The notes under the pieces: model-generated
Seen by the model: the letters and a program-made list of their open reading frames with translations, nothing else
What the model was told of the DNA's origin: nothing
Databases searched by the model: none
Made by a program: the position numbers and the translations under genes
Shown here: positions 1 through 38,348 of the stretch, piece after piece
Numbering within the stretch: position 1 is the stretch's first letter
Layout: each line of letters opens with the position of its first letter
From: Belnapia moabensis DSM 16746
GTDB lineage: Bacteria; Pseudomonadota; Alphaproteobacteria; Acetobacterales; Acetobacteraceae
Length of the DNA: 38,348 nt
Direction of reading: 5' to 3'
Assembly (NCBI RefSeq): GCF_000745835.1
Contig: NZ_JQKB01000050.1
Coordinates: 1 to 38,348, forward strand

Positions 1-1
1 G

Positions 2-961
2 CTCGGCTTCACCGTGACGCTGGACGCGCCCACCACCAGCACCGTGACCGTGGCCTATACCACGGCAACCGGTGGCACGGCCGCGGCGTCTGATTTTACC
101 GCTACCGCTGGCACGCTGAGCTTTGCGCCGAATGAAACCAGCAAAACCGTCGCGGTCCCGACCGTGGAAGACAGCGCCGTTGAGCTCAACGAGACCTTGT
201 TCTTCAACTTGTCAGATCCGACCGGCGCCGCGCTGGCGGATGCAGCGGCGACGGGCACCATCATCAATGACGACAGCGCCCCGATTGTTGTTCCAGGGAT
301 GCGGGTGTCGGATGTCAGCGTGACCGAGGGCGGCGTGCTGAATTTTGCGGTGACACTCAGCGCGGCCAGCACCGCCCCGATCACGGTGAATTACAGCACG
401 GCCAATGGCACCGCCATCGCTCCGGCCGACTACACAGCAGCATCAGGCACGCTGACCTTTGCCCCACAGCAGACCCGTATCGTGGTCGCGGTGGGGACCA
501 CCGATGAAACCGCCTATGAGAATAACGAAACCATGTTCCTCCGCCTGACGGGACCCAGCGGGGCGACGCTCGTCGATGCCGAAGGCCAGGGCCTGATCAA
601 CAACAACGACGTGGCCGGGCGCACCATCACCGGCACAAGCGGCAGCAACCTGCTCACGGGGGGTGGTGGCGACGACGTTATCACTGGCGGCCGAGGCAAC
701 GACACCATGACCGGTGGTGCTGGTGCGGATGATTTTCGCCTCACCCGACTGGACGGCTTCGACCGGATCAGGGACTTCGCTCCCGGCCTGGATGATCTGG
801 TGTTCAGCGGCATCGCCAGCAGCAGCGTGCAAGTCCGTACGGGCAGCTATGCTGGGGTCACTGGCAGCGATGTGTTTTATGGCACCAGCGGCGATCATGT
901 GTTCCTGCAAGGCGTGACGCCGGCCCGGTTCAGCATCGCCACTGATGCGGTTTTTGTCTGA
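2..961 (+). CDS. Calx-beta / RTX-repeat exported protein, 3' end (5' end outside window)
   Basis: The frame is open to the window edge, so only the C-terminal 319 residues are visible; the GTG at 14 is an internal Val codon. Two Calx-beta modules are seen. The first covers about residues 1-95 and ends ...GTIINDD. The second covers about residues 100-200, with the typical VNYSTANGTA and DYTAASGTLTF strands. After these come glycine/aspartate nonapeptides of the RTX type (GGGGDDVITGG, RGNDTMTGGAGADDF) and a short tail typical of type I secretion substrates. Known for the family: Calx-beta and RTX repeats bind Ca2+ and occur in large adhesins and exoproteins secreted in one step by ABC-HlyD-TolC machines. 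A type I secretion operon lies at 12967-18199, so pairing is plausible but unproven. A decayed copy of its C-terminal part follows at 1050-1320. The exact role (adhesin or enzyme carrier) cannot be told from this fragment. Confidence 0.88.
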   Translation, partial: LGFTVTLDAPTTSTVTVAYTTATGGTAAASDFTATAGTLSFAPNETSKTVAVPTVEDSAVELNETLFFNLSDPTGAALADAAATGTIINDDSAPIVVPGMRVSDVSVTEGGVLNFAVTLSAASTAPITVNYSTANGTAIAPADYTAASGTLTFAPQQTRIVVAVGTTDETAYENNETMFLRLTGPSGATLVDAEGQGLINNNDVAGRTITGTSGSNLLTGGGGDDVITGGRGNDTMTGGAGADDFRLTRLDGFDRIRDFAPGLDDLVFSGIASSSVQVRTGSYAGVTGSDVFYGTSGDHVFLQGVTPARFSIATDAVFV

Positions 962-2089
962 GCGAGCCGGGCGCGGGATTTCGCCCGCGCCCCGGGGCGC
1001 AAGACACGGTGCTCGTCATCCCAGCGGCGGAGGATGGGCGGATCAGCACCGGCACGCGGGGAGCAACGCGCTGTCGGGCCGTGCCGGTGACGAGTGCATC
1101 ACTGGGCACCGTGGCATCGACATCATGATGGTTCGTGGCTTGGCCGATGATGGCACCATCGCCCGGCTCGGCGGCTTCGATCGCAGGTCTGGATGTGGTC
1201 CTCGGGGTCGATGGTCTGCTGTTCAGCGGCAGCGCCAGCACCACGGTACAGGCCCGCCCCTCCACCTCCTCCACCATCCCGGGCATTGATGGCATCCCGG
1301 CACCAGCGGCGGCGTATGGTCTTCGGCGTGTGATGTCCTCGCCATGTCCCATGCTTTGGTCTTGCCTCAGCACGAGAATACGCGGCTTCCCCGCAGGCGC
1401 GTTGGATCCTTGAATGGGCCGGGCCAAAATCACCCCGCTGCCACCTGGGTATGGCGCGTCCGGGCGGCACCGGCCCGGCGCCGCCCGAGGGGGCGCCGGC
1501 CCGTGACCGGACGGCTGATGCCGTGCCCGGATCGACAGCCTGGCCGCGTGGCGACATCGCCAGCATGGCGTCATGATCCTTTGGGCAGGGACCGGTCGGC
1601 CTTGGCGCTGACCGGGCGGCCCCAACACTCCGCAGCGCCATCCAGCGCCCTGGTCGCCGGTCTGGATGGCGCAGCCCTGGTGGTCTGGCCGAGGGGGTAG
1701 CGGAGGGGCTTCGGGACCCCGTGCGGCAGCGGCGCCGGGACGTCATGGCGCGGCGACTGATGGCGGCTGCTGTGCCGGGCCGATCCGCCGGCCGGCATCA
1801 TCATACAGCCTGGGATGCAGTCCAAGTGGACCGGCTACCCCAGCTTGGAGTGCGGCCCGACTGCCGCCCTCGGCGGTGCCGGGGACTCCGCCAGCGTGCG
1901 GGCCGGCTACCATCCGCTGTCGCCTGGACCGCGGCAGCGGCGCCGACTGCAGGGCGCTGATGCGGCAGTGCCACAGTCCCGGTGATCGCGGCGACACCGC
2001 CACGCCTCTCCCCTGCACATTGAGACACCATCGGAGCGGCACGCTCTCCCCCTACGCCTCCAGCCCGTTTACAACCCTAAGTTAATAAA
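962..2089. other. Non-coding stretch with an RTX relic
   Basis: About 1.1 kb between the RTX protein and the GH16 gene. Apart from the decayed RTX tail (1050-1320) I see no ORF with family features; open frames here are arginine/proline-rich translations typical of GC-rich non-coding DNA. The last 30 bases before the GH16 start are AT-richer than the rest and may carry its promoter, but no clear -35/-10 pair is visible. Confidence 0.5.
1050..1320 (+). pseudogene. Decayed duplicate of the RTX C-terminal domain
   Basis: Translating from about 1050 gives AGSNALSGRAGDECITGHRG followed by IDIMM...ADD...LGGFDR. This aligns position by position with SGSNLLTGGGGDDVITGGRG, NDTMT...ADD...LDGFDR in the intact gene just upstream. 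Near 1185 the match moves to another frame, where AGLDVV...GLLFSGSASTTVQAR matches PGLDDLVFSGIASSSVQVR. It therefore looks like a tandem copy of the RTX tail that lost its frame through an indel and lost most of the Asp and Gly residues needed to bind calcium. No start codon or ribosome site belongs to it. An independent RTX gene fragment is possible, but a local duplication explains the adjacency better. Confidence 0.7.
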
Positions 2090-3421
2090 GTGCCATTTTC
2101 GGAAATTCTGGCGGTTTCGGGAATCAAGGCCGTGATAACAGCGCCTGGTACGCTCACCACCGATCTCGGGGGAAATCAGTTTAAAGTCGTCCTGGCGGAC
2201 GACTTTAGCGCTGGTTACAAACCCTACCATTGGGGCAACGGCTTCAACAGCGGCCTGTATGGCAATGGCGCCTTTCGTTGGAGTACCAGTGACATCAAGG
2301 TCGCCCAAGGCGAGTTGCAGCTGAGCGAAACCCGCCAGGCCAATGGCAGCTGGACGGCCGGTGGGTTTAACAGCTTCCACGCCGGACTCACGATTACCTA
2401 TGGCACCGTTGAGTTCGATGCGCGGGTTGAAAGCGCGCAGGGTACGATGGCCGCGATCTTGATGTGGCCGCAATCGAATGTCTGGCCGCGGGATGGCGAG
2501 ATTGATATTCTCGAAACGCCGAAGAAAATGGCGATGCATACCGTGCACTGGGCAGGCGCCCGCAATGAGGATGTGTATAGTCCTCAGTTCAGTGGGATCG
2601 CGACGGATCAATGGCACCATTATAAGATGACCTGGTTGCCGACCCTGATCACGATTGAGGTGGATGGCGCCACGGTCGCCAAGTGGAGCAACCCGCAGAT
2701 CATCCCACACACGGCCATGGGTTTCGGCGCCATGGGTTATGTGGCCAATAGCAGTGAGGCCTGGATCGGCGGAGCGCCCGATCATACCACGCCGAGCAAG
2801 GTCACGACCCATATCGATAATGTGGTGATGGCCCAATGGATAGGCACCGGCCCGGTCGTGAACCCTATTCCGCCAGTGGCCCAGGCACCGGTTGTTGTTT
2901 CTGACAGCGTGCCGCCTGCCGTCGCGGCTCCACCTCCCCCACCGTCACCGGATCTGCGGCCGGTTTACCGGTTTTTCGATCAAGACACGACGGGCGAGCA
3001 TTTTTACACAACCGACGCGCAGGAGAAGGCCGTGATTATGGGCTCACTGCCCAGCTATGTGTATGAGGGTGCCCAATGGGCGGTTCCCGTCCAATCCGCC
3101 AAGACCGTCGATGTGCATCGCTTTTTGGATACGGTGAGCCGGACCCATCACTTTACGACGGATCGCCAGGAGGTGGACTACATTCGCAAGGCCTTGCCGG
3201 CCTTCCACTATGAGGGTGTGGCCTTTCAGGCCTACGCGGAGACGGCCACCAGCGCTGGGCTGATAACCCTGCAGCGGTTTTTTCACCCAGCCACCGGCAA
3301 CCACCATTTTGCGCTCCCGGATGAGGCAGTGGCGATTCAACAGGGTTGGGTTGGCCCGGGCTGGCTGTATGAGGGCCCCGGGTTCACGGTGCACGCCGTG
3401 TCCCATGATATGGTGCTGTAG
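2090..3421 (+). CDS. GH16-family glycoside hydrolase with C-terminal DUF5648-type repeats
   Basis: 443 residues from a GTG start; an in-frame TAA at 2078-2080 bounds the start, and no strong Shine-Dalgarno is seen. Residues about 30-250 form a GH16 beta-jelly-roll with the signature EIDILE at 137-142 (Glu137 nucleophile, Asp139, Glu142 acid/base by family rule), preceded by W-P-R-D-G. A proline-rich linker (about 262-288) leads to three repeats of about 45 residues of the form [YH]RF[FL]D...T[GR]xHF[YT]T...Y.YEG (about 290-435). I recognise these as the DUF5648-type repeat often fused to bacterial surface hydrolases. Known role of GH16: cleavage of beta-1,3/1,4-glucans, or of bacterial exopolysaccharide in ExsH-like enzymes; the substrate here is unknown. 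No signal peptide is visible, so export may use the type I route or the start may be mis-set. All catalytic residues are present. Confidence 0.88.
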   Translation: MPFSEILAVSGIKAVITAPGTLTTDLGGNQFKVVLADDFSAGYKPYHWGNGFNSGLYGNGAFRWSTSDIKVAQGELQLSETRQANGSWTAGGFNSFHAGLTITYGTVEFDARVESAQGTMAAILMWPQSNVWPRDGEIDILETPKKMAMHTVHWAGARNEDVYSPQFSGIATDQWHHYKMTWLPTLITIEVDGATVAKWSNPQIIPHTAMGFGAMGYVANSSEAWIGGAPDHTTPSKVTTHIDNVVMAQWIGTGPVVNPIPPVAQAPVVVSDSVPPAVAAPPPPPSPDLRPVYRFFDQDTTGEHFYTTDAQEKAVIMGSLPSYVYEGAQWAVPVQSAKTVDVHRFLDTVSRTHHFTTDRQEVDYIRKALPAFHYEGVAFQAYAETATSAGLITLQRFFHPATGNHHFALPDEAVAIQQGWVGPGWLYEGPGFTVHAVSHDMVL

Positions 3422-3648
3422 GTCATCCTCAGGCCACTCGTCCCGTAAGGATCCTCAAGACAGGGCCATTGGCGCTACCCTCGCATCCGGTTTCCGACAG
3501 CAGATTGCCGGGATGAGTTCTCATCAGCGGCGAATTCAGGGAGGTGGCGGGGCGTGGGTGACCGGCCAGCCCATTCGGGCCGCTACGGCGCAAGGGCAAC
3601 GCGGGAGGGCACGGCAGCCTTCGGCGGCCGGCGCGCAGCGCGACCCTC

Positions 3649-3837
3649 CTAACGCTTGAGATTGACCAGGTGCGAGGTATTAATGAGTTCCGACAGCTTG
3701 AGGCCGATTTGGCCAATCAGGATCGCACTCACCTCTTGATTGCCATTCTGCAGATTGTCCCGGGTGATTTTCAGATCCAGCAGAATATCCTGCAGTTTGT
3801 CCTGCACCTCTTTGGTCATGGCCATCGATACGTCCAT
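3649..3837 (-). CDS. Small helical hypothetical protein (62 aa)
   Basis: MDVSMAMTKEVQDKL... is a short, mostly helical, amphipathic protein with regular Leu/Ile spacing (VQDKLQDILLDLKITRDNL) that looks coiled-coil forming. It has no signal peptide or membrane segment. Its amino-acid make-up is balanced (Asn, Lys, Glu and Ile present), unlike the Arg/Pro/Ala translations of surrounding non-coding DNA, which is the main reason for calling it real. The start at 3837 has a purine-rich GGGG about 10 bases upstream; Met5 and Met7 are alternatives. Another small helical protein is encoded on the same strand at 4446-4703. I do not recognise a family and give no function. Confidence 0.55.
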   Translation of the reverse strand: MDVSMAMTKEVQDKLQDILLDLKITRDNLQNGNQEVSAILIGQIGLKLSELINTSHLVNLKR

Positions 3838-4445
3838 TGGTCAGCGCCCCTAGTGGGATAGGCCGGTGGATCAGCAGGGCAGCGTGGCCATAGCCGCGCT
3901 GTGTGACCGCAGGAGGCTGCCATCACCGGATGATAATCAAAGGAGAGTGTAGGCAGATCCAGCGCAAAATCTGGCGGCCGGAACGGCTGCGGCCCGCGGC
4001 GGGCGGCTGGGAGCCCGTCGGCGTCTCGATTCGCCGCGGGGATTGCGCAACCCGGGCTGGCGACCATGACCGGCTGGGCGATGCTCACCATAGCCACCAG
4101 CCCATGGGGTGATCCCGGTGGTGCCGCGGTCGCCCCGGTGGCACCGCTCTGGTCTGGTTTCGCCGCGCCAGGCCCGGAAGGGACCACGCCGGGCGCTCGA
4201 TGTCTTGAAGGCGGTGATGGGGCGGAGCGGCCGCCCGTTCGTGTCTGAACAGCCCCGGGCCCTGGTCTCGGCAGCCGGATACTGCGTCCTCAGGTCATTG
4301 GTTGCCCGGGCGGCCTCACCCTGGCGGGCCGCGGCCATGCCCCGCGCTGCCACCAGGGTCCACCCCGCCATCGCAGCGGCCCACCGCAGCGCCCCAAACT
4401 CGCCACGCCAGACCCGCCCTGCAAGGCGGCGCGGGCGATGTCTGA
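3838..4445. other. Non-coding stretch between two small minus-strand genes
   Basis: About 600 bases. On the minus strand a stretch around 4290-4400 reads LRWAAAMAGWTLVAARGMAA and continues as a hydrophilic helix before degenerating. This could be the remains of a third small protein with one membrane segment, but codon use breaks down quickly. Nothing else is recognisable. Confidence 0.3.
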
Positions 4446-4703
4446 TCAGCGCATGCTGCTGAGGGTCTTCAGGGACTGGTGGTGGATCGCGGTGACGCGG
4501 GTTTGCAGGTCCTGCAGCGGCGTGCTGTACGCCTCCAGGGAGTGGGACAGGCTGCCCACCGCCCCATCCAGGTCGGTCAGGGCAAGGCGGAGGTCCTCCA
4601 CGGCCTCACGCTGCTGCTGCAGGGCCAGATTGAGATGGCGTAAGGCTCGCGCCAATCTGTCATCCGGGCTTTTGGCGGGAAGGGGAAGGACGTTATTGCT
4701 CAT
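4446..4703 (-). CDS. Small coiled-coil hypothetical protein (85 aa)
   Basis: From the ATG at 4703 (MSNNVLPLPAKSP...) this encodes 85 residues. A GTG 13 codons upstream (4742) would lengthen it, but the ATG start is preferred because the extension looks non-coding. Residues about 13-75 are a continuous amphipathic helix with heptad-like spacing (LARALRHLNLALQQQREAVE, then LRLALTDLDGAVGSLSHSLE), which suggests a coiled coil or helical bundle. There is no signal peptide, metal motif or catalytic motif. It lies upstream of the other small helical gene on the same strand, about 600 bases away. No family recognised. Alternatives are a small phasin-like or structural protein, which I cannot support further. 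Confidence 0.55.
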   Translation of the reverse strand: MSNNVLPLPAKSPDDRLARALRHLNLALQQQREAVEDLRLALTDLDGAVGSLSHSLEAYSTPLQDLQTRVTAIHHQSLKTLSSMR

Positions 4704-5755
4704 GGCGACAGAATAAACCGGGCGGATTTTGCTGCCGCTCACAGACCAGTTGATCCCACCAACGTGTTGCCGCGCCCACGCCGCAGTATTGCGGCCCCAG
4801 CGCTGCTCGCCGCCACCCTCTCACAACCATAAGGCGCGCGGTATTGGCATCTAATGACTTTTAGTTGTGACGCCGAAGGGTCGATTGATCCCGTGCCGGG
4901 TCGCGGTGGCAGCCCGCAGCCCGTCCCGGCGGGCCCCGCTGGATGCCGCTCCTGGCGCAGCCGATGCGGCCGGCCGCGCCAGCCACCAGCGGCGGCTCGC
5001 GCGCCGTCACTGAGGATCGGCAGGCCGGGCGGGCAGCGTACCGCCCAACCGCTGCGCCCGGCCCGATTTGCAGGTGGACCAGCCGATCTCATGGCGTGCC
5101 GCAGCGCTTTGCGACCGGACCGCGCCGGTGTCGGCAGCTGATGATCGGTGCCAAGCCCGCGGCTCCGGCCTGGGGCCGGCTGATGCAGGGCCGCCATTGT
5201 CTCGGATCAGCCGGCGCTCCGGCGGGGGCGGGCCTGGCGCATCGGGCGTGGCCGGCGGTGTGGTAGGGCGGGTGCACCGCAGGGCAGCGGTGGCAGGTCT
5301 CCGCCTACCGGAGCCGTTGATTTTCCGCACCGTCGCCTCGGTCCCCCGGCCGCGCCACCCTATGGCGGCTGCGCCTGGCGGGCATGGATCCTGCTGGACT
5401 TTGCGGCCGGCCGCACGGCCCCACAGCCTCCAGGATGGCGCCTCCGCCCCGCCCGGCCCCCTGCCCTGCCTGGGAAATGCCTGTGGCGGTGCGGCGCTGT
5501 GCTAATCTGCCCCGGGTTCCGCGCTGGGGGCGCAAGCGATGGCTGCAGAATGAAGGGGGTGCCGAGCCTGTCAGGCTCAGCCGCGGCCAAACCGCGGCGA
5601 GGCGTCGGGGGGCAGGGTCTGGGCAGGGTTGCTCAACTGGCACGCCGGGTCGCCGGCCGCCGCACCGCCGTGCCACAGCCGCTGGAGCGCCGCGGGCCTT
5701 CGGGAGGCTCGCCGTTCCGGCTCCGTGCTGCGGCGCTGCAGGGCGCGATCCACGC
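4704..5755. other. Non-coding stretch upstream of the HWE kinase operon
   Basis: About 1 kb with no credible gene; the frame of the downstream kinase stays open back to 5384, but that extension is Arg/Pro-rich, domain-free and coincides with the non-coding composition. A relatively AT-rich patch at about 4835-4875 could hold a promoter for the minus-strand gene. A perfect inverted repeat, GAGCCTG-T-CAGGCTC (5564-5578), followed by CCGCGG...CCGCGG, lies about 180 bases before the kinase start and could be an operator or attenuator. Confidence 0.4.
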
Positions 5756-7267
5756 ATGCAGATAGCGCAATGGCTGGGTCTATTGGCCGCCTCCAGCGCG
5801 GTCACAGGTGTGCTGGCGTACCGGTTGGGGCGCCGTCGTCTGGCTGATCTGGCGGACCAGCATCGCCGTCTGCAGCAGCAGGCCGCGGAGAACGAGTCGC
5901 TCTTGCAGGCCTATGCCCTGGGTGCGGTGTTGATCCGCACGCTGGATGGCACGATCACTCATTGGTCGGCAGGCTGTGAGGCGCTGTTTGGCTTTGATGC
6001 AAAGGCCGCGGTGGGTCGCAAGGTCCAGGAGCTGCTGTCCACACGGTTCCCGCCAGGCGGCCTCCGAACCGTGCAGGAGGAGCTGGTGCGCCGGGGCGAA
6101 TGGCGCGGCGAGTTGCGCCATCGCCAGCGCAGCGGCGACGCCCTGGTGGTGGCGTCGCATTGGGCCTTGCGGCGCGATCCCCTCTCGCAGACGCCGATTG
6201 GTGTGGTGGAGCTGCATGCCGATGCGTCGATGCTGAAAGCGGCGGAGGCGGCGTTGCGGGCGGAAGAGGCGCGTCTGCTGCTGGCGCAAGAGGTGGCGGG
6301 GGTTGGGATTTGGGAATGGGATCCGGGAACCGACCTGTTTGCCTGGACGCCTGAACAATACGGGCTGTCGCGCGATCCCACGGCGCCACCGACGGAGCGG
6401 TCGCTCGAGGCGTTTCTCACCTGTGTGCATCCGGACGACCAGGGTCGCATTCGGGAGGCCACACGCCAGGCGCTGGCGACGGGTGAGTATGATGTGGAGT
6501 TCCGCCTGCTGCGCTCGACCCAGGACAAGGCGTGGGAGGCCCGCTGGCTGTCCGGGCGTGGACGGCGCATGCCGGCGCCAGCGGGCAAGCTGGGCCCAAT
6601 CCTCGGCATTCATATGGACATCACCCAGCGGAAAGAGGCGGAAGCCCGCCAGGAATTGTTGATGCGCGAGGTGGATCATCGCGCCAAAAACGCCTTGGCG
6701 GTGGTCCAGGCGGTGTTGCGGCTGACCAAGGCGGAGACGCCGGAGGCGTTTGGGCAGGCGATTGCGGGCCGGGTGTCCGCCTTGGCCCGTGCGCATACCC
6801 TGCTCACCAAATCGCAGTGGTCGGGCGCGAGCCTGACCGCCTTGATCCGCGGCGAGCTGGCGCCCTTTGTTCCCTCCACCGCCATGCCGCGCGTCAGCCT
6901 CTCAGGACCCGAGCTGACCGTGGCGCCGGTGGTCGCACAGCCGCTCTCCATGATGCTGCACGAACTGGCCACCAACGCGGCCAAATATGGCAGCCTGTCG
7001 GTGCCGGACGGGACGCTGCAGCTATCCTGGTCGGTGGATTTCGAGGCCGACCGCTTGGTGCTGCAATGGACCGAACGGGGCGGCCCGCCCGTGACCGGCA
7101 CAGCCTTCGCTGAAGGCTTCGGCTCCCGGATGATTCGTGCCACCATTCAGGATCAGCTCGGCGGCACCGTCCAGTTCAAATGGCAGCCGGAAGGTTTGAC
7201 CTGCTCCGTGGTGCTGCCCATGCGTCGTAGCTTGACCCGCAGTCTTGCCAAGGCAAACGAAAATTAG
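5756..7267 (+). CDS. HWE-family sensor histidine kinase with two PAS domains
   Basis: 503 residues from the ATG at 5756, chosen because a membrane segment (about residues 5-23, LLAASSAVTGVLAYRLG) follows directly and upstream residues carry no domain. A short coiled coil is followed by PAS-1 (about 50-155) and PAS-2 (about 175-295, ending GIHMDITQRKEAEA). The kinase core is of the HWE/HisKA_2 type: phospho-acceptor His308 in EVDHRAKN, N-box HELATNAAKYG (His402, Asn407), the W-x-E motif WTERGG (438-443) and GFGSRMI. HWE kinases are common in alphaproteobacteria and often phosphorylate separate receivers. It lies 22 bases before the receiver-PAS gene and the RpfC-like gene, so it is probably the first gene of a three-gene signalling operon. 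The membrane-anchored PAS domains suggest a cytoplasmic signal; the ligand is unknown. Confidence 0.9.
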   Translation: MQIAQWLGLLAASSAVTGVLAYRLGRRRLADLADQHRRLQQQAAENESLLQAYALGAVLIRTLDGTITHWSAGCEALFGFDAKAAVGRKVQELLSTRFPPGGLRTVQEELVRRGEWRGELRHRQRSGDALVVASHWALRRDPLSQTPIGVVELHADASMLKAAEAALRAEEARLLLAQEVAGVGIWEWDPGTDLFAWTPEQYGLSRDPTAPPTERSLEAFLTCVHPDDQGRIREATRQALATGEYDVEFRLLRSTQDKAWEARWLSGRGRRMPAPAGKLGPILGIHMDITQRKEAEARQELLMREVDHRAKNALAVVQAVLRLTKAETPEAFGQAIAGRVSALARAHTLLTKSQWSGASLTALIRGELAPFVPSTAMPRVSLSGPELTVAPVVAQPLSMMLHELATNAAKYGSLSVPDGTLQLSWSVDFEADRLVLQWTERGGPPVTGTAFAEGFGSRMIRATIQDQLGGTVQFKWQPEGLTCSVVLPMRRSLTRSLAKANEN

Positions 7268-7289
7268 CGCTGCTCATCGCGGAGACCTC

Positions 7290-8108
7290 ATGGCCACGAT
7301 AGTGATTCTGGACGACAGCGCCATCAATCGCAGCATTTATGCCAAACTGGTGACCATGGTTGCCGACGGCATGATCACTGAGTTGTTTTCGCAGCCCCTG
7401 GATGCGCTGGAGTGGCTTGAGCACAATACCGCTGACCTGATCATCACCGACTTCAGTATGCCGCAGATGGACGGCGCCAGCTTTACCGAGCGGGTGAGAG
7501 CCCTGCCGGCCCTGGCCCGGACCCCGGTTTTGGTGGTCACGGCCTATGACGACCGCAGCTTCCGCGTGCGGGCGCTGGATGCCGGCGCCACGGATTTTCT
7601 GCAAAGCCCGATTGATCACTTTGAGTTTGTGACCCGGGTGCGCAATCTGCTGGCCTTGAGCCCTCGCTTGACGGGCGAGGCCGAGCCCGACCTGGAGCCG
7701 CCGCGGCTGCTCCCGCCTGTGGACGCGGCGACCTTGGCGCTGGTCCTCGATCTGGTTCCCGCGCTGATCAGCATCACCAATCGCGCCGGGGTCTATCTCT
7801 ATGCCAATGCCAGGTTTGCGGCATCGCTGGGACTGACGCCGGCCGAGGTGTCGGGCCGTCATGTGCTGACCCTGCTCGGGCCTGAGCGCGGTGCCGCCAG
7901 CCAGGCCCAGGATCAGCGGATCTGCGAGCGGGCCGAAGCCGTGCCGCCCTACACCGAAGCCTGGCCGCCCACCGCGGCCGCGGGGCCGGGCCTGGTTCGC
8001 ACCAGTAAGATGCCCCTGCCGGACCCGTCCGGTGCGATCATCGCCGTGCTGACCACATCATGGCCCCTGCTGGAGGCCGCCGCGCCGGCGGCGCAGGCGG
8101 GGCTCTGA
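7290..8108 (+). CDS. Receiver-PAS response regulator in the position of RpfG
   Basis: 272 residues from the ATG at 7290, with GGAG seven bases upstream; the longer frame from 7245 lacks this. Residues 1-125 are a receiver domain: acidic pair Asp8-Asp9, phospho-acceptor Asp54 in LIITDFSMPQMDG, and switch Thr84. The usual lysine of the K-P motif is replaced: the sequence is FLQSPID, with Ser106 before Pro107. Residues about 145-262 form a PAS domain (DLVPALISITNRAGVYLYAN). There is no DNA-binding, HD-GYP, GGDEF or EAL output. From memory, the receiver resembles that of RpfG (PLDALxW, RxRxLP and AGxxDFL stretches), and RpfG is encoded beside RpfC in xanthomonads; here the HD-GYP half is absent. 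Its TGA overlaps the next start (TGATG), which suggests translational coupling. Likely phosphorylated by the RpfC-like or HWE kinase (inference). Confidence 0.85.
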   Translation: MATIVILDDSAINRSIYAKLVTMVADGMITELFSQPLDALEWLEHNTADLIITDFSMPQMDGASFTERVRALPALARTPVLVVTAYDDRSFRVRALDAGATDFLQSPIDHFEFVTRVRNLLALSPRLTGEAEPDLEPPRLLPPVDAATLALVLDLVPALISITNRAGVYLYANARFAASLGLTPAEVSGRHVLTLLGPERGAASQAQDQRICERAEAVPPYTEAWPPTAAAGPGLVRTSKMPLPDPSGAIIAVLTTSWPLLEAAAPAAQAGL

Positions 8109-10630
8109 TGCCGCGCCTGGCGCGGCTTCCTGGGCCCAAGCGTGGCTTGCGGGTGTTGCGTGGCCAGGTCGGCACCGAGCAGGAGATGAGTTTCAATCGC
8201 CTGATCTTTGCCCTGGCCTTCGTAATCTACTTTGCCACGGCCGGCCAGGCGATTGCCGCCGACGCACGGCCCGCTCTCCTGTGGTGGATCGCGTTCAGTC
8301 TTGCCATCTTCGGGCATATCCGCTGGCGGCCGGCCCTCAGCACCCCACGGCGCAGCGTGGCTTTGCTGCTGGATATGGGGTTTCTCACCTGGTTCTTGCA
8401 TATCGGCGGCGCATTGGCGGCGCCGTTCTTCCCGATCTATGTCTGGGTGATGCTGGGCAATGGCGCGCGGTTTGGCGTGCCGTGGCTGGCCGCGGCCATG
8501 GCGACCTTTGCCCTGGGGTTCGGCTGGGTGATCGCCACCACGCCGTTCTGGCAGGATCTCCCGCATCTGTCGGTGGGCTTGCTGATCGCCCCGGCCATTC
8601 TCGGCATTTATGCCATGACGCTGATCCGCAAGCTGTCGCAGGCTCGGCAACTGGCCGAGCAGGCGAATGAGGCGAAGGGGCAGTTTCTCACCAGCGTCAG
8701 CCATGAACTGCGCACACCGCTCAACGCCATCATCGGCATGGGCGGGCTGTTGCGTCATACCCGGCTGGATCCCGAGCAGCAGGACATGGTCCGCACGGTG
8801 GATGCCGCGGCCAAGTCGCTGCTATCGTTGATCAACGGGATCCTGGATTTCGCCCGGATTGAGGCCGGCAGCACGGTGGTGCGACCCGAGGCCTTTGATC
8901 CCGCCACGCTGCTGCGCGAGGTGCGCATGCTGTTGCTGGCACAGGCGCGCGAGAAGGGCTTGCAGCTCACCATTCATATCACGGCACGAACCCCCAATTG
9001 CCTGGTCGCCGATCGCCGCCATCTGCGCGACATCTTGCTCAATCTGGCCGGCAATGCGGTGAAGTTCACCGAGGCCGGGGGGGTGGTGATGGCGCTGGAT
9101 GCCAGCCCCGCCGGCCCGCAGCGCTGGCTGCTGCGGGGCGAAGTCAGTGACACCGGCATCGGCATCGCGGCGGAGGCGCGGTCGCGCATTTTCCAGCGCT
9201 TCACCCAAGCCGACGCCACAATCATCAACCGCTTTGGCGGCACGGGGCTGGGGCTGGCCATTTGTGAGGGCCTGGTGCGGCTGCTGGGGGGCGAGATCGG
9301 GGTGGAGAGCCAGCCTGGCCAGGGCAGTGTGTTCTGGTTCACCGCCCCTCTGCCGGCGCCGGATTCCGGGCCGACTCAGGCAGCCGCCCCGGCCGGGATA
9401 AGCCTTCTCCTGGCCACGCCGGCGCCCGAGGCGGCAACCCCGCTCAGCACCGCCCTGCAGAACCTTGGATTGTCGGTGGTGGTGTGGCGCCGGAGCGTCG
9501 ACGACCTGGCCGAACTCTCGGGCCTGCCCCGCCACCAGGCGCCGCTGCAGTGTTTGCTGGTGCAGCGACACCATCCCGCACTGCCGCCGCCCGGGCCGCC
9601 GTCCACGCCTGATCGCATCGCCGCGGCCGGCGACGGCGTGGTCGTCGCCCTATGCGATGAGGCGCCCGAGGGCCTGCCGGACCTGGTGGTCCGCCAGCGC
9701 ACGCTCAGCCTGCTGTCCGGCACCCCGGCCGCGGAGACGCTGCACCGGGTGCTCCACCATGCGCTGGCCCAATTGCCTGGCCTGGAGGAGGGAGTCTTCG
9801 AGGGGCGCGCCATGGCCGAGGCCGCGCCTTCGGGGCGACGCATCCTGGTGGCCGATGACAACCGGGTGAATCGGGCGGTCACCCGGAAGATCCTGGAGCG
9901 GGAAGGCCATCAGGTGGTTCTGGTGACGGATGGTGACGCGGCGCTGGATGCCCTCGAGGCCGGGCCGTTTGACCTGGTTCTCATGGATCTCAACATGCCG
10001 GAGCTGGATGGCATTACCGCCACCAAGCTGTATCGGGTGGCTGCCCTGGGGCGCCCGCACCTGCCCATTATCGGCTTGACCGCGGATGCTTCGCCCGAGG
10101 CGCAGCAGCGGAGCCGTGAGGCCGGCATGGATGCGTGCTTGATCAAGCCCATCGAGCCGGCCGCCCTGGCGGCGACCGTGGCGACCTATCTGCGCCCCGC
10201 CGCGGCGCCCCGGCCCGCCCGGCCGGACAGCCTGCCGGCAACGCCGGACCCGCCGTCGCTGCCGGTGGACCCGCAGGTTACCGACACGCTGGAAAGGTTG
10301 GGCGGCCAGGAATTCGCCACCGAGCTCATGACCCAGTTTCTGGAGGATGCCACGCTGGAGTTGGACCGGCTAAGAGCCGCGGCGGCGCGTGCCGACGTGC
10401 CGCAATTCCGCGCCTCGGCCCATGCGCTGCGGAGCGGCGCCGCCAATATGGGTGCCCTCGGCGTGTTGGCCCTGTGCAAAGCGGCTGAGGCCATGCCGGC
10501 TGCGGAGATCCCGGTGGGTGGCCCGCGCCAGGCGGCGCTGCTCGCGGTGGAGCTGGCGCGTCTGCGGCAGGCGCGCCCAGGCGGTGAGCGCCCCCTGCCG
10601 GGCCCGGGATCGGGCGCGCCGCCGGCATGA
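8108..10630 (+). CDS. rpfC: RpfC-like hybrid sensor histidine kinase (TM-HisKA-HATPase-receiver-Hpt)
   Basis: 840 residues from the ATG at 8108, overlapping the previous stop by one base. A short N-terminal segment (RGQVGTEQEM, 18-27) precedes about five membrane helices (about 30-185), including VWVMLGNGARFG, which matches the WVxxGNGxRxG pattern I recall from Xanthomonas RpfC. Then come HisKA with His199 in SVSHELRTPLN, HATPase (N-box LNLAGNAVKFTEAG, DTGIGI, GGTGLGLAI), a receiver-like region without acidic pocket (about 425-560), a true receiver (Asp627 in LMDLNMPELDG, Lys680) and Hpt (His772 in SAHALRSGAANMG). This order equals RpfC, the kinase that senses DSF fatty acids and controls RpfF. 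The convergent rpfF homologue at 11030-12025 strongly supports the call. N-terminal sensor residues are only partly kept: Glu24 aligns with RpfC Glu19, while neighbouring residues differ. Confidence 0.85.
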   Translation: MPRLARLPGPKRGLRVLRGQVGTEQEMSFNRLIFALAFVIYFATAGQAIAADARPALLWWIAFSLAIFGHIRWRPALSTPRRSVALLLDMGFLTWFLHIGGALAAPFFPIYVWVMLGNGARFGVPWLAAAMATFALGFGWVIATTPFWQDLPHLSVGLLIAPAILGIYAMTLIRKLSQARQLAEQANEAKGQFLTSVSHELRTPLNAIIGMGGLLRHTRLDPEQQDMVRTVDAAAKSLLSLINGILDFARIEAGSTVVRPEAFDPATLLREVRMLLLAQAREKGLQLTIHITARTPNCLVADRRHLRDILLNLAGNAVKFTEAGGVVMALDASPAGPQRWLLRGEVSDTGIGIAAEARSRIFQRFTQADATIINRFGGTGLGLAICEGLVRLLGGEIGVESQPGQGSVFWFTAPLPAPDSGPTQAAAPAGISLLLATPAPEAATPLSTALQNLGLSVVVWRRSVDDLAELSGLPRHQAPLQCLLVQRHHPALPPPGPPSTPDRIAAAGDGVVVALCDEAPEGLPDLVVRQRTLSLLSGTPAAETLHRVLHHALAQLPGLEEGVFEGRAMAEAAPSGRRILVADDNRVNRAVTRKILEREGHQVVLVTDGDAALDALEAGPFDLVLMDLNMPELDGITATKLYRVAALGRPHLPIIGLTADASPEAQQRSREAGMDACLIKPIEPAALAATVATYLRPAAAPRPARPDSLPATPDPPSLPVDPQVTDTLERLGGQEFATELMTQFLEDATLELDRLRAAAARADVPQFRASAHALRSGAANMGALGVLALCKAAEAMPAAEIPVGGPRQAALLAVELARLRQARPGGERPLPGPGSGAPPA

Positions 10631-11029
10631 GCCCAGGCATGGCTGGGAGATCGCTGGGAGAGCGGGGCCATCGCACCACGCCACGCCCGCGAGGATCCCG
10701 GCCAGCCAGGGCCGGAGGGCGGGGATCCGGGCGCGTCAGCCTCGTGGCGTGACCGGACCTGGCAGGACGCGGTGGCGCAGGCGGCGGCGGTGGGAGTGGC
10801 GCGCAAGCGCCATCGCGGGCCCGATCACCACCCGAGGCGGGACCCTGACCATCGCCCATGTCCAGGCATGGCGGGAGGGGCTGGAGCCGCTACGCTGCCG
10901 GGGGTGCTGGGCAGTCACGCTGCCTGGATGGGTCGGGTCGGGGTTGAACCACCGAGTCAGGGGTGCCCGGGCCGCCACGCGCGGCGCGCGCGGAGCCCCA
11001 GATGGCTTGCCCGGACCGAGCGGTCTGGC
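10631..11029. other. Intergenic region between convergent rpfC-like and rpfF-like genes
   Basis: About 400 bases separate the two converging stop codons. No gene is supported. A GC-rich inverted repeat CCGGCC-N6-GGCCGG (10698-10715) and a weaker CCCAG...CTGGG just after the rpfC stop could be termination hairpins, but neither is followed by a T-run. Confidence 0.35.
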
Positions 11030-12025
11030 CTAGGCGGCGCAGGCCGGCATGCTGGTCAGACCCGGCAGCGGGTCGCCGGCGGCGCCGGCCTGGTCGGTAT
11101 CGGCCATCCGCCGATCCTGGGCGCCGGTGAGCCGGTGCATGCGGCGCAGATCCAGGGCGGTCAGCCGGATCGCCGCGTCAGCCCAGATCTCCACCACCTC
11201 GCGCAGTTCCTGCAGCGTCACCGGATCAACCCGGCGGCGCGCCCGGTAGGTGGCCTGATGCGCATTGTGCCAGCGGCTGTTGCGGTCAACATAGGCCAGC
11301 AGGGCGCTGTCACCCTCCCCGTCCTCGGCCAGCACATCGATCAGCCCCATCGCGTGCAGTTCGGCTGCGGTGTGAATGCGGCCGCTGAGAATGAATTTTT
11401 CGGCCGCCACCCGGCCCAGGCGGCGCGCCAGGAAACTATAGGCGCCCATGCCCGGGAACAGGTTGAACAGCACCTCCGGCAGACCGAATTTGGCGCTGCG
11501 TTCGGCGATAATGATGTCATGCGCCAAGGCGCATTCAAACCCGCCGCCCAAGGCGTCACCCTGGACCAGCGCAATCGTCACCAGGGGCAGGTCGAGCGCC
11601 ACATGGGAGCGGTGGATGGCCTCCACGGCGGCGTAGCCATACTGCCGTAGTCCCGTCAGATCGCCACGTTGGATCAGCTGCTGGAACAGGCCGAGATCCC
11701 CGCCGAGGTTAAAGATGCCAGGGATGCCGGAGGCGCAGACAAAATAGCGCAAGGCTGGCTCGGCTTGGTCCAGCGTCGCCTGGTACAGCGCCGGCATCGC
11801 CTGCTGCATGGCGGCAACATCGCGCAGCAGTTGCGGGCTGAAGCACGGGCGGCCCTGCGGCCGGAGGCGGCACCAGACCAGGCTGCGCGTCGCATCCAGC
11901 GTTACATCCAGGGTCTCGTAGCGGCCGAGGGCGGGCACCGCCTGCGAGTGGAACGGCCCGGGCAGTGGATCGGCCAGGCTTTGGCCGGCGACGTCCAGGG
12001 CAAGCGGCGCACGAACGAAGGTCAT
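11030..12025 (-). CDS. rpfF: RpfF-type DSF synthase (crotonase-fold enoyl-CoA hydratase/thioesterase)
   Basis: 331 residues from the ATG at 12025, which has GGAG seven bases upstream; a longer frame from a TTG at 12106 is less likely. The protein is a crotonase with the RpfF-specific stretch rather than a generic beta-oxidation one: FNLGGDLGLF (105-114), GDALGGGFECALAHD (156-170) and GLPEVLFNLFPGMGAYSFLA (181-200). The two catalytic glutamates of RpfF (Glu141 and Glu161 in Xanthomonas, 20 residues apart) match Glu164 and Glu184 here, also 20 apart. Known role: conversion of 3-hydroxyacyl-ACP to cis-2-unsaturated fatty acids (DSF family) by dehydratase plus thioesterase activity. It converges on the RpfC-like gene as rpfF does on rpfGHC in xanthomonads. 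It is about 40 residues longer than the roughly 290-residue Xanthomonas enzyme, mostly at the ends. No rpfB-like acyl-CoA ligase is seen nearby. Confidence 0.9.
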   Translation of the reverse strand: MTFVRAPLALDVAGQSLADPLPGPFHSQAVPALGRYETLDVTLDATRSLVWCRLRPQGRPCFSPQLLRDVAAMQQAMPALYQATLDQAEPALRYFVCASGIPGIFNLGGDLGLFQQLIQRGDLTGLRQYGYAAVEAIHRSHVALDLPLVTIALVQGDALGGGFECALAHDIIIAERSAKFGLPEVLFNLFPGMGAYSFLARRLGRVAAEKFILSGRIHTAAELHAMGLIDVLAEDGEGDSALLAYVDRNSRWHNAHQATYRARRRVDPVTLQELREVVEIWADAAIRLTALDLRRMHRLTGAQDRRMADTDQAGAAGDPLPGLTSMPACAA

Positions 12026-12079
12026 TCTGACGCTCCACAACCAGCGGCGGTGGGCCAACCGCCCAATCCCCTTCCCTTT

Positions 12080-12145
12080 GACGCTCACGAAAATATTATT
12101 CAACAAAAATCCGACACAAGCAGTGTTGCATTGACCATTTCATTC
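12080..12145 (-). promoter_or_regulatory. AT-rich putative promoter region of rpfF
   Basis: This is a sharp AT-rich patch in an otherwise very GC-rich neighbourhood, 55-120 bases upstream of the rpfF start. On the minus strand TTGTGT is followed 15 bases later by TAATAT, an imperfect sigma-70-like pair with short spacing. The same patch has an imperfect dyad, ACAC-AAGCA-GTGT. Position and composition support a promoter; exact boxes are a guess. Confidence 0.35.
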
Positions 12146-12966
12146 ACCGGGATGGTTCCAAGACCATCCGCAGCGACTCGCGGCTTGGCCCGCGGGTCTC
12201 GGTGCGGCCGGCCTGGTGCGCTCCGGCACGGGTCGCTTCCAAGCCGCCGCGGCGATCCGACCGGGGCTGGCTGGGCTGCGAGTCCGGTCCAAGCGGCGGG
12301 GGGCGCGATAGCGGGGTGCGGCCGAGCCGCTGACCCGGTTCCGCTCGGCGCCGTCCGAGGCGGGCGGCCGAGGCCGGCCGCAATCGCGCGGCTCGGCCAG
12401 CCGCTCCCGCTCCTGCTGACCTGCCAGCGGCATGGTCCGTGGCAGGCCACCGCATCCGGAGCCCGGCAGGGCCCTGCCTGCCCCTGCCCCCTGCCCTACC
12501 CACCGGCGCCGGCCAGGACCAGGGTCTGCGAAATTCCCCTTGGGAGGCGAATGGCCCGACTGCGGTTGCTGCGCGGCGGTCTCTGGGGGGTGCCCATCCG
12601 GAGCGCGCGGCCTCCAGCGCGGGCTGGCTTCTCGCCGGTCTCGGGCTAGCCGCCGGAGCGGCGTGACCGGTCCCGGCGCCGCACCATCACCGGATGGGCG
12701 CTAGGGCACTGGTCCCATCGTCGCCTGCGCCCAGCCAGCAGTCCGGCGGATCGCGCCAGGGGGGCTGGGGACACGCCCTGGCCGCAACCCTGGGCGCCGC
12801 GATCCCACGCCAGCATGGCGGCGGGCTGCCCTATTGAGGCACCGCGCCGCTGGCATGCTAAAAATCAACCGGGTAATGATCAGCCCGAGGGCGGGCTGTC
12901 AGACGCCATGGACAATCCGTGCAGCCACAGGGGATCCGTTCAGACCCTGGATGAGGGAAGCTTTCC
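12146..12966. other. Non-coding stretch between rpfF and the secretion operon
   Basis: About 820 bases of high-GC DNA between divergent transcription units, with no domain-bearing ORF. Near the downstream end, TTGAGG (12834-12839) and TAAAAA (12859-12864), 19 bases apart, may be a weak promoter for the secretion operon. A local drop in GC around 12855-12885 supports a control region there. Confidence 0.35.
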
Positions 12967-14655
12967 GTGTCCAGTTCTGCTTGTGCGATCGCGCATGCCC
13001 CCGATACCTGGTTGACCAAGCCGTTCCGGGAAGTGCTGCGCCGCTCCGGCATGCGACTGTTGCCGCCGGTCCTGGCGGCCACCTTGATGATCACAATCCT
13101 GGCCTTGGCGCTGCCGCTCGCCTTGCTGCAGGTCTATGACCGCATCCTGCCCAACGCCTCCCTGGGCACCCTCACGGTCCTGGCCCTGGTGGTGATCATG
13201 GCCCTTCTGCTGGAGGCGCTGCTGCGCATTGTCCGCGGCAATATGCTGGCGCGGATTGCCGCGATCGCCGAGGCGCAGGCCCACCGGCAGGCCATGGAGC
13301 ATGTTCTGCGCGCGCCTACCGCGGCCCTCACCAGGCATGGCAATGGCTACTATGCCGAACGCCTGTCGGCGATCGGCACGCTGCGGGAGGCGTGGTCGGG
13401 TCCCGCCATGCAGGCCATGCTCGATTTGCCCTTTGCCCTGCTGTATTTGCTGGCGCTGGGCTATCTGGCGGGCAGCCTGGCCCTGGTGCCGCTCGCGGCG
13501 CTGGCCGGTATGGCGGCGGTGGCTTGGCACAATGGCCGCCGGGTGCGCCAGGCCTCCCGGGTGTTGAGCGAGGCCGAGGAACGGCGCTTTAACTTCCTGT
13601 TCGATGCCCTGCATGCCGCGCATTCCGTGAAGATCCTGGGCGCGGAGCGGCTGCTCGAGCGCCGCTACGATCGGCTGCAGGGCTGTTCCGCCAAGCTTCG
13701 TAACGATGTTGGCGCGGCCAACGCTGCGGGCCAGGAGAGCGGTCTGTTGCTGGCGCAGCTGGCCACGCTGGGCGTCGCCGCCATGGGCTGTCTCATGGTG
13801 CTAGCAGGCCAGCTCAGCGTCGGCGGTCTGGGCGCCTGCACCATGCTGACCGGCCGGACCATGCAACCCTTGCTCGGCGGCATTGCGCTGTGGGCGCGGT
13901 TGCAGTCCCTGGCCGAAGCCAGGCGCCGCATTGCCGAGATTTCCGTGCTGCCCCAGGAGCCGCGGCCGGACCTGCCGGCGCTGACGCTGGCCGCCGGTCG
14001 GGTGTCGTTGCAGGGGATTCGCGCCGGAGCACTGGGGCCCGACACCTGGCTGTTTGCGGATCTGGATCTGGAGGTTGCCCCGGGCGAGATGGTGGGCATC
14101 ACCGGAGCCAATGGCTCCGGCCGCTCCACCCTGCTGCGGCTGATTGCCGGCGAGGTGCGACCGGCCGCCGGGCGCGTTTGCATCGACGGCCAGGATTTGG
14201 CGGCGGTCGACCCGCCCAGCACCCGTCCGGGGATCGCCCTGGTGCCGCCGGATCCGGCCCTCGTCCGCGGCACCTTGCTGCAAAATCTCACCCTGTATCA
14301 GCCGCATCTGGAGGAGGAGGCCCTGGCCCTGGCCCTCCAGCTCGGGCTTGACCAGGTGGCGGGGCAGCTCCCGGGGGGCTGGCACACCCAGGTCGGGACC
14401 GCCGCCACGCCGCTGCCGCGTGGGGTGTCCCAGCGCATTGGCGTGGTGCGCGCGCTGTTGCAGGCCCCGCGAATTCTGCTGCTGGATGACGTCACCGCCC
14501 AGCTGGACTCCGAGGGTGATGTGCAGCTCGCCCAGCTGCTGAGTGCGCTGCGCGGCCAGGTCACCGTGGTGATCGTCACCCACCGCCGGTCGACCCTTGG
14601 CCTGGCCAACCGGGTGCTCACCTTGCACCAAGGTCGCCTGGAGCCGGTGCTGTGA
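12967..14655 (+). CDS. Type I secretion ABC transporter, permease-ATPase with degenerate ATP site
   Basis: 562 residues from GTG at 12967, with a GAGGGAAG ribosome site about nine bases upstream. Residues about 30-300 are an ABC exporter membrane domain of the PrtD/LapB kind (LPLALLQVYDRILPNAS near the start). The nucleotide-binding domain deviates at key points: Walker A is GANGSGRST (380-388) with Arg386 in place of the invariant Lys; the signature region reads LPRGVSQR (483-490) instead of LSGGQxQR; Walker B ends LLLDD with Asp508 in place of the catalytic Glu; the H-loop His539 is kept. It is therefore probably the poorly hydrolysing half of a heterodimer whose partner is encoded immediately downstream (GTGA overlap). 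The substrate is likely an RTX-type protein (inference). First gene of a three-gene operon. Confidence 0.88.
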   Translation: MSSSACAIAHAPDTWLTKPFREVLRRSGMRLLPPVLAATLMITILALALPLALLQVYDRILPNASLGTLTVLALVVIMALLLEALLRIVRGNMLARIAAIAEAQAHRQAMEHVLRAPTAALTRHGNGYYAERLSAIGTLREAWSGPAMQAMLDLPFALLYLLALGYLAGSLALVPLAALAGMAAVAWHNGRRVRQASRVLSEAEERRFNFLFDALHAAHSVKILGAERLLERRYDRLQGCSAKLRNDVGAANAAGQESGLLLAQLATLGVAAMGCLMVLAGQLSVGGLGACTMLTGRTMQPLLGGIALWARLQSLAEARRRIAEISVLPQEPRPDLPALTLAAGRVSLQGIRAGALGPDTWLFADLDLEVAPGEMVGITGANGSGRSTLLRLIAGEVRPAAGRVCIDGQDLAAVDPPSTRPGIALVPPDPALVRGTLLQNLTLYQPHLEEEALALALQLGLDQVAGQLPGGWHTQVGTAATPLPRGVSQRIGVVRALLQAPRILLLDDVTAQLDSEGDVQLAQLLSALRGQVTVVIVTHRRSTLGLANRVLTLHQGRLEPVL

Positions 14656-16865
14656 CAGTCCTGCCACGGCGATCCCCGAGCGCGGCCGCCGACCCGGCAC
14701 TGCCCGCCAGCAGCAGCCCGATGCCCCTGATGGAATTGCCGCCCCTGCTGTTGGCACCATCCGACCTCACCCGCTGTCTCTCCGCCGCGCTGGCTGTGCT
14801 GGGCTGGCGCGGTGGCCCGGATGACCTGCTGGCCGCGCTGCCGCATGCGCAAGCTCAGATCGACGTTACCGACTTGCGCAATGCGCTGGCCATCCTCGGC
14901 TACCCCACCCGGCTGGCGCAGCTCCGCCGGACAGCCATCCATCCGCGCCTCCTTCCGGCGCTGCTGCTGCAACCCGGCCGACCGGCGGCCGTGCTGTACC
15001 TGGACCCCACCGGAGCGATGCTGCGGTTTGACGGCGGCACTGGCCAGGTCGCGCCCTGCGGCCCAGATGGGCTGCGGGGCACCCTGGTGCACTTCACCGA
15101 GATTGAGCCAGCCCCACGGCAGAACTGGTTTGCCGCCATCGCTCGCCGCTTCACCGGCGATCTGCCGGGTTTGCTGGGCGCCAGCGCCTTGATTGCGCTG
15201 CTCGGGCTCGGCGTGCCGCTGTTTACCATGCATGTGTTTGACACGGTGATTGCCGGCAACAGCCCTGCCAGCCTGCCTATGCTGGCCGGCGGTGCGCTGG
15301 CGGCGCTGCTGTTTGAGATTCTGTTCCGCATGCTCCGGCAGCGCGCCTTGTTGCGCATTGGCGAGCGCCTGGACCGCCTGGTCTCAGCCGGCGTGTTCAG
15401 CCAGCTCATGGCGTTGCCCACCGCCCTGGTCGAGCGGGCGGGAACCGCCTCGCAGGTGTCCCGGCTGCGGGACTTTGCCACCATCCGCGACTTCCTGACC
15501 GGCAGCTTCGCCCTCGCCGCCCTGGATCTGCCCTTCACGCTGCTGGTGTTGGTGTTGATGGTCGCGTTGGGCGGCTGGGTGGCGATCGTGCCACTCGGCA
15601 CGGCCGCGGCGCTGGGCTTGTTGTTCCTGCTGTCCCGCGGTGCCGTGCGACGCGCCATCAGCGCGGCCGCGCAGGCAGCGCAGGCGCGCGATGCGCTGGC
15701 GGTGGAAGCGCTGGAGGCGGCGCAGACGCTCAAGAATGCCGCGGCTGAAGAGCGCTGGATTGGTCGCTACGCGGCCGCGGCCGCCCGGGCGGCGCAGGCC
15801 TCGGCGCGGGTGGCCACGCTCACCGGCTTGGTTACGGTGGTCAGCCAGGCGCTGATGACCGGCTCCGGCCTGGCCGCTGTGGTGGTGGGGGCGGTCGCGG
15901 TGCTGCATGGCGGCATGAGTGCCGGCTCGTTGATCGCCGGCATGATGCTGCTCTGGCGCGTGCTTGGCCCGCTGCAGACCGGCTTCGCCATGCTATCACG
16001 CTGGGAGCAAACCCAGGCCTCCATCCGCCAGGTGGATTCCCTGATGGCCTTGGAAACCGAACGGCCGGCGGCGGCCGAGGCGCGGATGGCGCCGCCGGAG
16101 GCCGGCGCTATCAGTTTCCAGCGGGTGACGCTGCGCTATCTGCCGCAATCGGAGCCAGTGCTGGCCGGTGCGAGCCTGACGATCCGTCCGGGCGAGGTCG
16201 TCGCCGTGACAGGTGGCGACGGCGCCGGCAAATCCAGCGTGCTGCGCCTGGTGGCGGGCCTGTACCGGCCGCAAGGTGGGCTGGTGCGGATTGATGGCCA
16301 TGACGTGCGCGCCTTTGATCCGGCGGTGCTCCGTCGCAGCATCGGCTGGGTCCCGCAAGCGCCGGAAATGCTGTACGGCACCATTGCGCAGAACCTGCGC
16401 CTGGCCCATCCCACCGCCGAGGACGACCAGTTGCGGCGCGCGGCCCGAGAAGCGCGGGTTCTCGCGGCCATTGAGATGCTCCCGGAGGGGTTTGATACCC
16501 GGGTCGGCGACAATCTCAGCACGCGCTTGCCCCGCAGTATTCTCCTACGGATTGCCCTGGCCCGCGCGCTACTGCGGGATGCGCCCATCCTGCTGCTGGA
16601 CGAGCCGGCGACGGGGCTGGACGATGTGTGCGCCGAAGCCTTTGCCGAGGTGGTGAAGGCCCGGCGGGGCCGTTGCACCATCCTAATGGCCACCCACCGG
16701 CCCAGCCACATGCTGTTGGCCGACCGCGTGCTGCGCCTGCGCGATGGTCAGATTGAAGAGGCGCCGCCCCGGCCCGGGCCGCCGCAGCCGATGCTGCGCG
16801 TCCCGGTCTTTCCCCCCGAAGCGGCCGCATCGGTGTTCCCGGTGCGGGCAGGAGCGTCCGCATGA
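14652..16865 (+). CDS. Type I secretion ABC transporter with C39-like domain, catalytic partner
   Basis: 737 residues from a GTG that overlaps the upstream stop by four bases. Residues about 35-150 resemble a C39-like domain (LGWRGGPDDLLAALPHA, AILGYPTRLAQL) but show no catalytic Cys/His pair, so it probably docks substrate rather than cleaving it, as known for HlyB-type transporters. The membrane domain (about 160-450) starts with LLGLGVPLFTMHVFDTVI. In the ATPase domain, Walker A GGDGAGKSS (521-529, Lys527) and Walker B ILLLDEP (Asp650, Glu651) are intact, but the signature is LSTRLPRSILLRIALARALL (622-641), lacking the GGQ core. With the preceding gene it would form a heterodimer with one competent and one dead ATP site. 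Its stop overlaps the adaptor gene start (ATGA). Confidence 0.9.
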   Translation: MTVLPRRSPSAAADPALPASSSPMPLMELPPLLLAPSDLTRCLSAALAVLGWRGGPDDLLAALPHAQAQIDVTDLRNALAILGYPTRLAQLRRTAIHPRLLPALLLQPGRPAAVLYLDPTGAMLRFDGGTGQVAPCGPDGLRGTLVHFTEIEPAPRQNWFAAIARRFTGDLPGLLGASALIALLGLGVPLFTMHVFDTVIAGNSPASLPMLAGGALAALLFEILFRMLRQRALLRIGERLDRLVSAGVFSQLMALPTALVERAGTASQVSRLRDFATIRDFLTGSFALAALDLPFTLLVLVLMVALGGWVAIVPLGTAAALGLLFLLSRGAVRRAISAAAQAAQARDALAVEALEAAQTLKNAAAEERWIGRYAAAAARAAQASARVATLTGLVTVVSQALMTGSGLAAVVVGAVAVLHGGMSAGSLIAGMMLLWRVLGPLQTGFAMLSRWEQTQASIRQVDSLMALETERPAAAEARMAPPEAGAISFQRVTLRYLPQSEPVLAGASLTIRPGEVVAVTGGDGAGKSSVLRLVAGLYRPQGGLVRIDGHDVRAFDPAVLRRSIGWVPQAPEMLYGTIAQNLRLAHPTAEDDQLRRAAREARVLAAIEMLPEGFDTRVGDNLSTRLPRSILLRIALARALLRDAPILLLDEPATGLDDVCAEAFAEVVKARRGRCTILMATHRPSHMLLADRVLRLRDGQIEEAPPRPGPPQPMLRVPVFPPEAAASVFPVRAGASA

Positions 16866-18199
16866 GCGGTTCAGAAACCCGATTGGTGACCCTGCCCGCG
16901 GCCAGCCGCGTCGCCAGGCCCGATGCTCATATGCTGGCGCTGGAAGAGGTCCGGGTGCCCGGGCTGGAGCGCAGCGTGGTGCTGGGCGCGGGCCTGCTGT
17001 TGGTGGGGTTTTTTGCCTGGGCCACGGCCACCCGGATCCCGGAGATCGCGGTAGGGGTGGGCGAGGTGGTGCCCGCCCTGGCGGCCGCCCCGGTCCAGCA
17101 CCTGGAAGGCGGCATTGTGGAGGCGGTGCTGGTCGCCGAGAATGCGGTGGTGGAGGCCGGGCAACCTCTGCTCCGGATGAACGATGCCGCCGCCCAGGCC
17201 GATTTGGGCCAGTTGCGGATCCGCAATGCCTCGCTGCGGTTGCAAGCCCTGCGGTTGGCGGCCTTGGTGGCGGGAACAAGCGAGGTGATGCCGCCTGACG
17301 TTGGCCTGATGGCGGCCACGCACCGGGATGCCCTGGTAGCCCGATTGCAGGTTTTGGCGGATCGGCGGGCGGTGCTGGCCGCCCAGGTGGCCCAGCGACG
17401 CAGCGAGTTGACAACGCTGGCGGTTCAGATCGCTGCCCTCGAGCGGCAAATCGCGCTGCATGCCACGGAGTTGGAGGTGCGGGAGGGTTTGGGGCAGAAC
17501 GGGCTGACAACCCGCGTGGCCATCCTGGAGGCCCGGCGGCTGCTGATGACCACCCAGGCGGAGCGGGACCGCCTGACCGGCCAAGCCGGCACGGTGCGTC
17601 GGACCTTGGAGGAGGCAGAAGCGCGGTTGGCGGAGACCCGGTCCAGCGTCATCGACGAAGCGCGGCAGGAGGCGGCCCGCGTGGCGCTGGAGATTGCCGA
17701 AACCGATGAGGGTATGCGGCGTCTGGCGGATCGCGCCGAGCGCATTCTGGTGCGAGCGCCCAGCACCGGCATGGTCCGTGGCCTGGCCGTGCAGCGACCA
17801 GGGACCGTGGTACAAGCGGGCGCGCTGATGGCCGAGATCATGCCGCAGGACACCCCTCTGGTGGTGGATGTGCGGCTGCAGCCGCGGGATATCGGCTTCA
17901 TTCGCCTGGGCCAACCCGTGGATATCAAGGTTCAGGCTTTTGACTATGCCCGCTTTGGCACCTTGCGCGGTGAGGTGGAGCGCATCTCCGCCGGCACCTT
18001 CGTCGATGACCAGCGGCAGCCCTATTATCGGGCACGGGTCGCCCTGTCCCAAGCCTTTGTCGGTCACGAGGCGGGTGGCGCCCGGCTGGTGCCGGGGATG
18101 ACGGTCCAAGCCGACATCAAAACCGGCGAAAAATCGGTGCTGCAATACCTGCTCAAACCCATCTATGCGGCCATGGCGAGCTCGTTCCGCGAACGCTGA
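16862..18199 (+). CDS. HlyD/PrtE-family periplasmic adaptor of type I secretion
   Basis: 445 residues from the ATG at 16862, overlapping the ABC gene by four bases. A short cytoplasmic tail is followed by one membrane helix (about 39-58, SVVLGAGLLLVGFFAWATA), a split lipoyl-like half (VGEVVPALAAAPVQHLEGGI, about 65-100), a long alpha-helical hairpin (about 115-295, with many Glu/Arg/Leu heptads) and the returning lipoyl and beta-barrel parts (RAPSTGMVRGLAVQRPGTVV; VPGMTVQADIKTGEKSVLQY). The ending ...VLQYLLKPI is typical of HlyD/PrtE adaptors. Known role: a trimeric or hexameric adaptor joining the inner-membrane ABC exporter to a TolC-like outer-membrane channel. No TolC homologue is in the window, so one must be encoded elsewhere. 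It is the last gene of the operon; a 10-bp hairpin follows at 18267. Confidence 0.93.
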   Translation: MSGSETRLVTLPAASRVARPDAHMLALEEVRVPGLERSVVLGAGLLLVGFFAWATATRIPEIAVGVGEVVPALAAAPVQHLEGGIVEAVLVAENAVVEAGQPLLRMNDAAAQADLGQLRIRNASLRLQALRLAALVAGTSEVMPPDVGLMAATHRDALVARLQVLADRRAVLAAQVAQRRSELTTLAVQIAALERQIALHATELEVREGLGQNGLTTRVAILEARRLLMTTQAERDRLTGQAGTVRRTLEEAEARLAETRSSVIDEARQEAARVALEIAETDEGMRRLADRAERILVRAPSTGMVRGLAVQRPGTVVQAGALMAEIMPQDTPLVVDVRLQPRDIGFIRLGQPVDIKVQAFDYARFGTLRGEVERISAGTFVDDQRQPYYRARVALSQAFVGHEAGGARLVPGMTVQADIKTGEKSVLQYLLKPIYAAMASSFRER

Positions 18200-18266
18200 G
18201 GACAGCGTCCCGAGGCGGCCGGGCTGCCTTGCAACGAGCCGCCGCGCCACCGCGGCGTGATTGCCC

Positions 18267-18297
18267 GCCCGGGCGGCATCTTAGGGACCGCCCGGGC
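18267..18297 (+). terminator. Strong GC hairpin after the secretion operon
   Basis: A perfect 10-bp inverted repeat, GCCCGGGCGG / CCGCCCGGGC, with an 11-base loop, lies 68 bases after the adaptor stop codon. No T-run follows, so it is not a classical intrinsic terminator; it may stabilise the mRNA 3' end or act with Rho. Confidence 0.4.
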
Positions 18298-18951
18298 CCC
18301 TGGCCGCAGCCCACCAGGTTTTGGCCAGGAGCCGCGGCGCTGCCCTTGGCCCCCGCCCAGGTGTGGTGGGCCGCGGCTTGCCGGTCTGGGCTGAGCACCC
18401 GGGTGAGCCACCAAATCGGTCGGCCCCCGAGCCACCGCCCTGCCGCCGGGGCGACGCCCGCGGCCGGGTTGGCGGCAAACCCCGTCGCCGCACCCCGTCG
18501 CCAGGGAAGGCCGGGCGGCGATGTCATCCGGCCGACGGGCCGCGCGATGGCAGGCGCGGCTAGGCGGCCGCCGACACGGAGGGGGTGGGCCTGCTGGCCT
18601 TGGCACGCGCGGCTGGCGGAGCGTGCGGCCCCCTGCCCCAAGGCCCGCCCGGCCACCCTGGGGAGGCCATGTCCCGGGCGCGATGCATCGCCAGCTTGGC
18701 CTTCGCTATCTGACACACCGCGAGCTGTGCAGGGCGGCGGAGGCTAGGAGATGATCCAGCGTCGGGCCAAGCCAGGACGGCGGGGATGCGGGCTGGGGCG
18801 GCGCGTCGGACGGGGCTGGCGGGCGCCGCGGCGTCCTAACCGCGACGCAACATCCACAATGCGATCGCGAAGAAGAGATATCGGCAAGTCATTGATTCGC
18901 TGGTTGTTACACGATTGTGGCTTTCGCTCCGTGGTTTCTCCATCCCCGCAC

Positions 18952-18997
18952 TTATCCCCAGGTCCGGGGATAAAGCTGTGGGCAGGGCTGTGTGAAA
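18952..18997. other. Cluster of DnaA-box-like words and a dyad
   Basis: TTATCCCCA (18952-18960) differs at one position from the DnaA box TTATCCACA. It forms a perfect dyad with GGGGATAA (18966-18973). Two weaker reverse-orientation matches follow: TGTGGGCAG (18977-18985) and TGTGTGAAA (18989-18997). An AT-richer stretch (about 18870-18935) lies beside it. This spacing resembles an origin or a DnaA-regulated promoter, but the neighbouring genes are not typical origin genes. It may simply be the dedA control region. Confidence 0.3.
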
Positions 18998-19219
18998 CCC
19001 GGCTTAACCCCGGCTGAATGGCGCTTTTCTAGATTTGTCCGGATCAGGACAGCGGCGGCGGCGGCTGGCGCTGCAGCGCCGCTCCTCGCCCGGTCATGGG
19101 GGCAGGCAGCGGGCGACCGCCGAATTCGGCACCGCGCCGCTTGTGATCACGGCAAGCAGAGTCCCAACATGCCGCAAAGGCTCCGGGGCCTCCCCCAGAG
19201 ACCAACCAGGGAGAGCAGC

Positions 19220-19792
19220 ATGGCCGAGTTCTGGGCCGAGTGGGGTTTGCTGGCCTATGCGGCCGCTGCGGCCTGGGCATTTTTCGAGGGTGAAACTTTT
19301 GTCCTGTTTGCCGCCGCAGCGGGGGCAGCCACGGGGCTGATCGACCCCTGGCTGCTGGCCCTGGCTGTGTGGGGCGGCTCCTTTGCGGGCGACCAATTGT
19401 GGTTTGCCCTGGGCCGGCGCTATGGCCCGCGTGCCCTGCACCGGATCCCCGCGGCGGAACGGCGGCTCGCGGTCGCGTCCGGCCTGCTGGATCGCTATGG
19501 CGCCGCCTTTGTGCTGGGCTTTCGTTTTGTCTATGGCGTGCGCAATGTGGCCGCAGCGGCCTGTGGCATTGCGGGCATGGGACGGCTGCGCTTCGCCGTG
19601 CTCAACCTGGCGGCGGCCGGGCTGTGGGCGGCAAGCTTTGTGGCGGCGGGCTGGTATGCCGTGGGATGGCTTGGGGCGGAGCATATCGGCCATGCCGTGG
19701 GTGCCCTTGGCCTCGCCATTGTGGTGGCCCTTGGCCTCCGTCTCTGGATGCGCCGGCCACGCTCCCCCACGGTGACGGCGACCCTGGGCTAG
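19220..19792 (+). CDS. DedA-family membrane protein
   Basis: 190 residues from the ATG at 19220, which has GGGAG six bases upstream; a longer open frame from 18992 is rejected because its added residues are non-hydrophobic and Arg-rich. Typical DedA features are seen: an acidic re-entrant N-terminal part (WAFFEGETFVLFAAA), GSFAGDQLWFALGRRYG (about 56-72), and the arginine motif GFRFVYGVRNVAAAACGIAGM (about 98-118), followed by two C-terminal membrane helices. The family (SNARE-associated domain) is linked to undecaprenyl-phosphate or phospholipid flipping, membrane potential and envelope homeostasis; the function of this member is not resolved. It stands alone on the plus strand and converges with the Ser/Thr kinase gene 115 bases away. 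Confidence 0.88.
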   Translation: MAEFWAEWGLLAYAAAAAWAFFEGETFVLFAAAAGAATGLIDPWLLALAVWGGSFAGDQLWFALGRRYGPRALHRIPAAERRLAVASGLLDRYGAAFVLGFRFVYGVRNVAAAACGIAGMGRLRFAVLNLAAAGLWAASFVAAGWYAVGWLGAEHIGHAVGALGLAIVVALGLRLWMRRPRSPTVTATLG

Positions 19793-19907
19793 CAGCAACG
19801 CGCCCGATCCGGGCCCGCCCCCTCCTGAACGGCGATGGCGGTTTGGGACGCCGGCAATGTTAGGCCCGGGCGACCCAGCAAGCGCAGCGCCGCGACGGCG
19901 GCATCGC

Positions 19908-21407
19908 TCAGGCCGTCGGCCGTAGCTTGGCCTCGATCTCCGCGCGGAGTTGGCGGCGGAAGGCCGGGATCTGCCGCGGATCGGGCAGATGCGCGGCCAG
20001 CCGATCCAACAGGCTGTCGATATCCTGGGCGTCTCGCAGGGCTTGCCGCACAAACACCTTGGCCATGGGCCCGAGGTGAAAGGCGAGTGCCGCCTGAGCC
20101 ACGGTCAGCACCACGTCAGACCATTCCAGGCGCAGCCCGGCGGCGCTATCCGGGCTGCGGCTCCAGGATGCGCCGGTGGCACTGGCCGCGCCGGCAGACC
20201 CGGAGGTCCTGGCCGGGGTCAGGCTGAGCGGATCCTGACCGCTGGGCGTGGCGGTCCCAGGTCCCAGCATATGGCGGCGGAGAAAGGCGCTGCGATCCGC
20301 GGGCTGCTCCAGCGCTGCGGCCACCTGCCGCACCAGCTCGTCCGGCGTGTTGGCCCGGGCGGCTGCCCGGCGGACCAGGGTGGTGGCAATCGGGCCGAGC
20401 ACCGGGCGCAATTCATCCGCAAGACGACTGGTGAACAGCGGATCGAAGCGGCTGGGCGCGGCGTGCAGCGCGGCCTCTGAGGCCCATCCCTGGGGGCCTG
20501 GTCCGAGCGGATCAGACCCCGGGCGCAGCACCACCGTGGCGTGCTCCGCCTGCAGCGTGTGCTCCTGCATGAGCGTCAGCGCGGCGCGGATCTCGGCGGC
20601 AAACTCCACCGCGGTGGCCGGGCGATCAGCTGGCGATTTCGCCAGGCCACGCTGCAGCACGGGACGCATGGGCGAGCCTGCGAGGGCGGCCAGATCGACG
20701 GCAGCTGGTCCGGTGAGCCGCTGCAGCGTTTCCACCAGACTGGGGGCAGCAAAGGGGGGCCGCTCCAGCAGGATTTCATGCAGAATGGCGGCCACGCTGA
20801 ACACATCCGCGCGGTGGTCGACCTGGTCGCCGAGCGCCTGCTCCGGCGCCATGTAGTTGGGCGTCCCGAGCATATCCCCCGCCAGGGTCCGCGCCCCCGC
20901 TGGCAGGCGTGCCACCCCAAAATCGGCAATCTTGGGCTGCATGGGCGCGTCTGGGGGGCCGGCCACTATGATATTGGCGGGCTTAATATCGCGGTGCACA
21001 ATGCCATGGGCATGCGCGGCACCGAGACCCTCCAAGACCGGGAGCAGCAGCGCGATCAGCGTCACGGTCTCACACGACCGGGGCCGGCGGAGGAGGGCTG
21101 CGAGGGTTGGTCCATTCACCAACTCCATCACCAGAAACGGGCCATCGGCACCGTCGCCGAAATCATGAACCATGATGATGGACGGGTGGGAGCAGCGACC
21201 GGCCGCCTTCGCCTCGATGGTAAAGCGGGCCATATACTCGGCGTGCTGGTCCGGATCGAGCCCAGCGGTCCGCATGACCTTGACCGCTACCTGCCGATCC
21301 AGCAGCGGGTCACTGGCGCGGTAGACCACGCCCATGGCGCCGGCGCCCAGCACAGCCTGGGGGCGATAACGGCCGATCTCGGCAAACTCGGACGGCTCCG
21401 GGGCCAT
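19908..21407 (-). CDS. Hanks-type Ser/Thr protein kinase with a duplicated C-terminal domain
   Basis: 499 residues. The kinase domain (about 12-285) has every catalytic element: glycine loop GAGAMGVVY (21-29), Lys43 in VAVKV, HRDIKPAN (Asp140), DFG (162-164) and GTPNYMAPE (181-189). No transmembrane helix or PASTA repeats are present, so it is cytoplasmic. After a linker, a module of about 60 residues occurs twice, at about 318-378 and 430-497. The copies share LGP[IM]A..[LF]VR[RQ]A...A....[DE].L...[VL]A..L..P...[SP]AF.R. I believe this corresponds to the DUF8082-type domain found at kinase C-termini, but cannot verify it. The gene lies 101 bases downstream of a membrane haem-sensor gene on the same strand, suggesting a sensor-kinase pair. 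The weak ribosome site suggests translation depends on the upstream gene or a leader. Confidence 0.9.
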   Translation of the reverse strand: MAPEPSEFAEIGRYRPQAVLGAGAMGVVYRASDPLLDRQVAVKVMRTAGLDPDQHAEYMARFTIEAKAAGRCSHPSIIMVHDFGDGADGPFLVMELVNGPTLAALLRRPRSCETVTLIALLLPVLEGLGAAHAHGIVHRDIKPANIIVAGPPDAPMQPKIADFGVARLPAGARTLAGDMLGTPNYMAPEQALGDQVDHRADVFSVAAILHEILLERPPFAAPSLVETLQRLTGPAAVDLAALAGSPMRPVLQRGLAKSPADRPATAVEFAAEIRAALTLMQEHTLQAEHATVVLRPGSDPLGPGPQGWASEAALHAAPSRFDPLFTSRLADELRPVLGPIATTLVRRAAARANTPDELVRQVAAALEQPADRSAFLRRHMLGPGTATPSGQDPLSLTPARTSGSAGAASATGASWSRSPDSAAGLRLEWSDVVLTVAQAALAFHLGPMAKVFVRQALRDAQDIDSLLDRLAAHLPDPRQIPAFRRQLRAEIEAKLRPTA

Positions 21408-21508
21408 AGCGTCAGTGCTTTCGTAGAAGCCGCAGCACAGCGGGACCAGAGTGGAGGTCGCACCGCCGGACCCGGCTGGTGCGGGCCTTCAGGGTGGCGC
21501 GGTGTGTG

Positions 21509-22387
21509 TTATGCACTCAGCATCTTCATGGCGCTGTCCAGACTACGCCGCATGCGGGTGAAGGCCGCGGCCAAGCTGGCGATTTCATCGCGTCCGCCAT
21601 GCTCGAAATCGCCGGCAACCGTGTCGCCGAGGCTGACGGCGGTGGCGATCTGGGACAACCGCACCACCGGCCGCACCACCAACAGATGCAGCAGGCAGTT
21701 CAACATCAGCATGATGCCAACGAAGATCCCGAACAGGATCGCCATGGTGGCATGAAGATTGGTTTGCGCGTTGCGGATCGCCAGGGCCATCGGCACGGAT
21801 ACCAGCTGTGCGCCCACGGTTTCGTTCATCTGCCAGCCAAAGCCATTGGTCGCACCATAGCTGCGCACCATGGCTGCCGGCGCCCGGTCTGGTGTGCTGT
21901 GGCAGACCAGGCATTGCGCGCTGGAGACCGTGAGGGGCCGCGCCAGTGTCAGAACCGGTCCGGTCGGGGTGAGTCGCTCGCCGATCAGCTCGGTCAATTC
22001 GGCGCGGTCACGGAAACTGCGAATGAAATCGGTCTCCCAATCCGTGGCACGGTCCCGTGGATTGGTCGGGTTTAGGGCAGCTTCCTTATAGGTATAATCC
22101 CGGAACTCTGCCTGCACCGCATGAAAATTGGTTTGCGCCGCATAGGAGGGCACACTCGCCGGCTCGAAGCGGCCCATCTGGGTGGCGGCGGCGGTAATCA
22201 GCGGACCGGTTTCGCGGGCCGTAAAGCCGCGCACGGCATTGGCCGCGCTCAGCATGATCCGCGCGTTCTGCAAAACCTCCGTCCGGGCGGTTGCGAGGAA
22301 ACGCTGCTCCAGGAACAGCCAGGCGCCGGCAAAGCCGAGCAGGAACACACCGAGCACCGCCAAGTTGAACTTCGCTCGCAAACCCAT
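21509..22387 (-). CDS. Membrane c-type haem sensor (Tll0287-like/DUF3365) with HAMP, no output domain
   Basis: 292 residues from the ATG at 22387, which has GAGGGA eight bases upstream; the longer frame to 22486 adds only a basic, domain-free extension. Membrane helix 1 (8-27) is followed by a periplasmic domain of about 180 residues containing one covalent haem motif, C159-L-V-C-H163 (SSAQCLVCHSTPD), in the setting of the Tll0287-like/DUF3365 family. Membrane helix 2 (about 214-237) leads into HAMP (VVRPVVRLSQIATAVSLGD...GRDEIASLAAAFTRM), and the protein ends about 15 residues later. HAMP normally passes a signal to a fused kinase, cyclase or MCP domain; none is present. The Ser/Thr kinase encoded 101 bases downstream is the obvious candidate partner. 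The likely stimulus is redox state or a haem ligand (inference). Confidence 0.88.
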   Translation of the reverse strand: MGLRAKFNLAVLGVFLLGFAGAWLFLEQRFLATARTEVLQNARIMLSAANAVRGFTARETGPLITAAATQMGRFEPASVPSYAAQTNFHAVQAEFRDYTYKEAALNPTNPRDRATDWETDFIRSFRDRAELTELIGERLTPTGPVLTLARPLTVSSAQCLVCHSTPDRAPAAMVRSYGATNGFGWQMNETVGAQLVSVPMALAIRNAQTNLHATMAILFGIFVGIMLMLNCLLHLLVVRPVVRLSQIATAVSLGDTVAGDFEHGGRDEIASLAAAFTRMRRSLDSAMKMLSA

Positions 22388-22959
22388 GACGGTATCCCTC
22401 ACGTAGCCTTGCCCTGGCGCTCGCTGGCCAAACCTGGACAGGCCTCGCCGCGGCGAGGCCGCAGCGCCCACGCCTCGGTGGGCCACACTCCCACGAATTT
22501 GTTACGAGCAACTTGATAGATGATCGGCCGCAGTCCAGGCCCGCGGCCCGCTCTGGGGCGGCCTTGGTCCAGCAGGGAGGCGACGCGGGTTGCCCTCGGG
22601 CCGAGGGTGTCCTACCCGGCCTGGCGAGGCAGCCGGGATGGCGGCCACAGTGGATCCGGCCAGACCGGCCGGCGACGTTGCGGCCCCGGTACGGCCTGCG
22701 CGGGAAGCCGTGGGGGTGGCGCCCAGGCCGGCGATGGCGGGCGCCGCTATGGACGAGACGCCCGCCGCGGCCGCGCCGCGGGCGAAGCGTTCCCGTCGCC
22801 ACACCCCGGGCCGATGCGTAGAACGAACCGACACCCCATGCGCTGGGCTCCGCCCGGAGGTGCCGCGCGGCCCAGCAGAGCAGCCCTGGAACGGTGGACC
22901 TGCCGCCCGTCGACACCGTGCCGCGAGCTGATGCGCCCCCACCGATGCTTCTCACGAGA
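22388..22959. other. Upstream region of the haem-sensor gene and GC-rich non-coding DNA
   Basis: About 570 bases. Close to the haem-sensor start there is a 20-bp perfect palindrome (separate entry), and beyond it an AT-richer patch (about 22490-22520; minus strand CAAGTTGCTCGTAACAAATT), a plausible promoter. The remaining 440 bases up to the IS110 relic have no recognisable gene. Confidence 0.35.
22441..22460. promoter_or_regulatory. 20-bp perfect palindrome in the haem-sensor leader
   Basis: GGCCTCGCCGCGGCGAGGCC is its own reverse complement. It lies 54-73 bases upstream of the haem-sensor start, between that start and the AT-rich patch likely to be the promoter. It could be a repressor operator or a hairpin in the mRNA leader. 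GC-rich palindromes are not rare in this DNA, so confidence is moderate. Confidence 0.4.
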
Positions 22960-23380
22960 TCACGCAAGGACTTGGGTTGAGTTGATGGCTTTGGGCGTGC
23001 GGCAGAGATAGCGGACGATGTCCCGTGCCACGAAGCGCATGAGGCAGCGGATGAGCTGCTGCTTGCTCTTTCCTGTGGCGGTGCGGCGCTGGACCTCGCC
23101 GAGAGCGGGTTGGTGATGCGCAGACGCACGCCCACACCAGGGTGGAGGGCTGCGTTGGCCTGGCGATGGCCACCGCGGTTCAGCCGATGCCGGCTGGTCC
23201 CGCCGCTCGAGGCCGGGATGGGGCAGGCGCCGCAAAGCTTGGCGAAGGCGGCCTCGGAGCGGATCCGTTCTGGGGTGTCGCCAACCAGGACGAGCATCTC
23301 CGCTGCGGGTGCAGTAGCCATGCCGGGCGCTGCGACCATCTCCGGGGCGCACCTCCCGGTCAGGCGGTGACGTCCGGTGT
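22960..23380 (-). pseudogene. IS110-family transposase relic (C-terminal part)
   Basis: The minus strand reads MLVLVGDTPERIRSEAAFAK followed by LCGACPIPASSGG and RHRLNRGGHRQANAALH. These are hallmark C-terminal motifs of IS110/IS116-type transposases (Transposase_20). Around 23100 the match jumps to another frame and continues TATGKSKQQLIRCLMRFVAR to a stop at 22960, so at least one frameshift is present. The N-terminal DEDD catalytic part is absent, and no flanking element ends are obvious. It is an inactive fragment. Confidence 0.75.
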
Positions 23381-23551
23381 CGAGCACCGCCGGCACGAGG
23401 GCCTGACCAACCGGGCCGAGCGGGCAATGGCGACGCTGACTGCGCGTCGCCTTCGTTTCCTGCCTGGCACTACGCGCCTCTGGCTGAGCGGTGGGTTGAG
23501 TGACCGGGTGGAAAAAGGCACAGACCCCGTTCCCAAACACCCCTGCCTATT

Positions 23552-23655
23552 TTATCAACCATAGCGAGAGCCGGAAGGGGCTTGCGACTGCGATTTTCCT
23601 TGGTTGCGGCTTGCAGTTCAGGACAGGCTGGAGCCGGATGGCTCCCTCTCAAACC
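23552..23655 (+). repeat. Structured repeat, copy A
   Basis: The copy begins TTATCAACC. It can fold into a three-way junction: outer stem GAGAG (23566-23570) with CTCTC (23646-23650); stem 2 GGCTTG (23579-23584) with CAGGCT (23624-23629, two G-U pairs); stem 3 GGAGCC-GGAT-GGCTCC (23630-23645). Copy B at 34811 has the same layout with changed but still pairing bases in stems 2 and 3. No ORF starts after copy A; it lies about 35 bases past the 3' end of the convergent secreted-protein gene and next to the IS110 relic. Confidence 0.55.
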
Positions 23656-23689
23656 TTCAGCCTTGTCGGTCGCACTGCCCCGATCGGCA

Positions 23690-24121
23690 TCACCGATCCA
23701 AGCGGTGGCCTCCCGCGTACACGCAAGCCAGGTTGGTCATGTGACCAAACAAGTGTGTAGGATACTCTCGAATTAAAACCTGCTTTCCGAAGTCACAGAG
23801 CGCCGACGCCAGAAGAAGAGGCGGTATCGAGTGGGGTATATACTGCAAGAACAGCGCATCGCCACGCACACACCGCTCCTGGGTTAGTTTACTCATAATG
23901 ATGAATTCTAAATTTTGATCGTCGGGCTGGTCGCCAATCTGGACAAGGCAGCGTTTTTCGATGACTGTGGTCTGTGCCATGGCTGGAGCGGTCGCCAGAA
24001 GGAGACACGCCGCGTGCAGCAGGTTGATCGCGCTGGCGCCTCGTAAAACAGACCGGATAACTGCCGCGGTCCTGGTGGTTGCTCTCGCGCTGCTGTCTGC
24101 CGGAACCACGACGGTAACCAC
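23690..24121 (-). CDS. Small secreted Cys-containing hypothetical protein
   Basis: 143 residues from a GTG at 24121; the true start may lie a little further in, as no strong ribosome site is seen. A clear Sec signal peptide is present: basic residues, then the hydrophobic core LLHAACLLLATAPAMA, with likely cleavage before Gln50. The mature part of about 94 residues has four cysteines (58, 84, 109, 133), enough for two disulfides, and is otherwise mixed hydrophobic and polar (LEFIIMSKLTQERCVRGDAL). The amino-acid make-up and the lower GC of this stretch differ from the surrounding relic DNA, which suggests a real and perhaps acquired gene. It lies between an IS110 relic with structured repeat copy A and a relic-rich gap. 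No family is recognised; a periplasmic or extracellular location is inferred. Confidence 0.55.
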   Translation of the reverse strand: MVTVVVPADSSARATTRTAAVIRSVLRGASAINLLHAACLLLATAPAMAQTTVIEKRCLVQIGDQPDDQNLEFIIMSKLTQERCVRGDALFLQYIPHSIPPLLLASALCDFGKQVLIREYPTHLFGHMTNLACVYAGGHRLDR

Positions 24122-24973
24122 TAATCCAGCTCGCCCGGAAACGGCGCTGGGTCACCGTCGTCATAGCAAGGGCCGAGTGGTTCGAGACCGGAGGCTTCGG
24201 TCTGGTGAGCGGTGACCGGCATGGCTGCTGTCCTGATGTCTGCGCTCTCGATACCGTGATCGCGGGGTAGAAAGAACAGAATTCGTTGGCTCGCTTGTCG
24301 TCACCATCGCCCAAGCCCGCATCGCTGCGGATTTGGCGCGACTGGCTGAGGGCCTGACCAACCGGGCAAGCATTCACATCAGCCGACCCGACGCCGGGAG
24401 CGGCCGAGACACCGCTTCTTGTCAGCGTGGCAGGCTTAGCGAGCCCTGTCCGCCCACGACGAGATCGCCATTCTCGTCCCTCGCCGCCGCGACCACATCT
24501 CCGCCAGCGGGTTGCACGCCGCAAGGGTGCGGGCGTTCAAGCTGTGGGCAGAGATCAGCCGTATTGCCGCTGCCGCCTGAAACTCTGCTCTGCCCTTGCA
24601 TGGCAGCGCGGTGGCCGCAGCGCCGGCAACGTCGCGGTGCCCATCCCGTCGCTGGGCGGCCTGCCGACGGCGCCAGCGTCGCGCCGCTCCGAGCATTGGT
24701 CATGCGCCGGGCGATCGGCGGGTGTCTGGCCCCAGGCACGACGCCGCTGGCCAGGGATCAGGCCCTCATCGGCTGCTGAATTGCGGCGGCTGCCGCTGGG
24801 CGAATGGTGCGCAACAAGGCGGACTATCCACCGCGCCCCAAGGCGGCTTGGCCGTTCCGCGCAAGCAAATGAGGCACCGGATGACAGGCATAGAACAGGC
24901 CAACGCGGTATGAGACCGCCAGCAGGATCGGCTGTTGCTGACGGAGCAGCATTCCTGCCAAAGGATAGCTCAC
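24122..24973. other. Relic-rich non-coding stretch
   Basis: About 850 bases. An exact 20-base word, GAGGGCCTGACCAACCGGGC, occurs here (24348-24367) and at 23397-23416, which suggests both sides derive from related sequence. The plus strand at about 24450-24580 reads SAHDEIAILVPRRRDHISAS continuing to ...WAEISRIAAAA-stop, a gene-like fragment of about 45 residues whose upstream frame is closed by a stop. I could not assign it to a family. Confidence 0.3.
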
Positions 24974-26026
24974 ATGCCGTCTGCGCCATTACCGATCAAT
25001 GAGGCTGAGCGGCTTGCCGCCTTACGGTCCTACAAGGTGCTCGATACTGCCTGTGAGACCACCTTCGACAACATGGCGGAACTCGCCGCCAAACTCACCG
25101 GCAGCCCGGTTGCGCTGGTCTCGTTGATCGATGCTGACCGGCAGTGGTTCAAAGCCCGGCACGGCCTGGAGGCGACCGAGACACCACGCGATCTCGCCTT
25201 TTGTGCGCATGCGATCCTGACCCCGGACCAGATCCTGGAAGTGCCGGACACGCACCGTGATCCGCGCTTCGCCGACAACAGCTTTGTCACGCAGGAGCCT
25301 CATATTCGCTTCTACGCTGGCGTGCCGCTCGTCAATCCGGAGGGCTTCGCACTTGGCACACTCTGCATCATTGACGGCCGGCCCCGAGAGCTGAGCGCCG
25401 ACCAGAAAGGCATTTTGCAGAAGCTCGCTGATGCGGTGTCCACGACCTTGGAGCTCCGGCGAGCCATGTTGCAGGTGCAGCATCTGGCGCTCACCGACGC
25501 CCTGACCGGGATCGCCAACCGTCCCGCCTTTCTCGACACCCTTGATCGCAGCATCGCTTTACAGAAGCGACACGGCGGCCGCTTCGCCCTGCTGTTTCTG
25601 GATCTCGATGGCTTCAAGCGGGTCAATGATGTGTGGAGCCACGCCACCGGTGACCATGTTCTGCGGGAGATTGCGTCAACGGTGACCGCGAGCTTGCGGC
25701 GCGAAGACGTGGCCGCGCGCTTGGGCGGCGACGAGTTTGCGGTACTGCTGCAAGGGGGCGATGTCGACGGCGCCACAGTGGCAGAGCGGATACGACTGCA
25801 GGTCAAGGCGCGCATGGATCTGGGCGGCTGGCCCGTCACGGCGTCAATCGGTGTTGTTTCATTTTGCACACCGCCTGACGACGTGGCTGAAGCGCTCGCT
25901 GCGGCTGATGAGCTGATGTATGCGGCGAAACTGGCCGGCAAAAATCGGATCACGTATCGGGAGTACAAGCGCGCGAGCTTCTCTGACACTGCCGCGTCCC
26001 GGCGCCACTGCCACACCATGGTGTGA
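24974..26026 (+). CDS. GAF-GGDEF diguanylate cyclase
   Basis: 350 residues from the ATG at 24974 (AAGGA about seven bases upstream). The N-terminus has the NEAERLAALRSYKVLDTACE motif common before GAF domains. GAF covers about 15-165 (VALVSLIDADRQWFKARHGL, PRDLAFCAHAI, FYAGVPLVNPEGFALGTLCI). The cyclase domain covers about 175-335 with an intact active site GGDEF (251-255) and, five residues before it, an RxxD inhibitory site (Arg242-x-x-Asp245). It should therefore make c-di-GMP from two GTP and be feedback-inhibited. There is no membrane segment, so it is soluble and controlled by whatever the GAF domain binds. It stands alone on the plus strand; the hybrid kinase starts about 800 bases downstream. 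The nearby DSF and surface-protein genes fit a biofilm theme, but direct partnership is not shown. Confidence 0.93.
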   Translation: MPSAPLPINEAERLAALRSYKVLDTACETTFDNMAELAAKLTGSPVALVSLIDADRQWFKARHGLEATETPRDLAFCAHAILTPDQILEVPDTHRDPRFADNSFVTQEPHIRFYAGVPLVNPEGFALGTLCIIDGRPRELSADQKGILQKLADAVSTTLELRRAMLQVQHLALTDALTGIANRPAFLDTLDRSIALQKRHGGRFALLFLDLDGFKRVNDVWSHATGDHVLREIASTVTASLRREDVAARLGGDEFAVLLQGGDVDGATVAERIRLQVKARMDLGGWPVTASIGVVSFCTPPDDVAEALAAADELMYAAKLAGKNRITYREYKRASFSDTAASRRHCHTMV

Positions 26027-26824
26027 GGGGCCAGCGGGCCCTCCTGGCGGGATCGGCCGTCGGGAATAGGTAGGTTTCGCACCGCCTGGGTGAGAGCCTC
26101 GACCAGGCTGTCGGGCGCGGCGTGCCGGCGCGCCGCGGTTGGCCTACCGGGCTTGCGGCCGATGGCCGGAGGCGTCCAGGCTTCGGCCTGCCGCGGCGAT
26201 CCTGGCGCCTCGGCAGGGTGGGTCTGGAGCCAGCGTGATGGGGTGCGGTCGGGGCCAAGCGGCCACGCCCGCCACGGGTGCCGGACAGGGTCGCGCACCA
26301 CGGTCCCGCAGCGCCTCCATCATCCCGGATCTCGCACCGGCCCTGCCCTGCGGGATCGGCCTCGAGGCCCTACAGCGGTACCGCCCGCGGCGGGCGATCC
26401 AGCAGACGGCCGCCTATGCGGCGAGGGCCGCAGTTGAACGCAGACCGGGCCGGGGCGCAGCGCGCAGCCAAAGCTTGGCAGGAGCGGGCGGCGTAACACG
26501 CCCGGGGGCCCACTTTTGGTGATGGCGGGGCCGCCGCGCATCGGCGGCTCATGGGGGGCCTCTGGCGCGCCTGGGGCAAGCACCCCGGCCATCGCGGCGA
26601 GCGGCAATCGAGGTGGGCCCACCTGCCCGCTCGCCCGGATGAAACCATGCTGGCTGACCGAACCTGCCGGGCCGGCCATCACAATCGAACTGCCCGCGCT
26701 GGCAGCCTGCCAGCGCCGCCGGCTTTGAGGCACACGGCCTGGCCTCGCTCGACCGTAAATTCACTAAACTGTGAACACTTCAGCGCTGCGGTGGAGCGGT
26801 GCGCGTCCGGGGTCTGTGTCAGCC
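26027..26824. other. Non-coding stretch before the hybrid kinase
   Basis: About 800 bases without a recognisable gene. A GC-rich imperfect hairpin (GAGGGGCC...GGGCCCTC, about 26026-26044) directly after the cyclase stop may end its transcript. A short AT-rich patch (about 26752-26775, CCGTAAATTCACTAAACTG) immediately precedes the hybrid kinase and is the likely promoter region. Confidence 0.35.
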
Positions 26825-29647
26825 ATGCCGAACCACACCGCCGAACCGATGCCGGTTGGCCTGCCGCCCCACTCGCCCGATGGGGCCATTGCGGCCAAAT
26901 GGGGGATGGTGCCGGTGTTTGGGCTGCTCAGCTTGGCCGCCTTCCTGGTGCTGGCCTGGGGCGCTGCCGAGCTGCCGCGCCGGCAGCGGGAAGCCTCTCG
27001 GCTGGTGGATCATACGCTACAAGTTTTGGCAAAGACGGCCCGGCTGGAGGCCGATGCGGCGACTGTGGTCAGCGAGGGGCGCGCGGTGCTGCTGGGTCTC
27101 GTGGGTAGCGCCCGGCCGGCGAGTATCCAAGACAGCAGAACGCGTCTTGAAGCCGCCACTCTGGCGGTCGCGGCGGATCTGGCTGTACTGCGGGAGCTGA
27201 CGCTCGACAATCGCGTCCAGCAAGACTTGCTGGATGGCCTCGAGCCGCTTTTGACTGCGCGCTTCGCAGCGCTGGGCGAGGTCATCCAGCACGCCGAGGC
27301 CGGCGCGCCCAGCAGCAGCTGGCCCAGCCGTGGCCGTGAGTTGGGCGACCAGCTGCGCACCCAGATCCAGGCCATACAGAGCGAGGAACGGCGCCTGTTG
27401 CAGCAGCGTGGCGAGACCGAAGGTCGGGCAGCCCGCGCGGCCTTGGGGGGCGCGATCGTTTGCGGCGCGATCATCGCCCTCAGCGTGTTGGCCGCCCTGG
27501 CGCTGCTCCTGAGCCGCCGGCACGACCGCAAGCTGGCCAAGCAGCTGCGCCGGGTCAATGCCGAGCTGGAGCAGCGGGTGGCGGCGCGGACGGCCGAGCT
27601 GATGGCCGACCGGGCTCGGCTGCAGGAGAGCGAGGCCCGGTTCCGGCTGCTGACCGAGCATGCCAGCGACATGGTGTCCCTGGTCAGCCCGGATGGCCGG
27701 CGGCGGTATGCCTCGCCGGCCGCGATTCGGGTGGTGGGCTGGCCGGCTGACACATTGCTGGGGCGCGACCTGCTGGACATCATCCATCCCGAGGACCACG
27801 CCATGCTCACGGCTGCCCGGGCACGGTTGGCGGCGGGCGAGGCGGACGTGGCGGTTGGCTGCCGGGTGCACCGGGCGGATGGACGGGAGGCTCAGGTTGA
27901 AATCACCATGCGCGGCCTGCAGGATGCGGTGACCGGTGCGCCGGACGGCTTTGTCGCGGTGACCCGCGATGTTACCGAGCGGCGCCGCTTTGAAGCCGAG
28001 CGGGAAGCCAAAGCGGCGGAGCTCCAGGCCGCCAATGTCAAGCTGGAGCGTTTGGCGCGACATCTGGCGCGGGCCCGCGATGAGGCAGAGCGCGCCAATC
28101 GGGCCAAGACGCGGTTTCTGGCCGGCATCAGCCATGAGCTGCGCACCCCGCTCAATGGCATACTCGGCTATACCCAGCTGCTCGCCGCCGGGGGTGATCT
28201 GAACCCCATCCAAACCGCCCGTGTGGGCGCGATGCTGGGCGCGGGGCGGCATCTGCTCGGCATGGTCAACCGGGTCCTCGACCTATCCGAGGTCGAGGCC
28301 GAGAGTAACCCGCAACGGCTCAGCCAGGTCGACCTGCAGGACGCGGCCGGCGAATGCCTGGCGGTGGTCCGCCCGATGGCTGAAGCCAAGGGATTGACCT
28401 TGCGTCTGGCGGTGGAGCCCCACCTGCCGCAGCACCTCACGCTGGATGCCACCGCGCTGCGCCAGGTCCTGCTGAACCTGCTGGGCAACGCCATCAAGTT
28501 CACCCCCGAGGGCGCGGTGCGGCTGGAATTGCAGCGTGGGCCGCAGGGTAGGATCCGCCTGGTGGTGGCGGATACCGGGCCTGGGGTGCCGGCGGACAAA
28601 CGCTGCGGCCTGTTCAAAGAGTTCAGCCGGCTGGGCAACACCCAGGCCGAGGGCGCCGGTCTGGGCTTGGCCCTGTCGGCTCGGCTGGCGGCGCAAATGG
28701 GCGGGCAGCTGCGCTACGACGACAACCCTGGCGGCGGCAGCCTGTTTGCGCTGGAACTGCCAGCGAAGCCGCTGGCGGTCAGCCCCGCCCTGGAGGGGTC
28801 ATCCAAAACCCCGCCGGCGCCATGGATCAGGCCGCCGGGGCAGAGCCTGCGCGTGCTGGTGGTGGATGATGTCGCCATGAACCGCGAAATTGCGGCCGCT
28901 TTCCTGCAGTCGGCTGGGCACATCGTGGCCCTGGCCGAGGGCGGCGCGGCCGGTGTGGCCGCGGCAGCGGACGACGACTTCGATGTGGTGCTGATGGATG
29001 TGCGCATGCCCGAGATGGACGGTTTAGAAGCCACGCGCCGCATCCGGGCCCTGCCAGGCGCGCGCGGACAGGTGCCGGTGGTGGCGCTGGCGGCACAGGC
29101 TTTTAGCGAACAAGTGGCGGTCTGCCGCGAGGCCGGCATGGACGGGCATTTGGCCAAGCCGTTCACCCTCGATGCCCTGCTCGATGCGTTGGCCCTGGCC
29201 TTGGCTGGCGGCCAGGTCCGTCAGGGCGCTGATCCGCTGGGGATCGGCGAACCGCCGGCTGATCCGGCGCACCGGCTCGCCTGGGGATTGCACCTGCCAG
29301 TCTGCGATGCTGCGGTGTTTGCGCGCACGGCGACGGTTCTGACCGGGACTGCCCTGGAGTCTTATCTGGGCATGGTGGCCACCCGCAGCGAGACCTTGCT
29401 GGCGACGCTGCGCGCGATGGCCGCGGGCGGTCCGGCCAGGGAGGCCGAGGCCGAAGCGGCGCATGCGCTCGCGGGCAGTGCCGGGATGTTTGGCTTCGAG
29501 CGGCTGGCAGGTCTGGCGCGCCGCTTCGAGCGCGCCGTGCGGGCTGGCAGCCCAGACATACCCGCTTTCGCGCAAGCGCTGGATGCGGCGATAGAGGCCT
29601 CCCTGCCGACGATGCGGAACCATGATCTGGTCAGCGCCACCGCATAA
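26825..29647 (+). CDS. Hybrid sensor histidine kinase (TM-periplasmic-TM-PAS-HisKA-HATPase-receiver-Hpt)
   Basis: 940 residues from the ATG at 26825; a GTG at 26771 in the same frame would add 18. Two membrane helices (about 28-50 and 212-238) flank a helical periplasmic domain of the CHASE3 type. A coiled coil (LEQRVAARTAELMADRARLQ) leads to PAS (about 275-395, ending VTRDVTERRRFEAE). HisKA has His437 in GISHELRTPLN; HATPase has LLNLLGNAIKFTPEG, DTGPGVP and GAGLGLALS; the receiver has Asp725 in VLMDVRMPEMDG and a KP motif; Hpt has His880 in AAHALAGSAGMFGF. All phosphorelay residues are present, giving a complete His-Asp-His chain that needs an external final regulator, which is not encoded beside it. 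Compared with the RpfC-like kinase it lacks the multi-helix sensor. Ligand unknown. No operon partner is evident. Confidence 0.92.
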   Translation: MPNHTAEPMPVGLPPHSPDGAIAAKWGMVPVFGLLSLAAFLVLAWGAAELPRRQREASRLVDHTLQVLAKTARLEADAATVVSEGRAVLLGLVGSARPASIQDSRTRLEAATLAVAADLAVLRELTLDNRVQQDLLDGLEPLLTARFAALGEVIQHAEAGAPSSSWPSRGRELGDQLRTQIQAIQSEERRLLQQRGETEGRAARAALGGAIVCGAIIALSVLAALALLLSRRHDRKLAKQLRRVNAELEQRVAARTAELMADRARLQESEARFRLLTEHASDMVSLVSPDGRRRYASPAAIRVVGWPADTLLGRDLLDIIHPEDHAMLTAARARLAAGEADVAVGCRVHRADGREAQVEITMRGLQDAVTGAPDGFVAVTRDVTERRRFEAEREAKAAELQAANVKLERLARHLARARDEAERANRAKTRFLAGISHELRTPLNGILGYTQLLAAGGDLNPIQTARVGAMLGAGRHLLGMVNRVLDLSEVEAESNPQRLSQVDLQDAAGECLAVVRPMAEAKGLTLRLAVEPHLPQHLTLDATALRQVLLNLLGNAIKFTPEGAVRLELQRGPQGRIRLVVADTGPGVPADKRCGLFKEFSRLGNTQAEGAGLGLALSARLAAQMGGQLRYDDNPGGGSLFALELPAKPLAVSPALEGSSKTPPAPWIRPPGQSLRVLVVDDVAMNREIAAAFLQSAGHIVALAEGGAAGVAAAADDDFDVVLMDVRMPEMDGLEATRRIRALPGARGQVPVVALAAQAFSEQVAVCREAGMDGHLAKPFTLDALLDALALALAGGQVRQGADPLGIGEPPADPAHRLAWGLHLPVCDAAVFARTATVLTGTALESYLGMVATRSETLLATLRAMAAGGPAREAEAEAAHALAGSAGMFGFERLAGLARRFERAVRAGSPDIPAFAQALDAAIEASLPTMRNHDLVSATA

Positions 29648-30026
29648 CGGAGGCTGACCGCCCGCCAGCCGGCGATGCCGCAGCACGACGCCGCGGTCAG
29701 CGACGCCGCGGCCGGCTGGTGTGCCGCGCGGCGGAACCCGCAGCCTGCGTCGACGCAATTGGGCCAAGCGCGGCTCCGGCGAAGGCGGCAGGCTCAACCC
29801 TGCTCCCCCGGCCAGCACCGCTGGCCCGGCAGGATGGCGCTCCCCCAGCCCGGTCTGGAGCAAGCCGGGCTGACGCCATGAGATGGGTCCCGGCATCGGC
29901 CCGGCCCTCGGGCGCCGGTTATCCCGCATCTCCTTACGGCGGTCGAAAAGCACGCGTAGCGGGAATCCAATGTCCAGGGATACTCGTTCGGGTTATTGTG
30001 CTGCAGCGCAGCATGAGAGGGCAACC
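29648..30026. other. Non-coding stretch before a small membrane-protein gene
   Basis: About 380 bases. No gene. The last 90 bases are less GC-rich and end in a dyad CTGC-AGC-GCAG and a good ribosome site for the 59-residue ORF, so the promoter probably lies in 29930-30010. Confidence 0.35.
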
Positions 30027-30206
30027 ATGAGCATGGATCTGGTTTGGGACCGGGCCGAACCGGCAACGGCACCGTTGGCCAGTGATCCCGAGCGGCTGAG
30101 CGCTTCGGCTGATGAGGCCGCCCGGACCGAGCGCATGGTTCTACTGACCGTGGGAACGATCGCCGGCCTGGAGCTGGCTTTGGCGGTGTGGGCGATCGCA
30201 TTTTAA
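30027..30206 (+). CDS. Small tail-anchored membrane protein (59 aa)
   Basis: The ATG at 30027 follows a good ribosome site (GAGAGGG, five bases spacing). The product has an acidic, Ala/Pro-rich hydrophilic N-terminal part (about 1-35, MSMDLVWDRAEP...) and one C-terminal membrane helix (37-58, MVLLTVGTIAGLELALAVWA), ending two residues later. It should sit in the inner membrane with its N-terminus in the cytoplasm. Nothing in it is catalytic. It stands alone between long non-coding stretches. Its design resembles the 45-residue ORF at 34917, but the sequences are not clearly related. Small membrane regulators of this size are known, but no family is recognised here; reality rests on the ribosome site and the clean helix. 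Confidence 0.5.
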   Translation: MSMDLVWDRAEPATAPLASDPERLSASADEAARTERMVLLTVGTIAGLELALAVWAIAF

Positions 30207-31703
30207 CACCGGCTTCCCCCAAGGTCAGGAGCAGGACGGCTCCCCCTGCTAGAGGGTCAGTCTCCCGCGGCACTGCCCCTGGCCAGCCGGCCGGTTCCGG
30301 ATCGGTGGCCCACCGCCTCCCCTGACCCCCATCTCCCATCCGTCGATATCCTGTCCCGCGGTCTGGCTGCTCCACGCGCAGAGGCGGCACGATCTCTGTC
30401 GGCGATCGAACACCACCGTTGACCCGTGGCACGCCGCGTCTGCGGTCCTGCTCGCGGCTGGAGTGCTGGTGTCGTCACGCAGGCACCAGGCCTTATGGTG
30501 ATCGGTGTGTCAGACTGATGTCAGGGTTCGGCCGTCGCGTCATCGATAGCCGCTGACCACCGCATGGCATGCCTCATGTCATTCTGAACTTGGACTGGCA
30601 CCGGCTGACGCTGGACGGGTTCCTCTGCCCAGGCAACGCAGCAAGGCCATCACCCGTGGGGCCGGCGACGGCTCGGAATGGTGCGGACGCGGCGTGTTCC
30701 GTCCGTCTCGCCAGGGTGGCCAGGTCGAGATGTGAGGCCGCACCATGCCCCGGTCGGCAGAACCAGACGAGATGGTCGGCCGCCGAGCGCATGGCGCGGG
30801 CGGCGACACGACCCAAAGCGGCCTCCCTCACCAAGCCTGGGTACACCCATTGTCCCGCATGGTCTGGGAGCGGGCCCTGCGCCAGCCTGCTCAGACCATC
30901 CCGGACCGATCGCTGCGCCGGCCCGATGGATGCAACCCATAGAACCTCCTGACTGCCCGCCTGGGCTGCATCCCGAGCCGCCTCACCAACTGCCCCAGCG
31001 CTTCGACAGGGAGCGAGGGCACCACCGGCCATCTGGCCGGCAGCCAATCGGGGTAGCCTCCAGGCCCCTCCCCTGCGGCCGCGGTCATGGCCTCCGGCTC
31101 GCTCCCGCCGGCCACGCCAGCGTGGATCCCGGCGCTGTCACCAAGGCGGATGCGGCACGCGCCGCCGACACTGTTGCGCCCGGCATGAGGGGGCTCAGGC
31201 GATGCATCGTGCCGCCCCCGCTATGGTGGGCTCGCAGGAGCAGGCCACCCGCGGCAGGAAGGCACGGGGCCGTAGCAGGGCAGCCAGCCTCCAGGCCGAA
31301 AAGCGCGTCGCCGTCACCATGCGCAGCCGTCGGGGCGGCTTGCGGCACGCCCGCAGCTTGGCCCGGCATGACAGCTGGCGACATCCACGGGAGATCGAGG
31401 TTCCTCCGCCCCCGACCGGGCGGTCCCCGGTGGCGAGACCAAGACGCTGGGACCTGCCTGCACCACGGCATGACCGCTCGGCTGGCGCCGAGCAGCCGGC
31501 CACCCCGGCCGGTGGCCGCATGGCCGGCACAAGGAGGGCCTCACAGACTGGGCGGGAAAGGGCTGACCCACGACGGTCTTTCAACCCTGGGAGGCAGGAC
31601 GGCGCCGGTGCGATCGGTCGCATCCGGTGGCGGTCGTAGCCGCAGAGCCGCGGGCCATGCTGGGGCGAGGTGTTCGGCTTACACCGGCGCTGATCCGCAC
31701 CGG
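30207..31703. other. Long non-coding GC-rich stretch
   Basis: About 1.5 kb. Long open frames exist on both strands (one of 406 codons), but all translate to Arg/Pro/Gly/His-rich sequence without domains and overlap each other, as expected for stop-poor GC-rich DNA. An AGCAGG...CCTGCT dyad about 25 bases after the small membrane-protein stop may mark the end of its transcript. Nothing else is recognisable; this may be heavily decayed genes. Confidence 0.4.
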
Positions 31704-32228
31704 TCACCGCAGCCAGCGGCGCCAAAATGGCCGTTGGTCCAACGCGAGAGTGGCCTGAAACGCCGCCGCCCGCAGCCGCGCTGCGGCCAGTTCTGTCTGC
31801 ATCTTGCCCAGTTGCGTCGATGCGGTGTCCAGGTCGTGCCGAAGCTGTTCTTCCTGGTCCGCCGCGGTTTCCTGCGCCACGGACAACTGCTGCCGTAACG
31901 CAGCAATATGCTCCGACAATGCTTTCACGGCGGCGGACCGATCCTCCTCACCATCGGGGAGGGCTTCGGCGGCCCCCTGCTCCTCCGGGCCGACCTGCCC
32001 AGCAGCGTGCGAGTGCTCTTGGCCTCGGATCCTGCGCTTGGCGGCCACGCCCTGGCAAAAAGGATCGGGAACAGCAACGCGAACCTCGCCGTCATCCTCA
32101 TATCTGAGGGGCCAACGCTGGCGCCGCACCAACCGCATGGCGGCATCCCGACCGGTTCCTCGCAGCGCTGCTATGGCATCATAGGACAGCCATTGGATGC
32201 CGCCCCCATCAGGTTCGAGATCCGCCAT
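31704..32228 (-). CDS. HTH / coiled-coil hypothetical protein (mobile-element style)
   Basis: 174 residues from the ATG at 32228 (GGGAAG just upstream; another ATG at 32237). Residues about 13-55 (WLSYDAIAALRGTGRDAAMR, then RQRWPLRYEDDGEVRVAVPD) look like a helix-turn-helix followed by a small beta wing. Proteins with this start, a long coiled coil and a C-terminal WRRWLR-type end are common on plasmids and islands of acetic-acid-type alphaproteobacteria, by my recollection. After a Gln/Glu-rich linker a coiled coil of about 70 residues (LSEHIAALRQQLSVAQETAA ...) leads to PFWRRWLR. It may bind DNA and oligomerise, perhaps in partition or replication control, but this is inference. It lies in the relic-rich accessory part of the window with no replication or partition genes beside it. 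Confidence 0.65.
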   Translation of the reverse strand: MADLEPDGGGIQWLSYDAIAALRGTGRDAAMRLVRRQRWPLRYEDDGEVRVAVPDPFCQGVAAKRRIRGQEHSHAAGQVGPEEQGAAEALPDGEEDRSAAVKALSEHIAALRQQLSVAQETAADQEEQLRHDLDTASTQLGKMQTELAAARLRAAAFQATLALDQRPFWRRWLR

Positions 32229-33021
32229 GCTTCCCATCTGCAAAGTGTTATCGAGGCCCACAGTCGATCGTACCCCAGATCTCCAGGCGCATCCATGGTA
32301 TAGCGCCGGAGGCGGCATGACAGCGGATAGAACAATACTTCAGAAAGATCTTGCTGCCCGCCTTGCCGAGCGGCTTGTGCCATTCAAACAACGCCTGTCA
32401 GACGCCTGATCACTGCTACCGCAGCGCCGCCTTTCGGCGATGGTGCCAGCGCTGCCCGCGGCTGTCGCAGCGTACCCTCGACCGGGATAGCAGCCGCAGG
32501 GCGGATGGGCTGGCCTAGCAGCGCCCTGGAGGTTGGTGGCCATGGGTGGTCGGCCACGGTCTGCTCGTAGCGCGGCAAGGTCGCCTGCGAGCACCTGGCA
32601 CCATCGGTGGTCGGTCGGATGCCGATGTTGACCGAGCCGCCGCGTATCACGGGAAGACGGGACGAGCTGGGGCTAGGCCAGAGCCAGCCCGCCCTGGTGC
32701 GAGGGTGAGGCCCAGGGTTGCAGCACGGGCACCACGGAGCCCATGGCGCCGTAAGAGGAGCTCGCGTGGCAACCACGCCCCTGCGATGCAGCAAGGGGCG
32801 GGCAAGACCCGGCCACGGCTGGTGCTTGCGGGCTGACCAGCCGCAGGCCACCTGGCCGGCTCTGGCGGTGCCAGCTCACCAGCACAGGTTGGCGCCGCAC
32901 GGAACAGGCTTATGCCAGTCGGGGGCTCCACCATCCGGAGATACCGGCGCCCGCGGCATGGCAGGCCTTGCACCGGCGTCCTGGCCAAGCACTCGCTTGG
33001 CCTTGAATCATCCTATGCAGC
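32229..33021. other. Non-coding stretch
   Basis: About 790 bases. A 30-codon plus-strand frame starting MTADRTILQKDLAARLAERL (about 32317-32409) is helical and may be a gene fragment. The rest shows only low-complexity GC-rich frames. A local AT-richer patch (about 32230-32260) upstream of the HTH gene probably holds its promoter. Confidence 0.3.
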
Positions 33022-33243
33022 TCAGCCCAACGCCATGGCTTCGGCAGCGCCGTGGCAGGGTGTCTCCGAACCAACGACCGCAGCCAGGGCCGCGTGCATG
33101 GATGGAAATGTCCAGCTCAGGCGGTCGTTGTCGGCATCCGTGACGGTGAGCAGGCCACCCGATCGCCGAACAGACCAACTGGCCGACCGGGCTGCCTTGG
33201 CAGGAGAGGATACAATCTGCAGCCACATTTCCCCGCTGCCCAT
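33022..33243 (-). CDS. Small hypothetical protein (73 aa)
   Basis: The start at 33243 is preferred because GAGGA lies seven bases upstream; an ATG six codons earlier is possible. The product (MGSGEMWLQIVSS...SWSVRRSGGLLTVTDADNDR LSWTFPSMHAALAAV) has alternating hydrophobic strands and a short C-terminal helix, unlike random GC-rich translation. It has no signal peptide or membrane segment. No family is recognised. It is an isolated ORF in a relic-rich zone and may be a fragment of a larger gene, since the frame stays open upstream to 33672. Confidence 0.35.
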   Translation of the reverse strand: MGSGEMWLQIVSSPAKAARSASWSVRRSGGLLTVTDADNDRLSWTFPSMHAALAAVVGSETPCHGAAEAMALG

Positions 33244-33749
33244 CTCCCGTTCCTCAACCATCCAATCTGGCAGCAAGGCCACGAACTCTGCGGCAGCCAA
33301 GCTATCAGCGAGACTGGTCCCGCGACGGTGGAGGGTCGGGAAACCAATGAGAGCGGTGGGCACAGCAGCAGATCCGGACCGTAGACTCCCAGAAATAGAT
33401 CTACAGACCCTGCAGAGCAACCAAAAGTGCAGTTTCCGTGATTGGCCGTGTTGGGCGTGCGGCCCGGGTGGCATCGTCTCCCAGACGGACCCCAACGGTG
33501 TGACGCTACCGCCTGGATGCTGTGCCGCCGGGCAAGCCGGCCTTCCGGCTGTTGCGCCCTGGATGGCCTCACTTGCATCGTGGACTCGCCTGACCGGAGG
33601 TCGGGGGCTCCACCCGCTCGCCGGAGCGGGGCCTCCCGAGCCGCGCGCGATCTTGTTGTGATTGCGTCTCACGAATTAGTTGCGCGATCCGAAAAACAAT
33701 ACGGTCCACGATGGCGCAACCGCAATCTGCCATCGCATGAAGAAAACCT
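33244..33749. other. Non-coding stretch
   Basis: About 500 bases with no supported gene. The frame of the 73-residue ORF continues upstream here but becomes Pro/Arg-rich. GC content falls from about 33650 towards the next small gene. Confidence 0.3.
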
Positions 33750-33986
33750 ATGGCGAAACATGTTATCTTGGCTACGGAAGCCGGCGCAGCCGAGCGATAC
33801 TATTTTAGTGGTTACAAGGATGATTGGGATCGGTACGAGATAGCATGGAGCCTGGAGATAACGCAGGCTGTTTTGCTGAACGCGCTCGAAATCAGGACCG
33901 AAACTTTGTTGCTGGCGAAACTGTGCCCTGGGTATGTGATTCGGTCGTTGCGTATGGACGAGATTAGCCGCCCGAACTCCGGTTGA
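33750..33986 (+). CDS. Small hypothetical protein (78 aa), lower GC
   Basis: From the ATG at 33750 (purine-rich AAGAAAA just upstream) the product MAKHVILATEAGAAERYYFS ... has balanced composition with aromatic residues (YYFSGYKDDWDRYEIAW) and a C-terminal helical part (ALEIRTETLLLAKLCPGYVI). It has no signal peptide or transmembrane helix. The stretch is less GC-rich than its surroundings and sits directly before an IS3 fragment, both consistent with acquired DNA. No known family is recognised, and a role cannot be inferred. An overlapping short frame beginning at 33737 is less convincing. Confidence 0.5.
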   Translation: MAKHVILATEAGAAERYYFSGYKDDWDRYEIAWSLEITQAVLLNALEIRTETLLLAKLCPGYVIRSLRMDEISRPNSG

Positions 33987-34021
33987 TCGCGCTGGGCGCA
34001 ACCTCGCCTCCCGCTCCGATG

Positions 34022-34331
34022 GCGCATAAGGACCCTTACGAAACAGCAGCGACGGTGTACGAAAGAGTTTGAGGACGAGGCTGTCCAGCTGGTTCGAACG
34101 AGTGGCCGAACCGGGCGGGAGATCGGGGAGGATCTCGGGGTAGGGCTTTCGACGCTGGTGCCTTGGCTCGGCCGCAGTCGGGACCGCGCGGCGGAAGCGC
34201 CTGACGGATCGGCAGCGCCGGATGTGACGGCGGCGCTGAAGCGGCTGCAGCGGGAGAACGAGATCTTCCGCCAGGAACGGGACATCCTGAAGCGCGCCAC
34301 CGCTTTTTTCGGCCGGGAGGGAAGTCGATAA
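34022..34331 (+). pseudogene. IS3-family transposase OrfA fragment
   Basis: The frame reads RTLTKQQRRCTKEFEDEAVQ, continuing LVRTSGRTGREIGEDLGVGL STLVPWL, then a basic linker and LKRLQRENEIFRQERDILKR ATAFFGREGSR-stop (34329-34331). This is the complete helix-turn-helix and leucine-zipper pattern of IS3 OrfA. No in-frame ATG begins it, and the OrfB integrase (DDE) that should follow is missing; instead a truncated copy of the structured repeat starts seven bases after the stop. It is therefore a truncated, immobile remnant. The relatively well-kept frame suggests recent decay. Confidence 0.8.
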
Positions 34332-34337
34332 GCATCA

Positions 34338-34380
34338 GGCTTGCCATGGGACAGGCCGGAGCGGAATGGCTCCCGCGCAA
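34338..34380 (+). repeat. Structured repeat, copy C (5' truncated)
   Basis: It keeps stem 2 (GGCTTG 34338-34343 with CAGGCC 34352-34357, short loop) and stem 3 (GGAGC 34358-34362 with GCTCC 34369-34373) in the same order and adjacency as copies A and B. The outer-stem 5' half is missing because the IS3 remnant abuts it; the 3' half is CGCGC instead of CTCTC. It shares CAGGC[TC]GGAGC[CG]G[GA]ATGGCTCCC with copy A. Confidence 0.45.
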
Positions 34381-34425
34381 CCCGTGTCCCGGGTCTCGCA
34401 GGTGCGGGAGCCGCCGAGTGGCGCC

Positions 34426-34512
34426 TCAGAAGCCTTGCAGGTGCGAGGCCAGGGCCCAGCAACTGAGGATCAGGACGGCGGCCAGGAACATGGCCAGTAG
34501 CGGTAGATGCAT
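34426..34512 (-). CDS. Possible 28-residue hydrophobic peptide
   Basis: The ATG at 34512 has AAGGG just upstream. The product is almost one membrane helix (MHLPLLAMFLAAVLILSCWA...HLQGF). It could be a tiny membrane peptide of the toxin or subunit kind. Length alone makes chance likely, so this is a weak call. The surrounding 34381-34810 stretch holds no other gene that I can support. Confidence 0.22.
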   Translation of the reverse strand: MHLPLLAMFLAAVLILSCWALASHLQGF

Positions 34513-34810
34513 AAGGCCCTTAACGCTGACGTTGCGGCAGGTTGCCCGCCCCGCAACTCCCAAACCGTGCCTGGCCAGCCGGAACACCCGCCGGGCCTTT
34601 GCATCCCCACGACCCGTCCCGGAAGAGCACGCCAGTCAGCCGGCACCCGGACTCGCCGGATCAAGCAGACGTGCCGCTTATGAATCTCGGCTCTCTGGCT
34701 GGCCTGCTGAGCCTGGGCAGCAGGTCCCTGATTGCAGCTGACCGCGGCAGGGGTGGTGACGACAGATCACGGCGAGGCACGCAAACCATTTGCTAGATAT
34801 CACGGTTATG

Positions 34811-34898
34811 TTATCAACTATTCCGAGAGCCGGGAGGGGCTTGTGACCGCGGTGGGGATCTCGGGATCAAGCCGGGGCCGGATGGCCCCCTCTCAAAT
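34811..34898 (+). repeat. Structured repeat, copy B, in the leader of a small membrane-protein ORF
   Basis: Starts TTATCAACTATTCC. Predicted three-way junction: outer stem GAGAG (34825-34829) with CTCTC (34890-34894); stem 2 GGCTTG (34838-34843) with CAAGCC (34868-34873); stem 3 GGGGCC-GGAT-GGCCCC (34874-34889). Relative to copy A, stem 3 changes A-U to G-C on both sides and stem 2 replaces G-U pairs with Watson-Crick pairs, so the fold is conserved. It ends about 18 bases before the start codon at 34917. The C-run of stem 3 (34886-34890) is complementary to the GGGGG ribosome site at 34905-34909, so alternative pairing could hide that site. Confidence 0.55.
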
Positions 34899-34916
34899 CT
34901 GTAAGGGGGTTTAGCC

Positions 34917-35054
34917 ATGGGCCACATGTTCGACGCCGCCGCTGATGTTCAGCGTATCAACGGCGATGAGAAGGTCGGTTTAGGCCGCTACATCGCGACC
35001 AACAGCCTTGGCCTGGCTTGGCTCCTGGGCTTGTTCTGGTTCCTCGCGCAATAG
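34917..35054 (+). CDS. Small tail-anchored membrane protein (45 aa)
   Basis: The ATG at 34917 has a strong ribosome site (AAGGGGG) seven bases upstream. The 45-residue product has a charged N-terminal part (about 1-27, MGHMFDAAADVQRINGDEKV...) and one C-terminal membrane helix (about 28-45, TNSLGLAWLLGLFWFLAQ). The protein probably inserts in the inner membrane with a cytoplasmic N-terminus. Its leader is structured repeat copy B, which suggests RNA-level control of its translation (inference). A 66-codon frame on the opposite strand (34980-35180) overlaps it but has no ribosome site. Family not recognised; small inner-membrane regulators and type I toxins have a similar design, and nothing here decides between them. 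Confidence 0.5.
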   Translation: MGHMFDAAADVQRINGDEKVGLGRYIATNSLGLAWLLGLFWFLAQ

Positions 35055-35489
35055 GTCTGGTGGTCGCTCTGACCAGCCCCAACAGAACGGCCTGCGAGCG
35101 TCAGCCACCGCCAGCATCGCCTGTGATGCCCTAACCCGGACACCCTGCGTCAGTAGCAGTTGCTCTGTCCGCTGGCGCATGTCGCCAGCCGCAGCGCCTT
35201 AGGTCCTGAATGGACGCATCGGAGGAGGTGATGGGGCGCTGCTGGACGCGGCAACGGCGCAGCTGGGGTTACAGCTGTTGGATTCAGGTTTTCGTCCACA
35301 GTGGGGCTGCATACAGTCTGCGGCCAACATCGCCCACTGCCTCGCGCCCACGTTATGCTTTGAGAGTTTCATCGAAACGTCAACGCACTTTGGGGCAGCA
35401 AAATGAACTGGTGAGTTGTCGGAGCTCAATTCATGACGGTCACTACAATTTATTCGGTTTCGGAATTCTGCGAGCGTATTGTGCGCTCC
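35055..35489. other. Non-coding stretch before the DUF6894 gene
   Basis: About 435 bases. The minus strand at about 35070-35180 reads MRQRTEQLLLTQGVRVRASQ AMLAVADARR, a gene-like helical fragment without ribosome site, continuing across the 45-residue ORF in antisense. From 35330 on the GC content falls and the DUF6894 promoter is expected there. Nothing else seen. Confidence 0.3.
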
Positions 35490-35747
35490 ATGCCGAGGTT
35501 TTTTTTCCATTTCCACGATGAGACTGGAGTGGTTCTCGATCACGAGGGGGAGCAATTCACGAGCTTGAACGCAGCTCGGATGAAGGCATTGGCGACGGCG
35601 AGTCAAATCATCATCGACGACTTAAAAAAGACCGGATGTGTTCGGACGGCATATTTCCAGATCGCAGATGAACAAGGCCGAGTGCTGGCGACAGTTCCGC
35701 TCTCGAAGACGCATAAGCAAGACCCGCAAAACTCACCGGCCACGTGA
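35490..35747 (+). CDS. DUF6894-type small protein (85 aa)
   Basis: From the ATG at 35490 the protein begins MPRFFFHFHDETGVVLDHEG EQF..., the characteristic start of the DUF6894 family (MPRYFFHxxD...DxxGxExxxLxxAR), followed by the conserved helix SLNAARMKALATASQIIIDD. The C-terminal half (FQIADEQGRVLATVPLS) matches the family's beta-hairpin. The frame is open 19 codons further upstream, but those residues are outside the family, so the inner ATG is used. These proteins are very common, often in several copies, in rhizobial, methylobacterial and acetic-acid-type genomes; their function is unknown. It is cytoplasmic, with no signal or membrane segment. It is isolated next to an IS110 relic, and its lower GC hints at transfer. 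Confidence 0.82.
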   Translation: MPRFFFHFHDETGVVLDHEGEQFTSLNAARMKALATASQIIIDDLKKTGCVRTAYFQIADEQGRVLATVPLSKTHKQDPQNSPAT

Positions 35748-35985
35748 CTGTTGGCTCATCGCGGTTTCCGGTCACGCATTCGCGGCGCGGCGGGCCGCTG
35801 CTGGGGCATGGTTCCTCCGGGATCGGTGTGATCCGCCCCGTGATGGATGTCAGGCGATGTTTGAGGCGGCCTGATCAGACGTAGCTGGCCAGACTGGCCA
35901 ACGCTGACTGCGCAGTCGCTGCCACCCACTGTACCGACCGGGACAGCCTCTCCGCCGGCGCGGAGCCTGAATGGTGGGACGTGGG

Positions 35986-36380
35986 TTAGGCAATCTGGGT
36001 CTTCTCGCGCGCCCACCAGACCTCGGCGCCGTCGGTTCAGATGCAGGGCCGTATGACGGCGATCTTGCGCGCGACCGCGACCCGCGCCCTCCGGGCGCCG
36101 ATCCGCCCTACCCAACGGGTGCCCGACACTGTCAGCGGCGAGAACCGCTACACCATGGTCAGCACCATATGGGCTGCTTTTGAGAGGCAAGTCCGGGTGA
36201 AGGCATCGCCGCATATCGGGATGCGGCCAGGCCGATCGATCTTGCCGGACGGGTAGCAGGTTGCCGTGAGACCGAGACAACGACCGACCTCACGTGCATG
36301 CTTGAACCGCTCCAGGTCGTCGATGATGGCGAGGAAGGCCGGGGCGCTGATCGGTGCGCCCGGCACGGTCATGACCGCTT
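35986..36380 (-). pseudogene. IS110-family transposase relic with in-frame stops
   Basis: The minus strand reads MTVPGAPISAPAFLAIIDDL ERFKHAREVGRCLGLTATCY PSGKIDRPGRIPICGDAFTR, the C-terminal domain of an IS110/Transposase_20 protein. The same frame continues past a TAG (36148-36150) as VGRIGARRARVAVARKIAVI, past a TGA (36037-36039) as TDGAEVWWAREKTQIA, and ends at 35986. Two in-frame stops and loss of a recognisable N-terminal half show it is dead. It represents a different IS110 lineage from the fragment at 22960. Confidence 0.8.
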
Positions 36381-37097
36381 GAGGACGAGCTCGTGGCGGA
36401 CGAGGCGGCGGATGTCTCAGCCCCGGGCAGCGAGCTTGGCCACCAGGCCGCGGATCGTCACGTGCCCTTCGGTGGGGCGTCAGCGCCGCGGCGGCGGTGG
36501 CGAGCGGCCCGGTCGCCGCGATGCTGGGCATGGTGCACCCGACGGGATGACGCGACCTTCGGATGCCGCAGGCGGTGGCGGACGCCCCGGCGAGACTGCG
36601 AGCCGGTCGAGATGGCACTGCCGATGCGCACCGCCGCCGATCCCCCGGTCAGGCGGCACCGGATGAGCCACAGTGATCAACAAACCGCCCGCAGCAGCGC
36701 GTCCGCGCCAAGGCAGGTCTTGATAAGACCGCGCTGGACGCCGCACGCCGTCGCCGTTCGGATGGCGTCTGGCGCGGTGCAATGCGATCACCATGCTGCG
36801 CCGGACGCTTGCGCCGCTGACGCTCGAGCCGGCGTGTCACGGTGGTAGACGGCTGGCCCAACGCTGCAGCCGCCGATGGGCGCGGGCGGGGTGCTGGCGA
36901 TCGAGCTGGGCGCGGCGATGACGGTTTCAGCGGCAGAGGAGCAGCTGGTCGGCCCGGCGCTGCGGAGGCTGAACACGCCACCGGCGCAGGCCATGGTGAG
37001 GCGGCTTGGACATCCTGGAGACGAAGGGACGACGCTGCCTCGACCGGGCGATTCGCCCAATGGGAACGGGTACGGCAGACGCGACACTGCGACGAGA

Positions 37098-37113
37098 ACG
37101 CAATATATTGCGT
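37098..37113. promoter_or_regulatory. 16-bp perfect palindrome
   Basis: ACGCAATATATTGCGT is its own reverse complement, with an AT-rich centre and GC-rich ends, the shape of a dimeric repressor operator. It lies in a gene-poor stretch, and no clear target gene starts next to it on either strand. Confidence 0.35.
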
Positions 37114-37437
37114 CGAAGCTCCGCTTTGCGAACTTCCCCTTGTGGTTGAGATCTGGTGCTCGCCATATAGGGGTAGTCGCGCGCCTCCCCCCAGGCCACG
37201 ATCAGCTCCGGCGGCGCCCCCTGTCCCCTGTCGTCGCCGGAGCGCCCCCCCGTTGCTGAAACTAGGACAGCGGTGTGGTGCCCCCCGACACCAGCACCGC
37301 TGCCATCGCCAACAAGCAGCCCCCCGCGCTGTTGGCCTCTAAACCTATGCATAGACTCTGCGGACTGGCGCAACAGCTAGTACCCGATTTGCGTAGCAAA
37401 ACTGCAGGTTGATATCGGACCGCAACGTAAAATCATG

Positions 37438-37497
37438 CAGATATAAATCTACAGGTTTATAGTTGCATGTTTTATAACTCATAAGATTATATATCTG
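37438..37497. repeat. AT-rich inverted repeat
   Basis: The left arm CAGATATAAATCT (37438-37450) and right arm AGATTATATATCTG (37484-37497) are complementary apart from one inserted base. The 33-base spacer holds a second weaker dyad (GTTTATA...TATAAC). The surrounding 37380-37500 is by far the most AT-rich stretch in the window. It could be a cruciform, an integration or transfer site, or a promoter region. Confidence 0.45.
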
Positions 37498-37872
37498 GCC
37501 GAATCAACTTGGCTATTACGGCTCGAGTCGCCGCTCTCGCTGGTGTGACTGTATTTGGTTGATGTCCGTCGGCCATAGTCGCGGCAACGGAGAGGGCCTT
37601 TACATCCCCCCAGGCAGCAGTTTTGCTCGCCCTCTCCGCCCCCCCTTGTCACACAGGTCGCCCGATGCAGCAGCGCGGTAGCCCAGCATGCGCATTGTCG
37701 CCAGGTGTGAGCGCGCCTCACGCGGGCGTTGTGTTCATTGGTGGAACATCCGCCTACTATGTGCGCGGCGGGGAGCTAGGTTGTGTCTCACCCTAGTCGC
37801 GGATGGCCATCTGTCCGCCTCCCCGCCTCCCCGCTGCCCCGACGCATTGGATCGCAGGCGCGGATGGCGCAG

Positions 37873-37902
37873 CAAAAACCCCGCCGAGTGACCGGCGGGG
37901 TG
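37873..37902 (-). terminator. Intrinsic terminator of the chemotaxis receptor gene
   Basis: On the minus strand an 8-bp GC stem (CCCCGCCG / CGGCGGGG, plus-strand positions 37879-37886 and 37893-37900) with a six-base loop is followed directly by TTTTT (37874-37878). It lies about 115 bases past the receptor stop codon and has the right orientation. It is the only classical stem-plus-T-run terminator I found in the window. Confidence 0.8.
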
Positions 37903-38015
37903 AGTGAGACAAACAAGAAAACGTCGGCTCCCGGTTTACCGTGCGTGTGTTGAGCGTCCGTGAATGCTGCTGCAGACCGCGCCTGTTTGGCGCCGCCCTC
38001 CGCAACAGGTGGTGG

Positions 38016-38348
38016 TCAGGCGGCCTTGACGCCGGTGAGGAAGGCGGCGACCTCGGAGCCGAGGCGCTCGGACTGGCGGGAGACCTCCTCGGCGGCCTGC
38101 AGCACGTGGCCGGCGGCCTCGCCGGTCTCGGCCGAGGCGCGGCTGACGCCGCTGATGTTGCGGGTGACCTCCTGGGTGCCGGCGGCGGCCTGCTGGACGT
38201 TGCGGGCGATCTCCTGGGTGGCCGAGCCCTGCTCCTCGACGGCGGCGGCGATGGCGCCGGCGATCTGGTTGACCTCGCCGATGGTGCTGGCGATGCCCTG
38301 GATGGCGGCCACCGCGTCGCGGGTGGCGGTCTGGATCTGGCCGACCTG
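38016..38348 (-). CDS. Methyl-accepting chemotaxis protein, C-terminal end (start outside window)
   Basis: 110 residues are visible; the frame runs off the right edge, so the sensor, membrane and HAMP parts are not seen. The sequence is the descending helix of the cytoplasmic signalling coiled coil: IGEVNQIAGAIAAAVEEQGS, then ATQEIARNVQQAAAGTQEVT and GVSRASAETGEAAGHVLQAA, with Glu/Gln pairs at methylation-type positions. It ends RLGSEVAAFLTGVKAA, typical of receptors in Rhodospirillales and related groups, and lacks a CheR/CheB-binding pentapeptide. Known role: signalling through CheA/CheW to the flagellar motor, or to a related pathway. An intrinsic terminator follows at 37873-37902. Ligand class cannot be told from this part. 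Confidence 0.93.
   Translation of the reverse strand, partial: QVGQIQTATRDAVAAIQGIASTIGEVNQIAGAIAAAVEEQGSATQEIARNVQQAAAGTQEVTRNISGVSRASAETGEAAGHVLQAAEEVSRQSERLGSEVAAFLTGVKAA

Follow-up and report, generated by a model that had tools for sequence, protein, structure and literature searches.

The locus at positions 5756 to 12025 of the window, by which we mean the whole 38,348-nucleotide stretch of DNA analysed, can be read as a DSF-type quorum-sensing circuit with an exchanged output. An RpfC-like receptor would act through a receiver-PAS (REC-PAS) protein on an HWE histidine kinase, which would take the place of a c-di-GMP enzyme. We give this reading a probability slightly above one half (about 0.55). 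In the proposed circuit, an RpfF-like protein would make a cis-2-unsaturated fatty acid signal, and RpfC would be the membrane kinase that senses it. Phosphate would then pass through the REC and Hpt domains of RpfC itself to REC-PAS, a stand-alone protein that would act on the HWE kinase and whose PAS domain may also bind a ligand. The kinase in turn would signal to a further regulator, possibly in the PhyR stress pathway. The layout of the locus and its history come directly from the sequences; the chemistry of the signal, the path of the phosphate, the control of the kinase and its target are inferred. A more extended proposal is tentative: cell density would be relayed through RpfC, a Lys-less REC-PAS adaptor and the HWE kinase to a phosphorelay, for instance that of the PhyR general stress response, without a c-di-GMP enzyme. 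On this view, the gene for the receiver next to rpfC could in general be an exchangeable output slot, filled by HD-GYP, GGDEF-EAL, HisKA, HisKA_2 or an HWE kinase encoded separately.

Four open reading frames make up the locus, and all lie where the first-pass annotation had placed them. The genes for the HWE kinase (503 aa; 5756..7267, + strand), the REC-PAS protein (272 aa; 7290..8108, + strand) and the RpfC-like hybrid kinase (840 aa from an overlapping ATG at 8108; 8108..10630, + strand) are co-directional, with a 22-nt gap between the first two and a 1-nt overlap between REC-PAS and rpfC. The RpfF-like crotonase gene (331 aa; 11030..12025, - strand) converges on this operon, as had been proposed. 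No sigma-70 promoter-like or terminator-like site was found in 10560-11100. The order of the first two genes, kinase then receiver, fits a reverse flow as well. The expected alphaproteobacterial origin is also borne out: identical loci are common to genomes of the window's family and to named Crenalkalicoccus, Plastoroseomonas and Gluconacetobacter records.

The receiver gene and its relatives

The second gene encodes a receiver (Pfam Response_reg) followed by PAS_4. Alignment and residue counts show that, out of the canonical receiver set (acidic pair, phospho-Asp, Thr and Lys), the Lys alone is missing: D8, D9, D54 and T84 are kept, and the switch Lys is replaced (FLQSP). This Lys is absent in 93/93 alphaproteobacterial receiver rows (some from duplicate genomes) and present in 7/7 HD-GYP-type rows. 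Its loss makes classical receiver activation doubtful. The protein ends at the end of its PAS domain and the gene of its relatives runs on into GGDEF-EAL; on alignment with these longer relatives, the window's gene is a shortened form of REC-PAS-GGDEF-EAL. A frameshifted full-length gene can be rejected, as the REC-PAS stop and the rpfC start share one base and no room is left. A decaying stub is likewise unsupported, since the frame is open and the DD, D and T residues are kept in 12/12 HWE rows (10 distinct genomes). The receiver is under strong constraint, with a dN/dS of 0.017 in one species pair and 0.30 in the linker plus PAS of the same pair. The predicted model of the protein is good (86.7); the 50 Foldseek matches listed are nearly all receivers and say nothing about a PAS ligand.

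Related loci carry a variety of outputs at this position. Among 80 named RpfF loci, 57 pair RpfC with REC-PAS-GGDEF-EAL and 5 pair it with a short REC-PAS plus an HWE kinase; among 36 family loci, these arrangements number 14 and 6. The two sets overlap in some genomes, and GGDEF-EAL loci were counted by domain match rather than length, with L185 and L203, which are kinases, excluded. The receiver, with or without PAS, is fused to kinase domains in 5/80 named loci (three HisKA, two HisKA_2); the Skermanella fusions have HisKA_2 and no ATPase domain by Pfam. Among phylum-wide loci, the receiver gene beside rpfC carries HD-GYP in 7/20.

The HWE loci form one clade nested among the GGDEF-EAL loci in three trees. 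This clade has 7 rows with support of 100 in a quick RpfC tree, 10 rows with 81 in a 93-row tree from which eight duplicate rows were left out, and 10 rows with 99 in a tree of concatenated RpfC, REC-PAS and RpfF. The RpfF of L073, which lies in two frames, was omitted from the RpfF and concatenated trees, and four further HWE genomes (G578, G559, G663 and G601) are in none of them. By the trees, the receiver was tied to rpfC before the HWE kinase arrived.

The opposite direction of flow must be weighed against this history. Here, the HWE kinase and RpfC would both act on REC-PAS as a shared phosphate sink or adaptor, and the DSF signal would tune the phosphate of the HWE pathway. A kinase gene directly upstream of its cognate receiver is a common order, and the same order is seen here, with a 22-nt gap between the HWE gene and REC-PAS. 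The receiver also keeps DD, D54 and Thr while lacking the switch Lys, which might suit a sink. However, the relatives' receiver is fused ahead of GGDEF-EAL or a kinase domain, and is thus built as an output controller, and by the trees its linkage to rpfC is older than the HWE kinase. We consider the opposite flow possible but rather improbable, and favour the exchanged output, in which RpfC would phosphorylate REC-PAS and REC-PAS would control the kinase. A comparable pair is found in Caulobacter, where LovR is a stand-alone receiver beside the HWE kinase LovK. As in the window, an HWE kinase adjoins a receiver that has no classical output domain; unlike LovK/LovR, the window's pair is tied to RpfC/RpfF and its receiver has a PAS domain.

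Synthase and receptor

The catalytic residues Glu164 and Glu184 attributed earlier to the RpfF-like protein are present, 20 apart, within GGGFE and GLPEVLFNLFPGMGAYSF. Both align with Glu in the RpfF structure 3m6m, and the pair (GGGFE and LPE) is invariant in 10/10 aligned RpfF sequences. Against the PDB, ranks 1-4 score 173-192 bits and the next match 69 bits; two of the four are named RpfF (3m6m and 6dgn) and two crotonase/hydratase (7zq7 and 5fus). In line with the first-pass annotation, the crotonase does not group with ordinary enoyl-CoA hydratases: 56 RpfF rows separate from eight hydratases of the window's own genome with a support of 87, in a quick tree that carries long-branch warnings. 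Together, the PDB score gap and the tree rule out an ordinary enoyl-CoA hydratase. The AlphaFold model of this protein is poor (mean pLDDT 67) and was left unused.

The start of rpfC had been set at 8186. It is probably at 8108 instead, judging from the TGATG overlap with the REC-PAS stop, which makes the protein 26 residues longer. All four domains named earlier (HisKA, HATPase_c, Response_reg and Hpt) score above the Pfam cut-off. A five-helix sensor had also been described, and hydropathy is consistent with it, with five or six hydrophobic stretches in residues 33-173 (nine overlapping peaks). The proposed kinship with RpfC holds along the length of the sensor, which aligns with gammaproteobacterial RpfC sensors (hhalign 99.9%, E 5e-34, 177 columns), and the window's RpfC matches those of L105/L106 at 102-103 bits (phmmer). 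The 26-residue N-terminal extension (8108..8185, + strand) aligns with the N-terminal stretch by which Xanthomonas RpfC binds DSF (QVGTEQEM versus REDSEHAQ in L105). At the hook positions R15, D17, S18, E19 and Q22, the window has Q, G, T, E and M. Three of the five RpfC residues that are essential for sensing DSF in X. campestris are altered (R15Q, D17G and Q22M); of the remaining hook positions, E19 is identical and S18T is a tolerated change in X. campestris. In GGDEF-EAL and HWE rows, position 22 is occupied by M, I or L.

With three hook residues altered, the ligand of the window's RpfC may not be DSF. The pair could produce and perceive a different acyl compound, or RpfC could detect membrane lipids. 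The RpfF-like protein also gets 210 of the 550 bits needed for the NCBIfam RpfF equivalog NF053515, and it is filed as RpfF-like, not as a curated equivalog, for this reason. However, 59 of the 62 matching Pseudomonadota genomes, the window's included, likewise miss this cut-off (398 searched; 3/62 reach it), and the protein exceeds the PRK08788 'crotonase' model (357 bits, cut-off 177). Both catalytic Glu residues are retained, and RpfF and RpfC are convergent as in Xanthomonas-type loci. A non-DSF signal is unlikely in our judgement, and an exchanged output downstream of a DSF-type signal is the reading carried forward.

The HWE kinase and its neighbourhood

The first gene matches HWE_HK at 78.7 bits (Pfam cut-off 22.8), with PAS_4 and PAS_3 alongside. 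Its product has an N-terminal hydrophobic stretch, PAS and PAS_3, then HWE_HK with DHRAKN, LHELATNAAKYG, WTE and GFGSR. Both hallmarks of the family, the N-box His and WxE, are present in it as LHELATN and WTE, as seen when its motifs are aligned in 17 rows from 14 distinct genomes. A blue-light (LOV) kinase was considered and rejected: that model covers the kinase half alone and scores below its cut-off.

Ortholog neighbourhoods were compared across 299 family genomes, with at most five candidates scored per genome. Close HWE orthologs adjoin REC-PAS in 12/12 cases and the next-best paralogs in 0/5, and no match of at least 435 bits lies away from REC-PAS among the candidates scored. The adjacency of HWE kinase and REC-PAS exceeds chance. 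With 41 HWE_HK matches in the window's genome, the kinase might also work with other partners. That it is an unrelated neighbour, merely on the same transcript as the DSF genes, is very unlikely: the abundance of such kinases in the genome would allow it, as would G578, where HWE kinase and REC-PAS persist while RpfC lies in two frames and RpfF is down to 34 matching residues, but the constant adjacency, the absence of strong matches elsewhere among the candidates scored, the single gene direction with its 22-nt gap and 1-nt overlap, and a dN/dS of 0.082 for the kinase in one species pair all argue against it.

The first-pass annotation had regarded this kinase as an extra first gene in a DSF-type circuit; seen as an addition to a standard rpfGHC operon, this is not supported. 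There is no rpfG here, and the kinase occurs where the GGDEF-EAL half is missing; from the sequences compared, it looks like a replacement, not an addition. No RpfG partner (REC-HD-GYP) was found at the locus by Pfam, and the draft genome has 0 HD_5 (HD-GYP) matches. A REC-PAS-GGDEF-EAL protein has 32 matches in the draft genome, not one of which covers all of receiver, PAS, GGDEF and EAL, and the window's locus has no RpfR-type PAS-GGDEF-EAL receptor. Another contig encodes a PAS_7-GGDEF-EAL protein that shares 46% identity (554 columns) with the one beside RpfF in L113; its match reaches back to residue 114, and it has no receiver by Pfam. This protein, with the many GGDEF-EAL matches in the genome, keeps a c-di-GMP link possible.

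Comparison with known DSF systems

Two core routes of DSF perception, both ending in c-di-GMP, are described in the portions available of reviews, including PMC13220807 (2026). In Xanthomonas RpfF/RpfC/RpfG, as in the window, RpfF is convergent with rpfC, a receiver gene lies directly before rpfC, and RpfC has a sensor, HisKA, HATPase, REC and Hpt. The window differs in having no RpfG/HD-GYP, a REC-PAS without an enzyme half, an HWE kinase as first gene and altered hook residues. Burkholderia/Cronobacter RpfF/RpfR shares the RpfF-type synthase, and the window's relatives have a PAS-GGDEF-EAL output protein; in contrast to RpfR, that protein has a receiver at its start and RpfC as its partner, and the loci of the window's clade are without GGDEF-EAL. 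RpfC with REC-PAS-GGDEF-EAL is a third core DSF arrangement, frequent among the alphaproteobacterial loci counted above. These loci have the same receiver, RpfC and RpfF families as the window and are mostly convergent, whereas the window's clade lacks GGDEF-EAL and has the HWE kinase. Accessory sensors such as RpfS (Xanthomonas) and BCAM0227 (Burkholderia) perceive DSF and signal to response regulators instead of an HD-GYP or EAL enzyme; they are accessory to the core route, and in the part of PMC4504480 available neither is reported to be an HWE kinase that takes over from the core output. In the literature searched, no description of an HWE kinase in a DSF locus was found, in agreement with the earlier view that the combination had not been described.

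With the c-di-GMP enzyme missing beside the receptor and another sensor kinase in its place, the locus suggests a rewiring in which an unchanged chemical signal leads to a new cellular response. In one clade, a separate kinase has apparently taken the place of the c-di-GMP enzyme half in the course of evolution. Matched relatives place the same synthase and receptor before different outputs, which makes this swap of quorum-sensing output directly testable.

RpfF is also found with neither RpfC nor the receiver gene, in 12/36 family loci, several of them at contig ends. No common partner emerged from 10 neighbour genes scanned, covering the loci of 9/12 of these genomes and one more set; the neighbours were G6PD (four times), glutamine synthetase, PrpF, a deaminase, an aminotransferase and a PAS hybrid kinase (at both G143 loci). 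RpfF/RpfC loci are present in Roseomonas, Inquilinus, Ancylobacter, Kaistia, Stappia, Pseudovibrio, Aureimonas, Acidocella and Gluconacetobacter, among others.

The window locus and the identity of its parts

A DSF quorum-sensing locus, with RpfF converging on an operon of HWE kinase, REC-PAS and RpfC, was described in the first-pass annotation, and all four genes were found where it had placed them, with a correction needed at the start of rpfC. Pfam resolves the HWE kinase (5756-7267, +) into PAS-PAS-HWE_HK, the REC-PAS protein (7290-8108, +) into Response_reg-PAS_4, the RpfC-like hybrid kinase (8108-10630, +) into HisKA-HATPase-REC-Hpt, and the crotonase (11030-12025, -) into ECH_1. Because the REC-PAS stop overlaps an upstream rpfC ATG in TGATG (8106-8110), the most likely RpfC start is 8108, which makes the protein 840 residues long. 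The resulting N-terminal extension is also found in relatives and aligns with the N-terminal 22 residues of Xanthomonas campestris RpfC, which bind DSF (PMC5391125, available portion).

The sensor of the window RpfC can be compared with that of the classical systems. Its N-terminal 155 residues match RpfC of two Xanthomonas-type loci at 102-103 bits; both are convergent, with RpfF above the NF053515 cut-off and an HD-GYP receiver gene adjoining RpfC. The earlier assignment of an RpfC-type sensor held in a profile-profile alignment (177 columns, 99.9% probability, E 5e-34) of 12 alphaproteobacterial sensors against 5 gammaproteobacterial-type ones, whose origin is inferred from the RpfF scores of their loci. 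Opposite R15, D17, S18, E19 and Q22, which are essential to DSF sensing, the window has Q, G, T, E and M. In X. campestris RpfC, S18T is tolerated and R15A, D17A and Q22A weaken DSF sensing (PMC5391125, same portion). The motif R-P-D-[ST]-E-H-E-M is kept in many alphaproteobacterial RpfC rows, including three Roseomonas HWE loci, but not in the seven core HWE rows that include the window.

For the crotonase, both predicted catalytic residues, Glu164 and Glu184, were verified in the sequence. Its top four solved chains score 173-192 bits (3m6m and 6dgn, named RpfF; 7zq7 and 5fus, carrying crotonase/hydratase names), and the fifth, an ordinary hydratase, 69 bits. A quick-method tree separates 56 RpfF rows from 8 ordinary hydratases encoded in the same genome as the window with support 87 and long-branch warnings, which sides with the RpfF reading. 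We call the protein RpfF-like because it falls short of the curated Xanthomonas-type model NF053515 (210 of 550 bits), though only 3 of the 62 matching genomes, from 398 Pseudomonadota searched, reach that cut-off.

Receiver genes beside rpfC and their outputs

A search of 150 genomes from the family Acetobacteraceae found RpfF in 36, window counted (E 1e-30). From the other 35, 36 loci were retrieved, some ending at contig edges; classed by domain match, 14 carry RpfC with a REC-PAS-GGDEF-EAL gene, 6 RpfC with a short REC-PAS and an HWE kinase, 2 RpfC without a receiver gene, 2 REC-PAS-GGDEF-EAL without RpfC, and 12 neither. A second, named set, the best 80 of 485 confirmed RpfF loci classed the same way, overlaps the first in eight identical RpfC rows. 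It holds 57 loci with RpfC and GGDEF-EAL, 5 with HWE kinases (Crenalkalicoccus roseus, Roseomonas pecuniae, R. aerilata, R. nepalensis and an Acetobacteraceae MAG), 3 with REC fused to HisKA kinases, 2 with REC-PAS-HisKA_2 beside RpfC (both Skermanella; L162:2649-4154 and L182:2611-4110, both -), 1 with REC-PAS-GAF-PAS_3 (Roseomonas populi; L180:6391-8226, -), 1 with RpfC without a receiver, and 11 with neither. The six unusual receiver fusions were verified by Pfam, which finds no ATPase domain behind HisKA_2 in the two Skermanella proteins. Phylum-wide, HD-GYP adjoins RpfC in 7 of 20 loci. Domain counts over these three sets indicate that the gene beside rpfC is a single conserved receiver followed by interchangeable outputs. 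Searches of the open-access literature turned up no account of alphaproteobacterial RpfC paired with REC-PAS-GGDEF-EAL; one could exist in a subscription journal.

The receiver's both Asp, phospho-Asp and Thr are kept across 93 alphaproteobacterial rows, and its switch Lys, which corresponds to CheY Lys109, is absent from 93/93 of them and present in 7/7 HD-GYP-type rows (some rows are duplicate genomes). A Lys-less receiver is a possible hallmark of the alphaproteobacterial branch of DSF loci. The pair L041 and L042 gives dN/dS values of 0.017 (receiver), 0.30 (linker plus PAS), 0.082 (HWE), 0.227 (RpfC) and 0.12 (RpfF).

The R. populi gene stops near the point at which an HWE kinase domain would be expected to start, and rpfF stands between it and rpfC. 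In four RpfC-less family loci (L047, L050, L060, L069), RpfF lies beside glucose-6-phosphate dehydrogenase, and one genome (G143) has two RpfF loci (L056, L067), each adjoining a PAS hybrid kinase other than RpfC. Alphaproteobacterial-type RpfF loci also occur under the titles Mycobacterium sp. KBS0706 (L137) and Terriglobia bacterium (L171), possibly mislabelled or contaminated assemblies.

Attachment, history and proposed control of the HWE kinase

With scoring limited to five candidates in each genome, 63 of 299 family genomes match the HWE kinase at E 1e-60 or better, and 12 matches are set apart at >=435 bits, the next scoring 335. All 12, the window among them, directly adjoin REC-PAS (in G601 the contig stops within it). 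RpfC accompanies 11/12, in two frames in G578, and RpfF is intact in 9/12 (two frames in G088, 34 matching residues in G578, cut off in G601). Around the five next-best paralogs, neither REC-PAS nor RpfF was found (0/5), and one has a neighbouring kinase whose match to RpfC is confined to the catalytic core. Judged by this neighbourhood, the HWE kinase is a member of the window-type DSF locus. Its motifs are kept in 17/17 rows (14 distinct genomes). In G578 (L229), open HWE and REC-PAS genes sit beside RpfC in two frames, with RpfF mostly lost.

Trees of RpfC place the HWE loci in a single clade (support 100 with 7 rows, 81 with 10 rows) nested among GGDEF-EAL loci, and a joint RpfC, REC-PAS and RpfF tree places ten HWE rows together (99) within a group containing GGDEF-EAL loci (97). 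A single GGDEF-EAL loss and a single HWE gain are the simplest history. GGDEF-EAL as the ancestral state applies to the part where the window nests and need not hold class-wide, because most receiver-kinase fusion rows in a 93-row tree branch near the root of its alphaproteobacterial portion.

In the proposed mechanism, the RpfC-linked receiver would control the HWE kinase. That the receiver steers the kinase is suggested because trees tie it to RpfC before the kinase's arrival, and because five other loci fuse it to a kinase domain (the two Skermanella lacking a Pfam ATPase domain). The missing switch Lys and the order of the genes are also compatible with a receiver that serves instead as a phosphate sink, a model that fits less well with the same early link and fusions. 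The PAS of REC-PAS may, as a lead only, sense the DSF signal intracellularly, since PAS_4 domains such as that of RpfS can bind DSF (PMC4504480 and PMC5391125, available portions). No description of a DSF locus with an HWE kinase was found in the open-access literature, including the available portions of PMC4504480, PMC5391125, PMC9040811, PMC13220807, PMC8357829 and PMC3715506; a subscription paper could exist.

Other signalling genes and possible secretion genes

The window's genome is a draft of 282 contigs, 98.95% complete, in which HD_5 has no match. A REC-PAS-GGDEF-EAL query gives 32 matches there, one of which, covering 7-277, is the window's own REC-PAS. Another, C59:2857-4626 on a separate contig (L241:1295-3778, -), covers query residues 114-699 and has the architecture PAS_7-GGDEF-EAL, with no receiver. 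Of the others, a Cache-PAS-GGDEF protein also extends into the PAS, and a GAF hybrid kinase touches the receiver. Because the C59 protein resembles PAS_7-GGDEF-EAL proteins beside RpfF in L113 (46% identity, 554 columns) and L118 (37%, 452 columns), a separate c-di-GMP route may exist in this genome, with the C59 protein a candidate second DSF-linked c-di-GMP protein. The genome also has 41 HWE_HK matches and one above-cut-off match to NF006623 (PRK09191), presumably PhyR.

Within the window, a type I secretion-like set of two ABC transporters plus an HlyD-type adaptor (12967-18199, +) is divergent from rpfF with ~940 bases between. A Calx-beta/RTX protein (14-961, +) and a GH16 glycosidase with DUF5648 (2090-3421, +) are possible secreted products. 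Further along lie a GAF-GGDEF cyclase (24935-26026, +) and a CHASE3-PAS hybrid kinase with REC and Hpt (26771-29647, +).
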